Origin: Bacteroidaceae bacterium
GTDB taxonomy: Bacteria > Bacteroidota > Bacteroidia > Bacteroidales > Barnesiellaceae_A
Reading direction: 5' to 3'
Length of the DNA: 64,000 nt
Assembly: GCA_017531985.1 (NCBI GenBank)
Contig: JAFXJY010000022.1
Coordinates: 1 to 64,000 of the forward strand
Position 1 is the first letter of the stretch; every line of letters starts with the position of its first letter. Positions 1 through 64,000 of this stretch are shown piece by piece. A program made the position numbers and the translations under genes. The notes below the pieces were generated by a model that was not told the origin of the DNA, ran no database searches, and saw only the letters and a program-made list of their open reading frames with translations.

Positions 1-2
1 AC

Positions 3-1841
3 AAAGAGAACCGCGATGCCTTCTACAAGATTCAAGAGATCACAGTACGCGGAACACAAAGCGAGACCGTAGAATTGCGTCGTCCCTTCGCCCAACTCAA
101 CATCGGTACCAACGACTATGAAGCATCGAAAAAAGCAGGTTACGAACCTAAATATTCGTCAGTAACGGTAAAAGGTCTTGGTAGCACACTCAACTTGTGG
201 GATGGAACAGTTGACGCTGCAAGAAATGAAATCACATTCGGATTCAACGACATTCCCACCGGAGAGACTTTCCCCGTAGACGATTATGAATACCTCGCCA
301 TGAACTATCTGCTCGTACCCGCCGAGCAAGAAGTTGTCGACATCGAGTTCTCTTATGGTGAGACAGCAACAGCCGAGAAGACCCGCACCGTAGGTTCAGT
401 ACCCGTACAACGCAACCACCGCACCAACATCTACGGCCAATTGCTCACAAGCGACGTAGACATCAATGTGGAAATCAAGCCTGCATACGATGAACCTGCA
501 TACGAAGTATCAGAATTTGCAAAGAGCAAAGGTGATATTAAAACAATGATTGAAAAAGCTCTTGCAGCAGGTGAGACTAATATTGTTATAAACGCTCTCA
601 ACGAAAATATCGGTGATCTTAATTATGCTTTTACCAAACAATTGGTTCCTACCGGAGTTACTGTAACACTTATGAATGCAATAGTAGAGGGTAAAAGCTA
701 TGGAAATGGTGTAAATGGCGATGTAATTTTTGAGAACTGCGTATTCACTCATACAGGTGCTTACTCTATCCATTTTGACAATGGTGCTGGTAATGTTACT
801 TTCAAGAATTGTGTCCTTTACGGTTGGAATTCTTTCGGTTCTACCTTGAATGGTGTCAACTTCTACGATAGTAAATTGTATGGCAATGGTAAATATGCAA
901 TCATTCGCTCTTATGTTGATCTTTATGTAGAGAATTGCTATTTCAACACCAAAGATGCTGATCATACTGACGTCTATAACGAAGGTGTTGAGGTTGTTAA
1001 TGGAGCAACAAAGACAGAGAAGAATTGTACATACTCAGAATATGTAGATAATGTTGTTGAGAATATTTTGGTTGGCGGTACTGTTGATATCGCAGAAGAT
1101 ATGACAGTTTCGGCAAACTCAAATATCCACACTCAAACAATTACTTCTGATGTTACAATCAATGGTAATGGTAAAACAATTGTATCAGTTGCCGAATCGG
1201 TTGACGATTTCCAATGGGAAGGTGGTACAATTCCTGCAATGTCAACAATATTCTCATCGGACAATGGTTCTACAGTAACTGTTAACGATCTTACTTTCAG
1301 CGGTACAATGTCGGCTTTGATGTTGGGACACTACCAAAATGCTACATACAACAACTATAACACAGTGTTGAATAATGTAAATGTAATCAATACCGAGGTA
1401 GTATCATTCAGTGCTGGCATTGCTCCTGCTGTTTGCATTTATGGTACTGCTACCTTGAACAATTGTAATATATATGGTACAACATTGTCGGAATTAGATA
1501 CCGACCCCATGTGGCCTGTATATGATGTTGCAGCAGTAAACTACTCTACAACAACGCTTAACAATAGCAAGATAGGTAGCTTCTACTTCTGGAATCAAGC
1601 AGCTCTTATTGTTAACAGTGGTTCAGTAATCGAAGAACTGATACTTCTTGGCAACATGAAGAATAGTAATAATAACAATTATATTAATATTAACGCCGGT
1701 GCTGAGGTTAAGGTAATAGATCTGTCAAAGGTTACTGATAAGAACCGTGTTAAAATTAATATCGAAGCTGGTGCAACCGTAGGTAAGATTGTTGCCAATG
1801 GTGTAGAATATGCATCGCTCGAAGAGTATAAAAATGCCTAA
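3..1841 (+). CDS. Fimbrillin-like (DUF6562-type) protein with C-terminal beta-helix, 5'-truncated by window edge
   Basis: The frame is open to the first complete codon at position 3, so the start and the expected lipoprotein signal lie outside the window. The beginning (ENRDAFYKIQ, then RRPFAQLN near position 81 and VPVQRNHRTNIYGQLLT near 400-440) matches the gene at 46291-48123, which has RPFAQLN and IPVQRNFRTNILGKLLT at the same places. From about nucleotide 510 the protein changes to short Asn/Val/Thr-rich strands of the form 'VTFKNCVLYG', 'TLNNCNIYG', typical of a right-handed parallel beta-helix, and the DNA becomes more AT-rich. The likely role is a surface or fimbrial tip/adhesin subunit (inference). 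A conserved motif and hairpin follow (1949-2004). Family membership is fairly sure; ligand unknown. Confidence 0.75.
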   Translation, partial: KENRDAFYKIQEITVRGTQSETVELRRPFAQLNIGTNDYEASKKAGYEPKYSSVTVKGLGSTLNLWDGTVDAARNEITFGFNDIPTGETFPVDDYEYLAMNYLLVPAEQEVVDIEFSYGETATAEKTRTVGSVPVQRNHRTNIYGQLLTSDVDINVEIKPAYDEPAYEVSEFAKSKGDIKTMIEKALAAGETNIVINALNENIGDLNYAFTKQLVPTGVTVTLMNAIVEGKSYGNGVNGDVIFENCVFTHTGAYSIHFDNGAGNVTFKNCVLYGWNSFGSTLNGVNFYDSKLYGNGKYAIIRSYVDLYVENCYFNTKDADHTDVYNEGVEVVNGATKTEKNCTYSEYVDNVVENILVGGTVDIAEDMTVSANSNIHTQTITSDVTINGNGKTIVSVAESVDDFQWEGGTIPAMSTIFSSDNGSTVTVNDLTFSGTMSALMLGHYQNATYNNYNTVLNNVNVINTEVVSFSAGIAPAVCIYGTATLNNCNIYGTTLSELDTDPMWPVYDVAAVNYSTTTLNNSKIGSFYFWNQAALIVNSGSVIEELILLGNMKNSNNNNYININAGAEVKVIDLSKVTDKNRVKINIEAGATVGKIVANGVEYASLEEYKNA

Positions 1842-1948
1842 TAATTCTTATCGATAAATCGATATAAGAAGAACTTGTTTTTCATGTTAAGCCTCCATTA
1901 AAAGGATAATGAGGTAAAAAAACAAGAATATGAAAGCAAGATAGAAAA

Positions 1949-2004
1949 AATATATTTTTCAATTCAATGAAAGAGTGCTGTTGCGAGTGATTCGTGGCAG
2001 CATT
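1949..2004 (+). terminator. Conserved motif plus hairpin, probable terminator, copy 1
   Basis: A 21-nt motif (1949-1969, core TATTTTTCAATTC) is followed by a hairpin at 1974-2004 with a 14-bp stem (three or more G-U pairs) and a TGA loop, then CGTTTT. The same motif and a hairpin with the same apical CGAG-TGA-TTCG follow the paralogous gene at 48187-48244, but the basal stem there has different bases that still pair. A rho-independent terminator is the simplest reading; the identical upstream motif suggests a wider function. Confidence 0.7.
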
Positions 2005-2056
2005 CGTTTTATTAATGCATGCGGGAGTGTAAATGTTCATTAAACAGACAATTTTT

Positions 2057-2089
2057 TTTGAGGTTCACAAAACTTATTTCGTACCTTTG
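2057..2089 (+). promoter_or_regulatory. Bacteroidota promoter for the DUF5686 gene
   Basis: TTTG at 2057-2060, a 21-nt spacer and TACCTTTG at 2082-2089 match the Bacteroidota sigma-ABfr consensus TTTG-N19-21-TAnnTTTG. Transcription would begin near 2096, about 35 nt before the ATG at 2131. Confidence 0.75.
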
Positions 2090-2130
2090 TCGGTGATATA
2101 TAGTCGAAGAATTGCAAAGCCGTAAGACCG

Positions 2131-4710
2131 ATGAAACTTCACACTCATGCCTATGTGCGACATGTTTTGTTGACGATATTGTTGCTCGCTTGTGTAACAA
2201 TATCGGCGGCACAAGCTACAACTACCCTTCGAGGCGTGGTGCTTGACTCGTTGACACAAGAGCCTCTGTCGCATGTATCGGTGGTGCTTGTGGGTAGCGA
2301 CCGCGGTGTGAAGACCGATGTCGATGGCAAGTTTACGATAACTACCACGAGCGATTTCAGTCATGTGCATTTTTCGTTGTTGGGTTATACTCCGGTCGAT
2401 AAGAGTGTGCGAAAGGGGCGAAACAATAAGTTGAAAGTGTGGCTGACTCCCGAGGCGATTACTCTTGAAGAGGTGCTTGTGCGTCCCGGTAAGGAGCGGT
2501 ATAGCAAGAAGAACAACCCTGCGGTTGACTTGGCTCGTCGGCTGATAGCTACTCGTAGCGAGGGTGATGTGGAGAACGAGTATCCCTACTTCACGCAGCG
2601 TAAGTACGAAAAGACAACCTTTGCGTTCGATAACTTCGATGCCGGAATGCGAGCCAATCCGGTGTTTCGTTCCATTCCATTCATATCGTCCTATGCCGAT
2701 ACATCGGATGTAACTTACAAGCCTATCCTCAATGTAGCCATTCAAGAGCGAGTTGTCGACTATTATTTTCGTCGCGAACCCAAGGCGGTGCGTGAAGTTG
2801 TCACCGGAGTGCGACGTTCGGGGCTTGAAGGCTTTATCGATGCCGAGAACATGCAGTCGTATGCCGGAGAAATGTTTCGCGAGATAGATTTGTATAGCAA
2901 TGATATAACACTCTTTGACCAGCAGTTTGTCAGTCCGTTGTCGGAGTATGGGGTATCGTTCTACAAATATTATCTGTTGGATACCCTCGATATCGATGGC
3001 GAACGGTGCATCGATCTTGGATTTGCTTCGTACAACACGCAGTCATTTGGATTTGCAGGACATCTCTATGTGGTTGTTACCGATTCAAGTTACTTTGTGA
3101 AGCGTGCCAGATATACCGTTCCGCGTGATATAAACATGAACTATGTTAGTCGTATGATATTGCAGCAGGACTATGCACGCGACTCGTTGGGTAATCGTAT
3201 AAAGGTGTACGACGATGTGGTAGCGGAGTTCCGCATAGCAGAGGGTATGCCCGGTCTGTATGCCCGACGTACGGTTCATTACTCTCACTTTGCCATGCAA
3301 GAACCCGAAGTGGAGGGGATTTTTGACGGGATGAACCGAGAGGTAATCCTTGATGGAGCCATGTCGAGGGATGAAAACTACTGGGTGTCGCATCGACCCG
3401 TAGCCTTGCGAGTGCAGGAAGATGCTGTGGGAGAGATAACGCGGCGATTGCGTGAGATTCCGGCTGTAAAGGCTGTTGCCAAGGTGTTGCATACACTCTT
3501 TACCGGCTACATAGCCACCCATCCGCTCGATGAAGAAAGTAGGTTTGATATAGGTCCGGTCAACTCCTTTATAAGTGGCAACAGTATTGAAGGCGTGCGA
3601 CTGAAAGTAGGTGGTACGACAACAGCTCGGCTGCATCCTCACTTGTTTGCATCGGGTTATGTGGGGTATGGATGTGATGATGAAAAATGGAAATATGGAG
3701 CATCGCTCGAGTATTCATTCAATCGCAAGCGTCACTCGCCGCTCGAATATCCTATACGCTCGGTCAAGGCCTTTTATAGTTACGAGCTTAACTATTTGTC
3801 GCAGAAGTATATGCACACGTCACGCGACAACTTTGTGCTATCATTGCGACGCTTGCCCGACTACAATGCTACCTACCAGCGGACGTGTGGTATTGCCTTT
3901 AAGTATGAATTTGCCGGAGGATTTTCGCTTGATCTGGGCATACGCAACGAACGACAGGAGAGTACACCCTACCTGCCCTTTGAGGTGTGTCGGCCTCATG
4001 GTGAAGTGACATCGTTATCCTCGTTTAGTCAGACGGTGGGCGAGGTGTGCATGCGGTATTCGCCGGTCGAGAAATTTCTCATGTCCTACGGTGAGCGTCG
4101 CACCATTACCAACGATGCTCCGGTACTGAGCTTGCGACATATCTTTGCCATCAAGGGGTGGGGGAGTGACTATACCTATCATCACACCGAGTTGGCAGTA
4201 TCGAAGCGATTCAGGATGTCGAAGTTGGGCTATGCCGATGTGATACTCAAAGCCGGCAAGGTGTGGAATGATGTGCCTTATCCGTTGCTCATCATCCCCT
4301 ATGCCAATATCTCCTATACCATACAACCCGAGTCGTTCTCGTTGCTCTCGCCTATGGAGTTTCTGCTCGACCAATATGCCTCGTGGGATGCAACCTACTA
4401 TGCCAATGGACTGCTCCTGAATCGCATACCCTACATCAACCGGTTGCGATTGCGTGAGGTGATCTCTTTCCGCGGAATATACGGAACGATAAGAGATACC
4501 AACTACTACCCCGAGCAGACGGGGCTGTTCCGTTTCAACTCGGAGTGGAACGTAAAGCGAATGGAGCGTATGCCTTACATGGAGTTGGGTGTAGGACTTG
4601 ATAATATATTGACCCTCCTACGAGTGGAGTATGTTTTTCGCCTCACCTATCGTGACGCCCCCGGAGTGGATCGTGGAGGAGTGCGGGTGGCACTTCATCT
4701 CTCCTTTTGA
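2131..4710 (+). CDS. DUF5686 / carboxypeptidase-regulatory-like outer-membrane protein
   Basis: An 859-residue protein with an N-terminal signal peptide (LLTILLLACVTISAAQA, cleavage near residue 28). Residues about 32-110 form a CarboxypepD_reg-like beta-sandwich (LRGVVLDSLTQEPLSHVSV...DGKFTI), the domain often found at the N terminus of Bacteroidota outer-membrane proteins. The rest is rich in alternating aromatic beta strands and ends in LHLSF, a terminal aromatic as expected for a beta-barrel inserted by BAM. This is the plan of the DUF5686 family, whose biochemical role is not established. It has its own promoter at 2057-2089; the GNAT gene starts 24 bp downstream and is probably cotranscribed. 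Confidence 0.85.
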   Translation: MKLHTHAYVRHVLLTILLLACVTISAAQATTTLRGVVLDSLTQEPLSHVSVVLVGSDRGVKTDVDGKFTITTTSDFSHVHFSLLGYTPVDKSVRKGRNNKLKVWLTPEAITLEEVLVRPGKERYSKKNNPAVDLARRLIATRSEGDVENEYPYFTQRKYEKTTFAFDNFDAGMRANPVFRSIPFISSYADTSDVTYKPILNVAIQERVVDYYFRREPKAVREVVTGVRRSGLEGFIDAENMQSYAGEMFREIDLYSNDITLFDQQFVSPLSEYGVSFYKYYLLDTLDIDGERCIDLGFASYNTQSFGFAGHLYVVVTDSSYFVKRARYTVPRDINMNYVSRMILQQDYARDSLGNRIKVYDDVVAEFRIAEGMPGLYARRTVHYSHFAMQEPEVEGIFDGMNREVILDGAMSRDENYWVSHRPVALRVQEDAVGEITRRLREIPAVKAVAKVLHTLFTGYIATHPLDEESRFDIGPVNSFISGNSIEGVRLKVGGTTTARLHPHLFASGYVGYGCDDEKWKYGASLEYSFNRKRHSPLEYPIRSVKAFYSYELNYLSQKYMHTSRDNFVLSLRRLPDYNATYQRTCGIAFKYEFAGGFSLDLGIRNERQESTPYLPFEVCRPHGEVTSLSSFSQTVGEVCMRYSPVEKFLMSYGERRTITNDAPVLSLRHIFAIKGWGSDYTYHHTELAVSKRFRMSKLGYADVILKAGKVWNDVPYPLLIIPYANISYTIQPESFSLLSPMEFLLDQYASWDATYYANGLLLNRIPYINRLRLREVISFRGIYGTIRDTNYYPEQTGLFRFNSEWNVKRMERMPYMELGVGLDNILTLLRVEYVFRLTYRDAPGVDRGGVRVALHLSF

Positions 4711-4734
4711 TAAACCTTTTATACATTATATAAT

Positions 4735-5256
4735 ATGTTGACTTACCGTGATGCTACCTTGCAGGATGTTGCTCTCATTCGCTCACTCGCCGATGGCGTG
4801 TGGCAGGAGACTTATGCCGATATTCTCTCGCCCGAACAGATAGAGTATATGTTTGAGATGATGTATAGTCGAGATAATCTTACTATCCAGATGCGTGACC
4901 GACATCATCACTTTCTCATTATTATGCAAGATGATGTTCCTTGTGCCTATATATCTGTCGAACCATTGGGCTGCGGGCGATATAATTTTCAGAAGATATA
5001 CGCTCGGCGTGAGGTGCATGGTTGTGGCGTGGGACGTTATATGATAGAGCGAGGAGTGGAATGGGTGCTAAGGCAAGAGATGCTCGCTCCCTCGTCGCGG
5101 GATGGAAAAGTCGTTGTCGAACTCTTTGTCAATCGTCGCAACCCGGCAGTGGGTTTCTATCGCCACATGGGGTTTGACATCGTTGCCACACGCGATCATG
5201 CCATCGGCAATGACTTCTACATGAACGATTACATCATGGAACGAGTGGTTAAGTGA
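4735..5256 (+). CDS. GNAT family N-acetyltransferase
   Basis: A 173-residue single-domain protein of usual GNAT length. It opens with YRDATLQDVALIRSLADGVW (alpha1), has the acetyl-CoA loop motif around residues 85-103 (IYARREVHGCGVGRYMIERG, the Q/RxxGxG/A motif in the form RREVHGCGVG), and ends with the RNPAVGFYRHMGF element near residue 135-148 that closes the fold. The acceptor substrate cannot be predicted. It follows the DUF5686 gene by 24 bp and ends before a strong terminator at 5308-5345. Confidence 0.9.
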   Translation: MLTYRDATLQDVALIRSLADGVWQETYADILSPEQIEYMFEMMYSRDNLTIQMRDRHHHFLIIMQDDVPCAYISVEPLGCGRYNFQKIYARREVHGCGVGRYMIERGVEWVLRQEMLAPSSRDGKVVVELFVNRRNPAVGFYRHMGFDIVATRDHAIGNDFYMNDYIMERVVK

Positions 5257-5307
5257 TAATATTCAACGTCGACAAGCAGTAGAGACTCGCTTCACTCATG
5301 AGCAATA

Positions 5308-5345
5308 ACAACGACGGCTGCCTCGTATGGGGCAGCCGTCGTTGT
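5308..5345. terminator. Bidirectional terminator between the GNAT gene and aspA
   Basis: A perfect 15-bp GC-rich stem (5308-5322 with 5331-5345) with an 8-nt loop lies between two convergent genes, followed by CTTTATT on the plus strand and preceded by TTATTG-type sequence on the other. It should end transcription from both sides. Confidence 0.85.
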
Positions 5346-5365
5346 CTTTATTCTAATGCAAACGA

Positions 5366-6790
5366 TTAGTGTTTGGGTTTGATATCAAATTTTACAGGAT
5401 GCAACATATTCTCGGGGCTGAGGATAGTGTCAAGTTCTTCCTTAGTGATAATATCATGTTCGAGAACGAGATCATACACGCTGCGACCAGTTTCGAGAGC
5501 CTCTTTGGCAATCTTAGTAGAGTTCTTGTAACCGATAACGGGGTTGAGAGCTGTAACGATACCGATGCTGTTGTGAACCATTGCACGGCAATGTTCTTCG
5601 TTGGGAGTGATACCCTCGATACAACGAGTAACGAGTGTGTCAAAACCGTTACGCATCAAGTCGATCGACTCGAAGCAGCATTGAGCCATAACAGGTTCCA
5701 TAGCGTTCAACTCCATTTGAGCAGAGTCGCCAGCCATAGTAACGCACAATTCGTTACCCATCACTTTGTAGCAAATCTGGCTCATAACCTCGGGGATAAC
5801 GGGGTTGACCTTACCGGGCATGATAGACGAACCGGGTTGCATGGGAGGCAAGTTGAACTCGGCCAGACCGCAACGAGGACCGCAAGCGAGCAAGCGAAGG
5901 TCATTACATATCTTGTTTACTTTCACAGCAAGACGTTTCAAAGCCGAAGCGTAACCTACCATGCAAGAAGTATCGGAAGTGGCACCTACGAGGTCGGCTG
6001 AGAGCTTAAATTGGAGACCGGTGATGTCGCACATAGCTTTCACACACTTCTCGGCGTAGCCCGGCTCGGCACATATACCAGTACCAATAGCAGTAGCACC
6101 CATGTTGACAGTGAGGAAGTCCTCAGCAGCGTGGTTGAGGTGTGCTATTTCGTCGGTAAGTATGCTGGCAAATCCATGGAAAGTCTGACCCAATGTCATA
6201 GGTACAGCATCTTGAAGTTGAGTACGACCCATCTTTATGACATGAGCCATTTCGTCACCCTTCTTGTTGAGGGCATCGATGAGACGTTGCAAGTGAGGCA
6301 TAAACTCAACGTGTGAGTAATAGAGACCTACATGGATGGCAGTAGGATAAGCATCGTTGGTCGATTGGGCACAGTTAACATGATCGTTGGGTGAGCAATA
6401 CTGGAACTCGCCACGCTTGTGACCCATCAGGTCAAGGGCACGGTTGGCAATTACCTCATTGGCATTCATGTTGGTAGTAGTACCGGCACCACCTTGTATC
6501 ATATCGATGGGGAATTGGTCATGGTGTTGTCCATCGAGTATTTCTTGGCAAGCTGTAATGATGGCATTGGCTTGCTCGTCGGTGAGCAGACCTAACTCAT
6601 GGTTGGCTTTGGCAGCTGCCATCTTGGTGATAGCAAGACCATTGATAAACTTGGGATATTCATTCAAATGGAACTTGCTGATAGGGAAGTTCTCGATACC
6701 ACGAAGCGTTTGTACACCGTACAGAGCCTCTGCGGGGATTTCTCTTGCACCGAGCAAATCGCTCTCAATGCGAAATTCTGTCTCTTTCAT
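5366..6790 (-). CDS. aspA: Aspartate ammonia-lyase (aspartase)
   Basis: A 474-residue cytosolic enzyme of the aspartase/fumarase superfamily that converts L-aspartate to fumarate and ammonia. It shows the family signature GSSIMPGKVNP at residues 320-330 on the flexible SS-loop, the substrate-binding GAGTTTNMNANEV near 101-113 and the STNDAYPT segment near 143-150. The start MKETEFRIESDLLGAREIP is typical of AspA rather than of class II fumarase. In anaerobic Bacteroidales it can supply fumarate for fumarate respiration. It is monocistronic, between a terminator (5308-5345) and its own promoter (6894-6925). A role as fumarase is the main alternative and is less likely. Confidence 0.9.
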   Translation of the reverse strand: MKETEFRIESDLLGAREIPAEALYGVQTLRGIENFPISKFHLNEYPKFINGLAITKMAAAKANHELGLLTDEQANAIITACQEILDGQHHDQFPIDMIQGGAGTTTNMNANEVIANRALDLMGHKRGEFQYCSPNDHVNCAQSTNDAYPTAIHVGLYYSHVEFMPHLQRLIDALNKKGDEMAHVIKMGRTQLQDAVPMTLGQTFHGFASILTDEIAHLNHAAEDFLTVNMGATAIGTGICAEPGYAEKCVKAMCDITGLQFKLSADLVGATSDTSCMVGYASALKRLAVKVNKICNDLRLLACGPRCGLAEFNLPPMQPGSSIMPGKVNPVIPEVMSQICYKVMGNELCVTMAGDSAQMELNAMEPVMAQCCFESIDLMRNGFDTLVTRCIEGITPNEEHCRAMVHNSIGIVTALNPVIGYKNSTKIAKEALETGRSVYDLVLEHDIITKEELDTILSPENMLHPVKFDIKPKH

Positions 6791-7118
6791 GTCTGTTCAG
6801 ATATATTTAAGGTTTATTGTTTGTTATTCTCTTAGCAATGTGAGTGTCATGCTATATTGTTATTTGCAACAAAGACAGACACACTTTGCTCCGCAAAGTT
6901 ACACCCATTGCGTGAATAAACCAAATTTTATGGATGGATAAATTAAAGAAATACGCAAATATGTGGTTACAACTGTTGCATTATTGGGTATCTGTGAGAG
7001 TCGGTCGGTACAACAAATAATCCAATTATTCCATTAGCACTGCTATCATGTGGCAGGATGTAGGCATTCTTATGTACTAATGTATATCGGAGAAAGTAGT
7101 TGTTGACCTTTCCTAATA
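6791..7118. other. Intergenic region between aspA and hemW
   Basis: These 328 bp hold the aspA promoter (6894-6925) and aspA leader. I see no convincing gene; 6960-7118 downstream of hemW has no clear terminator. Confidence 0.6.
6894..6925 (-). promoter_or_regulatory. aspA promoter
   Basis: Read on the minus strand, TTTG (complement of 6922-6925), a 20-nt spacer and TAACTTTG (complement of 6894-6901) match the Bacteroidota promoter consensus. The leader to the aspA start at 6790 would be about 100 nt. Confidence 0.75.
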
Positions 7119-8252
7119 TTAGTCTGTCGCAACAAATAGGTCGCTGATGATGCTGTCGCTGATGAAGAGACCTTGTCGGGTAATGTGTAGGTATCCGTCG
7201 CTTAGCTCCATATTGCCACAAATTATGTGGGGGGCAGCCATGCTGTACATATAGTCGATAAGCGAGGAGTCAAATTGAGCCTTACATTGTGCTATATTGA
7301 TGCCTCGGCGAGTGCGTAAGCGAGTGAGTAACATGTCGTGATAGCGGTCGGTAGGTGTGAGTCGTTCCTCATCGTAGCAACATTTGCCGTTTTCTATTGC
7401 ATCGATGTAGGTCTGAGTGTCGGCAGGGTTGTATCGTCGCGATGAGCCATCGTAGCTGTGTGCAGCTGCTCCCAGGCCGAGGTAGGGTGTATCGTCCCAG
7501 TAGGAGGAGTTGTGACGGGCTTCGTGATGAGCAAGGGCAAAGTTGGATATTTCGTATTGTCGGTAGCCTGCCGCTTCTAAGCGTTCTATCAGCATTGTGT
7601 ACATAGCTAAGGATAACTCCTCGTTACACTCTTGTACACGACCTTGTTCTCTGAGTTGCATCAACGCCGTACCCTCTTCGTAGATAAGTGCGTAGGCCGA
7701 CAAGTGTTGTACGCCCAATGATAAAGCCCTGTCGATGTTGTACTGCCACATATCTAATGTTTGTCCCGGCAACCCGTAGATGAGGTCGATGCTGATGTTG
7801 TCGTAGCCGGCTTCTTGACAACGTCGAACGGCATCGATAGCACCTTGTGCCGAGTGCCGGCGGCGAAGAAAACGTAAGTCGTTGTCGTCGAAACTCTGTA
7901 TGCCCATGCTGATGCGGTTGATGGGAAGAGAGCGTAGTCCTTCGATATATTGGGGCGATAAGTCATCGGGGTTGCATTCGATGGTTATCTCTTGACTGCG
8001 ATTGAGTTGTACATATTGTGCGATGTGGTTAAACAGTCGTTGCAGCCGTTCGATGCTGAGTTGCGAAGGTGTTCCACCCCCTATATAAATAGTAGTGATG
8101 GGCGTACCTTGCAGCTCGTTCACACGCAAGTCCAACTCGTGACACAGTGCATCAATGTATCGTTCTTGTATCGACATGTCGACACCCGAATGAAAATCGC
8201 AGTAGATGCAACGAGTGCGACAAAAGGGGATGTGTAGGTATAGTCCGGCCAT
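7119..8252 (-). CDS. hemW: HemW-like radical SAM heme chaperone
   Basis: A 377-residue radical SAM protein. The cluster motif CxxxCxxC is at C11, C15 and C18 (CRTRCIYC) and is followed by the GGGTPS motif (IYIGGGTPSQL). The sequence GLPGQTLDMWQYNIDRAL and the C-terminal HemN-like domain are as in HemW, formerly annotated as oxygen-independent coproporphyrinogen III oxidase. The very early CxxxCxxC favours HemW (heme chaperone) over HemN (which has a longer N terminus). It begins 13 bp after the MATE gene on the same strand, so the two are probably cotranscribed. Confidence 0.87.
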   Translation of the reverse strand: MAGLYLHIPFCRTRCIYCDFHSGVDMSIQERYIDALCHELDLRVNELQGTPITTIYIGGGTPSQLSIERLQRLFNHIAQYVQLNRSQEITIECNPDDLSPQYIEGLRSLPINRISMGIQSFDDNDLRFLRRRHSAQGAIDAVRRCQEAGYDNISIDLIYGLPGQTLDMWQYNIDRALSLGVQHLSAYALIYEEGTALMQLREQGRVQECNEELSLAMYTMLIERLEAAGYRQYEISNFALAHHEARHNSSYWDDTPYLGLGAAAHSYDGSSRRYNPADTQTYIDAIENGKCCYDEERLTPTDRYHDMLLTRLRTRRGINIAQCKAQFDSSLIDYMYSMAAPHIICGNMELSDGYLHITRQGLFISDSIISDLFVATD

Positions 8253-8265
8253 GGAATATAGACTA

Positions 8266-9588
8266 TTAACTTTTGAGTAGATACACGTCTTCGAGACGAT
8301 GAGTCATTAAATACTGGAATATTCCACGCAACACCATGTAGGAGGTAAACGCCAACCACAGAGCGTTGTTGCCGATGATGGGCTGCAAACCGTAGAAAAG
8401 TGCGAAGAAAGCTACGGTGGATAGTAACATGGCGTTACGCATGACACGCGTGAGTGTGGCACCCACCATAACACCATCGAGTAGGAAGGGAATTGAGCAA
8501 GCCAAAGGTATGGCGATAACCCATCCTATATACTTGCCTGCGAGGTCGATGAGTTGCGAGGCATTTGCTTGGTTGGCATCGACAAAAATGCCCAATAACT
8601 CTCGCCACCATCCTAAGTAGGCACCCACAAAAACGATGGCAATACCCACGCTCCATCCGATGCACAGTCGTACGCATTTTCGCAGTGAGGTCGCATCTTT
8701 TGCTCCGGTGAAACGTCCGGTCAAGGCCTCGGCAGCATAGGCAAATCCGTCGCTCATATATGAGAAAAGGGTGAAAAGTTGCATCAGCAAGGTATTTACC
8801 GCCAGAATTTGCTCGTCCATGCGAGCCGATATGGCAGTGAAGAATGTGTAGACAATGACGATGCAGAATGTGCGTATCATTATATCGCCATTTACAGCGA
8901 AGAAACGAGTGAAAGCTGTGCGGTCAAAGACCTCGGAGATTGTAACCTTGACAAATGTGTGGCGGAACTTGGCAAAAAGCAGCATGGTAGCCAATACAAC
9001 ACCACACCATTGTGCCACTACCGAGGCTTGTGCCACACCCACTATGCCCATGTCAAGACCGAAAGCAAAAGCGAAACTACATATAATGTGTATCACATTG
9101 ACAGTAACAGCTACAATCATGGGAATGATAGCATTCTGCATGCCGGTGAACCATCCGTTAAGGGCAAAGAGCAGGATACCTGCCGGCACAGCCCATATAC
9201 GCATGTAGAAGTAGTCGGCTACCAGCTCATTTCCGTTCATAGCCCACAACGATGCTTCGCCCAGAGGATATTGCAACAGTAGTACTGCCACACCCAAAAC
9301 GGCAGCTATCACAATGGCTCGTAACAACATACGAGTACATTCGGCACGATTTTCGGCACCAAAGGCCTGTGCAGTGAGTCCGCTTGTACCCATGCGAACA
9401 AATGCACAATTCCAGTAGATGAAATTGAAGATAGAGACTCCGATGGCCAATGCCCCGATGGTAGCAGCCGAATGTTCACTATTGTAATGCCCGGCAATGG
9501 CAGTACTCACTATACCCATCAGTGGTACGGTGATGTTAGATATAATATTGGGTATTGCCAAGCGGATTATTTCGCGATTCATTTTCAT
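8266..9588 (-). CDS. MATE family efflux transporter
   Basis: A 440-residue inner-membrane protein with about twelve hydrophobic segments and the MATE N-terminal pattern IRLAIPNIISNITVPLMGIVSTAIAG. Length is normal for the family (DinF/NorM-like). It would export organic cations or drugs in exchange for Na+ or H+; the substrate is unknown. It is the first gene of a two-gene unit with hemW. A weak minus-strand TACCTTCG (complement of 9593-9600) lies just before the start but lacks a clear -33 box. Confidence 0.88.
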   Translation of the reverse strand: MKMNREIIRLAIPNIISNITVPLMGIVSTAIAGHYNSEHSAATIGALAIGVSIFNFIYWNCAFVRMGTSGLTAQAFGAENRAECTRMLLRAIVIAAVLGVAVLLLQYPLGEASLWAMNGNELVADYFYMRIWAVPAGILLFALNGWFTGMQNAIIPMIVAVTVNVIHIICSFAFAFGLDMGIVGVAQASVVAQWCGVVLATMLLFAKFRHTFVKVTISEVFDRTAFTRFFAVNGDIMIRTFCIVIVYTFFTAISARMDEQILAVNTLLMQLFTLFSYMSDGFAYAAEALTGRFTGAKDATSLRKCVRLCIGWSVGIAIVFVGAYLGWWRELLGIFVDANQANASQLIDLAGKYIGWVIAIPLACSIPFLLDGVMVGATLTRVMRNAMLLSTVAFFALFYGLQPIIGNNALWLAFTSYMVLRGIFQYLMTHRLEDVYLLKS

Positions 9589-9684
9589 GTCGCGAAGGTA
9601 ATACTTTTTACTTTATCATGCGATGTGTTAAGTGCCAATAGTAATAAAAAAACTTTATTCGTGCCATCTTATGTATAAATTAAG

Positions 9685-9692
9685 TATATTTG
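9685..9692 (+). promoter_or_regulatory. Probable -7 box for the DUF4199 operon
   Basis: TATATTTG fits the TAnnTTTG -7 consensus and lies 24 nt before the chosen ATG at 9716. No good TTTG was found at the proper upstream distance, so support rests on the -7 element alone. It also argues against the longer upstream start at 9632, which would lie before the promoter. Confidence 0.5.
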
Positions 9693-9715
9693 CAATCTTA
9701 TTTAAGGTAAACGCA

Positions 9716-10237
9716 ATGAACGATTCAAGAAATCTATTACAATATAGCATGCAAGCCGGAGTGTGGTTGGGCTTATATCTCATTGTGCGATTTGTGTGCA
9801 GTGTGGCAAGTATTTACTCTCCCGTGTTCAATCTCATTGCCATGATACTTTTGGTGGGTACACCGTTTGTGCTATACCATCTGATGAAGAAGTATCATAA
9901 GAACAATGATGATGTATCGACCTTCTCATTGATGTGGATGATGGGTATCATGCTCTTTGCCTTTGCATCGTTGATATGTGCCGTTCCCGAATATCTGTTT
10001 TACGAATATATCAACCCCGACTATATAACCAATACCATGCAACAGTCGGTATCTCTTATCAAAGAGATGGACTTGATAAAAGATGATACACTGATGCAAG
10101 AGCTGGAGAAAATATCGACTACCGGAGCCGTACCCACAAGCATACAGATGATTATGTCGTCGCTGTGGTCAAATGTCTTTTTCGGTTCGTTGCTTTCGTT
10201 TGTGGTAGCAATATTTGTAGTGCGTAGTAAGAAGTAA
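9716..10237 (+). CDS. DUF4199 family membrane protein
   Basis: A 173-residue protein with four hydrophobic helices (about 15-35, 40-60, 75-100 and 145-168), matching the small DUF4199 inner-membrane family of Bacteroidota. The ATG at 9716 (MNDSRNLLQYSM) is preferred to the in-frame 9632 because the -7 box at 9685-9692 lies between them. Molecular function is unknown. The gene next to it, 25 bp downstream, is a GT2 glycosyltransferase, a pairing that is common in Bacteroidales and suggests a link to envelope glycan assembly. Confidence 0.8.
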   Translation: MNDSRNLLQYSMQAGVWLGLYLIVRFVCSVASIYSPVFNLIAMILLVGTPFVLYHLMKKYHKNNDDVSTFSLMWMMGIMLFAFASLICAVPEYLFYEYINPDYITNTMQQSVSLIKEMDLIKDDTLMQELEKISTTGAVPTSIQMIMSSLWSNVFFGSLLSFVVAIFVVRSKK

Positions 10238-10262
10238 AAATAAAATACAAATATTCAATTAT

Positions 10263-11198
10263 ATGGACATTTCATTAGTCATACCTTTGTATAACGAGGC
10301 CGAGTCGCTTCCTGAGCTGGAAGCGTGGATTGCTCGTGTGATGAAAGAGAACAATTTCAGTTACGAGATATGGTTTGTTAACGATGGAAGTACCGATAAC
10401 TCTTGGCAGGTAATCGAGGAGTTGCGAGCCAAGAATCCATGTGTCAAAGGTATCAGTTTTCGTCGCAATTACGGAAAATCACCGGCACTTCATGTGGGAT
10501 TTGAAAAGGTGCAAGGCGATGTGGTAATTACCATGGATGCCGACTTGCAAGACAGCCCCGATGAAATACCTGAATTGTATAAAATGATAATGAACGATGG
10601 CTATGACCTTGTGTCGGGATGGAAGAAAAAACGTTACGATCCGCTTTCCAAGACAATTCCCACCAAGCTATTCAATGCCACAGCTCGTAAAGTAACAGGT
10701 ATTATGCTGCATGACTTTAACTGCGGACTGAAAGCGTATCGCCTCGATGTAGTCAGGTCAATAGAGGTATATGGTGATATGCATCGTTACATGCCCTACT
10801 TGGCTAAGAATGCAGGTTATACCCGCATTGGCGAGAAGGTTGTGCAACATCAGGCTCGTAAGTATGGTACAACAAAGTTCGGACTTGACCGCTTTGTCAA
10901 TGGCTATCTCGACTTGATGACATTGTGGTTCTTCTCTAAGTTTGCCGTCAAGCCTATGCACTTTTTCGGTTTGTTAGGTAGTCTCATGTTCTTCATCGGA
11001 TTCATTGCCTTTGTAGTGGTTGTGTGCATGAAGTTGTTCAGTATTCGCACCGGTGTGACCGACACTCCCTACTTCTATGTGTCGCTAACATCCATGATAT
11101 TGGGTACTCAATTGTTCCTTACAGGATTCTTGGGAGAACTCATCTCTCGTAATGCAAGTGAGCGAAATACTTATCATATATCCAATGTGTTGGACTAA
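10263..11198 (+). CDS. GT2 polyprenyl-phosphate glycosyltransferase (DPM1/GtrB-like)
   Basis: A 311-residue membrane glycosyltransferase. The N-terminal GT-A domain begins VIPLYNEAESLPEL, with VNDGSTDNS at residues 39-47 and the metal-binding DAD at 92-94 (DADLQDSPDE). Two C-terminal hydrophobic hairpin helices (about 225-250 and 265-290) anchor it in the inner membrane. Proteins of this form transfer a sugar from a nucleotide donor to undecaprenyl phosphate for later use in the periplasm. The sugar cannot be told from sequence. It is the second gene in the DUF4199 operon. Confidence 0.88.
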   Translation: MDISLVIPLYNEAESLPELEAWIARVMKENNFSYEIWFVNDGSTDNSWQVIEELRAKNPCVKGISFRRNYGKSPALHVGFEKVQGDVVITMDADLQDSPDEIPELYKMIMNDGYDLVSGWKKKRYDPLSKTIPTKLFNATARKVTGIMLHDFNCGLKAYRLDVVRSIEVYGDMHRYMPYLAKNAGYTRIGEKVVQHQARKYGTTKFGLDRFVNGYLDLMTLWFFSKFAVKPMHFFGLLGSLMFFIGFIAFVVVVCMKLFSIRTGVTDTPYFYVSLTSMILGTQLFLTGFLGELISRNASERNTYHISNVLD

Positions 11199-11213
11199 AA
11201 GCGAGCGATAAGA

Positions 11214-11732
11214 ATGGATAAGACGATGCTTACATTATCGCAACAACGGTGTGCTGTGCGAGAATACACTTCGCAGCAGGTGCCGGATGAGGTGTTACAA
11301 TACATACTCGAAGTAGCACGTCTATCACCATCGGCTGTCAATTATCAACCTTGGCACATTGTTGTGATACGTGGAGAGGAATTGCTCTGTCGAATGGCCG
11401 CGGAGGTGTATCCTCGTCAATGGTTCTCCACAGTACCATGCTGTGTGGTTGTGTGTGGCAATCATAATGAGTCGTGGCGACGCAGTAGTGATGGTAAAGA
11501 CCATTGCGATATAGATGTAGCAATAGTCACCCAACAGATGGTCTTGGCGGCAGCCGAGCAGGGTGTTGCTACATGCTGGGTGTGTAACTTCGATGTCGAT
11601 GCTTGCAAACGCTTATTGCAATTACCCCAAGAAGTAGAACCTATTGTACTGTTGCCCATCGGCTATCCGGCATCGTTGCCATCGACCGAGAAACAGCGTA
11701 AATCCATCGATGATATTGTGACATGGTTATGA
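11214..11732 (+). CDS. Nitroreductase family flavoprotein
   Basis: A 172-residue small nitroreductase. The N terminus (QQRCAVREYTSQQVPDEVLQYILEVARLSPSAVNYQPWHIVVI) contains the FMN-binding Arg and Ser/N-x-Q-P-W pattern typical of the family, and the C-terminal LPIGYPA element is also typical. It would use FMN and NAD(P)H; the substrate is unknown. It follows the glycosyltransferase by 15 bp. Its TGA overlaps the ATG of the next gene (ATGA at 11729), so translation is probably coupled. Confidence 0.85.
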   Translation: MDKTMLTLSQQRCAVREYTSQQVPDEVLQYILEVARLSPSAVNYQPWHIVVIRGEELLCRMAAEVYPRQWFSTVPCCVVVCGNHNESWRRSSDGKDHCDIDVAIVTQQMVLAAAEQGVATCWVCNFDVDACKRLLQLPQEVEPIVLLPIGYPASLPSTEKQRKSIDDIVTWL

Positions 11733-12235
11733 AGAGTAAAATAATTATAGGAAATATAGTGCTACTGATACTTGTATGGTTGGTATCATGTGGTAGCAGT
11801 GGTTGTTACGAAAATCGTAGCAGTATCCCCATAGCAGCATTATATGCCACCAATGCACCAACGCAAGCCATAGCCATCGACTCGGTATCGCTTTATGGTA
11901 TAGGAGTTTCGAGCCAATCCCTCCTGCTCGATTGTGCTCGACAAGTGTCCACCATGACAATGCCTCTACGCAACGATGCCGATACCACAAGCTATGTCAT
12001 TCGATATGACATGAAAGCATTGTCGCACACATCACGTTACAACGACACTATCACATGGGTGTACACCCGTTATCCCTACTTTATTTCGGGTGATTGTGGT
12101 GTAGTATTTAACTATGTTATTGACACTATCTGTCACACACACAATATGCTCGACTCGGTAGCTATAATGACCGATGAGGTAACCAATGTAAGTCAAGAAA
12201 CAATTCGACTCTACTACTATGTACCGACCGAATAA
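11729..12235 (+). CDS. DUF6452 family protein
   Basis: A 168-residue secreted protein. The ATG at 11729 overlaps the nitroreductase stop (ATGA) and is preferred to the ATG two codons upstream at 11723. The start MKSKIIIGNIVLLILVWLVSCGSSGC contains a lipobox (LVSC), so the product should be a lipoprotein. The body is short beta strands with several Cys. The order DUF6452 then DUF6048 is conserved in Bacteroidales; function is not known. Its 3' end overlaps the next gene by 17 bp. Confidence 0.75.
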   Translation: MKSKIIIGNIVLLILVWLVSCGSSGCYENRSSIPIAALYATNAPTQAIAIDSVSLYGIGVSSQSLLLDCARQVSTMTMPLRNDADTTSYVIRYDMKALSHTSRYNDTITWVYTRYPYFISGDCGVVFNYVIDTICHTHNMLDSVAIMTDEVTNVSQETIRLYYYVPTE

Positions 12236-13028
12236 CATATGGCGAGTGGTTCTCACATTCCTGTGTGCAAGCATCGTTCAGTTGCTTGCCGCACAACGTG
12301 TTGTAACTCCTGTTGAGAGTAATGACCTACCATTCGAATTGCAGAAGAAAGAGGCAGCGAAAGCTCTTGCCGATACCGCGGCTGTCGACACTGCACAGAC
12401 GAAAGAACCACTGCACAAAGCACCTCTTTTCGGCGGATTGATGTTGACTGCCGATCTTGCATCACCGGTGATGAATCTCTTTGGTACGCAATATGGCAAC
12501 TACGAGGTCGCGTTGGAAGCCGACATCTACCATCGCTTTTTCCCTGTTGTGGAGGTTGGATTGGGTACGGCTCGCTATGCACCCGGTGAAAATAATTATA
12601 CATATGTGTGCAATCCTGCTTTATATGCCCGATTGGGTGCAAACTATAATTTTTTCTATAACAACGGTTCGGAAAGTTTTATAGCGGTGGGGTTGCGTTA
12701 TGGTCTGACAGGATTTTCTTACCAATGGCAGGATATAACCATCGATGACCCCTATTGGGGTAGTGTCGATAACATATCCACTCCGCAACAACGAGCATTT
12801 GCCCACTGGGGTGAAATAGTGGTCGCTCTGCGTGTGCAGGTATATCACAACTTCTATATGGGATGGAGTGGTAGATACCGACTGCTCATTGGTTGTGATA
12901 CATCGACTTATGGCGACCCTTATTTTATACCCGGTTTTGGTCCTAAGGATGCCGGATTTGCATTTACTTATACAATAGGTTATCGTTTGCCGTTGGGAAA
13001 TAGTAAGAAAGAAATAAAACTACCTTGA
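12219..13028 (+). CDS. DUF6048 family outer-membrane protein
   Basis: A 269-residue protein with an N-terminal signal peptide (VVLTFLCASIVQLLAAQ) and a body of amphipathic beta strands ending in GYRLPLG, consistent with a small outer-membrane beta-barrel. It overlaps the DUF6452 gene and is followed after one base by the MscS gene, so all are in one transcript. The pair may form an envelope complex (inference from conserved neighbourhood). No enzymatic motif is seen. Confidence 0.75.
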   Translation: MYRPNNIWRVVLTFLCASIVQLLAAQRVVTPVESNDLPFELQKKEAAKALADTAAVDTAQTKEPLHKAPLFGGLMLTADLASPVMNLFGTQYGNYEVALEADIYHRFFPVVEVGLGTARYAPGENNYTYVCNPALYARLGANYNFFYNNGSESFIAVGLRYGLTGFSYQWQDITIDDPYWGSVDNISTPQQRAFAHWGEIVVALRVQVYHNFYMGWSGRYRLLIGCDTSTYGDPYFIPGFGPKDAGFAFTYTIGYRLPLGNSKKEIKLP

Positions 13029-13029
13029 T

Positions 13030-14265
13030 ATGAATAATTGGAGAACGATGCTTTTGAGTTGGCTCAATGTCAACGTTGCCGAATTTACATGGGTTGAACA
13101 GCTTCTTTTTGCTGCCATAATCTTAGCTTTGGTAGCAATTATAGACCGAGTAACTAAGTTGATACTCAATCGTGTACTGACACGCTTGGTGCGAGCCACT
13201 ACCTTTAAGTGGGATGATATACTCCTCGATCAGAAGGTGTTAAATAAGTTGGTGGCATTATTTCCCGCCATCTTGTTGGTACTTTTCTTGCCCTTTGTTT
13301 TTGCAGGCAATGCCGCCTTATATGATCTCACTCAGCGACTCTGTTGGATATACTTTGTAGGTGTCTTGTTGGCACTCATTGTTGCTGCCCTTACAGCCCT
13401 GACGCACATCCTTGAAGATACCGACTCATTCCGTAATAAGCCGGTCAAAGGGGCAGTACAGATGCTGCAAGTTATTGTCATAGTACTTGCCATTATTATC
13501 ATGATAAGTATTATGGTCGACAAGTCCCCGGCATTCTTGCTCACCGGATTGGGTGCATCGGCAGCTGTCTTGATGTTGGTGTTCCAAGATCTTATTCTTG
13601 GACTCGTGGCAGGAATACAACTCTCGGCCAATAAGATGATGCAGGTAGGTGACTGGGTTGAAGTAAAAGACAAAGGTATAGATGGAATGGTTATAGAGAT
13701 AACACTTACTACTGTCAAGGTGCAGAACTGGAATTATACCATTTCTACCATACAGCCGCAAGCATTGGTTAACGGCTCATTTGTCAACTGGTCGAATATG
13801 TTCCGTTCGGGTGGACGTCGTGTAGCCCGTACGGTTAATATAGACTTGCATTCGGTACGCTTTATGACAGCTGAGGAACTTGCACCTTGGCGTGAAAATG
13901 CCTTGGTGTCGCACTTCGTCGATAGCACATTGCAACGCATCGATGAGGCTCGTTCGCGAGGTGATGAGCTGACAGCACAGTCTCTCCGCATTACCAACTT
14001 GACTCTCTTCCGTCATTACATACAGAGTTATATACAAATGCCGGCTATTGCCAATGAAAATTTCTTGTCGATGGTGCGATTGATGGAACCTACACAGTAT
14101 GGTGTACCTATGCAACTCTATTTCTTTACCAAGGATACAGCATGGATTAAGTATGAGAGTGTGCAGTCATCGGTGTTTGAGTATCTCTTTGCCGTAGCTC
14201 CCGAGTTTGGTATTCGCCTCTTCCAGCTCCCATCGGGCGATGATATTGAACAGTTGAAATCGTAA
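13030..14265 (+). CDS. MscS-family mechanosensitive ion channel (YbdG-like)
   Basis: A 411-residue inner-membrane protein with about five N-terminal membrane helices and the MscS pore/beta-domain signature GLGASAAVLMLVFQDLILGL near residues 175-196, then VGDWVEV. The larger length and TM number resemble YbdG-type miniconductance channels rather than MscS itself. It releases small solutes on osmotic downshock. It is the last gene of the 9716-14265 run, which ends at the terminator 14328-14380. Confidence 0.88.
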   Translation: MNNWRTMLLSWLNVNVAEFTWVEQLLFAAIILALVAIIDRVTKLILNRVLTRLVRATTFKWDDILLDQKVLNKLVALFPAILLVLFLPFVFAGNAALYDLTQRLCWIYFVGVLLALIVAALTALTHILEDTDSFRNKPVKGAVQMLQVIVIVLAIIIMISIMVDKSPAFLLTGLGASAAVLMLVFQDLILGLVAGIQLSANKMMQVGDWVEVKDKGIDGMVIEITLTTVKVQNWNYTISTIQPQALVNGSFVNWSNMFRSGGRRVARTVNIDLHSVRFMTAEELAPWRENALVSHFVDSTLQRIDEARSRGDELTAQSLRITNLTLFRHYIQSYIQMPAIANENFLSMVRLMEPTQYGVPMQLYFFTKDTAWIKYESVQSSVFEYLFAVAPEFGIRLFQLPSGDDIEQLKS

Positions 14266-14327
14266 ATACTTGATAATGATGCGATATCGGATGAATTGCT
14301 AATCGGTGAAGTTTGAGATAGAAGTAC

Positions 14328-14380
14328 CCTAAAAATAGAGGGCGACCAAAAATCATTTTTGATCGCCCTCTATTTTTAGG
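14328..14380. terminator. Bidirectional terminator between mscS-like gene and ackA
   Basis: An 18-bp perfect stem (CCTAAAAATAGAGGGCGA and its complement) with an A/T-rich loop that can pair further. It lies between convergent genes and has A and T tracts on both sides, so it should work in both directions. Confidence 0.88.
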
Positions 14381-14395
14381 AGTATGTATCTATTA

Positions 14396-15598
14396 TTATA
14401 ACTTCTCAACGATTTCGCGAGTGTCGGTAGCAATCATTAACTCCTCGTCAGTGGGGATGATAACGACCTTAACTGTTGAATCGGGTGTGCTTAACAAGCA
14501 CTCTTTACCACGAGTCTTGGCATTGAGTTCTTTGTCGATTTTAACACCCATGAATGAGAGATTGTCGGTAACAATTTCGCGAGTGGTAGTTTGATTTTCA
14601 CCTACACCACCGGTAAATACGATAATGTCGACACCGTTCATAGCTGCGATGTAAGAGCCTACATATTTAATGATGCGATACTCATACATTTCGAGAGCCA
14701 ATTTGGCACGCTCGTTACCCTCGGCAATAGCATTCTCAATATCACGCATGTCCGATGAGATACCCGATATACCTAAAACACCACTCTTCTTGTTTATGAC
14801 ATTGGCAAGACCGTTGGCATCGAGACCTTCTTTGTTCATGATGTATGTAAGAGCACCGGCATCAACATCACCCGAACGAGTACCCATCATTAAGCCTTCG
14901 ACAGGAGTGAGACCCATTGAGGTATCTACCGATTGACCATTCATGACGGCTGTGATAGAGCCACCGTTACCGATGTGGCAAGTGATGATCTTTTGCTCTT
15001 CGTAAGGTACGCCAAGAAATTCGCAAGCACGACGTGAAACGTAGCGGTGGCTTGTTCCGTGGAAACCGTAACGGCGTACACCATATTTCTCATACATTTC
15101 GTAGGGGAGAGCATACATGTAAGCCTTGGCGGGCATAGTTTGATGGAATGCTGTATCGAATACACCTACTTGGGGTGCATTGGGAAGCAATTCGCTGATA
15201 GCCTCGATACCGATGATGTTGGCGGGGTTGTGTAAGGGGGCGAGGTCGTAGCAGTCTTTAACTTGTGCTATCATTTCGTCGGTAATGAGAACACTGCTGT
15301 TGAATTTCTCAGCACCATGTACCACGCGGTGACCTACTGCCGAAATTTCATCGATCGACTTGATGCAACCATACTCCTCATTGGTAAGTACGTTCAAGAT
15401 AGTACCTATTGCCGAACGATGTTCGGGCATGTCCACTTCAAGAACTTTTTTCTCACCGTTGGGGAGAGTGAATTTGATGAAAGAGTCTTTAAGACCCAAT
15501 TTCTCGACACCACCTTGTGCCATTACCTCTTGTGTATCGAGGTCAAAAAGTTTGTATTTAACCGATGAACTACCACAGTTCAATACTAATATTTTCAT
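14396..15598 (-). CDS. ackA: Acetate kinase
   Basis: A 400-residue cytosolic enzyme that makes ATP and acetate from acetyl phosphate. It has the N-terminal signature LVLNCGSSSVKY at 3-14, the second signature FDTAFHQTMP near 173-182, the catalytic GFHGTSH, and the nucleotide-binding GNGGS and FTGGVGEN motifs. Length is normal. It lies 83 bp downstream of pta on the same strand, the standard acetate fermentation pair. Confidence 0.96.
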   Translation of the reverse strand: MKILVLNCGSSSVKYKLFDLDTQEVMAQGGVEKLGLKDSFIKFTLPNGEKKVLEVDMPEHRSAIGTILNVLTNEEYGCIKSIDEISAVGHRVVHGAEKFNSSVLITDEMIAQVKDCYDLAPLHNPANIIGIEAISELLPNAPQVGVFDTAFHQTMPAKAYMYALPYEMYEKYGVRRYGFHGTSHRYVSRRACEFLGVPYEEQKIITCHIGNGGSITAVMNGQSVDTSMGLTPVEGLMMGTRSGDVDAGALTYIMNKEGLDANGLANVINKKSGVLGISGISSDMRDIENAIAEGNERAKLALEMYEYRIIKYVGSYIAAMNGVDIIVFTGGVGENQTTTREIVTDNLSFMGVKIDKELNAKTRGKECLLSTPDSTVKVVIIPTDEELMIATDTREIVEKL

Positions 15599-15681
15599 GC
15601 TTTGTATAATATTATATGTGAATGTTTTCAGCCATTGTCAGTTGTGTAAACATGAGCGATGACTGATTACTTACAACTCAA

Positions 15682-16692
15682 TTATGCTTTTTTAAGACCG
15701 ATAGCTTGTGTGGCTGTGATGGCAACAAGTTTGTAAATGTCATCAACACTGCAACCACGCGACAAGTCGTTAACAGGAGCTGCTATACCTTGCAATACAG
15801 GACCTACGGCTTCGGCACCGGCTAAGCGTTGTACGAGCTTGTAAGCGATGTTACCAACTTCGAGTGTGGGGAATACGAGTGTATTGGCATGACCGGCTAT
15901 TTTGCTACCGGGAGCTTTCGAAGCACCTACCGAGGGAACAATAGCTGCATCGGCTTGCAACTCACCGTCAATGGCAAATTCGGGAGCCATTTCTTGAGCC
16001 AGACGAGTAGCTTCCACAACTTTGTCTACCAACTCGTTCTTAGCACTACCCTTGGTTGAGAAGCTGAGCATTGCTACACGAGGTTCTATACCGGCTATGT
16101 CGCGAGCTGTGCGAGCTGTTGAAACAGCGATTTGAGCCAATTCTTGTGCATTGGGGTTGGGCATTACAGCACAATCGGCAAATACGAGTGTACCATTCTC
16201 ACCGTATTCGGCTTTGGGAACAAACATCAAGAATGCTCCTGAAACGACGCTGATACCGGGCATTGTTTTGATAATCTGCAATGCAGGACGCAATACGTCA
16301 CCTGTGGTGTTCTTGGCACCTGCCACTTCACCATCGGCATCACCATTCTTGATGATGAGAGTACCCAAGTACAAGGGATCTTCGGCGAGGGCTGTGGCCT
16401 TCTCGATAGTCATACCCTTGGATTTGCGTAACTCGAAGAGCAAGTTGGCATACACTTCCTTACGGGGGTTATTTACGGGGTCGATGATAGTAGCCTTGTC
16501 GATGTGTTGAAGATTGTGCTTCTCGGCAAGAACTTTTATTTCATCGGGATTACCAATGAGAATAACATCTACTACTTCGTCGGCTAACAGACGATCGGCT
16601 GCTTGTAAGGTACGTTCTTCGGTACCTTCGGGAAGAACGATGCGTTGCTTATCGGCCTTAGCTCGTTCTACGATTTGACTGATTAAATCCAT
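15682..16692 (-). CDS. pta: Phosphate acetyltransferase
   Basis: A 336-residue short-type Pta that exchanges CoA and phosphate to give acetyl phosphate for AckA. The start MDLISQIVERAKADKQRIVLPEG at 16692 matches the family; the in-frame ATG at 16749 is rejected because the -7 box at 16739-16746 falls within it. Typical segments are PEGTEERTLQAADRL, DGELQADAAIVP and GNIAYKLVQRLAGAEAVGP. First gene of the pta-ackA unit. Confidence 0.95.
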   Translation of the reverse strand: MDLISQIVERAKADKQRIVLPEGTEERTLQAADRLLADEVVDVILIGNPDEIKVLAEKHNLQHIDKATIIDPVNNPRKEVYANLLFELRKSKGMTIEKATALAEDPLYLGTLIIKNGDADGEVAGAKNTTGDVLRPALQIIKTMPGISVVSGAFLMFVPKAEYGENGTLVFADCAVMPNPNAQELAQIAVSTARTARDIAGIEPRVAMLSFSTKGSAKNELVDKVVEATRLAQEMAPEFAIDGELQADAAIVPSVGASKAPGSKIAGHANTLVFPTLEVGNIAYKLVQRLAGAEAVGPVLQGIAAPVNDLSRGCSVDDIYKLVAITATQAIGLKKA

Positions 16693-16738
16693 ATTGATTG
16701 TATTTATGATAGTGTTTTTCGGGTAACTATATTTTCGG

Positions 16739-16746
16739 CAAATGTA
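16739..16746 (-). promoter_or_regulatory. -7 box for pta-ackA
   Basis: On the minus strand this reads TACATTTG, matching TAnnTTTG, 46 nt before the pta start at 16692. No clear TTTG lies at the -33 position, so confidence is moderate. Confidence 0.5.
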
Positions 16747-16983
16747 CAAAAAAAACTTATATGTAGTGTGATTATTGTGATAATATTTTTGATAACTATC
16801 AATTTTTAGTCCCTTTTTGTAATATCATTTTAACACAATATCTCGCCCGAAATGTAGAAATCATAGCAAAATAATTGTATTATTGAAAAAATATTTATAT
16901 ATTAGCGGTCGAAAGTAACTTGAATGATACAAAATTGAATTGTTGCTTTTGTTTTCATAATTAACCTACAATAGAAAAATATT

Positions 16984-17370
16984 ATGGATAAAGAGAAGAT
17001 ATTATTGGAATATGACTTTAAGAAAGTATCACCATCGCTCTTGTGGAAATACATCAGTACAGCCGTCGAACTGGCCGAGTGGTTTGCTGATAAAGTAGAG
17101 AATGATGATAAGTTATATACGTTTTATTGGAACAAAAATCCGCAGATGGCACAACTTGTAGGTTCGCGAGTAGGCGTTTTTGTGCGATTTCATTGGCTTG
17201 AAAACAAGAATGATAAGACTTACTTTGAGATGCGTATTACCACATCGGAGTTGACAGGTGCCACCATGTTGTCGGTAATCGATTTTGCAGCCCCCGGTGA
17301 AGAAGATGACCAACGGGAATTATGGGATAATGAGATAGAACGTTTGCAACGGAAGTTGGGCGTTTTATAG
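16984..17370 (+). CDS. START-like domain (SRPBCC fold) protein
   Basis: A 128-residue soluble protein widely conserved in Bacteroidota. The pattern of one N-terminal helix-strand, FYWNKNPQMAQLVG, HWLENKNDKTYFEMRI and a long C-terminal helix (DNEIERLQRKLGVL) fits the helix-grip START/SRPBCC fold, which binds hydrophobic ligands. There is no catalytic motif and no signal peptide. It is probably monocistronic, closed by the terminator at 17392-17436. Confidence 0.75.
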   Translation: MDKEKILLEYDFKKVSPSLLWKYISTAVELAEWFADKVENDDKLYTFYWNKNPQMAQLVGSRVGVFVRFHWLENKNDKTYFEMRITTSELTGATMLSVIDFAAPGEEDDQRELWDNEIERLQRKLGVL

Positions 17371-17391
17371 CCAATATAGCACCTATGATAT

Positions 17392-17436
17392 AGGTCGATT
17401 GCGGTAATACTTGTTGTCGGTATGAGCAATCGACCT
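17392..17436 (+). terminator. Terminator after the START-like gene
   Basis: An 11-bp stem AGGTCGATTGC / GCAATCGACCT with a 23-nt loop, followed by TGTTGTTTTC, 22 bp after the stop codon. Confidence 0.7.
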
Positions 17437-17511
17437 TGTTGTTTTCAGGTTTATTCACATCTTATTATTTAAATGTATAACCTCGGGGTGTGAAATGTCG
17501 ATTTTTTGAGT

Positions 17512-17519
17512 TACTTTTG
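17512..17519 (+). promoter_or_regulatory. -7 box for the LptF/G-ribBA unit
   Basis: TACTTTTG fits TAnnTTTG and lies 26 nt before the ATG at 17545. No good -33 TTTG is seen. Confidence 0.5.
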
Positions 17520-17544
17520 CACCTGAATAAAGAGAATAGTATCG

Positions 17545-19455
17545 ATGTTTCGACCCAAGAGATTATACGGATTTATGATACAGAGCTTTTTGCCTGTATT
17601 TTTTATGACGTTCTTCATCTGCCTATTTATAGTGCTGATGCAGTTCTTGTGGAAGTATGTCGATGAAATGGTGGGTAAGGGCTTGGAAATGTCCGTTTTA
17701 TTCGAGTTGTTTTTCTATGCCGCGGTTACTATGGTACCGTTGGCTTTGCCCTTGTCGATACTCTTGGCATCGTTAATGACCTTTGGAAACTTAGGTGAAC
17801 GACTCGAATTGCTTGCTATTAAGGCTGCCGGTGTCTCTCTATTGCATGCCATGCGACCACTCATAGTGTTGGTGAGTGTTATAGCAGTACTGGCCTTTTT
17901 CTTTCAGAACGATGTCTTGCCACAAGCACAGGTCAAGATGTGGACTCTCTTGTATTCGATGCGTCAGAAGTCACCCGAATTGGATATACCAGAGGGTGTG
18001 TTTTACGACCAAATTAATGGTTACAACCTTTATGTTAAGGAAAAAGACCGTAGTCGTAACATCATGCGTGACATGATGATTTATGACATGTCACAAGGAT
18101 TTGACAATGCAATGATAGTCATGGCCGACTCAGGGCGTCTGAAAACAACTGCCGATAAGAAGCACTTGATACTTACGCTGTACAGTGGTGAGTCGTTCGA
18201 GAATCTTAAATCGGAAAGATCCAATTCTTATACCAATATTCCCTATCGTCGAGAAACATTCTCAATGAAGGAATTGCTTATTCCCTTCGATGCCAACTTT
18301 AATCGCCTTGACGACGGATTGATGTCGGGGCAATATGTCGGAAAGAATTATACCGAGTTGCGTACGTCCATCGACTCGATGAACCTGATTGTTGATAGTC
18401 TCGGACTGGATTATTCGCAGCGTTTGAAGAAGTCGGGTTACTTCGGGTTACACAATAATAATCGTCCGTCCGACTCGTTGGCTCGTATCCGAGAAATCGA
18501 ACGCGACCACATTGCTGCCGGCAAAATCAATCTCGACTCTCTGTGGTTGGGCGAAAATAATCAACGTCGACAACTTTATGTGTCACGAGCCCTCGAACGT
18601 GCCATCAACTACAAGAATGACTATGAATTTAATGCCATCACACTTGATGATAAACAGATGACCATTCGTCGTCATGAGATAGAGTTGATGAAGAAGTTTA
18701 CGCTCTCGCTGGCATGTATTATCTTCTTTTTCATCGGGGCACCGTTGGGAGCCATTATTCGCAAGGGTGGATTGGGTGTTCCCATCGTAGTGTCGGTAAT
18801 ACTATTCATTATATATTATATCATTGACAATACCGGTTATAAACTGGCACGCGATGGTGTGTGGCCTGTGTGGCAAGGTATATGGCTCAGTTCGGCCGTA
18901 CTATTACCATTGGGCATATTCCTTACCTCGCGTGCTACAAAAGACTCGACAGTTCTTAATCTCGATGTCTATGCCGACTTCTTCCGACATCTGTTGGGAA
19001 AGGACAAAGTACGCAAGGTGAACCACAAGGAGATTGTTATGGTAGAGATGAATCCCGATATCGCTATGCAACGTGTGGCTGATCTTAATGAGCGATGCAA
19101 GGCGTTCATGGCTTCCGGTAGACCTCTCAGTTACCTTGCTTATTGGCTCAGAGGTTACGATCTCATGGCAGTGAGAGACATTGCCACATCGGTCGAGGCC
19201 TTGGTTGAATACACTTCTGAAACGACTCAACGCATGGTTACAACTAAGTTGATGGACTATCCTGTAATACATCCCGAACGAATATTGGCACCTATTACAA
19301 TCAAGCCATTAGCTGTTATAATGATGCTGTTCTTTCCGGTAGGAATCCCCCTATACCTGATAGCTAATCATCGATACAAAAACCTCATTAATAATATTAA
19401 GAATGTGTGCAACGTCAGCGACGACTTAGTTAAATTGCTGCAACGCATAGATTAA
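17545..19455 (+). CDS. LptF/LptG (YjgP/YjgQ) family permease
   Basis: A 636-residue inner-membrane protein of the family that, with LptB, extracts LPS for transport to the outer membrane. Residues 1-120 carry three membrane helices including the typical FFYAAVTMVPLALPLSILLASLMTFG, then a periplasmic domain (about 130-385), then three more helices (FTLSLACIIFFFIGAPLGAIIRKGGLGVP near 386-415). It is longer than E. coli LptF/G (about 360) because of a C-terminal extension (about 470-636) with one more hydrophobic segment near 595-615, a form common in Bacteroidota. ribBA follows 28 bp downstream, a conserved neighbour. Confidence 0.88.
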   Translation: MFRPKRLYGFMIQSFLPVFFMTFFICLFIVLMQFLWKYVDEMVGKGLEMSVLFELFFYAAVTMVPLALPLSILLASLMTFGNLGERLELLAIKAAGVSLLHAMRPLIVLVSVIAVLAFFFQNDVLPQAQVKMWTLLYSMRQKSPELDIPEGVFYDQINGYNLYVKEKDRSRNIMRDMMIYDMSQGFDNAMIVMADSGRLKTTADKKHLILTLYSGESFENLKSERSNSYTNIPYRRETFSMKELLIPFDANFNRLDDGLMSGQYVGKNYTELRTSIDSMNLIVDSLGLDYSQRLKKSGYFGLHNNNRPSDSLARIREIERDHIAAGKINLDSLWLGENNQRRQLYVSRALERAINYKNDYEFNAITLDDKQMTIRRHEIELMKKFTLSLACIIFFFIGAPLGAIIRKGGLGVPIVVSVILFIIYYIIDNTGYKLARDGVWPVWQGIWLSSAVLLPLGIFLTSRATKDSTVLNLDVYADFFRHLLGKDKVRKVNHKEIVMVEMNPDIAMQRVADLNERCKAFMASGRPLSYLAYWLRGYDLMAVRDIATSVEALVEYTSETTQRMVTTKLMDYPVIHPERILAPITIKPLAVIMMLFFPVGIPLYLIANHRYKNLINNIKNVCNVSDDLVKLLQRID

Positions 19456-19483
19456 CCTTTAATGATAAACAAATAACAAAACT

Positions 19484-20707
19484 ATGGATAACTCAAAGAT
19501 TGTACTCAACACCATCGAAGAAGCCCTTGAAGATTTCCGCCAAGGGAAGTTTGTAATTGTTGTTGATGACGAAGATCGTGAAAACGAAGGCGACTTTATT
19601 ATTGCCGCCGAGAAAATAACCCCCGAGAAAGTGAATTTTATGCTCACCGTTGGTCGTGGTGTGTTGTGTACCCCTATAACAGAAGAACGTTGTCGTGAAT
19701 TGCAACTGGATATGCAAGTAACCGACAATACATCATTATTGGGTACACCCTTTACAGTAACCATCGATCGTGTAGGAGCAGGATGTACCACAGGAGTATC
19801 TATGAGTGATCGAGCCATTACTATCCGCTCATTGGCCGATCCTACTATGAAACCCACTGATTTTGGTCGTCCCGGACACGTCAACCCATTGCGAGCCCGC
19901 TCCAAGGGTGTATTGGCTCGTGCCGGTCACACCGAAGCAGCAGTCGATTTGGCTCGTCTATCGGGATTGTATCCTGCCGCTGCTCTCATCGAGATTATCA
20001 ACGAGGATGGTACAATGGCTCGTCTGCCACAACTTTATGAAATAGCTAAGAAATACGATATGAAACTCATCGCCATAGCCGACCTGATCAAGTATCGCTT
20101 GCAACGTGAGGCGGTCGTAGAGCGAGGTGAAGAAGTAGCCATGCCTACCGAGCATGGTGAGTTTCGTCTTATTCCATTCCGTCAGATCAGTAACGGGGTG
20201 GAGCATGTTGCACTTGTCAAGGGCGAATGGACACCCGATGAGCCAGTTTTGGTGCGTATGCATTCATCTTGTATGACAGGCGATATATTCGGCTCAAAGC
20301 GATGCGACTGTGGTGAACAATTGCATGAAGCCTTGCGTCAGATTGAAGCCGAAGGTCAAGGTGTATTGGTGTATATGAGTCAAGAGGGACGTGGTATAGG
20401 CTTGATGAATAAGATAAAAGCCTATAAATTGCAAGAACAAGGACTTGATACTGTCGATGCCAATCTGCACCTTGGCTTTAAAGCCGACGAGCGAGATTAT
20501 GGTCCCGGTGCTTCTATCTTGCGTGAATTAGGTATTCGCAACATCCGACTCATGACCAATAACCCCACTAAACGCGTTGGCTTGGAAGGCTACGGACTAC
20601 ACATAGTGGAGAATGTTCCTATCGAAGTGAAACCCAATCCCTACAACGAACATTACCTGCACACCAAGAAGAGTCGTATGGGACACGACTTGCACGAAGT
20701 GGATTGA
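19484..20707 (+). CDS. ribBA: Bifunctional DHBP synthase / GTP cyclohydrolase II
   Basis: A 407-residue fusion that starts both arms of riboflavin synthesis. Residues 1-205 are 3,4-dihydroxy-2-butanone-4-phosphate synthase ([13 protein letters not shown], acidic metal site; [25 protein letters not shown]). Residues about 210-403 are GTP cyclohydrolase II, with the zinc cysteines in [19 protein letters not shown] and the SQEGRGIGL motif. Both active sites look intact. It follows the LptF/G-like gene by 28 bp. Confidence 0.95.
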
Positions 20708-20761
20708 TAATGATTAAGCACTGCTTCTGATTAACAACCGACAATCGATATTTATCAACCC

Positions 20762-21412
20762 ATGCAAGATACCTATCTCACCATCGAGTCAGCTGGCGAA
20801 GGAGTTTTCAAAGAGAAAATGAGCCGTTTTCTCTCCTTTGCCATACCCGTATCATCGGTGAGTGAAGCACGTGACTACATAGAACTTTATCGAAAGGAGT
20901 ATTACGACGCACGTCATGTATGTTGGGCATATATGATAGGACACGAACGTACCTGCTTTCGTGCCAATGATAATGGCGAACCATCGGGTACTGCCGGAAA
21001 GCCTATATTGGGACAGATTAATTCCAACAACCTTACCGACATACTTGTTGTCGTAGTGCGATATTTCGGTGGTATCAAGTTGGGTACCGGTGGCCTGATA
21101 GTAGCCTATCGTCAGGCGGCAGCCGAAGCGATAGCAGCGTGTAATATAGTGGAACGACTGGTTGAAGATGTGATACACATACGTTTTGAGTACCCATTGA
21201 TGAATGATGTAATGCGTGTTGTGAAGGAAGAACAGCCTACGGTGCTATCGCAGTCATTCGAAATGGATTGTGAAATGTCGCTTCGCCTGCGTCGCTCTGC
21301 CATGCCTCGTTTGTGTGCAAGGCTCGAAAAAGTACAAGGCTTGACCTTTGTAGAGGCGGAAGAACCTCAATGGGATGAAGATGAGACAAGTGATATTGAT
21401 GTCGAAGAATAG
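20762..21412 (+). CDS. YigZ / IMPACT family protein (UPF0029)
   Basis: A 216-residue protein with the N-terminal UPF0029 domain (FRANDNGEPSGTAGKPILGQI and VVRYFGGIKLGTGGLIVAYRQAA are the family signatures) and a C-terminal DUF1949 ferredoxin-like domain. It may act in translation control by analogy with eukaryotic IMPACT; the bacterial role is unclear. It follows ribBA by 54 bp, and ends before the terminator at 21454-21496. Confidence 0.9.
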   Translation: MQDTYLTIESAGEGVFKEKMSRFLSFAIPVSSVSEARDYIELYRKEYYDARHVCWAYMIGHERTCFRANDNGEPSGTAGKPILGQINSNNLTDILVVVVRYFGGIKLGTGGLIVAYRQAAAEAIAACNIVERLVEDVIHIRFEYPLMNDVMRVVKEEQPTVLSQSFEMDCEMSLRLRRSAMPRLCARLEKVQGLTFVEAEEPQWDEDETSDIDVEE

Positions 21413-21453
21413 TATTGTAATCAATTGTAAAACAATATTTTAATAAAATGTAT

Positions 21454-21496
21454 AAAAAAATCTTACGTTCAATTCGGTAGCGTAAGATTTTTTTTT
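21454..21496 (+). terminator. Terminator after the YigZ-family gene
   Basis: AAAAAATCTTACG pairs with CGTAAGATTTTTT around a 13-nt loop and ends in a long T tract. It lies 42 bp after the stop. Its loop and 3' side overlap the promoter of the next transcript. Confidence 0.88.
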
Positions 21497-21505
21497 ATAC
21501 ATTTG
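21473..21505 (+). promoter_or_regulatory. Promoter of the cobalamin-riboswitch transcript
   Basis: TACATTTG at 21498-21505 is a good -7 box. TTCG at 21473-21476, 21 nt upstream, is a one-mismatch -33 box and lies in the loop of the preceding terminator. Transcription would start near 21512, just before the riboswitch. Confidence 0.65.
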
Positions 21506-21514
21506 CAGTCGCAT

Positions 21515-21690
21515 AGGAGCCTCCGACCGAGTTACTTCGTGTGAGGTTAAAAGGGAATCCGGTGCAAATCCGGAACAATACCTGTTGCTGTAAGTTCTAT
21601 TCCTTAGGGAATGTCAGTTTGTTGCACTCTTTGCCACTGGGTAATACCGGGAAGGCGTAACAAACGGAATAAGTCAGAAGACCTACCTAT
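21515..21690 (+). ncRNA. Cobalamin (AdoCbl) riboswitch
   Basis: Shows the conserved blocks of the class: AAAAGGGAATCCGGTGCAAATCCGG (from about 21549), a CTGTAA-like core (GTTGCTGTAAG near 21583), the B12-box GCCACTGGGTAATACCGGGAAGGC at 21633-21656 and AGTCAGAAGACC at 21672-21683. It senses adenosylcobalamin and should repress the downstream B12-uptake genes when the vitamin is present. The setting (promoter upstream, btu genes downstream) agrees. Confidence 0.95.
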
Positions 21691-21720
21691 GTGTGTTAAA
21701 GATTTTAGCCTGCAGGATAC

Positions 21721-21743
21721 GGGTCTGAGTCAGAACCTTTTTT
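21721..21743 (+). terminator. Weak hairpin plus T tract in the riboswitch leader
   Basis: GGGTCTG-AGT-CAGAACC (one G-A mismatch) at 21721-21737 is followed by six T residues. It sits 38 nt after the last conserved riboswitch block. It may be part of the expression platform, but the stem is short. Confidence 0.4.
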
Positions 21744-21845
21744 CAGTAATTATATCGAGGACGATAAGTTGTTGTACCGAGGTAAGTGTTACATTGCAAC
21801 AGTATACCCCCCCGATGTTAAAGAAAAAGTTTTGAGTGATGAATT

Positions 21846-21885
21846 ATTCGTAATCCGGCAGTCGATGGAGTACGAATTTTTTTTT
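21846..21885 (+). terminator. Riboswitch expression platform: intrinsic terminator
   Basis: ATTCGTA (21846-21852) pairs with TACGAAT (21871-21877), then an A/G mismatch and TCC/GGA, with a 10-nt loop, followed by nine T residues. It ends 24 nt before the ATG of the first B12 gene. Position and form suggest premature termination under riboswitch control. Confidence 0.65.
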
Positions 21886-21909
21886 ATTTATTACTTAAAA
21901 TTTATTTTT

Positions 21910-23622
21910 ATGAAAAAGATTTTGACTTGCTTATCGATTGCAATGATTGGAATTGCATTTACCGGTTGTATGTACGACGACGATGAGTTGTGGAATGCAG
22001 TAGATGATGTAACAAACAGAGTTGCAAAATTGGAGGCTGCTGTACAAAATGCCAACAACAACATTGATGCGTTGCAAACATTGATTACCGCATTGCAACA
22101 ACAAGTTACCATCACCTCGGTAACGTCGACCACTGATGGTTATACCATTCAATTTTCCGATGGAAAGACAGCAACTCTTACCAATGGAGTAAATGCCAAT
22201 GCTCCCATCGTGTCAGTAAAACAAGATGTTGATGGAGAGTACTATTGGACTGTCGATGGAGAGTGGCTATTGGTCGACGGTGTGAAAGTCAGAGCATCGG
22301 CTCATGATGGAAATGATGGAGAGAACGGACTGAATGGTAGTGATGGAAAAGACGGGCAAGATGCCGTTGCACCGCAAGTTCGCATCAATCCCGATAATAA
22401 AGAGTGGGAAATATCGGTTGATGGCGGTCAGACATGGCAATCGACAGGTGTTATAGCACAAGGTCGCGATGGTTATGATGGCAGTAATGGCGATTCTTAT
22501 TTCCGCAGTGTCGATACGTCACATTCCGAATATGTAATCTTCGTGCTTTACGATGGAACAGAGATATGTATTCCCCGTTACGATAATACCACCCCCTTAT
22601 TTATTATAGAAGGAGTGAACGAGGTTGAAGTATTGGAAGCGGGTGAAACACGAACCTACAAGGTCGAGGCTGCACATGTTGCCGATTATTCTATTTCCAA
22701 GCCCGATGGATGGCGTGTTTCATATAGTGAAAACCTTCTTTCAGTGACAGCTCCTATGTCCGACCACACTTGTGCCGAGACCGAAGGTGTGATAGCATTC
22801 AATCTCGTATCGCCCGCGGGTAAGAGCTGTATTGTTAAGATGCAGGTGAAAGTGTTAATGCAAGAGACTGCTATGAGGGTGTTGACCTTTGAAGATGGTG
22901 ATGCTCATTTCACACCCTATTCGCTCGACTATGCAGGCGTAACTATTAATGTGTGGAGCGACCTTATCGATAACGAACAATACTTTGGTACGCTTACTTA
23001 TTCCGAAGGTGGCATATACACATGGTACGATGAAAACAATACCGAGTTGACACATAGTTTCACAACACCTTATTGGGGAGGTGGACATGCGATTTCCAAT
23101 TATGTTATCGAAGATTATGAAACAATTCCCGATGGTTATAATGGATGGTATGAATTGCAAATGTCCGTACCCATTGGCGGACATGGTGGCTCATCGAACT
23201 TTGCTGTGCATAATGGTTATGCCGACTCTTTCAATTCGCAGATATATGATGCATCGTTGCACGGTTTTGAATTTGCCGATGGCGTTGAACGTGTTGTAGA
23301 TCATATGTATGTTACAAATACAAATTATTTCCTCAACTCACTAACGTATGGCGATGGCTTTAATGCCCCTGCTCATGAAGGTACTTATATAAAAATATTG
23401 GCCTACGGATATGATGCAGAGGGTAATGAGACCGGTGTTGCCGAGTTCTATTTGTGTCGTGATGGACAATGTATCTCGACATGGGAGAAATTTGATTTAT
23501 CTTCGTTGGGCAAAGTTGTGAAAATAAACTTTAACTTTGCAGCCAGTGAAGATCAGTCAGGACCATATGGACTGAACTGTCCTGCCTACTTCGCATACGA
23601 TGATGTAGCAGTACGATTTTGA
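21910..23622 (+). CDS. DUF4988/DUF4465 surface lipoprotein, BtuH-like
   Basis: A 570-residue lipoprotein (MKKILTCLSIAMIGIAFTGC, Cys at 20). The ATG at 21910 is chosen because it gives this signal and lies after the leader terminator. Residues about 25-65 form a coiled coil, followed by a DUF4988-like region with a short Gly-rich collagen-like stretch (DGNDGENGLNGSDGKDGQD), and from about 330 a DUF4465 domain (WSGF-like, GGHAISNYV, NFAVHNGY, GFEFADGVERVVDHMYVTNTNY). DUF4465 proteins in Bacteroides B12 loci (BtuH) bind cobalamin at the cell surface. The riboswitch upstream and BtuG/BtuB downstream support the same job here. Confidence 0.8.
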   Translation: MKKILTCLSIAMIGIAFTGCMYDDDELWNAVDDVTNRVAKLEAAVQNANNNIDALQTLITALQQQVTITSVTSTTDGYTIQFSDGKTATLTNGVNANAPIVSVKQDVDGEYYWTVDGEWLLVDGVKVRASAHDGNDGENGLNGSDGKDGQDAVAPQVRINPDNKEWEISVDGGQTWQSTGVIAQGRDGYDGSNGDSYFRSVDTSHSEYVIFVLYDGTEICIPRYDNTTPLFIIEGVNEVEVLEAGETRTYKVEAAHVADYSISKPDGWRVSYSENLLSVTAPMSDHTCAETEGVIAFNLVSPAGKSCIVKMQVKVLMQETAMRVLTFEDGDAHFTPYSLDYAGVTINVWSDLIDNEQYFGTLTYSEGGIYTWYDENNTELTHSFTTPYWGGGHAISNYVIEDYETIPDGYNGWYELQMSVPIGGHGGSSNFAVHNGYADSFNSQIYDASLHGFEFADGVERVVDHMYVTNTNYFLNSLTYGDGFNAPAHEGTYIKILAYGYDAEGNETGVAEFYLCRDGQCISTWEKFDLSSLGKVVKINFNFAASEDQSGPYGLNCPAYFAYDDVAVRF

Positions 23623-23675
23623 TAATGAAATAGTTGAAAAATAGTGTATATAGAGTGTTTTTTAGAAGGGTATAT

Positions 23676-23704
23676 GATTACGCTATCATATCGATAGCGT
23701 AATC
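23676..23704 (+). repeat. Intra-operon perfect hairpin
   Basis: GATTACGCTATC pairs with GATAGCGTAATC (12 bp, 5-nt loop) between the first and second B12 genes. No T tract follows, so it is more likely an mRNA processing or stability element than a terminator. Confidence 0.6.
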
Positions 23705-23745
23705 GTTACCATCTAAAATTTGATATTTTAAACAGATATAAAGCA

Positions 23746-25479
23746 ATGAAACGTATTTCTTTCTTCATTATGGTGGCAATGCTCATGATTTCTTGTAATA
23801 AGAATGAAGTGATTACTACCGAACTGCCTCCCGAGATTGTGCTTGAAAACACATCGGGTGTATTTACTACCAAGGTCAATCGACCCGTAACCATATCACC
23901 TTCATACAAGTATGTCGATGATGCATTGTATTTGTGGAGTGTCGAGAATTTCGATGGTTATATCCAGTCGGTTACCGATCCAACCTTTACGTTTACCTCG
24001 AACGAAGTAGGTAGTTATTATGTACACTTGGAGGTATCGACTGAGTATGGCTGCGACGAAGAAGAGATGCGTATAGATGTTGTCGAACGAGAAATTCCCA
24101 CTATTTCGATGCCGGCTTCACAACGCGACTATACCATATTGCAAGGCACAGAGTTGAGATTTGCTCCTCTTGTCAAAGAGACATCTATCCCTACAACATA
24201 TTGTTGGAAACTCAATGGCGAAATCGTAGGCGATGAAATAGAATATACTTTTGTGGAAAATGAACCGGGTAACTATATATTGACATTCACTACTGAGAAT
24301 GAAGATGGTAGCGATGAAATAGAGTTGCATGTAAATGTATGCACATCCGAGCAGATGCCTTTCTCTTGGGCATTTGAGCAAACGGTGTATAATTATGCCA
24401 AGGGGCGTTCAATACGCATCATGCCTACCGAAGTTGTCAATGGCAGCAATGCTACCTATACATGGAAGGTGGATGGCGAAATAGTACAAACGGGAGAGTC
24501 GCCTATGTGGATATGTAGTATCGAGCAAGAAGGTACTTATCAAGTGAATGTTGTTGCATCGGTTGTAAATAATGACTCGCAGATAACCCTTTCGCAAGAG
24601 CTTGTTGTGAATGTATGTCCTGCCGAAGGTACCTATCATCGCCCTGCAACAGCCGCATCATCACCGTTGTGGAATGAAGTCTATCAATATATTCCTGCAC
24701 CGGGTCAATTCATCAATGAAACAAAAACCGGAGGATTTGATGGCTCGCAAACAACTCATGCCGCAGCATGCTTATATGCCCAACAACGTATGAACGAAGG
24801 CTCATGGGTATCGCTTGGAGGTTTTGGTGGTTATATTGTTGTAGGATTTGACCATAGTGTTGAGAACATTGATGGTTATGATTTTGCCATTTTGGGCAAT
24901 ACATTTTCGGGTTCGAGCGAGCCGGGTGTCGTGTGGGTTATGCAAGACGAAAATGGCAACAGTCAACCCGATGACACATGGTATGAGTTGCGTGGTAGCG
25001 AAACCGGTTCAGCCGGAGTAGTGCAAGAATATGCTGTGACTTACTATCGTCCCTCGGCTGCCTCTATGCCAGTGCAATGGGTCGATAATCAGGGAAATAG
25101 TGGAGCAATCGATTATCTGGCTCAGTTTCACACACAAGATTACTATTATCCGTTGTGGGTCGAAAGCGAATCATATACCTTGCGAGGAACTCGACTCGAA
25201 TCAAAGGCATACGATACGACGGGCAGTGGCATGAACTGGGTATTGCCAGAGTATGACTGGGGATATGCCGATAATTATAGTCCCATCGATTGTAATCGTG
25301 AGGGCGATAAAGCCAATAACTTGGATATAGACAATGCTATCGACTATGCTGGTAACTCTGTGCATTTACAATATGTCGATTTTGTTAAAGTGCAGACTGC
25401 AACAAATGTGCAGTGTGGTTGGATAGGAGAGAACTCGACCGAGGTATGTGGCTTTTATGATTGTCAATTAAGCAAATAA
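23746..25479 (+). CDS. PKD/Ig-like surface lipoprotein of the B12 locus
   Basis: A 577-residue lipoprotein (MKRISFFIMVAMLMISC, Cys 17). Three immunoglobulin/PKD-like repeats cover about residues 25-295; each has a central 'YxWxVxG' strand (LYLWSVENFDGY, YCWKLNGEIVG, YTWKVDGEIVQ) and a C-terminal 'GxYxVxV' strand. Residues about 300-577 are a separate globular domain with GFDHSVENIDGYDFAILGN and DENGNSQPDDTWYELRGSE. Similar cell-surface proteins are commonly encoded beside btuG in Bacteroidales. A role in capture or presentation of cobalamin is inferred from context. It ends 5 bp before btuG. Confidence 0.75.
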   Translation: MKRISFFIMVAMLMISCNKNEVITTELPPEIVLENTSGVFTTKVNRPVTISPSYKYVDDALYLWSVENFDGYIQSVTDPTFTFTSNEVGSYYVHLEVSTEYGCDEEEMRIDVVEREIPTISMPASQRDYTILQGTELRFAPLVKETSIPTTYCWKLNGEIVGDEIEYTFVENEPGNYILTFTTENEDGSDEIELHVNVCTSEQMPFSWAFEQTVYNYAKGRSIRIMPTEVVNGSNATYTWKVDGEIVQTGESPMWICSIEQEGTYQVNVVASVVNNDSQITLSQELVVNVCPAEGTYHRPATAASSPLWNEVYQYIPAPGQFINETKTGGFDGSQTTHAAACLYAQQRMNEGSWVSLGGFGGYIVVGFDHSVENIDGYDFAILGNTFSGSSEPGVVWVMQDENGNSQPDDTWYELRGSETGSAGVVQEYAVTYYRPSAASMPVQWVDNQGNSGAIDYLAQFHTQDYYYPLWVESESYTLRGTRLESKAYDTTGSGMNWVLPEYDWGYADNYSPIDCNREGDKANNLDIDNAIDYAGNSVHLQYVDFVKVQTATNVQCGWIGENSTEVCGFYDCQLSK

Positions 25480-25484
25480 TAGTA

Positions 25485-26549
25485 ATGAAAAAATCATCTA
25501 TTGTAATATTATCGATTATCGCCCTATTCGTGTGTAGCTCTTGCATGAAGTGGGAATATGGATTGGAAGAAGATTTCAGTGCTGCCGGTGAAGGACTGTT
25601 TATAACCAATGAGGGAAATTTTCAGTATGGCAATGCTACATTATCATATTATGATCCTGAAAAGAAGACGGTAGAAAATGAGATTTTTTACAGAGCGAAT
25701 GCTATGAAACTGGGCGATGTGGCTCAATCGATGGTTATTCATGATAATGTGGGTTGGATTGTAGTTAACAACTCGCATGTGATTTTTGCAATAGATTTAG
25801 AAACATTCAAAGAGAAAGGTCGTATTACAAACCTTACATCGCCACGATATATGCACTTTCTATCCGACGAGAAGGCTTATGTTACGCAGATATGGGACAA
25901 CCGCATTTTTATTGTCAATCCGCAACGTTATGAAATAATCGGTCATATAGAATGTCCCGGCATGACAATGGAAAACGGGTCGACCGAACAGATGGTGCAG
26001 TGTGGTAAGTATGTATATGTCAATTGCTGGTCATATCAGAACCGAATATTGAAAATAGATACAGAAACAGATTGTGTGGTCGACGAGTTGACAGTGGGAG
26101 TCCAACCTACGTCACTTGTATTGGACAAAAATAATAAAATATGGACTATTACCGATGGCGGATATAAAAACTCGCCCTATGGATATGAAGCCCCGGCTCT
26201 GTATTGTATAGACACTGAGACTTTTACAGTTGAAAGGGAGTTCCTGTTTCAAAAGGGAAGTAAGGTGAGTGAACTGCAACTCAACAAGGAGAAAGATATG
26301 TTATATTGGCTCAATGACGATGTGTGGGCTATGTCGGTTGAAGATACACATTTGCCTATACGACCATTCTTAGATAGTAGAGGAACAATTTATTACGGGC
26401 TGACCGTAAACCCTCAAAATGGCGATGTCTATATAGCCGACGCTATTGATTATCAGCAACAAGGTAAAATATATCGTTATACCAAGGATGGTGTATTGAT
26501 AGATGAGTTTTATGTGGGTATTATACCCGGTGCATTTTGTTGGAAGTAA
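25485..26549 (+). CDS. btuG: BtuG-like surface cobalamin-binding beta-propeller lipoprotein
   Basis: A 354-residue lipoprotein (MKKSSIVILSIIALFVCSSC, Cys 20). The ATG at 25485 is preferred to 25461, which lies inside the upstream gene and would spoil the signal peptide. The body is a run of propeller blades with the YncE-like pattern (GLFITNEGNFQYGNATLSYYDP, DVAQSMVIHDNVGWIVVNNS, VYVNCWSYQNRILKIDTET, DVYIADAIDYQQQGKIYRY). BtuG in Bacteroides binds B12 with very high affinity and caps BtuB. It lies 3 bp before btuB, as in known loci. Confidence 0.87.
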   Translation: MKKSSIVILSIIALFVCSSCMKWEYGLEEDFSAAGEGLFITNEGNFQYGNATLSYYDPEKKTVENEIFYRANAMKLGDVAQSMVIHDNVGWIVVNNSHVIFAIDLETFKEKGRITNLTSPRYMHFLSDEKAYVTQIWDNRIFIVNPQRYEIIGHIECPGMTMENGSTEQMVQCGKYVYVNCWSYQNRILKIDTETDCVVDELTVGVQPTSLVLDKNNKIWTITDGGYKNSPYGYEAPALYCIDTETFTVEREFLFQKGSKVSELQLNKEKDMLYWLNDDVWAMSVEDTHLPIRPFLDSRGTIYYGLTVNPQNGDVYIADAIDYQQQGKIYRYTKDGVLIDEFYVGIIPGAFCWK

Positions 26550-26552
26550 GAT

Positions 26553-28595
26553 ATGAAAAGAGTTTTAGTCATAATGTGTATATTACTTGTGGCAATGAAT
26601 GTACAGGCACAAGACAATGAGGCAATGGATAAGGAGATGACCATATCGGAAGTTACGGTGTATGGTCGACGACCGATGAAAGAGATTGGCACACAGTTGA
26701 CCAAGCTCGATTCTGTTGCTCTGAAAGAAAACATAGCCTTATCTATGGCTGACGTATTGGCATATAACTCTTCAATTTTTGTAAAAAATTACGGGCGAGC
26801 CACTCTATCGACGGTTGCATTCCGTGGAACATCTGCTTCGCATACGCAAGTAACTTGGAACGGAATGAAAATCAATAATCCCATGATGGGAATGACCGAT
26901 TTTTCGATGATACCATCTTATTTTATCGATGATGCTTCGTTATTGCATGGTACATCGTCGGTCAACGAAGTGGGGGGCGGACTGGGTGGTGCTGTAAAGT
27001 TATCTACCAAGCCTGCCAAGAATGAGGGTTTCGGATTGCAATATATACAGGGTATAGGTTCGTTCAGTACATTTGACGAATTTCTGCGACTGACATATGG
27101 CAATAAGCATTGGCAGGTATCTACAAGGGTCGTATTCTCTTCTTCGCCCAATGACTTTGAGTACCGCAATCGCGATAAGAAAATCAATGTGTATGATGAG
27201 GATATGAATATTATAGAGCAATATTACCCCATCGAACGCAATCAAAGTGGTGCTTTCAAGGATTTTCATTTCTTGCAAGAGGTATATTACAATACAGGTA
27301 AAGGCGATTGTATAGGACTCAATGCATGGTATATCAATTCCAATCGTGAGTTGCCCATGCTCACTGTTGACTATGGTGACGATACCGAATTTGACAATCG
27401 ACAGCAAGAGCAAACTTTCAGAGGGGTTGTTTCTTGGGAACATCTGCAAGAAAAATGGAAATTAAAAGCACAAGGTATCTATCTACACACCGGTATGGCA
27501 TATGATTATAATCGTGATGTGGGTAACGGAAATATGGCTTCGATGATAAGTTCTCGCAGCTATATCAATACTTTTTCGGGTCAAATGGAGAGCGAATATT
27601 TTCTCAACGATAAGTGGTTGTTTACCGCCACACTCTCAGCACATCAGCATTTCGTCCTGAGTAAGGATAAGTCCATAATTTCGCTGAATGGCGAAGATGC
27701 AATAGTGGGTTACGACATGGGGCGTTTTGAGATGTCGGGTTCTCTCTCGGCCAAGTGGCAACCCATCAAGCGATTGGGACTCTCGGTTGTGGTGCGTGAG
27801 GAGTTGATAGGCAATCGATGGAGTCCTGTTATTCCAGCTTTTTTTATTGATGGAGTCTTGCTTGAACAGGGAAATATTACAGCCAAAGCCTCTATATCGC
27901 GAAACTTTCGTGCACCTACACTCAATGATCTCTATGCCTTGCCGGGTGGAAATCCCGACTTGAAAGATGAGCGTGGATGGACTTATGATGCGGGACTTTC
28001 GTTTGCAGTAGGGCGTGAAGGTCGCTATTCGTTGCGTGGCTCGGTGAGCTGGTTTGAGTCTTTCATCAAAGATTGGATTCTGTGGTTGCCTACTACGCAA
28101 GGATTTTTCTCTCCACGCAATATGAAAGACGTGCATGCCTATGGAATAGAGTTGCAGGGGAACTTATTGCTCGATTTACCCAAGGATTGGAAAGTCGACC
28201 TGAATGGCTCATTCTCGTGGACACCCTCTATCAACGTGGGCGAACCTGTATCGGTGGCCGACCAATCGGTAGGTAAACAGTTACCCTATGTGCCGGAGTT
28301 TTCGTCATCGGTGATAGGACGACTATCGTGGCATGATTGGACTTTTATGTACAAGTGGTGCTATTACAGCGAGCGATATACCATGTCGAGCAATGATACT
28401 TCATTCTCGGGTCGATTGCCCCAATATTTCATGAGCAATATATCCCTCGAAAAGTTATTATCGTTCAAGTTTATGGATTTGTCGTTGAAGGGTGTAATTA
28501 ACAATCTCTTCGATGAAGAATATTTGTCGGTACTGTCACGTCCTATGCCGGGTATAAATTTCGAAATCTTTATAGGTATTACTCCCAAGTGGTAA
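26553..28595 (+). CDS. btuB: TonB-dependent cobalamin receptor
   Basis: A 680-residue outer-membrane receptor with signal peptide (MKRVLVIMCILLVAMNVQAQ), a TonB-box-like segment near residues 30-40 (MTISEVTVYGRR), a plug domain (about 45-150, with STVAFRGTSASHTQVTWNG) and a C-terminal barrel ending in ITPKW, a terminal aromatic typical of barrels. Its place after the riboswitch and btuG identifies cobalamin as the likely ligand. No BtuCDF inner-membrane transporter is in the window. Convergent with the HAD gene; no clear terminator in the 52-bp gap. Confidence 0.88.
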   Translation: MKRVLVIMCILLVAMNVQAQDNEAMDKEMTISEVTVYGRRPMKEIGTQLTKLDSVALKENIALSMADVLAYNSSIFVKNYGRATLSTVAFRGTSASHTQVTWNGMKINNPMMGMTDFSMIPSYFIDDASLLHGTSSVNEVGGGLGGAVKLSTKPAKNEGFGLQYIQGIGSFSTFDEFLRLTYGNKHWQVSTRVVFSSSPNDFEYRNRDKKINVYDEDMNIIEQYYPIERNQSGAFKDFHFLQEVYYNTGKGDCIGLNAWYINSNRELPMLTVDYGDDTEFDNRQQEQTFRGVVSWEHLQEKWKLKAQGIYLHTGMAYDYNRDVGNGNMASMISSRSYINTFSGQMESEYFLNDKWLFTATLSAHQHFVLSKDKSIISLNGEDAIVGYDMGRFEMSGSLSAKWQPIKRLGLSVVVREELIGNRWSPVIPAFFIDGVLLEQGNITAKASISRNFRAPTLNDLYALPGGNPDLKDERGWTYDAGLSFAVGREGRYSLRGSVSWFESFIKDWILWLPTTQGFFSPRNMKDVHAYGIELQGNLLLDLPKDWKVDLNGSFSWTPSINVGEPVSVADQSVGKQLPYVPEFSSSVIGRLSWHDWTFMYKWCYYSERYTMSSNDTSFSGRLPQYFMSNISLEKLLSFKFMDLSLKGVINNLFDEEYLSVLSRPMPGINFEIFIGITPKW

Positions 28596-28647
28596 TGCGT
28601 TATTGCTGAAATTATACCTCAACTATTTTTGTCCACATTACTCGGAT

Positions 28648-29352
28648 TTACAGTATGTTGCACACCTCTTCAAGAGAGTGAATAGTGTGCTGTGGTTTCT
28701 CGGCAGTGATACCTTTGTGATTGCGATCAAAGTAGATCTGTCCCCAACCGGCATTCATTGCACCCAATATGTCGGCATCGTAGTTGTCGCCTATCATCAG
28801 TGTGTTGGATGGTTGGCTGTCGGTTACTTCCAAGGCATAGTCAAAGAGTCGTTTGTCGGGTTTGGTAATACCTATTTCATCGGAAAGAACTATACGGTCG
28901 AAGTAATGTGCAATACCGGCCGATTGTAGTTTGCGTTGCTGTACTTCTATAAATCCGTTGCTGAGGATGTAAAGTCGATAACCTTTCTTGTTGAGGTATT
29001 CGAGAATATCCACAGCGTGAGGAATGAGGCGTGTCTGTTGAGCCAAGATGTCTAAATAATATGTATTCATGCGATCGGCCAACTGATTGTCGGGGTCGTT
29101 GTATCCTATCGAGCGTAGCAAGTGAGCATACCGCTCTACAATGAGATAATCTTTCTCAATCTTACCATGATGATACAATGTCCACAACTCACTGTTCTTG
29201 CTGTAATATTCGCGACTGAATGACTCGTAATCGGGGTAAATAGCAGCAATGTCAAGGTCGCGATACATGATGTCAAGTGACGTATGAGAGTTGGCAGTGA
29301 AGTCCCATATCGTATCGTCAAGATCGATGAATATATTCTTATAATGAGTCAT
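28648..29352 (-). CDS. YjjG-type HAD hydrolase / pyrimidine 5'-nucleotidase
   Basis: A 234-residue soluble HAD-superfamily phosphatase. Motif I is FIDLDDTIWDF (residues 8-18, the nucleophile and acid/base Asp pair), motif II LSNGF, motif III Lys in GITKPDKRLF, and motif IV GDNYDADILGA. The long alpha-helical cap and IWDFxxNS pattern fit the YjjG family, which dephosphorylates noncanonical pyrimidine nucleotides. It lies 37 bp downstream of ddh on the same strand. Confidence 0.87.
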   Translation of the reverse strand: MTHYKNIFIDLDDTIWDFTANSHTSLDIMYRDLDIAAIYPDYESFSREYYSKNSELWTLYHHGKIEKDYLIVERYAHLLRSIGYNDPDNQLADRMNTYYLDILAQQTRLIPHAVDILEYLNKKGYRLYILSNGFIEVQQRKLQSAGIAHYFDRIVLSDEIGITKPDKRLFDYALEVTDSQPSNTLMIGDNYDADILGAMNAGWGQIYFDRNHKGITAEKPQHTIHSLEEVCNIL

Positions 29353-29389
29353 GTAAGTTACTTGGCAAGAAGTGAGTGTGTAATAAGAG

Positions 29390-30277
29390 TTATACCAAGT
29401 GCCGTATTAAATCTTCACGGTCGCCGGGGAGAAGATCTATTACCGGTATCTCTATCATGGTGTACGCTCCCGGTTGTTGTCGCATAGTGGCACGAGCTGC
29501 ACCTACCAGAATCTGAGCCGTAAGAGCCGGATTATTAATGCTCATATTAAACTCAAATCGTTGGTTTTGAGTCTTGCCTGATACGCCTTTACGCACCATG
29601 TTTACACCATGTCCCATGTCCTTTACGTTGTCGACACAGTCCACTTCTATAACGTGTGTTTCGTCGTTGGCAAAGTAGGGGTCTTGCTTGATAGAGGCAG
29701 CCACATCTTTTATGTTATAACCCTCTTGAAGTTCTACATACACCATGCGACGATGTAAGCCGGTACCTATGGGTATTGTCATCGATAGGGCAGCTTTGAC
29801 ACCTGCAATAGCCTTAACAGCGACGGTGTGACCCATGCTCATGCCGGGACCGAAGTTGGTGTAAGTTATTCCCTTAGGGGCACATGCTTGCAACAATGTA
29901 CGCACAACCGAGTCGCTGCCGGGGTCCCATCCGGCCGATATAATGGATACTTTGCCACATTCCTGAGCCTTGTTTGCTAACGAACGTCGCAACTCTACAA
30001 TATTACTGTGTATGTCAAAACTGTCAACAGTATTCATTCCCAATGCAAGTGCTTGCAGAGCATACTCTTCGACCTTGCGTGTGGGAGTACACAAGATGGC
30101 TACATGGGCATCGAGCTGCGAGAGATTGTCGGTAACTCGCAGGGAGCTCAACTCCTCGGGGATATCGCTGCAATCGCGACGTACTACTCCGGCTATTTCA
30201 AAATCGGGGGCTTCTTGCAACGCTTCTATTACATAGCGTCCTATGTTGCCATAACCTACTACTGCTGCTTTTATCAT
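29390..30277 (-). CDS. ddh: meso-Diaminopimelate D-dehydrogenase
   Basis: A 295-residue NADP-dependent enzyme that makes meso-diaminopimelate in one step for lysine and peptidoglycan. The N terminus AAVVGYGNIGRYVIEAL is the Rossmann loop; SAGWDPGSDSVVRTLL and TNFGPGMSMGHTVAVKA are diagnostic of Ddh. A -7 box on the minus strand (TACATTTG, complement of 30309-30316) lies 32 nt before the ATG. It is probably cotranscribed with the HAD gene. Confidence 0.93.
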   Translation of the reverse strand: MIKAAVVGYGNIGRYVIEALQEAPDFEIAGVVRRDCSDIPEELSSLRVTDNLSQLDAHVAILCTPTRKVEEYALQALALGMNTVDSFDIHSNIVELRRSLANKAQECGKVSIISAGWDPGSDSVVRTLLQACAPKGITYTNFGPGMSMGHTVAVKAIAGVKAALSMTIPIGTGLHRRMVYVELQEGYNIKDVAASIKQDPYFANDETHVIEVDCVDNVKDMGHGVNMVRKGVSGKTQNQRFEFNMSINNPALTAQILVGAARATMRQQPGAYTMIEIPVIDLLPGDREDLIRHLV

Positions 30278-30308
30278 AGTTGTCTTCTTATTGTTTACTT
30301 ATCAACTG

Positions 30309-30316
30309 CAAATGTA
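30309..30316 (-). promoter_or_regulatory. -7 box for ddh
   Basis: Minus-strand TACATTTG matches TAnnTTTG and is 32 nt upstream of the ddh start; no clear -33 element. Confidence 0.45.
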
Positions 30317-30529
30317 AATATAAATCGAGTATTTTCTCTGTTCTATCCTATAATTTTTGTCTTTTTTTTAATCTTCGTCGGTAAGATGCAATATTTAGGC
30401 TTGCGACATGTGAAAAACTTATAAAAATAGTAGTGGAGTGAAGTTACAGTTTTAATTTTTGTATAAAAATTTATAAATTTGCGTACTTGTTGTACACTGA
30501 AAATATAAACGATAAAAAAATCATCATTC

Positions 30530-31651
30530 ATGAAATGTAAGAAATATTTACTCCCATTGAGTGTAGCTCTCATGCTTGTCGGTTGTGGAGATAAACCGAC
30601 CGAAACAGTGAAAAAAGAGACAACTTATCCCCTGCACACCGTAACGCTGAGCGATCGTGTATTAGTATCGGACTATACAGCTACCATCAAGGGCTGTCAG
30701 ACGGTCGAAATACGCCCACAGGTAAGTGGTATGATTACTGATATACGCATCAATGAGGGCGATATTGTGGGTATGGGTCAAGTCCTCTTTGTGATTGACC
30801 CTGTTCCCTATGAGGCTGCTTATGAAATAGCGGTTGCCAATGTGAAAAGTGCCGAGGCGGCTCTCTCTACGGCTCAGTTGTTGCTGGATAGTAATCAAGA
30901 ACTATTTGAGCAGGATGTTGTTTCGGAATTTGACCTGATGATGGCTCGCAACGACTTGGCAGAAGCCGAGGCCAAGTTGGCTCTTGCTCAGGCCGAAGAG
31001 ACCAATGCTCGCAATAATCTCTCTTATACCGAGGTAAAGTCGCCCGTAAATGGAGTGGCAAGTATGATACCATATCGAGTAGGAGCCTTGGTCAATAGTA
31101 GCATTGCCGAGCCTCTTGTTACAGTGTCGGACGATAGTCAGGTCTATGCTTACTTCTCAATGGCCGAGAATCAGATGCTCGACTTGATACATCAGTATGG
31201 CTCGTTGAAAAAAGCTATCGACGAGATGCCCGAGGTGGAGTTGCGTATGAGTAACAACGAAATTTACGAATACAAAGGTCGCATCAATGCCATCAGTGGT
31301 ACGATCAGTGCCAGTACAGGTGCTGTGAGTCTGCGAGCAGCTTTCCCCAATCGGGGGCGTGTGTTGCGTGATGGTGGTAGTGGAACGGTGCTGATACCAT
31401 CGGAACGTGAAAATTGTATAGTCATCCCTCAGTCGGCAACATACGAGTTGCAGGAACGCGTCTTTGTATATAAGGTTGTCGATGGACGTGCTGTATCGAC
31501 CCCTATCAGAGTATTGCCTCAGAACAATGGTGTCGAATACATTGTTGAGGATGGATTGGAAGAGGGCGATGTAATTGTGGCTGAGGGTGCAGGACTTATA
31601 CGAGAAGGTACAAGGATTATTGCATCTGATGATAATAAAAAGGAGGAATAA
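30530..31651 (+). CDS. RND efflux periplasmic adaptor (membrane fusion protein)
   Basis: A 373-residue lipoprotein (LPLSVALMLVGC, Cys near 19) of the AcrA/MexA type. It has the biotinyl-lipoyl-like halves (VEIRPQVSGMITDIRINEGDIVGMGQVLFVID and NLSYTEVKSPVNGVAS), an alpha-helical hairpin between (about 95-155, EAEAKLALAQAEE), then beta-barrel and membrane-proximal domains. It bridges the inner-membrane pump and the outer-membrane channel encoded next. TAAATTTG at 30474-30481 could be its -7 box, 49 nt before the ATG, without a good -33. Confidence 0.92.
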   Translation: MKCKKYLLPLSVALMLVGCGDKPTETVKKETTYPLHTVTLSDRVLVSDYTATIKGCQTVEIRPQVSGMITDIRINEGDIVGMGQVLFVIDPVPYEAAYEIAVANVKSAEAALSTAQLLLDSNQELFEQDVVSEFDLMMARNDLAEAEAKLALAQAEETNARNNLSYTEVKSPVNGVASMIPYRVGALVNSSIAEPLVTVSDDSQVYAYFSMAENQMLDLIHQYGSLKKAIDEMPEVELRMSNNEIYEYKGRINAISGTISASTGAVSLRAAFPNRGRVLRDGGSGTVLIPSERENCIVIPQSATYELQERVFVYKVVDGRAVSTPIRVLPQNNGVEYIVEDGLEEGDVIVAEGAGLIREGTRIIASDDNKKEE

Positions 31652-31654
31652 ACG

Positions 31655-34600
31655 ATGAATGTCAAGACTTTTATCGATCGTCCCATCTTGGCCGGTGTTA
31701 TATCGGTAGCCATCATGTTGTTGGGTATCATCAGTCTGGTGCAACTACCGGTCGAGCAGTTTCCCGAGATAGCTCCACCAACCATTAGTGTGTCGGCCAA
31801 TTACGCCGGAGCAAGTGCCGAGACGGTACAGAAGAGTGTCGTTATACCTCTCGAAGAGGCTATCAATGGTGTTGAAGACATGATGTACATGGTGTCATCT
31901 TCGACCAATTCGGGTTCGGCCAATATTCAGATATATTTCCGACAAGGTACTGATGGTGACATGGCTATGGTCAACGTACAGAACCGTATGGCACAAGCAC
32001 AAGGTCTGCTTCCAGCCGAGGTTACACGCAGTGGTGTGACGGTTCGCAAGCGACAGACCAGTCGCATCAAGACACTGGCAGTGTATAGTCCCGATGGCAC
32101 TTTTGACCAGAATTTCATCAGTAATTACATGAAAATCAATATTGAACCACGCCTGTCTCGTATTGCCGGTGTGGGCGAAGTTGACATCATGGGAGGTGAC
32201 TATTCGCTGCGTATATGGTTAGATCCCGGAAAGATGGCCAAGTATAACTTGATGCCCTCTGATATTCGTGCCGTTCTTGATGAACAAAACATAGAAGCAC
32301 CCACAGGTACGCTGGGTGCCGACTCGGACAACACATTCCGATATACACTCAAATATCGTGGCCGTTATGAAAAAGAGGTCGATTATGAGAATCTTGTTAT
32401 AAGAGCTCAAAGTGATGGAACGGTGCTACGGCTCAAAGATGTAGCTCGTGTCGAGCTTGGTTCTCGCAGTTATGAATATGTGGGTACTGTTAATGGTTGC
32501 CCGGGTACGACTTGTATGATTTCGCAAACATCAGGTTCTAATGCCAATGAGATTATAGAAGAGATAGACCGCGTGGTGGATGAGATAGCCCAAGACTTGC
32601 CCAAAGGACTGGTGATTGTTGACTTGATGAGTACCAAGGACTTTCTCGATGCTTCTATCAGAAATGTCGTTAAAACATTGTTGGAGGCTATTATCTTGGT
32701 GATTTTTGTAGTATATATTTTCCTGCAAAATTTTCGTTCTACTCTCATTCCCGCCATCTCTATCATTGTTTCGTTGATAGGAACTTTTGCGTTCTTGTTA
32801 GTTGCCGGATTTAGTCTCAACCTCATCACACTCTTTGCTCTTGTGCTGGTCATAGGTACGGTGGTAGATGATGCCATTGTGGTTGTAGAGGCTGTGCAAG
32901 CCAAGTTTGATGAAGGTTATACTTCGGCATACGAAGCTACGGTAAGTGCCATGAATGGCATTACAACAGCACTGCTTACAACTACTTTTGTCTTTATGGC
33001 GGTGTTTATACCCGTAAGTTTCATGGGAGGCACTACGGGTACGTTCTATACCCAGTTTGGTCTTACCATGGCTGTGGCGGTAGGATTGTCGCTCGTTACA
33101 GCTCTCACACTCAGTCCTGCTTTGTGTGCCATCATCATGACACCTCACGAAACGTCCACTGATGGTAAGAAGTTGAGTTTCTCTTCACGTTTCCACATAG
33201 CCTTTGAGGCTGCATTTGGTCGCATTGTCAACAAATATAAAGGTGGAGTTTCGTTCATGTTCCACCATCGTTGGCTGACGATTATGCTCATAGTCATTGC
33301 AGGTGGGGGGCTGTTTTATCTGTTGCAGACAACTAAGACGGGTCTCGTTCCCAAGGAGGATATGGGATCTATTAATATTGATGTGCAGACTCCTCCCGGA
33401 ACCAACCTCTTGGAGACTATTAAGGTAATGGACGAAATAGACAAACGTATCAGTACCATTCCACAGATTGAGATTTATTCCAAAACGACAGGTCGTGGTA
33501 TGATGAGTGGGCAAGGTTCTTCGTCGGGTATGTTCTCCATTCGTCTTAAAAAGTGGGATGAACGCAAAGAGAAAGGTGATGACATAGAGTCGGTAATAGA
33601 CGAAATATACAACCGAGTGTCCGACATTACGTCTGCCAAAATTTTGGTCTTTACGCGAGGTATGATTCCCGGTTATGGCGTAAGCAGTGGCTTTGAACTC
33701 TATGTGCAGGATCAGAAAGGTGGCTCTATTGAGGACTTGCTGTTGGTGACCAATACGATGATAGCACGACTCAATGAACGACCCGAGATAGCACGAGCAT
33801 CTACATCGTTCGATACTAAGTATCCGCAATATCTCTTGGAGGTTGATGCTGCACGTTGTAAGCGTAATGGAGTATCGCCCGATGCGGTGTTGGATGTCGT
33901 ATCGGGATACATCGGTGGTAGTTATGCTTCCAACATGAATCGTTTCTCGAAGCTATATCGTGTCATGTTGCAAGCATCGCCCGAGTTTCGTCTTGATACG
34001 GAGTCGATGAGTAACATGTTTGTACGCAACGACAAAGGTGAGATGAGTCCCATCAATCAGTATATAACACTTACACGCGTGTATGGTGCCCAATCCATAT
34101 CGCGGTTTAACCTCTTTTCGGCTATCTCGGTCAATGGACAGCCTGCCAAGGGATATAGTTCGGGCGAGGCTATTCAGGCGGTGCGTGAAGTGGCAGCCGA
34201 GACATTGCCGGCCGGATATGGATATGAATTTGGCGGTATGTCGCGAGAGGAGGCTTCATCGGGTGCCTCTACGGCAATAATATTTGTTATATGTATAGTG
34301 TGTATATATCTCATATTATGTGCTTTGTATGAGAGCCTGTTTATTCCCATTGTTATCTTGCTGTCAGTGCCGTTTGGTCTGGCGGGTAGTTTCTTGTTTG
34401 CCCGCATGTTTGGGTTAGAGAATAACATCTATTTGCAAATTGGACTACTGATGCTCATCGGCTTGTTGGCCAAGACTGCTATTCTGCTTACCGAGTATGC
34501 CTCCGAACGTCGTCGTCAAGGTCTTTCCATTCTCGATGCAGCGATGGATGCCGCGGTGGCTCGTTTGCGACCCATTCTTATGACATCGTTGACAATGATT

Positions 34601-34783
34601 TTCGGTATGTTGCCATTGATGTTCTCTACCGGTGTGGGGGCTAATGGTAATATTTCTATCGGAGTAGGTACGGTTGGTGGTATGCTCATCGGTACGCTTG
34701 CTCTCATTTTTATAGTACCTGTGCTGTTTGTTATATTCCGCACCATTGAGGAGAAGGTAATGCCTCATAGAACTATTAAATAG
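31655..34783 (+). CDS. RND multidrug efflux permease (HAE1/AcrB-like)
   Basis: A 1042-residue inner-membrane pump, normal for the AcrB family, with twelve predicted helices in two halves and two large periplasmic loops. It starts FIDRPILAGVISVAIMLLGI, has PTISVSANYAGASAETVQ, and the proton-relay Asp pair at D405-D406 in GTVVDDAIVVVEA. Drug range cannot be read from sequence. It begins 3 bp after the adaptor gene and is followed by the outer-membrane factor. Confidence 0.94.
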   Translation: MNVKTFIDRPILAGVISVAIMLLGIISLVQLPVEQFPEIAPPTISVSANYAGASAETVQKSVVIPLEEAINGVEDMMYMVSSSTNSGSANIQIYFRQGTDGDMAMVNVQNRMAQAQGLLPAEVTRSGVTVRKRQTSRIKTLAVYSPDGTFDQNFISNYMKINIEPRLSRIAGVGEVDIMGGDYSLRIWLDPGKMAKYNLMPSDIRAVLDEQNIEAPTGTLGADSDNTFRYTLKYRGRYEKEVDYENLVIRAQSDGTVLRLKDVARVELGSRSYEYVGTVNGCPGTTCMISQTSGSNANEIIEEIDRVVDEIAQDLPKGLVIVDLMSTKDFLDASIRNVVKTLLEAIILVIFVVYIFLQNFRSTLIPAISIIVSLIGTFAFLLVAGFSLNLITLFALVLVIGTVVDDAIVVVEAVQAKFDEGYTSAYEATVSAMNGITTALLTTTFVFMAVFIPVSFMGGTTGTFYTQFGLTMAVAVGLSLVTALTLSPALCAIIMTPHETSTDGKKLSFSSRFHIAFEAAFGRIVNKYKGGVSFMFHHRWLTIMLIVIAGGGLFYLLQTTKTGLVPKEDMGSINIDVQTPPGTNLLETIKVMDEIDKRISTIPQIEIYSKTTGRGMMSGQGSSSGMFSIRLKKWDERKEKGDDIESVIDEIYNRVSDITSAKILVFTRGMIPGYGVSSGFELYVQDQKGGSIEDLLLVTNTMIARLNERPEIARASTSFDTKYPQYLLEVDAARCKRNGVSPDAVLDVVSGYIGGSYASNMNRFSKLYRVMLQASPEFRLDTESMSNMFVRNDKGEMSPINQYITLTRVYGAQSISRFNLFSAISVNGQPAKGYSSGEAIQAVREVAAETLPAGYGYEFGGMSREEASSGASTAIIFVICIVCIYLILCALYESLFIPIVILLSVPFGLAGSFLFARMFGLENNIYLQIGLLMLIGLLAKTAILLTEYASERRRQGLSILDAAMDAAVARLRPILMTSLTMIFGMLPLMFSTGVGANGNISIGVGTVGGMLIGTLALIFIVPVLFVIFRTIEEKVMPHRTIK

Positions 34784-34794
34784 TGATCAGTATT

Positions 34795-36177
34795 ATGAAT
34801 AAATTACATTTCAATATATGCCTTTTGTTGATGCTCCTGTTGAGCAGTTGCAACATTTACACGCGTTATCAGCAACCCGAATTGCCGGTTGTTGACAGCC
34901 TTTATCAACGACTTCCCATCGACACCACAGCTATCTCGGTCGATAACACCTCTATCGGCTACATGTCGTGGCGAGTAGTCTTTACCGATACACTCTTGCA
35001 ACATTGGATAGAGCAGGGATTACAACATAATACCGACTTGCAGATAGCTCGTCTGCGTGTCGAGCAGGCCGAGGCTATGTTGATGGCTTCACGATTGGCT
35101 TTTGTGCCTAATGTCAACTTCTCGGCACAAGGAGGACTAAGCCAATCGACGGGTAAGGAGTTGAGCAAATCCTATAATTTGGCTGTTGCCGCTGACTGGG
35201 AGCTTGATATTTTCGGTAAGAAACTTAATGCTACCCGGGGTGCTGAGGCTGCACTTGAAGAGACTAAGGCCTATAAGCAAGCTGTACAGACACAATTGAT
35301 TGCCACTATTGCCGATAGTTACTTCACGTTGCTTATGCTTGACGAGCAGTTGGAAATAAGCCGTCGCACGCTTGACACATGGGAGGAAAACATTCGTACG
35401 CTCGAAGCCTTGAAACGTGCCGGTAAGACTAATGAGGCCGCGGTATTGCAAGCCAAGGCCAATCGTCTCAACGTTGAGGGTTCAGTACTTACTCTTGAGC
35501 GTCGCATCATTGAACAGGAAAATTCTATGTCGGTTCTCTTGGGGATGGCTCCCTCCATGATGCAACGTGGCGAGTTGAATGAGCAGGTGTTCCCCGAAGA
35601 ACTTTCAGTGGGTATTCCATTACAGTTACTGAGTTTTCGTCCTGATGTGCGACAAGCCGAGTATGCTCTTGCACAAGCCTATTATGCCACCAATGCAGCT
35701 CGTTCGGCTTTCTACCCCACCATATCGTTGAGCGGTTCGGCCGGTTGGACCAACAACGGAGCTACTGTTACCAATCCTGCCGGATGGTTGCTCAATGCCT
35801 TAGGTTCATTGGTGCAACCACTCTTCAATCATGGTAACAATGTTGCCAACTTGCGTGTGGCTGAGGCTCAACAGCAAGAGGCCTTGTTGCTCTTCCGTCA
35901 GAGTCTGCTCGATGCCGGTGCCGAAGTTAATAATGCCCTTGTACAGTGGCAGACTGCTCGTAAACGTCTCGAAGTGGGAAAAAAACAGATTGTCAATTTG
36001 CAAGCTGCTATTTGGAATACTCGCTTGCTCATGAAGCATGGTAGTGCCAACTATCTTGAAGTACTCACCGCTCAACAGAACCTCCTGCAAGCCGAGTTGA
36101 TGCAGGCTTCTGACCAATACGACGAAATACAAGGTGTTATCTCACTATTCCACGCACTTGGTGGTGGTATGGAGTAA
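34795..36177 (+). CDS. Outer-membrane efflux channel (OprM/NodT family)
   Basis: A 460-residue TolC-like lipoprotein. The ATG at 34795 gives MNKLHFNICLLLMLLLSSC with a lipobox; a GTG at 34783 would overlap the pump's stop and is less likely. Two OEP repeats are seen (about 60-245 and 260-455) with helical coiled segments and the family motifs VAADWELDIFGK, SFRPDVRQAEYALAQAYYATNAARSAFYPTISLSG and NYLEVLTAQQNLLQAEL. It completes the tripartite pump. Confidence 0.92.
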   Translation: MNKLHFNICLLLMLLLSSCNIYTRYQQPELPVVDSLYQRLPIDTTAISVDNTSIGYMSWRVVFTDTLLQHWIEQGLQHNTDLQIARLRVEQAEAMLMASRLAFVPNVNFSAQGGLSQSTGKELSKSYNLAVAADWELDIFGKKLNATRGAEAALEETKAYKQAVQTQLIATIADSYFTLLMLDEQLEISRRTLDTWEENIRTLEALKRAGKTNEAAVLQAKANRLNVEGSVLTLERRIIEQENSMSVLLGMAPSMMQRGELNEQVFPEELSVGIPLQLLSFRPDVRQAEYALAQAYYATNAARSAFYPTISLSGSAGWTNNGATVTNPAGWLLNALGSLVQPLFNHGNNVANLRVAEAQQQEALLLFRQSLLDAGAEVNNALVQWQTARKRLEVGKKQIVNLQAAIWNTRLLMKHGSANYLEVLTAQQNLLQAELMQASDQYDEIQGVISLFHALGGGME

Positions 36178-36242
36178 TGACCGATAGCTTAGTGGCGGAA
36201 TTGTATTGATAACGTAATCAATCTCAAAAAAAAGTCGATTCT

Positions 36243-37802
36243 ATGTTTACTATTGTATATGTGGTGATAGCATTGATCGTAGGTTCAGTGGTCACTTATT
36301 TGGTGTCGCGAATGAAATATGAAAAGCGTCTGAATGAAGGCGTGCGAGAACTGGAACGAGCCAAGATGGAAGGCAATATGTTGCAGAACGAAATACGGCG
36401 TGTCAGCGATGAGTTGGTACAGACTCGCAACCATGTGGGGCGACTGGAAATGGAGAAAAGTTCGCTCGACATTATGGTAACTCGCTTGGAGACTGAAAAA
36501 AACACAGTAGCCGAACGATGCAAGGAGTTGTCCGATGCTGTCGTTCGCTCCAATGAGCAATGCGATGAAATAAATCGATTGCTCAGCGATGAGAAGACTC
36601 GATATGCTACGTTGCAAGTTGAGTACCAGACCTTGCAGGAAAAACTTGTTTCGCATAAGAGTGAAATGGAGAAGTTGAACGATGTCATGCTGTTGAAATT
36701 TAGAGATATAGCCTCGTCGATTATGGACGAGAAGACACGCACGTTTAAGGATATGAGTCGCGAAAATCTTAAAATTATTCTCGAACCGCTCAATCGCGAC
36801 ATTGAGGGCTTTAAGAAACAGGTCGAGCAGTGTTATGAGACTGAGAGTCGTGAACGCACATCCTTGCAGGAACAGATCAAGCAACTGGCACAGCAAAACG
36901 AAAAGATGCGTCGCGAGGCCGATAAGTTGTCGTCGGCTTTGCGTGGCGGAACGAAGGTGCAAGGTAACTGGGGTGAGATGATATTGCAAAACATACTGCA
37001 ACAGTCGGGCTTGCGTGAAGGTATCGACTTCGACATACAGAAAACGGTCGATGCGGTAGGCGATAACAAGCGTCCCGATGTGATATTGCACTTCCCCAGT
37101 CACAATGACCTCATTATCGATTCGAAAGTTTCGTTTACTGCCTACGACAAGTATATGAATGCTGAGAATGACGATGAGCGACGTATCTATGCAGCCGAAC
37201 ACTTGACTTCTGTCATCAATCATATCGACGGTCTTGCTAAGCGTGACTACTCGTCGAGCAGTAGCAAAGCCTATGATTTTGTCATTATGTTTATGCCCAT
37301 TGAGTCGATGTTTATGTTGGCGTTAGATCAAGCCCGTGTCCAAGGTAAGAATCTGTGGAACGATGCCTATGCTCAACGCATCATCATCATGACCCCCACC
37401 AACTTATTGCTCACAGTGCGTATGTTGCAAGATATGTGGCGACAACATGACTTGGAAACCAATATTCGAGCCATCAAGACTCGTGCCGAGAAGATGTACA
37501 ACCAGTTTGTACTATTTGCCACCGATATTGAAGCAGTGCGTGTGAGTCTCGACAATGCTGTGGGTGCGTGTGATAATGCTCGTAAGCGTCTTACATGGGG
37601 TAATGATAACCTGATGTTGCAATTTGAGAAAATGCGAGTCTTGGGACTTGACCCTAAGACGCCATCCAAGCAGGCTCGCAACAGCTGGAAGAAACTGCAA
37701 GAGGATGCCGGAGTGACCGAGGATAGTAATCGCTTGCTCATAGATGTCGACGAAGAGTCGACTGAGCAAAACCATGTTGCCGAAGACAATGCGGAGGATT
37801 AG
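36243..37802 (+). CDS. rmuC: DNA recombination protein RmuC
   Basis: A 519-residue protein with an N-terminal membrane anchor (VYVVIALIVGSVVTYLV), a long coiled coil (about 25-215) and the RmuC nuclease-like domain (about 230-450) with GNWGEMILQNILQQSGLREGIDF, RPDVILHFPSHNDLIIDSKVSFTAY and DFVIMFMPIESMF. RmuC limits inversion at short inverted repeats in E. coli. The C-terminal tail is acidic (DVDEESTEQNHVAEDNAED). Ends before the terminator at 37843-37880. Confidence 0.92.
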   Translation: MFTIVYVVIALIVGSVVTYLVSRMKYEKRLNEGVRELERAKMEGNMLQNEIRRVSDELVQTRNHVGRLEMEKSSLDIMVTRLETEKNTVAERCKELSDAVVRSNEQCDEINRLLSDEKTRYATLQVEYQTLQEKLVSHKSEMEKLNDVMLLKFRDIASSIMDEKTRTFKDMSRENLKIILEPLNRDIEGFKKQVEQCYETESRERTSLQEQIKQLAQQNEKMRREADKLSSALRGGTKVQGNWGEMILQNILQQSGLREGIDFDIQKTVDAVGDNKRPDVILHFPSHNDLIIDSKVSFTAYDKYMNAENDDERRIYAAEHLTSVINHIDGLAKRDYSSSSSKAYDFVIMFMPIESMFMLALDQARVQGKNLWNDAYAQRIIIMTPTNLLLTVRMLQDMWRQHDLETNIRAIKTRAEKMYNQFVLFATDIEAVRVSLDNAVGACDNARKRLTWGNDNLMLQFEKMRVLGLDPKTPSKQARNSWKKLQEDAGVTEDSNRLLIDVDEESTEQNHVAEDNAED

Positions 37803-37842
37803 ATGGTAGCTGAGTATGGTTAAGCATATCACTTTACATAGT

Positions 37843-37880
37843 CAAAGGGCAACGTCTCATCGCGAGATGCTGCCCTTTTT
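37843..37880 (+). terminator. rmuC terminator
   Basis: AAAGGGCA and TGCCCTTT pair around an inner TCTC/GAGA stem, followed by a run of T, 42 bp after the rmuC stop. Confidence 0.82.
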
Positions 37881-38185
37881 TGTGAAAATACAAACAAACC
37901 AAACTAAATGTTCTTATTATCTATCAGTAATCAGTTGCGGTACTGATTGGGACTATTATCTAAGTTGCTTAGAATCTGTTTTGATTTTTATTAAACAATT
38001 TCATTCGCTATTGCTAAGGATGGTTTTGGCTTCTTTGAGCCTCTTTTCGGCATCTATTCATTTCGGGAGTTTGAATATAGCTCGCTATTCCCTGCATCGC
38101 TCAATATGAATATCTGTTCAAAGATAATCCTCAATTAATCTCGAAATAAAATTAAATCAGATTCTTATGCTCCGGTTGGATAGGT

Positions 38186-38220
38186 GATTGTCGATGGCAA
38201 GTAACAAGCCGTTGACAATC
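38186..38220 (-). terminator. Hairpin downstream of hsp20
   Basis: A 13-bp stem (GATTGTCGATGGC with GCCGTTGACAATC, G-U pairs included) and 9-nt loop lies 19 bp past the hsp20 stop. There is no clear T tract on the minus strand, so termination is only likely. Confidence 0.5.
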
Positions 38221-38238
38221 CTCTACCGCCTCTTTATT

Positions 38239-38664
38239 TCAGGCAATACCTATGGTACGGACCTCGGGTTTTACAACCTCGGGTTGCAACTTGGGCAATG
38301 TGATGTATAGAATGCCGTTTTCAACTCGGGCTGTGATGGCTTCGCGGTCGACATCCTCGGGAAGAGTGATGCTTTGACGGAATGAGGGGATGCGAAATCC
38401 TTGGCGGAGATAGCGTTTTTCGCTATTCTCAGAGTTTTCCTTCTCAACCGATATAATCAGGCGATTTTCGCTGTCGATCTGTATGTTGAAGTCTTCTTTG
38501 CTCATGCCCGGTACAGCATATTCCAGTTCGTAACTCTTCTCACTGTCAATGATGTTGATAGCCGGCATGGCACTGCCACTGCTACGCGATACCCACGATT
38601 CGTTTTCCAACATGCCATAAAGGGCGTTAAATACACTGCTGTTAAAATTTCTTGTTGTTCTCAT
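38239..38664 (-). CDS. Hsp20 / small heat-shock protein
   Basis: A 141-residue holdase chaperone. After a short N-terminal arm with WVSR, the alpha-crystallin domain covers about 35-135 (YELEYAVPGMSKEDFNIQIDSENRLIISVE...FRQSITLPEDVDREAITARVENGILYITLPK), including the family's NGxLxIxLPK signature. It binds unfolded proteins as oligomers without ATP. Divergent from the CDF gene; the 311-bp gap contains three phased repeats (38864-38913). Confidence 0.92.
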   Translation of the reverse strand: MRTTRNFNSSVFNALYGMLENESWVSRSSGSAMPAINIIDSEKSYELEYAVPGMSKEDFNIQIDSENRLIISVEKENSENSEKRYLRQGFRIPSFRQSITLPEDVDREAITARVENGILYITLPKLQPEVVKPEVRTIGIA

Positions 38665-38975
38665 TGTTTATTCTCCTTATTTGTTTAATTATCATTATCT
38701 TTGCGGTTAACGGCGTAGATACTTGCATTCGCTGTGAAATATTGAAGAGTGCTTTATATTTCGCTCATTTCCTGCTATCTTGTTAGTGAAGTGTGGGATT
38801 CCCATCGTCTTCGCTTATATATGTTCAATTCGTATGCCAGATGTCGAAGTGTGAAAAATGGGTGACAAATTAACAGTGTAAACTGTCAAAATTAACATTA
38901 TTGACGACAAATTGGCATGAATTGTATAAATTATAAAGATTTTACAAACATCCCTTAAATGTAAATATACACGAT
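38665..38975. other. Divergent intergenic region hsp20 / CDF exporter
   Basis: 311 bp with no gene. A plus-strand TATCTTTG at 38696-38703 resembles a -7 box but lacks a spaced -33 box and would give a 270-nt leader. Three GnCAAAnT repeats with 21-bp spacing lie at 38864-38913, and ACAGT-N4-ACTGT lies at 38873-38886. Confidence 0.55.
38864..38913. promoter_or_regulatory. Three helically phased direct repeats, possible operator
   Basis: GACAAATT (38864), GTCAAAATT (38885) and GACAAATT (38906) begin exactly 21 bp apart, two helical turns. They precede the CDF gene by 60-110 bp. Binding of a metal or stress regulator is possible but unproven. Confidence 0.4.
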
Positions 38976-39896
38976 ATGTCCTCTCATCATCATCAACATC
39001 ACGATCACCATTATCACAAGGTGGATGTGGCACAAGCCGGACAAACGCTTCTGGTGGGTATTGTGCTGAATGTGTTATTTGTTATTGTCGAGTTGGTAAT
39101 GGGCTGGCGATACCATTCGTTGGGATTGCTGAGCGATGCAGGTCATAATGTAGGCGATGTATTTAGTCTTGTGATGGCTCTCTTTGCATTCAGAATGGCT
39201 CGTGTGCAACCGTCCAAGCATTACACTTACGGCTATCGTAAGAGTACGGTGCTTGTGTCGCTGCTCAATGCCATAGTGTTGCTTGTTGCGGTGGGTGCTA
39301 TTGTGGTGGAGAGTATTCGTAAGTTACAGTCGCCTCATCCGGTCGATGGAGAGGCAGTATCGTGGACGGCTGCATTGGGCATCGTTGTGAATGGCATCAC
39401 TGCTTATATGCTCATGAATACAGGCCGAGGCGACCTCAATATGCGTGGAGCGTTCCTGCACATGGCTGCCGATACACTGGTGTCGGTGGGTGTTCTATTG
39501 TCGGGTATAGCCATTATGTTGTGGAATGTTACCATTATCGATCCTATTATCAGCCTTGTTATTGCCGGAGTTATTCTTGTTTCCACATGGCGGTTGTTGG
39601 TCGATAGCTTGCGACTCTCGATGGATGGAGTTCCCTGTGATATTGATATTGACCATGTAACGCACACCATTGAGCAGATTGATGGTGTTGTCGAGCTGCA
39701 TCATTTGCATATATGGGCCATGAGTACTACCCAGAATGCTCTTACTGCTCATGTCGTTATTAATAATGTGGAAAACATGGAGTCAATCAAATTTCGCATT
39801 AAGCAGGAATTGGCTGTACGGGGTATTGCACATGCCACTATCGAGGTCGAGGTAGGCAAGCCGTGTTGCGAGCATGAATGTTCCTGTCGCGATTGA
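38976..39896 (+). CDS. Cation diffusion facilitator (CDF) metal exporter
   Basis: A 306-residue inner-membrane transporter that exports divalent metals, probably zinc, by proton antiport. It begins with a His-rich segment (MSSHHHQHHDHHYHK), has six helices, and shows the metal-site residues in TM2 (SDAGHNVGDV) and TM5 (HMAADTLVSVGV). The C-terminal cytoplasmic domain (about 205-290, HLHIWAMSTTQNALTAHV) is normal, and a Cys/His tail (CCEHECSCRD) could bind metal. Confidence 0.93.
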   Translation: MSSHHHQHHDHHYHKVDVAQAGQTLLVGIVLNVLFVIVELVMGWRYHSLGLLSDAGHNVGDVFSLVMALFAFRMARVQPSKHYTYGYRKSTVLVSLLNAIVLLVAVGAIVVESIRKLQSPHPVDGEAVSWTAALGIVVNGITAYMLMNTGRGDLNMRGAFLHMAADTLVSVGVLLSGIAIMLWNVTIIDPIISLVIAGVILVSTWRLLVDSLRLSMDGVPCDIDIDHVTHTIEQIDGVVELHHLHIWAMSTTQNALTAHVVINNVENMESIKFRIKQELAVRGIAHATIEVEVGKPCCEHECSCRD

Positions 39897-39990
39897 CCTT
39901 GTCAGCTCTCTCTTTGCTTATCACAACTGTTTCGCTGCCTCATCGGTGGCGAAAGCTGTATTATGGATTTTATCCATTGCGAGAAAATGA

Positions 39991-40015
39991 CAATAATTGA
40001 CATTTGTCAATATTG
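39991..40015. repeat. Imperfect palindrome, operator-like
   Basis: CAATA-A-TTGACA-TT-TGTCAA-TATTG is an inverted repeat with one bulged A. It is centred about 230 bp before the fimbrillin operon and 90 bp after the CDF stop, so it could be a regulator site or an mRNA hairpin. Confidence 0.4.
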
Positions 40016-40029
40016 TAAGTTGTTGATAA

Positions 40030-40060
40030 TCTCTTGGTTAGAGAAGTTGATATTGAGATA
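40030..40060 (+). repeat. Promoter-flanking repeat, left copy
   Basis: TCTCTTGGTTAGAGA (40030-40044) is the exact reverse complement of TCTCTAACCAAGAGA at 40197-40211, while the 3' flank AAGTTGATATTGAGATAA is a direct repeat of the right copy. The centre TGGTT is thus inverted relative to the right copy between the same CTCT/AGAG arms. Confidence 0.75.
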
Positions 40061-40174
40061 AGTATCTTATTATTAGTGTGATATAGATAGAGGATATAGA
40101 TATATATCAAGATTGTTTAACAAGAATAAATAAAAAAAAGTGGTGAAAAAGCGTGTTTATTGCTGTATTTTACA

Positions 40175-40182
40175 TATCTTTG
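40175..40182 (+). promoter_or_regulatory. -7 box of the fimbrillin operon
   Basis: TATCTTTG fits TAnnTTTG and lies between the two oppositely oriented sites, 52 nt before the ATG at 40235. The -33 position has only a poor match (around GTTT at 40155-40158). If the 40030-40211 segment inverts, this promoter would point away from the operon. Confidence 0.5.
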
Positions 40183-40196
40183 CATCGAAATAAACT

Positions 40197-40227
40197 TCTC
40201 TAACCAAGAGAAGTTGATATTGAGATA
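40197..40227 (+). repeat. Promoter-flanking repeat, right copy
   Basis: TCTCTAACCAAGAGA (40197-40211) is the inverted partner of 40030-40044, and is followed by the same AAGTTGATATTGAGATAA as the left copy. It lies in the leader of the fimbrillin operon, ending 7 nt before the ATG. Confidence 0.75.
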
Positions 40228-40234
40228 AAAAGAT

Positions 40235-41578
40235 ATGGATTTGAGAAACAGCCTTTTGATATTGATTACCAATGTATTAGGTGCAGTATTGCTGTCGCCT
40301 TTTACTTGTTATGCGGCGAGCCTTGATGGTCGTTGCAAGGGTGACTTGTCATGTGGTGTTTCGTCTCCTGTTGTCACTTCGATCGATGTCGTCTCTGATT
40401 CGACTGCTTCCTCGCAGGATGTAGTCGATGAGCAAGATATTGTTTTGTTGAAAAAGTCTTTCATCGAGCAGGTGTATTTCCCCCTTGATGAAAGCAACCT
40501 TAATGGTTTGTATTTAGACAATGATGCTGCATTTCGTCGTTTCTACGACGAAGTGCGGGTCATTGGTTGGGATCGCATCGACTCGATAGAGGTCGTTTCG
40601 TATGCTTCGCCCGAGGGTGCTTACCAGCGTAATATGCAGCTTTCGCACGATCGCTCGCAAGCGATGAAGCGTTATATAGAGAAAGAGCATCCCGAGCTTA
40701 TGTCGCGACTTGCATTGCATGCAGGTGGCGAGTCGTGGACATTGCTTCGCGAGTTGGTCAAGAACGATACTAAGCTCTCGCCGGCAGCCATTGAGGCGAT
40801 ATTGGCGGTTATTGATGCTGATATTGATGTGGAAGAGAAGAAGTTGCAGATGAGGCAACTACCCGACTATGCATATCTTTACACAACATATTATCCCATT
40901 ATCCGTAAGTCGATGTTGTGTGTGATCTATTTCGCTGAGAGTCGCACTGCGGGTTACCTTGTGGCAGCACCTGCATGCGTGGCAGTACCTGCTGTCGAGG
41001 TGAGTCATCCGGTACAGGTGGTAATACCTGCCCCCGATTGGGTGGGTCATCTTTATGTCAAAACCAATGCAGCGGCGTGGGGTATGGGCATCAGCAATAT
41101 AGGTGTCGAGGTCGATGTAGCTCCGCACTGGTCGGTGGCTCTGCCCATATATTACTCGGCGTGGAATTACTTCCGCGAGACCACTAAGTTTCGTACCTTC
41201 TCTATACAGCCCGAGGCACGATATTGGCTCGGTTGTGATAATGTGGGATTCTATGCAGGTGTTCACTTGAATATGGCTTACTATAATTTTGCTTTGGGCG
41301 AAATTCGTTATCAAGATCACAATGGCTGTTCGCCGGCATGGGGTGGGGGTGTCAATGTGGGTTATCGTATGCCCATTAGTAAAAACAACCGTTGGCACTT
41401 GGAGTTCAACCTCGGAGCCGGTGTACACTCGCTCTATTACGATACTTTCCACAACACCCCATCTACCAAGGATGGACTTCTCATTGAGAGTGTTCGTGAT
41501 ACCTATTGGGGTATCGACCAAGTGGGTATTACATTCTCTTATCGTTTCGACTTGTTCAAGAAAGGAGGAAGCCGATGA
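40235..41578 (+). CDS. DUF3575 outer-membrane protein with OmpA-like N-terminal region
   Basis: A 447-residue exported protein (signal about 1-28, VLGAVLLSPFTCYAA). Residues about 70-230 resemble an OmpA-like domain: FPLDESNLNGLYLDN, then IDSIEVVSYASPEGAYQRNMQLSHDRSQAMKRYI, the usual VxGxASPEG..N..LS..RA pattern. Residues about 270-447 are DUF3575 (LYVKTNAAAWGMGISNIGVEVDVAPHWSVALPIYYSAWNYF...YWLG), a beta-barrel family that commonly begins fimbrial operons in Bacteroidales. It is the first of five genes and its stop overlaps the next start (ATGA at 41575). Confidence 0.85.
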   Translation: MDLRNSLLILITNVLGAVLLSPFTCYAASLDGRCKGDLSCGVSSPVVTSIDVVSDSTASSQDVVDEQDIVLLKKSFIEQVYFPLDESNLNGLYLDNDAAFRRFYDEVRVIGWDRIDSIEVVSYASPEGAYQRNMQLSHDRSQAMKRYIEKEHPELMSRLALHAGGESWTLLRELVKNDTKLSPAAIEAILAVIDADIDVEEKKLQMRQLPDYAYLYTTYYPIIRKSMLCVIYFAESRTAGYLVAAPACVAVPAVEVSHPVQVVIPAPDWVGHLYVKTNAAAWGMGISNIGVEVDVAPHWSVALPIYYSAWNYFRETTKFRTFSIQPEARYWLGCDNVGFYAGVHLNMAYYNFALGEIRYQDHNGCSPAWGGGVNVGYRMPISKNNRWHLEFNLGAGVHSLYYDTFHNTPSTKDGLLIESVRDTYWGIDQVGITFSYRFDLFKKGGSR

Positions 41579-42630
41579 GAAAGTTGTGGATATATATAGT
41601 AGTCACTCTTGCCACCCTCGTTACTTGGGTTGGTTGTGATGTGCATGAATTTCCCGATATGCCCGAGACGGCAGCTCTCTGTCTGCGTCTTAATTACGAC
41701 ACCGATATGACTGTGTGGGAGCATATCTACGAAGATTATGAGGTGAAGGAGCAAGGATATGGTATAACTTACGACAATCATCTCGACTATGGTAAGATTC
41801 GTTACATCGTTCATGCCTATCCCGTTGTCGATCGTCAGCGTGCCACTGTGCAAGAGCCTACACACAAGTTCGTATTTACCAAGGATGTTGCTCGTGGTTA
41901 CGACCATGAAGAGGTGATAGAGCTACCCGCCGGACAATACAATATCATGGTGTGGAGCGACATGGTGAAGATGAGTGGCGATGAATATTTCTACAACGCC
42001 ACCGACTTTGCCGAGATATTCTTGCAAGGCGATCATCGAGGTTCTACCGACCATCGCGATGCCTTCCGTGGTAGCAATCAGGTCGTAATTACAACTACTG
42101 TTGTCGACCTCGCACCCGATACCCTCGACATCACAATGCAGCGTCCTCTTGCCAAGTATGAGATACAGACTACCGACCTCAAAGAGTTTATCGACAAGGA
42201 GTATGAGTTCTTGGAGAAAGAGGCAGCCACCCGTGGTGAGACCTCGACTGTGCGTGTCAATACCGACGATTATAAGGTGGTCTTTTTCTACCCCGGATAT
42301 ATGCCTAATGCTTACAATATGCACATAGACAAACCCGTCGATTCAAAGTTGAACGTACTCTTTGATTCCAAACTCAAAATATTGAGCGATAATGAAGCGT
42401 CGTTGGGATTTGACTATGTCTTTGTCAATGGCAACAATGCGGCAGTAACAGTGCAAGTGGGTCTTTACGATAAGGAGGGACGACAGAAAGCCTTGTCCGA
42501 CCCCATCAATCTGCCCTTGCACCGTAGCTACCACTCCATTCTGCGTGGTTCTTTCCTCTTGCGACAAGCCACAGGAGGTATCGAGATAGATCCCGAGTTT
42601 GATGGCGATATTACTATAAGGATAGATTAA
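41575..42630 (+). CDS. FimB/Mfa2-like fimbrial anchor lipoprotein
   Basis: A 351-residue lipoprotein (MRKLWIYIVVTLATLVTWVGC, Cys 21). The ATG at 41575 overlaps the previous TGA and gives the proper signal. The body is two beta-sandwich halves; IELPAGQYNIMVWSD, MQRPLAKYEI and LPLHRSYHSILRGSFL match the fimbrillin/Mfa2-like pattern shared with the next genes. By analogy with Mfa2/FimB it would anchor the fimbria in the outer membrane and set its length. Exact role inferred from order (after DUF3575). Confidence 0.75.
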   Translation: MRKLWIYIVVTLATLVTWVGCDVHEFPDMPETAALCLRLNYDTDMTVWEHIYEDYEVKEQGYGITYDNHLDYGKIRYIVHAYPVVDRQRATVQEPTHKFVFTKDVARGYDHEEVIELPAGQYNIMVWSDMVKMSGDEYFYNATDFAEIFLQGDHRGSTDHRDAFRGSNQVVITTTVVDLAPDTLDITMQRPLAKYEIQTTDLKEFIDKEYEFLEKEAATRGETSTVRVNTDDYKVVFFYPGYMPNAYNMHIDKPVDSKLNVLFDSKLKILSDNEASLGFDYVFVNGNNAAVTVQVGLYDKEGRQKALSDPINLPLHRSYHSILRGSFLLRQATGGIEIDPEFDGDITIRID

Positions 42631-42632
42631 TT

Positions 42633-45305
42633 ATGAATATATATCGATACATAAAATACATGGTGGGTGTGTGTGCAGTGGCACTGTTGTGCAGCTGTGT
42701 GCAAGACGATTTTCTTCTCTCCTCCGAAGGAAAAGAGCGTGAAATTTCGTTCCGTCCTATCCTTGCAGGCGATGCTACTACGCGAGCCATCGGTGAGGGA
42801 TTGCTCATCGACCAACTGGTGGTGGCTGTCTACGAAGGCGATGCTGCCAAGGTCGAGAAGTTTATCACTACCGAGAGTTGGGATGATGCCCAACGCGATG
42901 GTGTGTCGCTCCGATTGATTGAAGGTCACACCTATCACATCCTCTTCTGGGCAGAGTGTAGCAGTAACACCGCTTACAACTTTACTGCCGATGGAAATGT
43001 TACTGTCGATTACACCGACTACACAACCGGAGGCTTCGCCTTGATGGAGCAGATGGATGCCTTCTATACCGTTGCCACTGTTACCGTAGGAACTGATCCT
43101 GTTGTGAACAAGCGTGTCGAACTTTCACGCCCCCTTGCACAACTCAATTTTGCCGACTCGTCCGTACAGCCGCAGTCAACCACTCACAAGACCGTTGTTA
43201 CACTTCATAGCATCCCCACTGCGTTCAATCCCTTTACCGGTGCGGTGACAGTAGCCGATAATGCCCATGTAGAGTTTACCTTTACCGACTATCCGGCCGA
43301 AACTCTTCTCTCCGATGGTGAGGTTTGTTACTACCTGTCGAATAACTACCTTTTTGCACCGGCTACCATCAAGGCTACGCTCGACTTGCAACAAGCTGGT
43401 GGTGCTTCTATCAAGACCGTTACATTTGATGGCTCTGAACATCCTCTCATCGCATTGGAGAAGAACATGAAGACCAACGTTACAGGTACTATCGTGCAGC
43501 AACCTCAGTCGTGGAGCGTGTGGGACGGCACAAGCCGCACCAAGCCCGACAAAGATGCACAAGGTCGCTACGTTATCGATGCAGCATCGGATGTGGCTTG
43601 GATGTGTAGCCCCATCGAGCCGCTCGAAGTGGGTAGCGAGTTCATTCAGACTGTCGACATAGACATGGACAACAAAGAGATAGCCTCCATTCAACTCCCT
43701 GCCGGAAGTACTTACGATGGTGGCGAGAAGAAGATTATCAATTTCGAGAACTCACTCTTTGGCGATGCCACCGAACTGATAGTAAAAAATCTCTCGGTCG
43801 AAAATATCGATGCCACCGCTCTCAGCCATGTGGGCGTGCTGGTCAATACCCTCAAAGGAAACAGTTCGTTCAGCAACATATCCATTACCACAGCCACTGC
43901 CTACACCAACAACGGAGCTGCCGGCGGTATGGTAGGTTATGTGGAGCGAAAAGTACAGAAAGACCGCAATGAGATGCTGCAAGTAACATTCAGCAACTGT
44001 AAACTCAATGGCGTGGAAGCCGATGCCAACCTCAGCGAAGGCAAGTTCGTGGGTCTGCTCTGCGGATACGACAACCAAGAGACCCTCACATTCGATGCCC
44101 ATTGCGAAGTCGACGGTACAACTCGCGTGAAAGACTATGTGTCGGTCTACAAAAAAGCCAACCAAAGTGCATGGGTCGAGCAGACTATATCCGACAAATA
44201 CGACGGATGGGTAGGACACGAAACCTACCGTCGCGGTAAAATCTATTTCGACGGAGTACGCTTAGTACCCCGCTGGGACGGAGTAAGCTACACTGCCGCA
44301 GCCGACATGCTGACACAGAACAACGAAGCAGGAAAATATCAAGTATATTCACCCTACGACCTACAAGGTGTAAGAAAAATAACAGCCTCTCCCACACACC
44401 TCTACTTGATGGAGAATGTCGATATGCACGGACAAGGAGCCGATGGAGAGTATTTCGTTCATGAAAGATTTACTCAATCGAAACATCCAAGCACCGATGA
44501 TAACTATTTCGATCCTTTTTCTTCAATAGGATTCTTGGAAGGTAATAATTTGTCAATATACAATGTAGCTATTTATAGCAAACTTAACACCGATCGTATG
44601 GCATTCATATTGAATGGCTATGATGGTAATATACATCAAAATATCAATTTGCATAATTTCTGTACGGTTGTACCACACATTGTAGGAGAAGATGATGGTC
44701 AGACAGTAGATAAATCATACGGAGCAACTTTTATTTTAAGTATTGGAGGAGCAAAATATACGATGGATAATATTCACTGTCATGGTTGTAAAGTCTTTGC
44801 TTTACAAAAGACAGGTATCATTGCAGGTCGTTCCGCATCATCGACAATGGCTACTATCAGCAATTGTTCAGTAAATGACTGTTATATTGAAAACTACGAT
44901 TGTAAAGAGCATAAGGAAAATTTTGAAGGCTTAGTAGATTTCTATTCACCCGGAGAGATTGGTGGTTTTATAGGATATGTTCATAATTTTGCTACAATTA
45001 CTAATTGCCATGTTAGGAGAACGACGATATACGCGTTCGGACAAAGTGATCAAAGAGTTTTTTTCGTTGTAACTGTCCCGGGACGTCATGTTGGTCAATT
45101 CATAGGTGACATTCGTACATCGGGCAAAGATAAGGATGTAATTAAATTGAGTAATTGTACTGTAACAGAAACCCAATGTACTAAGAACTGGCATCAACAT
45201 AGTAATTGCAAAATGATAGGTAAAGTTTATTATCTCAATGCCCTCGGAATTATAAATATAGACACGAAAGGAACAGTAACATTAGACGGTAAATCAATCT
45301 TCTAA
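42633..45305 (+). CDS. Large fimbrillin-like (DUF6562-type) lipoprotein with GLUG-like C-terminal repeats
   Basis: An 890-residue lipoprotein (MVGVCAVALLCSC, Cys 22). Residues about 30-300 are a fimbrillin-like domain: ISFRPILAGDATTRAIGEGLLIDQLVVAVYE, LSRPLAQLNF and ALEKNMKTNVTG. The C-terminal two thirds carry repeated 'GGMVGYV...FSNCKLNG', 'GGFIGYVHNFATITNCHVRR' units, similar to GLUG or beta-helix adhesin repeats. From about nucleotide 44440 the DNA becomes more AT-rich with different codon use, as if the distal adhesive part had a separate origin. Likely a tip or shaft adhesin. Begins 2 bp after the anchor gene. Confidence 0.75.
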   Translation: MNIYRYIKYMVGVCAVALLCSCVQDDFLLSSEGKEREISFRPILAGDATTRAIGEGLLIDQLVVAVYEGDAAKVEKFITTESWDDAQRDGVSLRLIEGHTYHILFWAECSSNTAYNFTADGNVTVDYTDYTTGGFALMEQMDAFYTVATVTVGTDPVVNKRVELSRPLAQLNFADSSVQPQSTTHKTVVTLHSIPTAFNPFTGAVTVADNAHVEFTFTDYPAETLLSDGEVCYYLSNNYLFAPATIKATLDLQQAGGASIKTVTFDGSEHPLIALEKNMKTNVTGTIVQQPQSWSVWDGTSRTKPDKDAQGRYVIDAASDVAWMCSPIEPLEVGSEFIQTVDIDMDNKEIASIQLPAGSTYDGGEKKIINFENSLFGDATELIVKNLSVENIDATALSHVGVLVNTLKGNSSFSNISITTATAYTNNGAAGGMVGYVERKVQKDRNEMLQVTFSNCKLNGVEADANLSEGKFVGLLCGYDNQETLTFDAHCEVDGTTRVKDYVSVYKKANQSAWVEQTISDKYDGWVGHETYRRGKIYFDGVRLVPRWDGVSYTAAADMLTQNNEAGKYQVYSPYDLQGVRKITASPTHLYLMENVDMHGQGADGEYFVHERFTQSKHPSTDDNYFDPFSSIGFLEGNNLSIYNVAIYSKLNTDRMAFILNGYDGNIHQNINLHNFCTVVPHIVGEDDGQTVDKSYGATFILSIGGAKYTMDNIHCHGCKVFALQKTGIIAGRSASSTMATISNCSVNDCYIENYDCKEHKENFEGLVDFYSPGEIGGFIGYVHNFATITNCHVRRTTIYAFGQSDQRVFFVVTVPGRHVGQFIGDIRTSGKDKDVIKLSNCTVTETQCTKNWHQHSNCKMIGKVYYLNALGIINIDTKGTVTLDGKSIF

Positions 45306-45338
45306 TGGACTCATCAAAAGTATAATTAAAACGTAAAT

Positions 45339-46241
45339 ATGAAAAAGATCATCTATCTACTATTAGCTCTGCCACTGTTTGCTGCATCGTGCAGCAATGA
45401 CGAAGTGGCGATAAGTGAAGAGACAGTCGAAGTGACTTTTCGTGCTGCCGTACCTTGCGACATGCCCACGCGTGCCGGTGTTGCCGACCTGAATGTCGAC
45501 AAGGTGGTGTGTGTGGTGTATGAGGGTAATACCGAGGTAACCACCATGCGTGAGGTGAAATCGATAGCTGCCGATGGCTCTATCTCGTTTTCTCCCCGAT
45601 TGATTAGGGGGCATGCCTACGATGTTGTGTTCTGGGCAATGAAAGAGGGTGCTTACAATGTAACCAATATGCAGGCCATCACTCGCAATCCGGGTCTCGA
45701 CGAGGTTTACTACGATGCCTTTACTGCTACAACCCAAATTGTTGTGGAGAGTAGTCATTCGACACAGAACATCACTCTCAGCCGTCCGTTGGCAAAGCTC
45801 AACTTGGGCGTAACTCCCGACGACTGGAACGGTGTTGCCGATGTCAATACCTTCGGGATGACTCCTACCACCATCACATTGAAGGTTGAGGGAAAGGAGA
45901 CATTCAATGCTCTCATAGGCATGGCTACCGGCAGCAGCACCACCTTGACTTATAACCTCACAGTATCGGGTGAGGTGTTTACCTGCGAGGGCAATGATTA
46001 CAAGAATATAGCCATGTGCTATGTCCCTGCCGAGGCTGCCAAAGGGGTGACCAACCTCACATTCAGCCTCTACGACCAAGATGGTGATGCCATACGTCAA
46101 GATGCTCCCATCATCAATGTACCTCTGCAACGCAATTATGTTACCCATGTGGTAGGTGGCTTGCTCACCGGCGTAATTACTTACCAGATTGCATTCGAGA
46201 ACAATGGTGAGTACGATGGAGAACATCCTTATGAAATATAA
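45339..46241 (+). CDS. Fimbrillin-like (DUF6562-type) lipoprotein
   Basis: A 300-residue lipoprotein (MKKIIYLLLALPLFAASC, Cys 18). It carries only the fimbrillin-like domain: VTFRAAVPCDMPTRAGVADLNVDKVVCVVYEG, LSRPLAKLNLGVTPDDW, and VPLQRNYVTHVVGGLLTG. The lack of a C-terminal repeat region and its small size make it the best candidate for a repeated shaft subunit, but that is inference. 33 bp after the previous gene. Confidence 0.75.
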   Translation: MKKIIYLLLALPLFAASCSNDEVAISEETVEVTFRAAVPCDMPTRAGVADLNVDKVVCVVYEGNTEVTTMREVKSIAADGSISFSPRLIRGHAYDVVFWAMKEGAYNVTNMQAITRNPGLDEVYYDAFTATTQIVVESSHSTQNITLSRPLAKLNLGVTPDDWNGVADVNTFGMTPTTITLKVEGKETFNALIGMATGSSTTLTYNLTVSGEVFTCEGNDYKNIAMCYVPAEAAKGVTNLTFSLYDQDGDAIRQDAPIINVPLQRNYVTHVVGGLLTGVITYQIAFENNGEYDGEHPYEI

Positions 46242-46290
46242 CAACTTAAATAAATACACTTATTAACTAACTATTAAAAAATTAATGACT

Positions 46291-48123
46291 ATGAAAACAA
46301 AAAATTTGTTTTGGGGTATGCTTGCAGTAGCAGGTATGCTGTTTGCGACATCATGTTCGCAAGACGAACCCGTAGTTGCTCCCGTTGACGGTGAGTTTGT
46401 AAATGCAACCTTTACATTGGGTGCTGCCGACGCTATGGGTACTCGTGCCACAATCGGTACTGGCTTGACAGCCGACAAAGTGGCTTGTGCTGTTTACGAT
46501 GCCAATGGTGATGAAATGACTGCTTTGCGTCAGTATGTTGATGTGCAAGATGGTACTCCCCGCACTGCTACTTACAATGTTCGCTTGGCTAAGGGTCAAG
46601 ACTATCGTGTAGCTTTCTTTGCTTACAACGAAGCCGGTAACCACTACGATCTCACTGACTTGAAGAGCATCAAAATCAATGCTGCTAACTCTAACGTTGA
46701 GACTCGCGATGCTTTCACCAATTACATCGACATCAAAGCCGATGATTTGACCAACAAGAGCAATATCGAAGAGACTGTAACTTTGAAACGCCCCTTCGCT
46801 CAGCTCAACCTTGGTATTGATGACACTGAATACACCGATGCTGCCAATGCCGGTGTTGTAATAACCAAAAGCAAAATTACTGTAAGCAACGTTTACAACG
46901 CATTCAATGCATTTGCCAATACTGTTGCAACTGATGCTACTCTCGGTACTATGACATTCGACATGAATGCTGTTCCCACTGAGGCTCTTACAGTGAATGG
47001 TGTTGACTACACTTACTTGGCTCTCAACTACCTCTTGGTAGGCGACTTGACACAAGAGAAGTCGTTGACCGATGTTGAGTTCGAATGGTTGACTGCCGAT
47101 GGTAAGACCAACAATCCTACTACACACTTCATCAACATTCCCGTACAACGCAACTTCCGCACCAACATCCTCGGTAAGCTCTTGACAACTCCCGCCGAGT
47201 TCAATATCGTTATCGATGCCGACTTCGATACTCCCGACTATGTTGAGAACATTGAAACTGTTATCTCTAAGACTGTTAACTCAGCTGCTGAGTTGCAGGC
47301 TGCTATTGACGCTGCTCCCGAAGGTCAGACCCGTATCGTTTTGGGAAGTGTAATTGCCGGTAACTTCGTTGTTAACCAGAAGAAGGATGTTCATATTCTT
47401 ATCGACGGTCAGGACAATATGTTTAACGGTACATTCGTAGTAAACGGTGGTTCACAATGGGGTGGAATCGAAGGTCTTTCACTCCAAAATATCAAGTTCT
47501 TTGGTAATTATAGCGTTGATACAGATGTTATCACTGTTGGTGAGAACTCAGGTACTTCTCGTTATGCTCATAATGTAATTATTTCAAACTGCTCATTCCA
47601 AGGTGCAGGTTCTAACGTTGCAAATTCTGTTGTTATTAGAGCATATCAGGCTAACGACCTTAAAGTAAATGATTGTGATGTAATAGGTGGTTTCCACTCT
47701 ATCGCACAGATTACAGGTGGTGGTAACATTACATTTGAGGATGTAACTTCTGGTTCAGGAACATTGCGTGGTATCTCTCTCGGTTCTGCTACCGGTGTGT
47801 TGATTTCTAACTGTAATATCAACACTGTAGGCGATAAGAAATATGGTATCCGTCACAATGCTGACTACGCTACCGCAAGTTTGAAGATTGTTGAAACTAA
47901 TGTTGATGCTTACTTCCCGGTTGTAGTTCGTTGTACAAACGGTGTTGCAAATGATTATACTCTTACATTCGAAGGCACCAACACACTTGTTAAGAATGCT
48001 GCTTCTGAGTATCATGTAGCTATCGCTATGGAAGAGTATGATACAGTAGGTGAAACTCTTACTCCTCTTGCCGGTACTGTTACCGTTAACGGTGCTGACG
48101 CTGCATGGAGCATCTTCAAATAA
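46291..48123 (+). CDS. Fimbrillin-like (DUF6562-type) lipoprotein with C-terminal beta-helix
   Basis: A 610-residue lipoprotein (MKTKNLFWGMLAVAGMLFATSC, Cys 22); the ATG at 46291 is preferred to 46285 for the signal, though both are possible. Residues about 25-330 are the fimbrillin-like domain (VNATFTLGAADAMGTRATIGTG, LKRPFAQLNLGIDD, IPVQRNFRTNILGKLLT). Residues about 335-610 are a beta-helix of 'NVIISNCSFQG', 'LKVNDCDVIGG', 'VLISNCNIN' rungs. It is the closest match in the window to the left-edge gene and is followed by the same motif and hairpin. Likely fimbrial tip adhesin (inference). Confidence 0.77.
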   Translation: MKTKNLFWGMLAVAGMLFATSCSQDEPVVAPVDGEFVNATFTLGAADAMGTRATIGTGLTADKVACAVYDANGDEMTALRQYVDVQDGTPRTATYNVRLAKGQDYRVAFFAYNEAGNHYDLTDLKSIKINAANSNVETRDAFTNYIDIKADDLTNKSNIEETVTLKRPFAQLNLGIDDTEYTDAANAGVVITKSKITVSNVYNAFNAFANTVATDATLGTMTFDMNAVPTEALTVNGVDYTYLALNYLLVGDLTQEKSLTDVEFEWLTADGKTNNPTTHFINIPVQRNFRTNILGKLLTTPAEFNIVIDADFDTPDYVENIETVISKTVNSAAELQAAIDAAPEGQTRIVLGSVIAGNFVVNQKKDVHILIDGQDNMFNGTFVVNGGSQWGGIEGLSLQNIKFFGNYSVDTDVITVGENSGTSRYAHNVIISNCSFQGAGSNVANSVVIRAYQANDLKVNDCDVIGGFHSIAQITGGGNITFEDVTSGSGTLRGISLGSATGVLISNCNINTVGDKKYGIRHNADYATASLKIVETNVDAYFPVVVRCTNGVANDYTLTFEGTNTLVKNAASEYHVAIAMEEYDTVGETLTPLAGTVTVNGADAAWSIFK

Positions 48124-48649
48124 TCTTATTTGATACATCACTTTATGGCTACGTTCCTCCATGCGAGGGACGTAGTTGTAAGTAAGAATATATTTTTCAA
48201 TTCAATGGATAGAGGGCTGCCACGAGTGATTCGTCGCAGCCCTCGCTCTTTGTTAAGGGTGCTGCTATCGATTGCGTTATTATGAATGATGATTTTCTTA
48301 GTGTGATTATAGACTTTGACCGAATGAATGTAACAAGCCATGTGATAGTGTGGTGGTAGCGGGAATGTAATTGTGGGCTTGGAGTGCGATGCAACGGAAT
48401 GAAGAATTGATGTGGCAAATGAAAAAAATATCCTCCTATCTCATCGCTATTTGTGCGATAAATTGTAATTTTGTCGCCGTTGAAATTTATCAAGGGAAGA
48501 TACTTCACATTGTTGTGATTGATGAGTCAAAGCAATGGCGAAAGAAAGGATCCCCTTTTTAACAACTGGTTTATGAATCGGTGAAATTTGTAAAAGTTGC
48601 CACAACTTTCATCACATTAAATTTATAAAGCAACACTTATTATATACAC
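48124..48649. other. Intergenic region between the fimbrillin operon and cstA
   Basis: 526 bp holding the conserved motif and hairpin (48187-48244). A TAATTTTG at 48466-48473 is a possible -7 box without a well spaced -33. The 63-codon frame at 48371-48562 has no features of a real gene. Confidence 0.6.
48187..48244 (+). terminator. Conserved motif plus hairpin, probable terminator, copy 2
   Basis: The 21-nt motif at 48187-48207 is identical to 1949-1969. The hairpin 48212-48244 has a 9-bp basal stem (GAGGGCTGC), one C-C mismatch, a 5-bp upper stem and the same TGA loop, then GCTCTTTG. Compared with copy 1, the basal stem differs at several positions and remains paired. Confidence 0.72.
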
Positions 48650-50146
48650 ATGATCTCATTTCTTATAGCATTGTTCGCGTTGGTAGCCGGTTATTTTATA
48701 TACGGCAAGTTGATAGAACGCATCTTTGGAGCAGATAGTACACGTCCTACACCGGCTGTTACGCAAGCCGATGGTGTCGACTACATACCCATGCCTACAT
48801 GGCGGATATTCCTCATACAATTTCTCAATATCGCCGGGTTAGGACCCATCTTCGGTGCTATCATGGGCATCTTATATGGCCCGGCAGCCTATCTGTGGAT
48901 AGTGTTGGGTACAATCTTTGCCGGTGCAGTACACGATTACCTGTCAGGGATGCTGTCGTTGCGTCGTGGAGGAGTGAGTCTGCCCGAGATTATAGGCGAC
49001 GAGTTGGGCGTGGGTGTGAAACAGGTAATGCGGGTATTCTCGTTATTATTGCTCATTCTGGTAGGTGCTGTGTTTGTTATCAATCCGGCCGAGTTGTTGA
49101 CTAATTTCACCATCCAATATGCTACCAACGATGCCGGAGAGATGTCCGGTTGGTTGCAAGCTTTGACCGCAGTCATGCCACTACAATGGTGGTGGGTGGT
49201 CGTTGTTTTTCTTTATTACATATTAGCAACATTGTTGCCGGTCGATAAGATTATAGGTAAGTTCTACCCGATATTCGGTTTTGCACTCCTCTTTATGGCA
49301 CTCGGAATATTGGTTATGCTCTTCTTTCATGCACATTCATTGCCCGAGTTGACCGATGGCCTATACAACCGCCACCCACAGTCGTCGGTAATGCCCATCT
49401 TCCCCATGATGTTCATCTCCATAGCATGTGGAGCCATATCGGGGTTTCATGCCACACAATCGCCCTTGATGGCACGCTGCCTGAAAAACGAACGTCTGGG
49501 TCGTCCCGTATTCTATGGAGCAATGGTGGTGGAGGGTATCGTAGCCCTGATATGGGCAGCTGCCGCTATCGCCTTTACAGGCTCGTTTGAAGGCCTGTCG
49601 GAATACTTGGCAGCACATGGCAACAAACCGGCAGTACTTGTCAATAACATCTCGGTCGAGTGGCTGGGTGCAGCAGGCGGTATGTTGGCTCTGTTGGGTG
49701 TGATTTTTGCCCCCATTACATCGGGCGACACAGCATTGAGATCGGCGCGACTGATAGCTGCCGACTTCTTAAAGTTTGACCAATCATCACTTCGCAACCG
49801 ACTCATCATCTCCATCCCCATCTTTGCACTCTCATTTGTTATTATGATGGTCGATTTCAATATCTTATGGCGATATTTCGCTTGGAGCAACCAGTCACTT
49901 TCGGTGTTTACGCTGTGGGCTATTACAGTGTGGTTGGCTCGCGAACGTAAATGCTACCTAATAACCCTCATCCCCGCACTATTCATGACCGTAGTGTCAG
50001 TGTCGTATATCATGTATGCCCCCGAGGGACTGTCGCTGGGCTACCATCTTTCGGTGGGCATAGGCGTAGCCGTTGCATTGTTGTTTACACTGCTATTTGT
50101 ACGATTCATGCGTAAGAATGCAGTTAAGATAGGTTCTATCCATTAG
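48650..50146 (+). CDS. CstA family carbon starvation / peptide transporter
   Basis: A 498-residue inner-membrane protein with about thirteen helices. It has the CstA-family segments DYIPMPTWRIFLIQFLNIAGLGPIFGAIMGILYGPAAYLWIVLGTIFAGAVHDYLSGM (divided over the N-terminal third) and FPMMFISIACGAISGFHATQSPLMARCLKNE. Shorter than E. coli CstA (about 700) but usual for the Bacteroidota form. E. coli CstA family members take up peptides or pyruvate; the substrate here is unknown. Confidence 0.88.
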   Translation: MISFLIALFALVAGYFIYGKLIERIFGADSTRPTPAVTQADGVDYIPMPTWRIFLIQFLNIAGLGPIFGAIMGILYGPAAYLWIVLGTIFAGAVHDYLSGMLSLRRGGVSLPEIIGDELGVGVKQVMRVFSLLLLILVGAVFVINPAELLTNFTIQYATNDAGEMSGWLQALTAVMPLQWWWVVVVFLYYILATLLPVDKIIGKFYPIFGFALLFMALGILVMLFFHAHSLPELTDGLYNRHPQSSVMPIFPMMFISIACGAISGFHATQSPLMARCLKNERLGRPVFYGAMVVEGIVALIWAAAAIAFTGSFEGLSEYLAAHGNKPAVLVNNISVEWLGAAGGMLALLGVIFAPITSGDTALRSARLIAADFLKFDQSSLRNRLIISIPIFALSFVIMMVDFNILWRYFAWSNQSLSVFTLWAITVWLARERKCYLITLIPALFMTVVSVSYIMYAPEGLSLGYHLSVGIGVAVALLFTLLFVRFMRKNAVKIGSIH

Positions 50147-50331
50147 GTCGAGTTGATTTTGAAACTATTGTGTGGCGATTTCCAATTCCTCATAAAGACA
50201 CAATGTGAGCATTGTAACTGAATGAAAATTAGAAACATACTGCGATTTGATAGAGAAGCGACCGAAATTGAGTCTGCCAACAACGAAAAACTTATTTACT
50301 AATTGATAGAACATACATTTAATAATCTCCG

Positions 50332-51177
50332 ATGAAACACAATCATACCAACTATCATTCACATTGTGACTTCTGCGATGGGCGAGGCAAGATGGAAGAT
50401 TTTGTCAAGGCAGCTATTGCCGCAGGTATGACCGCCTATGGAGTAACATCGCATACAACATTCCCCATGCCCCCGGTCAAGTCGTTACAGCCACATACCT
50501 ATCCATTGTATTTCAATGAATTTGCTCGATTGAAGGCACTATATGGCACCAAGATTGAGCTATATGTAGGTCTCGAAATAGATTATCTCGACAGCAACCG
50601 CAATCCGCGAATGCCCTTCTATGCCACTTTACCCACCGATTACACCATCGGAGGAGTACATTTCGTAGCCAATGAGCAAGGCCGCTGGATGTGTACTGAT
50701 GGAGCTTTCGAGCGTTTTTCGGAGAATGCCCATCAACTCTTTTCGGGCGACATTCGGCACATTGTGGAACTCTTCTATGAGCAAAGTCGTCGACTGGTGC
50801 AGTGCGGACACTTCGACATACATGCCCACCCCGATAAAATAGCACTCAATGCATCACAATTTGAACCCACCATTTTGCAAGAGCCTTGGTACGAACAACT
50901 CGCTTACAATCATATCCGTTCGCTTGCCGGAGGCGATTTTCTTGTGGAAGTCAACACCAAAGCCCTCGAACAACATGGTCGCATCTTCCCCGGTGAGGAG
51001 TGGTTGCCATTGGTGCGTCAACTGGGACTGAAATTAGTAGTCAACTCCGACTGCCATGATGTAGACAAAGTAGAGTCAGGACGATATGAAACCTTGCAAA
51101 TACTGAGACAATCAGGTATAAAAACCGTGTGGGAACTCCACGATGGACGATGGAGTGAACAAGAAATAAGAATATGA
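50332..51177 (+). CDS. Histidinol-phosphatase, PHP family
   Basis: A 281-residue metal-dependent phosphatase of the PHP (HisJ/HisK) type that removes phosphate from L-histidinol phosphate. Metal ligands are visible in NYHSHCDFCDGRG (residues 7-19), VTSHTTFP near 40-47, the GLEIDY strand near 83-88, HFDIHAHPDK near 162-171 and NSDCHDVDKV near 240-249. No his genes are adjacent, so another phosphate ester is possible. Its stop overlaps the next start (ATGA at 51174). Confidence 0.85.
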   Translation: MKHNHTNYHSHCDFCDGRGKMEDFVKAAIAAGMTAYGVTSHTTFPMPPVKSLQPHTYPLYFNEFARLKALYGTKIELYVGLEIDYLDSNRNPRMPFYATLPTDYTIGGVHFVANEQGRWMCTDGAFERFSENAHQLFSGDIRHIVELFYEQSRRLVQCGHFDIHAHPDKIALNASQFEPTILQEPWYEQLAYNHIRSLAGGDFLVEVNTKALEQHGRIFPGEEWLPLVRQLGLKLVVNSDCHDVDKVESGRYETLQILRQSGIKTVWELHDGRWSEQEIRI

Positions 51178-51455
51178 CACACCCGATAGGACACCTCGTC
51201 GTAGTGCTGTTGTTCGCATCGGTCAACCTACTTACCTACACACTATACCGAGCCGACAAGCAACGAGCCAAGACCCACAGTCGACGCATCCCCGAGTCGG
51301 CGTTGCTACTACTGTCGGCAGCCGGTGGGGCAATAGGTGCATTGTGCGGCATGTATCATCACCGCCACAAGACACGACACCTCCGATTTGTCATACTCAA
51401 TCCGCTATTTTTCATCGTTCAACTAATAGCCGCATGTATAATATTATTCACCTGA
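51174..51455 (+). CDS. DUF1294 family membrane protein
   Basis: A 93-residue protein with an N-terminal helix, the cytoplasmic YRADKQRAKTHSRRIPES segment, and the GGAIGALCGMYHHRHKTRHLRF motif diagnostic of DUF1294, then a C-terminal helix. Small inner-membrane protein of unknown function. Translationally coupled to the PHP gene by ATGA. Confidence 0.87.
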   Translation: MTHPIGHLVVVLLFASVNLLTYTLYRADKQRAKTHSRRIPESALLLLSAAGGAIGALCGMYHHRHKTRHLRFVILNPLFFIVQLIAACIILFT

Positions 51456-51483
51456 CAATGTCAAATCACAACACACACCTATA

Positions 51484-51518
51484 CCCCCCACATCACATAG
51501 TAGATGTAGGTGGGGAGT
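51484..51518 (+). terminator. Hairpin after DUF1294 gene
   Basis: CCCCCCACATC pairs imperfectly with GATGTAGGTGGGG. No T tract follows. It marks the border between the ordinary genes and the AT-rich region. Confidence 0.4.
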
Positions 51519-51587
51519 AAAAGGTGGTAGCTAACAATTACTTGTGCCTAAATAATAGATATTCAATAAAGTAGCATTTCTGAATCC

Positions 51588-52739
51588 TCAGTTACTATTA
51601 TGCGATAGATTGCCCTTAATGCCATCAAGCATAGTGTGTATATATCGCACAATAGCATCATCGCGTGAGGTGAAACCTATTTCATCGGTTGAATATTTAC
51701 TTGGAAATGCAAAGATAGCATTGCTCTCCCCATCAATAGTGCTCATCCAGCAGCACATCATGATACTTTCGTTAAGAGGTATTAGTTCGATGTTGGGTTG
51801 TTTTTGAAGGACATTATATATAGTCAATGTTACATTTTTGTACATGTTATAATAATCGGAGTAGGTTATGTCATCGATGGGTTTATCAAAATAATATCCG
51901 ATAATACTATCTAAATCGCTGCATAACTTATTTACTTGCAATGTGATAACATTATTTGAATCAGTCTCTTGTGGCAAAGTTCTTTGCATGGATTTAACAC
52001 TCGATGCAAATTCTCTATGGTTTGCATCTCTGGAGTATTCGTAATAGCGTTGCGTAATAATAGAGTCTACTCTTTGACGATTGTCAATGTTCCTATAAAA
52101 GTCGCGTAATGAAACCTCCGATGTCACATTAGTTATAAACGACTTATTAAAATGCTTGTTTATCAGAGACTTTACTTCGTTGTCGTATTCATTTCGAGGT
52201 AGATTACTGTCGATGGAGTCAATTCCGCGTTTGACCCTCATAAGTCCTGTGTAATAAGACCTCATCTCACTATGGTATTGGTTTTGATATTCATAAGTGA
52301 GTAATTTATCGCGAATCATTTGCTTGAAAGGTATCCCATCGACATTGTAAAATGCAATAGTTACGTGGCACCCATTATCGGTAAGAGTGAGTAGGTTCTC
52401 CATCATCTTCCTAAATCCCTTTGCGTCACTTCTAATGCCATAATAAAGAACATCTTCAAAAATAATAATGGAGTCTCTCAATTCGGAATTATTTTTATGA
52501 TTAATAGCATCGTTCAATAGTAAATTGATGTTGCTGATGTATTCAGGAAATAGTCCTAAATATCGAGTTGATAGAGAGTTCTGTATCTTTTCGAGGTTAT
52601 CAACCACTTCTTTTGTCTCCTTGGCACCCGAACTCATTTCATAAGCAAAGAATGCAAACGATAACAACAAAGCAAAAGTGGCACTTTGAGTAATTCTCTT
52701 TATAATATTGGAACCATTCTTGAAGTCAAATTTTCTCAT
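51588..52739 (-). CDS. Membrane-anchored protein of unknown function next to the tubulin/VWA operon
   Basis: A 383-residue protein when started at the ATG at 52739 (MRKFDFKNGSNIIKRI), which puts the single hydrophobic helix (about 19-35, ATFALLLSFAFFAYEM) at the N terminus and fits the -7 box at 52791-52798; the frame opens further to 52793. The rest would be outside the inner membrane or cytoplasmic depending on anchor direction. Segments IIIFEDVLYYGIRSDAKGFRKMMENLL, GCHVTIAFYN and SNAIFAFPSKYSTDEIGFTSRDDAIVRYIHTMLD recall the strand order of phospholipase D-like folds, but no HxK motif is present. I do not recognise the family. AT-rich like its neighbours. Confidence 0.7.
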   Translation of the reverse strand: MRKFDFKNGSNIIKRITQSATFALLLSFAFFAYEMSSGAKETKEVVDNLEKIQNSLSTRYLGLFPEYISNINLLLNDAINHKNNSELRDSIIIFEDVLYYGIRSDAKGFRKMMENLLTLTDNGCHVTIAFYNVDGIPFKQMIRDKLLTYEYQNQYHSEMRSYYTGLMRVKRGIDSIDSNLPRNEYDNEVKSLINKHFNKSFITNVTSEVSLRDFYRNIDNRQRVDSIITQRYYEYSRDANHREFASSVKSMQRTLPQETDSNNVITLQVNKLCSDLDSIIGYYFDKPIDDITYSDYYNMYKNVTLTIYNVLQKQPNIELIPLNESIMMCCWMSTIDGESNAIFAFPSKYSTDEIGFTSRDDAIVRYIHTMLDGIKGNLSHNSN

Positions 52740-52790
52740 TCCGTTTGTATGATAGGGCGTTAAATGATAAAACGTAGCATTATATTGATA

Positions 52791-52798
52791 CAAATATA
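52791..52798 (-). promoter_or_regulatory. -7 box for the 51588-52739 gene
   Basis: Minus-strand TATATTTG fits TAnnTTTG, 52 nt before the chosen start; no clear -33 element. Confidence 0.45.
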
Positions 52799-52845
52799 TA
52801 AGGCTACGTTTTTATAAAATATAGATCTATTTCAATAGATAATAA

Positions 52846-53232
52846 TTAAGATAGAACCCCGTCTAAGATTCCTATTCCCTCGTCAATTAAATCTTTGACA
52901 CCTTCATAAAGTTGTTTGAGAGAATCAGCTCCTTCTCTTTTTATGTAAATCTTAGATGTTTTTCCTTCTAAACGTCCTATCTCTGTAATCTCTTCGGAAG
53001 TGTAATTATCCTTATATTTATTTATCTCCTCAATTGCGTTAGCGTGTTTCTCTTTGTACACCTCCCACTCTTGGTCACTGCAAATGTCTCCGTTCAAGAT
53101 TATCTCATGGCACACGTCGCGGTATTGGTCCAAAGCATATTTGCTCGGATTTATGAACTGGCATGATGCGAAAAAAGAACACAAAACAGTAACTGCAATA
53201 GCCATCAAATTGAATTTAGCAAAAGTTTTCAT
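52846..53232 (-). CDS. Small lipoprotein of unknown function
   Basis: A 128-residue lipoprotein (MKTFAKFNLMAIAVTVLCSFFASC, Cys 24). The mature part is highly charged and mostly helical (ICSDQEWEVYKEKHANAIEEINKYKDNY...EEITEIGRLEGKTSKIYIKR). No known family is recognised. It has its own promoter (53295-53326) divergent from the VWA/tubulin operon and lies upstream of the 51588-52739 gene on the same strand. Confidence 0.75.
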   Translation of the reverse strand: MKTFAKFNLMAIAVTVLCSFFASCQFINPSKYALDQYRDVCHEIILNGDICSDQEWEVYKEKHANAIEEINKYKDNYTSEEITEIGRLEGKTSKIYIKREGADSLKQLYEGVKDLIDEGIGILDGVLS

Positions 53233-53294
53233 ATAACTTAAATAAAAAGGTTATGTAATGAATATTGTTGTTTTTAGGTCTATCTGTGACGTGA

Positions 53295-53326
53295 CAAAGG
53301 TATAATAAATCAAAAAACTACGCAAC
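53295..53326 (-). promoter_or_regulatory. Promoter of the small lipoprotein gene
   Basis: Minus-strand GTTG (complement of 53323-53326), 20-nt spacer, TACCTTTG (complement of 53295-53302). One mismatch in the -33 box. About 63 nt before the start at 53232. Confidence 0.65.
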
Positions 53327-53340
53327 TTTTCTTTTTATAA

Positions 53341-53371
53341 TTTGTTAATGTTTTTTTTTTTTTTAGTTTTG
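53341..53371 (+). promoter_or_regulatory. Promoter of the VWA/tubulin-like operon
   Basis: TTTG at 53341-53344, a 19-nt spacer with a long T run, and TAGTTTTG at 53364-53371 fit the consensus fully. The transcript would start near 53378 with a leader of about 120 nt. It is divergent from the lipoprotein promoter, with only 14 bp between the two -33 boxes. Confidence 0.75.
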
Positions 53372-53496
53372 TCGCTTGTTAGCTTATGTCTTGATAGAGT
53401 AATCTCTTATAGTGCTATAAATTATAAGAATAGGAGGACGAAAAGTTACATGAATAAAAATTGAGTAGAGTAAAACTAACATATAATCAATGTATT

Positions 53497-55119
53497 ATGA
53501 GAAAAATTTTGTTATTTGTATTTTTGTTTTTGGGATTTAGAGGTATGTTTGCAGAAGATGCTTCTACAAAGGCTGTAATGGAAGACTACCCTGGTTTAAT
53601 GAATTTATATAGGGATGAGTTGGAAAGATGTCATGCACATTACATATTTGCTATTGATATATCAAGTTCTATGCTGCCATTTGAGGAGACTGTTAAAAGA
53701 AATTTTTTGGAGTTTGTCCAAGCATTACCTGATGGAGATGAGATTACACTTATCAAGATGGCTGCGTCGGATAGAACCGATTTTGTTAATAACTGTAGAA
53801 GCGTTGAAATAAATCAGGATGTTAGAAGAAATTTTAGAGATATTTTGTATTCTCCTCAATTTCAATTTATTAGGGGTGGGGATAGTGATGGCTCTGATGG
53901 GTTTACAATGGCGAAAAAGGTGATAGAAGCCATAAATGATGTTGGAAGTAATAATTTGGTCTATGTGTATTTCTTTACTGATTTTGAATATTGGACTCAA
54001 CTTAATAGATATGACAAGAGTAAAGAAGATTGGGCTTCCCTCAAAAACAAATTGGCTCATCGACAAGATTTTAGTATGTATAAATATGGACTTGAGTTAA
54101 ATTTCAATAACAACTATCTTCGTAAAGATGCAATATTTAAAGATGAACTAGATGATGTTTTTGGTAATATTGAATATCAAGGTGTGTCTGATGCTACATT
54201 TCTAACGCAATGGTTTGATCAATTGCAAGCTAATATTATGGCAATGAAATTATATAGTGTTGTCAAGTCGGATATAGAAGAATTTACAACTTCAGTTGAA
54301 CTTACACCTTCTTTGTCGGGCGATGATGTTATATTAGATATTACATCCTCCTCTACTATCCCGGTGGTAAAAGGTTTACGTCTGTTCATAGAGAGTAATT
54401 GTGATAATTTTTCTCCCTGTGAAACAGGAGAGATAGAGTTTGGTACACAAGAGGTGAAAATTGGAAAACTGACAACCAATGAAAAGAGTTGGATTCCGGG
54501 CTTTACAATAGTAGGTGGTAGTGGCGTTAATGCAAATGTAGAATATATCTCCGATTATAGCTTGGAAATAGAACGTTTAATGTCACTATATGAAGAGAAA
54601 ATAAACTCGCAAAATAGTAGTGTGATAGAGATGCCTAAATTCCGAGTATGGAATTGTATTGTGCCATTATGGGGCGTCATAGTTATCATGGTAATTATTG
54701 GAATTATTATTTTGTCTATAGTTTACACGCTGTTTTTTATTAAATTAGATAAGGTGTGGTGTGTTCTGGTTAGTCGTACCGACGGCGAGGGAATTAAAAC
54801 AACTGAATTTAATGATGAAATAAGAACACCTATAGAAGTCTCTTCATATATCAACAGACGTCCGGTTGATGCTTGGACATTGCTGTTGAGAGGTAAAAAA
54901 TACAACCCCCTATTTTTTTGGAAAAGGTCAGGATATTATATAAAAGTTGTATCTAATGATATTTTCAATGTTGATATTATGGACTCGGATTATCCAAAGG
55001 ATGTCAAGGAGACAATACCAACTAACGAGGATATTTTCCTATTTCCCAAGGGGAAAGTAAATAATGTTATCCTAAAAATAGCATATAAGAATGAGATTTA
55101 TACAGTAGATTTAAGTTAA
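53497..55119 (+). CDS. Signal-peptide VWA-domain protein with one membrane helix (operon gene 1)
   Basis: A 540-residue protein. The ATG at 53497 gives MRKILLFVFLFLGFRGMFAED, a clear signal peptide; the TTG at 53461 is less likely. A von Willebrand A domain (about 45-245) has the MIDAS DISSS at D54-S58, a Thr near 137 and the Asp of FFTDFEYW near 163, so metal binding looks intact. A beta-rich region follows, then a single membrane helix at about 387-412 (VPLWGVIVIMVIIGIIILSIVYTLFF) and a beta-rich cytoplasmic tail of about 125 residues. The topology puts the VWA domain in the periplasm and the tail in the cytoplasm, where it could meet the tubulin-like protein encoded 18 bp downstream. Confidence 0.85.
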   Translation: MRKILLFVFLFLGFRGMFAEDASTKAVMEDYPGLMNLYRDELERCHAHYIFAIDISSSMLPFEETVKRNFLEFVQALPDGDEITLIKMAASDRTDFVNNCRSVEINQDVRRNFRDILYSPQFQFIRGGDSDGSDGFTMAKKVIEAINDVGSNNLVYVYFFTDFEYWTQLNRYDKSKEDWASLKNKLAHRQDFSMYKYGLELNFNNNYLRKDAIFKDELDDVFGNIEYQGVSDATFLTQWFDQLQANIMAMKLYSVVKSDIEEFTTSVELTPSLSGDDVILDITSSSTIPVVKGLRLFIESNCDNFSPCETGEIEFGTQEVKIGKLTTNEKSWIPGFTIVGGSGVNANVEYISDYSLEIERLMSLYEEKINSQNSSVIEMPKFRVWNCIVPLWGVIVIMVIIGIIILSIVYTLFFIKLDKVWCVLVSRTDGEGIKTTEFNDEIRTPIEVSSYINRRPVDAWTLLLRGKKYNPLFFWKRSGYYIKVVSNDIFNVDIMDSDYPKDVKETIPTNEDIFLFPKGKVNNVILKIAYKNEIYTVDLS

Positions 55120-55137
55120 CCTAAAAAATATAATATT

Positions 55138-58100
55138 ATGCCAACAAAAGCTTATTTTATCGGTTTAGGCGGTTGCGGATTGAAAACCGTCTCAGAGTTG
55201 CAACAAAAGTTGTGCCCCAATGGAGTTAATAATCAAGACCCTAATGGAGATGTCTATCAGTTTACATATATCGACACTGATTTGAAAACATTGGAACCAA
55301 TAAATAAGAATAAGGTAGTTATTCGTAATGCCGACTTCGTTTCATTGGGTGCAACTAATCCATATTTGTCATGGAAAAATGCACAAGATAATACCACACC
55401 CGAAAAACAACGTCTCAATGAATGGATGATACCTCAGGAAGTGGGTAACAGATTTGTATTGCCGAACCAGACTTTGGCTGAAGGTGCCGGTGCAGAACGA
55501 ATGAGAGGAAGAACAGGTGTATATTATTGTTATGAAAATATATATAGAGAAATAACAACAAAACTTAGTCAATTTGCTCAATATGTTCCAGGTCAAACAA
55601 GTACAGAAGAGAATGTATGGGTAATAGCATCGTCTTGTGGTGGAACAGGAAGTTCAATAACCATGGATGTGTTATATATGATAAATAAAATTGTCAACCG
55701 AGATAGTCAACATGCTCCTAACCTGAAATTGGTCTTGTTTATGCCCCAGCCATTTATCGACTGTAATAGGAACAATGTCAATTATCCCTTGAATGCCTAT
55801 TCGTATATGTGGGAAGCCAATGCTTTTAGGAAGGTACATCAAGATGGTAAAGGCAACATGTTCAAATATTTCAGTGTGCTCCCCGACAGCAATAATGATA
55901 ATGTTAGTCAATTTGAACTTTTCAGATATATAATACCTGTCGATTACGAGACCACATTTTATGCTAAAATTGAATTAAATAGTTTGTATAGTACAGTAGC
56001 TGAGATGATATATTATCTCAACAAGGGTACATCTGCAAATTCGATGGTTTCTAATATGAGTAACGATATGGCTCAATTAAGAGACGTGACTCATAAATAT
56101 GATATAGATTGGACACGCCCATTGGTTTCGTATGGATACAGAGTTGTGAAAAAAGCGAATGATGCACTGAGTGAGTATATTCGTATACGCGGTACATACG
56201 AGGTATTGAAGTATGGATTAATGGGAACAGAACTACCCGAAGATCAAAAAGAAACAGTCAAAAAGGAGTTCGGAAAAGAAACAGTATTGCGTTATCTCTG
56301 TGACCTCGATGCAGAAGGTGTTCAAGCAACCGATGGTAGTTTGCAGAATATTCTTACTGATAAATATCAAGAGAGGAGAATACCCAACGGGGAATTTACT
56401 ACAAGCCAAGCAAAAGCGTTTGTTTCCGGTGTAGAACAGATACAAGGAGATGAGCTGAATATTGTCAAAAATATCGCCATAAAGACAATCAAAGAAAAGA
56501 TCAACGAAGGAGTGAAAAAGGCTATTATTGATCATGGTATAGATTATGCTTTGGATTTGTTGCATATTGTGGATGATTTTTATCTTGAGAAGTATGAAGT
56601 GACCGGAACGATAAAAGAAATGTATAATGATGCCTCGGAAAAGATAATTAAAGCTAAACAAGTATGTGAGAAATTATATAATAAGAATCTTGAGAAGGTC
56701 CTAAAATCGAAAGAAGCTGCTACTTTGCAAAAAGCACTGAAAGAATATCGCGATTGGAAAGTGAAGGAACAATTGTATAAGATCAGTTTGGAAATACTTG
56801 ATGAACTGACAAAGACTGGGACAGGATATTTAGAGATTTTGCGAAAGAAGGGAGCTAAAACACAAGGATTACGAGAGGTTTATAATAGAATTGTAGGCTA
56901 TTGTGGCAAATGGGAAGAAGAATATCGCGAATTAGCAAGAAAATTCAGAAGCACAAGCAAGGATGTATTTACGGTGACTATCCCCGATTTATCAGCTATT
57001 GCGACAGGCGAGAATTCGACCGATTGGGCAAGAGATCATGTATTCGATCGATTATATTGCACAACAGTAATAGATTACGATCGAGAGAGAGAGTTAGGGA
57101 GCGGGCAACGTATACCACTACGCAAAGGGGAGACCGGTACAAATCATTTAGATACCTATGTAGAACCTATTGCCGATGTATTGCTGGAAATAGCTCTAAG
57201 CGAGGGTAATGTATTGACCTTTGAAAGAGATGTAGAGAGAAAGGTATTTGACAAAATCAGATTCATTCTTGACGAAGTATGTAGTCTTGAAGGCACTTCG
57301 GTATCTGGTTGGTTGAATATGAGTTTAGAGCAAATACTGGATGATGGCGATTTGCCGAGGGGAATGACTAAAGATCAATTTTATAATATGCTTGACGATA
57401 AAGATGCAATTCCCGTATTATATCCTAAATTATCCGGTGGTGCAACAAAACCTAAACATACAAGGTATATATATGCAACTGACTCGCAAAGTTTAGCCAC
57501 AAAAATAGGATATAACCCCAATGATACACAGGATAATCAATTTGTGCAAGACACGGATATGTCAGATCGAATATTGATTATGAAGATGGAGCTTGGGCTT
57601 GATTTTGTCTCATATAAGTATTTTGATGATATTCAGCGTGTTTATGAAAACATGCATTCTGAAATAAAAAATGGTGATTGGGGATGTCATTTACATCGAG
57701 AATTTGCAAATTCCAATATAGAAAAGAGTGTTAGAGAAATAGAAGCACGAAAGGAGAGTGTCTATGCGAGCAAATTTTTTAAGATGTATTATTATCAGAC
57801 TATAATAGATGTTCTCAAAGAGAAAGATCGAGATACCTATAATAATATCTTTGGAATATTTGAGTTTGATACTAATATAACTTCAACGCAACAAAGAAGC
57901 AATTATGACTTCCTTTTTGCTGATTCGGAAGACGAGGAAAATAGCAGCAATGGCGATTTCGAGGAAAATAGCAGCAATGGCGATTTTTTCAGTGAAGGTA
58001 ATAACGTATGTGATAAATTCTTTGATTTTAAATTAGTACCTAGTGAAAGAAAGGTTCATTTAAAGTTGAGCAAAGTTACTCAAGAGGTGGATAAACTGGT

Positions 58101-58410
58101 CGTTGATAACAACTCTGTTTCTTTAGAACTTGGAGATAATGAATATAAACAAGGTGCTAATTTTATAAATGGATTAATTGCTAACAAGGATATAGTGGAT
58201 TGTTTGAAATGCATAGACGAAATAGAGACCTTTATAAGAGGATTTAGAGAAAAATATAGTCCATTCACAACTGAAATTAGGCATAGATTACAGCTCGAGA
58301 GTGTCAATGATGGCAATCTAAAACTTATGGTTTTAATTAACCAATGGAGAAGAAAACCAGTAAATGAGCATATTGTTAATAGTGCGAGAGAAGCTTGGTC
58401 GGGTCAATAA
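55138..58410 (+). CDS. Tubulin/FtsZ-like GTPase (Tubulin_2 type), large (operon gene 2)
   Basis: A 1090-residue cytoplasmic protein. The N terminus AYFIGLGGCGLKTVSEL (residues 5-21) is the first nucleotide loop of the FtsZ/tubulin fold; FTYIDTDLKTLE near 43-54 matches the FtsZ NTDxxxL element; SSCGGTGSSITMD has the tubulin signature GGTG at 168-171, with Cys instead of the first Gly and Ser instead of the last. LVLFMPQPFIDCNRNN near 195-212 fits the strand after that loop. Beyond about 350 the protein is unlike FtsZ: mostly helical with coiled-coil tendency at 480-620. It is about three times FtsZ length, as in Pfam Tubulin_2 proteins. A 27-nt tandem duplication is at 57934-57987. Polymer formation is inferred, not shown. 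Confidence 0.85.
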   Translation: MPTKAYFIGLGGCGLKTVSELQQKLCPNGVNNQDPNGDVYQFTYIDTDLKTLEPINKNKVVIRNADFVSLGATNPYLSWKNAQDNTTPEKQRLNEWMIPQEVGNRFVLPNQTLAEGAGAERMRGRTGVYYCYENIYREITTKLSQFAQYVPGQTSTEENVWVIASSCGGTGSSITMDVLYMINKIVNRDSQHAPNLKLVLFMPQPFIDCNRNNVNYPLNAYSYMWEANAFRKVHQDGKGNMFKYFSVLPDSNNDNVSQFELFRYIIPVDYETTFYAKIELNSLYSTVAEMIYYLNKGTSANSMVSNMSNDMAQLRDVTHKYDIDWTRPLVSYGYRVVKKANDALSEYIRIRGTYEVLKYGLMGTELPEDQKETVKKEFGKETVLRYLCDLDAEGVQATDGSLQNILTDKYQERRIPNGEFTTSQAKAFVSGVEQIQGDELNIVKNIAIKTIKEKINEGVKKAIIDHGIDYALDLLHIVDDFYLEKYEVTGTIKEMYNDASEKIIKAKQVCEKLYNKNLEKVLKSKEAATLQKALKEYRDWKVKEQLYKISLEILDELTKTGTGYLEILRKKGAKTQGLREVYNRIVGYCGKWEEEYRELARKFRSTSKDVFTVTIPDLSAIATGENSTDWARDHVFDRLYCTTVIDYDRERELGSGQRIPLRKGETGTNHLDTYVEPIADVLLEIALSEGNVLTFERDVERKVFDKIRFILDEVCSLEGTSVSGWLNMSLEQILDDGDLPRGMTKDQFYNMLDDKDAIPVLYPKLSGGATKPKHTRYIYATDSQSLATKIGYNPNDTQDNQFVQDTDMSDRILIMKMELGLDFVSYKYFDDIQRVYENMHSEIKNGDWGCHLHREFANSNIEKSVREIEARKESVYASKFFKMYYYQTIIDVLKEKDRDTYNNIFGIFEFDTNITSTQQRSNYDFLFADSEDEENSSNGDFEENSSNGDFFSEGNNVCDKFFDFKLVPSERKVHLKLSKVTQEVDKLVVDNNSVSLELGDNEYKQGANFINGLIANKDIVDCLKCIDEIETFIRGFREKYSPFTTEIRHRLQLESVNDGNLKLMVLINQWRRKPVNEHIVNSAREAWSGQ
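57934..57987 (+). repeat. 27-bp tandem duplication in the tubulin-like gene
   Basis: Two copies (57934-57960 and 57961-57987) differ by one final base and encode EENSSNGDF twice. The segment is acidic and Asn/Ser-rich and probably a disordered linker. The unit keeps the frame. Confidence 0.95.
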
Positions 58411-58425
58411 TAAAATGCAATAATT

Positions 58426-61347
58426 ATGAAACCAACATGGATATTTAACTTTGTAAAGAAGGATTCGATTGAATCCTTCTTTACGACCTTTTGGAACTCT
58501 GTTCAATCAAATTCGTCAGGGAACTGCCCACGATTGTATTATATTACAGACGGTTTTTCAGATGATTTCTCCGTTGAGAGGGTAGTAACCGAAACAGCGA
58601 AAAATATAGTTACTCCTATGGGTAATACCTCTCAACTTATTGAGGGTTGGCGTGATGTAGACACTGTTGATCATACAAGACATACAGGTTTAAACTTAAT
58701 CTTTGTTGGAGATATAACCAACAAAGAAACACAAAAAAGTATGCATAAATTGGCTGCGATGTTGCGTTCATCCTTGTTAGACGATGATAGACGGTGGACT
58801 AAAGCCGATGTGAGAAGTTATGCTTTGTTGTGGAGACCACAATCGGTATCGGTAGAGCCGGTTAGTGGTGCATGCAAGGATTTCTTGACCGAGCTACACA
58901 ATCTAATGCAAGCTGATATCAACCATAGACCTTTTCATAAAGTCCTATTTTTTGAATCCCCCGAAACAGAAAACGGAAAGACAAAGGATGAGATGATAGA
59001 AGCCATGGCTTTGGCAACATTGCATCTGACAATGCATTCAGCCTGTGAAAATGATGATATCTTATTTGCTCAACCCGACAAAAAATATCTAAATGCAGGA
59101 GTAGCCGGTATTTTCTATGAAAAAGAAATACAGAAAGAACAAGAAGCCTTTTGGTTGAGTACGATGCTAATGGATAAACTGAAAAATGGTACAGATGGTG
59201 AATTCAAGGATGCTCATAAGGCACATGAGGTATTAGAAAAGAATAATGCTTTAGTAGAATCTTTGTCACCCGAGCAAATAGATAGTTCTATTAAAGCAAA
59301 GTGTCCAGCCCCATATGGTAATAGAGATGCCTATGGAGTCGATTGCAAAGTAAATCCATTGAGTTTCAGGCTAAAAGAGGTATGGAATACATATTATAAC
59401 AAATATGTAGTGAATTTGAAAAAGGATCTTGTCAATAAAACAAAACAAATACTTTTTCAGTTCTCGGAAGATTATAAGGACAAACTTCATTCAGAACGTA
59501 TATCTTTTGTAAATTCGAAAGTTGCAAAAATTGAGGACTTTATCTTTGAAATGTTTAAGAACCCAGCTGAGCATGATGTAATAAGTATTCCACAAAGTAA
59601 ATTGCTTTTGGATAAATTTTCTGCCAGAATTGATGACTACTTTAAAACAGTAGATACGGGAAAATTTACTTCTTTTGCTCTTCCTGCTTATCTTAATGGT
59701 GCATATGAGCAAGCTGCCAACGAACATAATGCTGACGAGAATTCTGTTTTGGCAGTTTTGGATGGTAAACTAAGAAATCATTCAGTATTTATTTTATCGG
59801 TTCTTGTACGTGCCATCATATTAGGTATGATGCTCGTATATTTTGTAACGCCTCTTTTTGATAATGAAATAATCAAATATATTGTAGGATCACTTACCTT
59901 TTTGTTGCCGATTTTTTGGGGTCTGTGGAGATTTCACGAACATGTGTCTCGGATAGATGCCCTAAAAGATCAGTACACGGCTTGTGTATTGATGAGATTA
60001 CAGAAAGAACTTAATGAAGAACTGAAAGAGGGTATAAAACATGTTTATACAGATGTTCTTGATTATTGTAAATGGCTAAAAGAACATAAACTTGATTATT
60101 TAGAAAAAAAACTGTCTATAATAAAGCCATTAGAGTTTAGTTTTACCGAGTCAAAGTATTTCATACCTTTGCTCAATTGCAATGTGTCTAATAATGATAA
60201 CTCTCCTATTTCGGCAGAGAACTTGAATAATAATATAACTCGGGATATATTGACTGATAGAAAGCAAATTTCAGGAGCTTTTGATGAACATGAACTCTTG
60301 CGAGAGGTTCCTATTGGACATGTGAAGATAAATGATGAGACTATATTGACGATAAATGATATCTTGAATGATACTAATAAAGGATATAAAACCAGATTGT
60401 TAAAAGAGCTCTTACAATGCAGAACTCAAATTCGTGATAATAGTGAAATGTCTGTTCGTTTTAAGAATGAATACAAATCCAATACTCTATTGTTGATATT
60501 GGATGTGTCGGGAAGCATGAGGGGACAAAAATTGTCTGACTTGAAAGATGTCGTTTCTAAGCTTGAGCAAAAAGCATCGAGCATGGTATGGATTGCATTT
60601 AATGATAATGTGGTAGCTGATGGAAATTCATCGAAGGAATTTGAAGCAATAAAAGCAGGAGGATGTACTAATTATATACCGGCACTGGAAAGAGCTACGG
60701 AAATACTAAAAAGTAGTCCTGCTGATAAAGTAATATTTATTAGTGATGGAGGTCCAGCGGAAACTCTAAAAAATATTCTTGAAACAGCATATAAATTAAA
60801 TCAGCCTGTTCATACTATCTCTATTGGCAATGATGGTCGAGATGTAATGCGTCAGTTGGCAGAAAAAACGAATGGCGTACAGATTGTTGTTGATGATATA
60901 AAAGATATCTCTGCAGAGGTAGAGGATAAACTAAATGTTGAGGCTATAATTGGCAAAGACGGAGAATACACTTTTGGAGAATCTATGCAGAAATGTTATA
61001 TACCCGGGTGTGTCAAGATGTTGTTTAAGTATGCCATTGAGAGGACGCAGACGGAACGTTTCTCTATTCATGAGTTACTTGGTAATTATAGTAATGAAAA
61101 AGGAATGCAAGAGTGGTTAAATTTTTCAATGCCGACTTGTCAATATGCTGTTGCCCTATCTCATGAGCCGGAAAGACCGATTATATTCTTACAATTAGTA
61201 ACTCCAGTTAATCCAGAACTGCGGAATAATGTATTAAATGATAAACTAAATATTACATCTACTACCAATATGCCAGATATAGTAGCATCAATTATTTCAT
61301 TACAACCAATGAATGCTCTCTCTGATTTACAGGGTTTTCGGATGTAA
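58426..61347 (+). CDS. VWA-domain protein with central membrane hairpin (operon gene 3)
   Basis: A 973-residue protein without signal peptide. Residues about 1-240 form an alpha/beta domain (LYYITDGFSDDFSVERVV, LNLIFVGDITN, HKVLFFESPE), reminiscent of a receptor or nucleotide-free Rossmann fold but unassigned. Helical region 250-445. Two membrane helices at about 455-475 and 483-503 put both ends in the cytoplasm. The C-terminal VWA domain (about 685-865) has a full MIDAS: LDVSGSM with D693, Thr in GGCTNYIPAL and Asp in VIFISDGGPAE. A cytoplasmic VWA next to a tubulin-like GTPase suggests a membrane tether for it (inference). It begins 15 bp after the tubulin-like gene. Confidence 0.83.
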   Translation: MKPTWIFNFVKKDSIESFFTTFWNSVQSNSSGNCPRLYYITDGFSDDFSVERVVTETAKNIVTPMGNTSQLIEGWRDVDTVDHTRHTGLNLIFVGDITNKETQKSMHKLAAMLRSSLLDDDRRWTKADVRSYALLWRPQSVSVEPVSGACKDFLTELHNLMQADINHRPFHKVLFFESPETENGKTKDEMIEAMALATLHLTMHSACENDDILFAQPDKKYLNAGVAGIFYEKEIQKEQEAFWLSTMLMDKLKNGTDGEFKDAHKAHEVLEKNNALVESLSPEQIDSSIKAKCPAPYGNRDAYGVDCKVNPLSFRLKEVWNTYYNKYVVNLKKDLVNKTKQILFQFSEDYKDKLHSERISFVNSKVAKIEDFIFEMFKNPAEHDVISIPQSKLLLDKFSARIDDYFKTVDTGKFTSFALPAYLNGAYEQAANEHNADENSVLAVLDGKLRNHSVFILSVLVRAIILGMMLVYFVTPLFDNEIIKYIVGSLTFLLPIFWGLWRFHEHVSRIDALKDQYTACVLMRLQKELNEELKEGIKHVYTDVLDYCKWLKEHKLDYLEKKLSIIKPLEFSFTESKYFIPLLNCNVSNNDNSPISAENLNNNITRDILTDRKQISGAFDEHELLREVPIGHVKINDETILTINDILNDTNKGYKTRLLKELLQCRTQIRDNSEMSVRFKNEYKSNTLLLILDVSGSMRGQKLSDLKDVVSKLEQKASSMVWIAFNDNVVADGNSSKEFEAIKAGGCTNYIPALERATEILKSSPADKVIFISDGGPAETLKNILETAYKLNQPVHTISIGNDGRDVMRQLAEKTNGVQIVVDDIKDISAEVEDKLNVEAIIGKDGEYTFGESMQKCYIPGCVKMLFKYAIERTQTERFSIHELLGNYSNEKGMQEWLNFSMPTCQYAVALSHEPERPIIFLQLVTPVNPELRNNVLNDKLNITSTTNMPDIVASIISLQPMNALSDLQGFRM

Positions 61348-61435
61348 CTGACTGTTAATTAGATGTCTAATGGTCGGCACTGTTTGTCATTCTTAGAAAA
61401 CATTAAATAAATACTGATAAAATAAAATTTTAGTT

Positions 61436-63145
61436 ATGTCTGGTTTGATATTTTTACTTATATATTCTGCACTTTGTGTGCTGATATCTTTAATAGTATA
61501 TTTTTTCTGTTCTTATGTAAAAGTTTATTATACACATAATGATGGAACACGTGAGTTTGTAGGTGTGTTATGGAAATCTGCAAGAAAATATACATTATAC
61601 AATGATTTTCCGCCCTTGGCACGTAAGATAGGATACGTTGATCAGCAAGGAGTGATTAATATTGAAAAAGAGAATAGTCAACATAATTATGTGTCTACCC
61701 CATGCGGAACGTTCAATAATCAAGGTGAAATTCTTGATATTAACGGAAATATTATTGCTAAGAGTCTGTCTAATGATAAGCGTATATCTTCTGTTGTAGA
61801 TATAAAAAATAAAACTTTGGAAATAGCGTATGTTGCCAGTGGGTATAAGAAAGTCCCAGATATGATGCTTAGAGCAGCTGCATTTGGAGCCTTGTGGAGC
61901 GAAATAAAGAATGAAGAAAAGGAGGCTAAATCTGATGTGCGTATTGGGCTTAGAGATTTGGCATTGCCCTCTACTGTTATCTTTTTGTTATTTTATGTTC
62001 CTTTTGGATTCTTAGCTAAGATATTTAGTTGGTTAACTAATATTGGAGATGGGGTTTCATATGTATGTTGGATGATGTTGGCATATTTTATGGTAAATCT
62101 TATTCTTTATCTTGTAAAGAGCCACTTTACAATGCGTAATAGACCATTGACATTTTTTACTGGACTTATAAATAGAAATGTAGGTGTGCAAGTTTGGAAT
62201 GTGCTTATAATAATTATATCGGCTATCGGAGTTTTTACAAGTACGTTTATCGCTGATTTTACAATAATACCTGTGTTTGCATCAGTCTTAATAGGATTCT
62301 TAGGAAATATTGGAAGTTTTAATGGTCAATGGAATGTTGTTGAACCGGTAAGTTCTTGGGGGCGGAATTGGTCTCGTAGTGCCTATGCTCATGATGGACA
62401 AACATCTTCTACAAAGACGGGTATTATAGATGTTGAATACGATTGGTCTCCTATATTGAAACTTATGGGGGTTAAGCAAGTGAACCCCGAAAAAGACAAG
62501 GTGTCTATATCTATCTTGGAGTCGGATTTGGATAATTTAAAAACATCTAGGGTGCGTCAGTTAAATCCGTTTAGAAGTTCTGTTAATGGGGTTGATTTCG
62601 ATACGTTAAAAACAAATGCTAATGAAATATTGAAAGGTTGCGATGATGCAACAGTTTCTTATGAAAAATCAGCCCTAGAACAGATTATTCAAAGTGCGTT
62701 AAAGTTGTGTGCAAAGTATTCACTTGCAGATTTTCAACTGTATGATCTGATTTTACATTTTTGTCAGAGTGAGAGTATTATAAAATATGTAACCGATGAC
62801 CAGTCGGATAAAATAGGTAAAATCAGTGAATATTTTAGATATCCATTGGAAACTTTATATGATCGAGAGGGCGATTGTGATTGTAAGTCAGTACTTGCAT
62901 ACAAGATATTTGAGTTACTTAATGCCAATCCGCGTATTGCTATTGTTAAAGCTGGAAAGGATGTCCCATATAATCATGCCGCGGTAGTACTTAGGAAAAA
63001 AAGTCAAGCCATGGTTCAAATCCCATCAACATATCAAACATATGATGATGCTAGGCAGTATATCTTCTGTGAAGTAACAGGTGAAGGATATAAGCCAGGT
63101 AATATTCCCTCTATTGTTGATGTTAAGTCTATTGATCTAATATAA
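61436..63145 (+). CDS. Multi-pass membrane protein with C-terminal transglutaminase-like domain (operon gene 4)
   Basis: A 569-residue protein. It has an N-terminal membrane helix (about 3-25), a soluble region (30-170), and about four helices between 178 and 295 (LPSTVIFLLFYVPFGFLAKIF, VCWMMLAYFMVNLILYLV, VWNVLIIIISAIGVF, FTIIPVFASVLIGFLG). The C-terminal domain (about 400-569) shows the transglutaminase/papain-like pattern: YDREGDCDCKSVLAYKIFELL with the probable nucleophile C481 or C483, HAAVVL with H514, and FCEVTGEGYKPG with an acidic residue near 546. This resembles transglutaminase-like cysteine peptidases of bacteria. Topology suggests a cytoplasmic or periplasmic catalytic domain; not resolved. 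88 bp after the VWA gene. Confidence 0.78.
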   Translation: MSGLIFLLIYSALCVLISLIVYFFCSYVKVYYTHNDGTREFVGVLWKSARKYTLYNDFPPLARKIGYVDQQGVINIEKENSQHNYVSTPCGTFNNQGEILDINGNIIAKSLSNDKRISSVVDIKNKTLEIAYVASGYKKVPDMMLRAAAFGALWSEIKNEEKEAKSDVRIGLRDLALPSTVIFLLFYVPFGFLAKIFSWLTNIGDGVSYVCWMMLAYFMVNLILYLVKSHFTMRNRPLTFFTGLINRNVGVQVWNVLIIIISAIGVFTSTFIADFTIIPVFASVLIGFLGNIGSFNGQWNVVEPVSSWGRNWSRSAYAHDGQTSSTKTGIIDVEYDWSPILKLMGVKQVNPEKDKVSISILESDLDNLKTSRVRQLNPFRSSVNGVDFDTLKTNANEILKGCDDATVSYEKSALEQIIQSALKLCAKYSLADFQLYDLILHFCQSESIIKYVTDDQSDKIGKISEYFRYPLETLYDREGDCDCKSVLAYKIFELLNANPRIAIVKAGKDVPYNHAAVVLRKKSQAMVQIPSTYQTYDDARQYIFCEVTGEGYKPGNIPSIVDVKSIDLI

Positions 63146-63154
63146 TTTCTTTCT

Positions 63155-64000
63155 ATGCAAAGGTTGAGATTTGTAATATTCGTGTTTCTATTTCCTCTTT
63201 GCTGGAATATTGTTTTTATGTTTTGGTGTAATGAAATTAGAAATTCAAAATCTCTAGTAGAAGTAATTATACCAGAATCTACGAAAGTATTCTTAGATTC
63301 TATTGGTTCGCGAATTATAGAAGGTGTTGACAATGTTGTAGTTGTTGAAATAGATTCTATTGATAAAAATTCATGGACCAATATTACCGATTATGGACAA
63401 GATGATTCTGATGACCTATATAGGTATGAAATTGATTCGTTGTTTGTCTTTTATTCAGATTTAGATGAACTTGAAATAATTAATGATATACAACAATATG
63501 CCATTGAAGCAATAGAGCCATTAATAGAAGTTATGGGGCATTATATATATCCCTATCAAGTAAGAGGTAGAAAGCTTCCTATTTATATATGTAATAAAGA
63601 GGAAACTTACCAAAAGGTTTGTCAAACTCTGACTCATAGGAATACTGATTTTACAGATACATGGGGGTTGCATGTACATGCATATTGTGGCTTAGAAACA
63701 CAAACATCAGGTGTTATTCTAAATAAAGGTAATATTTATGAATTGTCTAATACTCCTGAGATAGATTTGAAAGCAACACTATGGCACGAAATGAATCATT
63801 ATGTATTCTTTCAATCATTAGATTTGTCGAAAGAACTGACTCCTTATGTGTGGATGTATGAAGGTCTAGCTGATTATTTTGCTTCATTAGTAAGAGAACA
63901 AACTTTGTTATTGTCTGAGAGCCAGAAACAATCTATAATGAAGAATACACTACAATCCAGCTTTGATCCATATACGGACAATTATTCAGGTGGAGAACTT
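63155..64000 (+). CDS. Membrane-anchored HExxH (gluzincin) metalloprotease, 3'-truncated by window edge (operon gene 5)
   Basis: The ATG at 63155, 9 bp after the preceding stop, opens a frame that stays open to the right edge (282 codons seen). The start MQRLRFVIFVFLFPLCWNIVFMFW is a signal anchor. After an acidic region, LWHEMNHYVFF contains the zinc motif HEMNH at 211-215, and YEGLADYFASL supplies the third ligand E236 about 20 residues later, the plan of gluzincin (peptidase MA clan) enzymes. The end of the protein is outside the window. Substrate unknown; operon position suggests a role with the tubulin/VWA proteins. Confidence 0.82.
   Translation, partial: MQRLRFVIFVFLFPLCWNIVFMFWCNEIRNSKSLVEVIIPESTKVFLDSIGSRIIEGVDNVVVVEIDSIDKNSWTNITDYGQDDSDDLYRYEIDSLFVFYSDLDELEIINDIQQYAIEAIEPLIEVMGHYIYPYQVRGRKLPIYICNKEETYQKVCQTLTHRNTDFTDTWGLHVHAYCGLETQTSGVILNKGNIYELSNTPEIDLKATLWHEMNHYVFFQSLDLSKELTPYVWMYEGLADYFASLVREQTLLLSESQKQSIMKNTLQSSFDPYTDNYSGGEL

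Follow-up and report, generated by a model that had tools for sequence, protein, structure and literature searches.

The locus raises the question of whether an operon that joins a tubulin-like GTPase (TUB) to two VWA proteins (VWA1 and VWA2), a transglutaminase-like protein (TGL) and a predicted metalloprotease (ZNP) is a device for membrane remodeling or a conflict switch. FtsZl1 tubulins, the family to which TUB is assigned below, occur across bacteria and archaea, and what PMC2875224 and PMC7159879 give for their function are predictions, not tests. The window, which is the whole 64,000-nucleotide stretch of DNA analyzed here, comes from a gut-type bacterium, and its contig runs on beyond the window to position 74117.

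Gene content and predicted topology of the operon

Five intact ORFs follow one another on the plus strand, separated by 18, 15, 88 and 9 bp, just where a first-pass annotation, made from the sequence alone, had placed them. The single promoter that it also proposed found no backing, as the promoter scan gave no more matches than shuffled sequence; the counts of both consensus promoters and terminators are at chance level. Divergent from the operon, on the minus strand, are LIPO128 (52846..53232), a small DUF6565-like lipoprotein (Pfam E-value of 0.0016, below the cut-off), and U401 (51588..52793), which has an N-terminal hydrophobic segment and for which the ATG at 52739 is a likelier start than the TTG at 52793. 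Relatives of U401 lie beside three other FtsZl1 operons (L068_12, with an E-value of 1.8e-57, L072_15 and L069_15), and relatives of LIPO128 adjoin TUB operons in at least four loci (L047, L079, L084 and L049, and weakly L066); because of this recurrence, the locus probably also takes in the upstream pair (51588-53232). U401 has no match in the other 392 of the 393 sampled genomes of the order. Downstream of ZNP, the genes look ordinary as judged from sequence, for example a ribosomal protein L31-like ORF at 64421. A MoxR/DUF58/VWA cluster, Bat-like as judged from sequence, lies approximately 4 kb downstream of the operon (contig 68493-71999, corresponding to L002 16494-20000), and its proximity is probably a coincidence.

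TUB (55138..58410, plus strand; 1090 aa with a long C-terminal region) belongs, by its sequence, to the FtsZl1 (Tubulin_2) family. Residues 7-346 match Tubulin_2 (PF13809) with an E-value of 3.5e-33 and a score of 115.8 bits against a curated cut-off of 27, which bears out the tubulin superfamily membership claimed at first sight; PF00091 is matched with an E-value of 7.5e-7. The FtsZ-fold loops GLGGCG and GGTGSS had been described as intact, and GLGGCG and SSCGGTGSS are indeed invariant across the 13 aligned TUB sequences (alignment A5), with GIGGCG in place of GLGGCG in the outlying locus L061. Across loci at approximately 30-47% protein identity, the conservation of these loops and of the motifs of the other four proteins described below cannot be due to chance. 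A second tubulin-family gene of the host, on contig C14 (E-value of 8.5e-44), is a normal FtsZ, which indicates that TUB is not the division protein.

VWA1 (53497..55119, plus strand) comprises a signal peptide, a VWA domain with the MIDAS motif DISSS, a single TM helix at approximately residues 385-410 according to hydropathy, and a cytoplasmic tail of approximately 120 aa. The ATG at 53497 is the more likely start than the TTG at 53461 because it yields the signal peptide and fits 13 orthologues. The match of VWA1 to VWA_2 (E-value of 2.2e-4) falls under the curated Pfam cut-off, and DISSSM, T94 and D162FEYW are invariant in a 14-row alignment (A6). VWA2 (58426..61347, plus strand) contains no signal peptide and combines an N-terminal alpha/beta domain, a coiled coil, a two-TM hairpin, a linker and a VWA domain with a full MIDAS, in which DxSxS (693-697), T748 and D774 are invariant; thus, both MIDAS motifs noted in the first-pass annotation stand. 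Its match to VWA_2 (E-value of 8.6e-6) is just short of the cut-off, and the L053 orthologue contains a CoxE-type VWA over the cut-off. The AF2 model of VWA2 (pLDDT 66.9) shows alternating strands and helices over residues 4-254, followed by the coiled coil, the TM hairpin, a disordered linker and the VWA domain, and in a fold search residues 684-837 match VWA folds with Z scores of up to 20, the archaeal ArnAB complex among them. For the idea that the N-terminal alpha/beta domain may be a degenerate tubulin that partners TUB, profile comparison gave no match (prob 0.1), and in the fold search the VWA domain took up the matches.

TGL (61436..63145, plus strand) is predicted to contain an N-terminal TM helix with a beta domain, four TM helices and a C-terminal transglutaminase-like cysteine protease domain. 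Pfam gave no match for the window TGL, and the best match of its L064 homologue is PF04473 (E-value of 5.7e-4; 19.8 bits, just below the cut-off of 20.5). The only PDB sequence matches of TGL are two weak ones, to LapG chains (E-values of 0.08-0.14). In the fold search, residues 360-569 match the putative Bacteroidetes protease 3kd4 (Z 9.5), LapG 4u65 (Z 9.4), the TGase 4xz7 (Z 8.5), a further LapG entry (Z 8.4) and PNGase (Z 8.1), the overall range being Z 9.5 to 7.3, from a modest model (pLDDT 66.7) for which the Foldseek E-values by themselves are weak. The Cys/His/acidic pattern seen at the outset is constant, as Cys481, His514 and Glu546 are invariant in six homologues (alignment A2), together with the GDCDC motif. 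TGL is, on this modeled evidence, a member of the transglutaminase-like cysteine protease fold class. Short TGL homologues consist of a short N-terminus (basic in L064) followed by four TM helices, which argues for a cytoplasmic location of the catalytic domain. In the 393 order genomes, the TGL profile matches the window locus and, apart from it, a single distant homologue (L117 9563-10603), which lies in a phage-like region and has a canonical GDC...H...DPV pattern.

ZNP (from 63155 to the window edge at 64000, plus strand, with its stop at contig position 64186) is a signal-anchored protein of 343 aa. The proposal of a zinc protease with HEMNH and a downstream glutamate agrees with the alignment of four ZNPs (A3), in which HEMNH (211-215) and Glu236 are invariant. 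The L056 orthologue matches DUF2268 (PF10026) with 25.5 bits against a cut-off of 23.6, and the window ZNP, scored on the 281 aa inside the window, reaches 20.0 bits. ZNP is accordingly predicted to be a DUF2268-like gluzincin metalloprotease located in the periplasm. Apart from TUB, the proteins of the window operon yielded VWA, DUF2268 and related Pfam matches that are all sub-threshold.

The first-pass annotation had proposed a cytoplasmic GTPase polymer held at the membrane by VWA adaptors on both sides and coupled to two peptidases. Topology predictions from sequence refine this picture: the two VWA domains face opposite sides of the membrane, that of VWA1 being periplasmic and that of VWA2 cytoplasmic, and of the two peptidases only ZNP is predicted to be periplasmic, the catalytic domain of TGL facing the cytoplasm.

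Constant and variable genes in related loci

Single-sequence searches with TUB revealed no relatives in the genome contigs and, across the order, recovered the window alone. Scanning the genome contigs with an alignment of four TUB sequences brought up 45 loci, including 13 near relatives (L053-L065), all in Bacteroidales, with 32-46% identity in the best segments, mostly over almost the full length. VWA1, TUB and VWA2 are present in this order in the window and in all 12 assessable relatives, L061 being cut off by a contig end. The VWA2 gene of L057 is broken into two ORFs that overlap (5226-7969), which reflects a frameshift or an error of the metagenome assembly.

The genes that follow the core vary. 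TGL is located after VWA2 in five of the 13 relatives (L053, L054, L055, L056 and L064; six of 14 loci with the window), and ZNP follows TGL in L053, L054 and L056 (four of 14 loci with the window). The full five-gene set is thus present in three relatives, one of which is the cultured Phocaeicola barnesiae DSM 18169, whereas seven of the 13 related loci contain the core with neither TGL nor ZNP, which indicates that the core can function in the absence of the proteases. The TUB tree places the four full sets together with L055 in a clade with 100/100 support, and L064 with the seven core-only loci in a second one. The five genes thus co-occur repeatedly, but they are not equal partners, the core being fixed and the outputs variable.

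Other genes occupy the vicinity of the core in some relatives. In L064, a gap of 7 bp separates TGL from a TPR-TIR gene (TIR_2 E-value of 2.6e-17) downstream of it, in L062 genes of the macro-TIR and TIR-WG types lie upstream together with more TIR-like ORFs, an M48-TerB protein is encoded a few genes downstream in L065, and L055 adjoins type III-D CRISPR genes; these TIR, M48-TerB and CRISPR neighbors are single cases and not a statistical association with defense. The short TGL and the TPR-TIR gene of L064 are followed by a 271-aa protein with a P-loop-like motif, seemingly in one operon (16329-19671). Directly upstream of VWA1, L064 (7729-8275) and L065 (7714-8284) carry two small genes, one of them bPH_2-like (below the cut-off), which are possibly further optional parts.

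A precise exchange of the whole operon is observed between two Paludibacteraceae-type loci. L059 and L066 have both flanks in common (624 bp at 94% and approximately 2.5 kb at 87% nucleotide identity), and the space between these flanks is taken up in L059 by a window-type VWA1-TUB-VWA2 operon (640-8344) and in L066 by an FtsZl1 operon of another kind (7807-16861). That different FtsZl1 operons replace each other so precisely suggests that their roles are equivalent and that variation is selected for. The slot (L059 1-10878 and L066 7233-19352) appears as an exchange hot spot with two diverged FtsZl1 operons at one chromosomal position, and its right flank is also found in L057, L058, L060 and L063. 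More FtsZl1 operon types exist in Bacteroidales. In other FtsZl1 operons of Bacteroidota, Clostridia and Fibrobacteraceae, an exported VWA or VWA-like protein, TUB and a large protein with TM helices commonly follow one another; pairwise BLAST detected no similarity of VWA1 and VWA2 to the neighbors in L030 and L032, so that homology with these positions is a matter of layout only. L069 (19007-20224) and L072 (18977-20176) each carry, after a complete FtsZl1 operon, an additional and shorter TUB-like gene of approximately 400 aa.

Tubulin_2 is present in one of nine congeners and in 16 of the 393 order genomes. The left flank of the window locus is common to the congeners, after which the sequence diverges, and no empty site could be recognized there. 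Phage, plasmid and viral collections contained no copies at the sensitivity used.

Possible roles of the operon

The reading that we favor, at slightly less than an even chance, is an inner-membrane tubulin-VWA switch with exchangeable outputs, a novel subtype of FtsZl1 (Tubulin_2)-VWA operon that would serve in conflict or upon envelope attack. The periplasmic VWA domain of VWA1 would bind a ligand or sense a disturbance of the envelope, and the signal would be relayed through the TM helix and the cytoplasmic tail. VWA2 and TUB would form the cytoplasmic side, where the VWA proteins may tether TUB to the membrane and its GTP-dependent assembly may set a threshold. The assembled state would then switch on the outputs, which in the window would be the membrane-bound cytoplasmic TGL and the periplasmic metalloprotease, in one relative a TIR protein, and in others nothing adjacent. 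The purpose may be inter-genomic conflict, such as phage defense, or an answer to envelope attack; conflict or envelope stress is the more likely setting compared with housekeeping.

Several observations support such a switch. The core trio is constant while TGL and ZNP vary, and the catalytic, MIDAS and GTP-loop residues are all invariant; the TGL domain matches the folds of LapG, TGases and other cysteine proteases. The TPR-TIR protein replaces the output in L064, and TIR genes lie upstream in L062. The core is exchanged precisely with a different FtsZl1 operon between common flanks, Tubulin_2 is spread patchily, and a normal FtsZ is encoded elsewhere in the host genome. Sets of a tubulin with two vWA proteins have, moreover, already been placed among conflict systems (PMC7159879). 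The switch is weakened by PADLOC-DB 2.0.0, which gave no convincing defense-family match for the core proteins and only sub-threshold noise, by the position of the five-gene loci among ordinary genes with no obvious defense islands, by the lack of copies in the phage, plasmid and viral collections at the sensitivity used, and by the seven relatives whose core is accompanied by neither protease. In a narrower version, which we regard as doubtful, VWA1 would detect contact with a phage or toxin and a GTP-driven TUB filament on VWA2 would activate TGL (or TIR), so that the cell is stopped or killed; this version is a loose analogy to filament-activated caspases.

Membrane remodeling with no role in defense, in which TUB filaments and VWA adaptors would bend or organize the inner membrane into vesicles or invaginations while the peptidases trim parts, is rather unlikely in our view, although the family and its VWA partnership are those of the FtsZl1 operons in PMC2875224 and most components have TM helices or signal peptides. 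The patchy presence, the exchange of whole cassettes and the swap of the output for TIR argue against it, and the 2010 proposal was itself based on gene context only. A role in regulated proteolysis, either to control the quality of the envelope or to process surface or secreted proteins, seems still a little less likely. VWA1 would capture a substrate or sense misfolding, ZNP would cut on the periplasmic side and TGL on the cytoplasmic side, and TUB and VWA2 would serve as a scaffold, which is consistent with the predicted location of one protease on each side of the membrane and with the presence, among the nearest TGL folds, of LapG, whose regulated proteolytic activity releases adhesins. 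The flexible VWA2 linker before the VWA domain (residues 579-617 in the window) is a possible TGL cleavage site, given that it spans 32-40 residues in all TGL-bearing loci compared with five in four core-only loci. However, L062 and L065, which both lack TGL, have linkers of 19 and 32 residues, respectively, common descent accounts for most of the correlation, and both proteases are missing in seven loci. That absence would also fit a loose neighborhood, in which a three-gene FtsZl1 operon is followed by TGL and ZNP as unrelated passengers; we consider this improbable, because two deeply separated branches of the TUB tree both have TGL directly behind VWA2, followed by different genes, and because the matches to its profile in the 393 order genomes are limited to this locus and the one phage-like-region domain. 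A switch that answers conflict or envelope attack is favored over both remodeling and routine regulated proteolysis.

Comparison with described systems

Searches of the window proteins against NCBIfam revealed nothing convincing, and those against PHROGs nothing above noise. A close parallel to TGL is the LapG type of BTLCP, with which it shares the fold class and the Cys-His-acid arrangement; LapG is soluble and periplasmic, whereas TGL is membrane-anchored with a catalytic domain predicted to be cytoplasmic and uses Glu as the acid. The operon as a whole recalls the MoxR-vWA ternary systems of Kaur et al. (2020) in its CoxE-type VWA and its variable effectors, some of which are peptidases, including transglutaminase-like ones. 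It differs from them in that a tubulin takes the place of the NTPase and no MoxR AAA+ ATPase is present in the operon; none of the seven window proteins matches an AAA domain.

Kaur et al. (PMC7159879) also described a tubulin with two vWA proteins as part of the GTPase-centered GAP1-N2 conflict systems in Firmicutes and Actinobacteria. As in that subtype, the window set has a tubulin and two vWA proteins, one of them TM-bearing with an extracytoplasmic vWA (the sidedness here being a sequence-based prediction), a membrane-proximal arrangement and variable outputs. However, GAP1-N2 systems are defined by DO-GTPase, GAP1 and FNIII proteins, and their tubulin/vWA subtype has been reported only from Firmicutes and Actinobacteria. 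Because the host genome has no match to GAP1-M (PF20014) or DO-GTPase2 (PF19993), both of which were detected in the C. glutamicum control, the window set resembles the GAP1-N2 tubulin/vWA system in outline without being a member.

Equally close are the FtsZl1 operons that Makarova and Koonin described in 2010 (PMC2875224) and for which membrane remodeling was predicted from gene context, in agreement with the mention in the first-pass annotation of FtsZ-like families tied to a VWA protein. The family membership of TUB, an operon VWA with an intact MIDAS, TM-rich partners and a separate normal FtsZ are all common to these operons and the window. VWA proteins, a GTPase, a kinase and OmpA are the partners listed there; no window protein has a Pfam match to OmpA, a Ser/Thr kinase or a P-loop GTPase, which are frequent and not defining partners. 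What distinguishes the window is two VWA genes and the outputs, TGL and a metalloprotease. In its main text, PMC2875224 mentions neither a peptidase nor a transglutaminase, and the exact five-part set, which the first-pass annotation did not recognize as a described system, is described in the main text of neither PMC2875224 nor PMC7159879. The window subtype has handles that the 2010 prediction did not have, as catalytic residues can be named for both proteases, a natural TIR replacement exists and a minimal version has three genes; combined with P. barnesiae DSM 18169 as a cultured carrier and with the site at which FtsZl1 operons of two kinds swap, they make the question of membrane remodeling or conflict switch directly testable.
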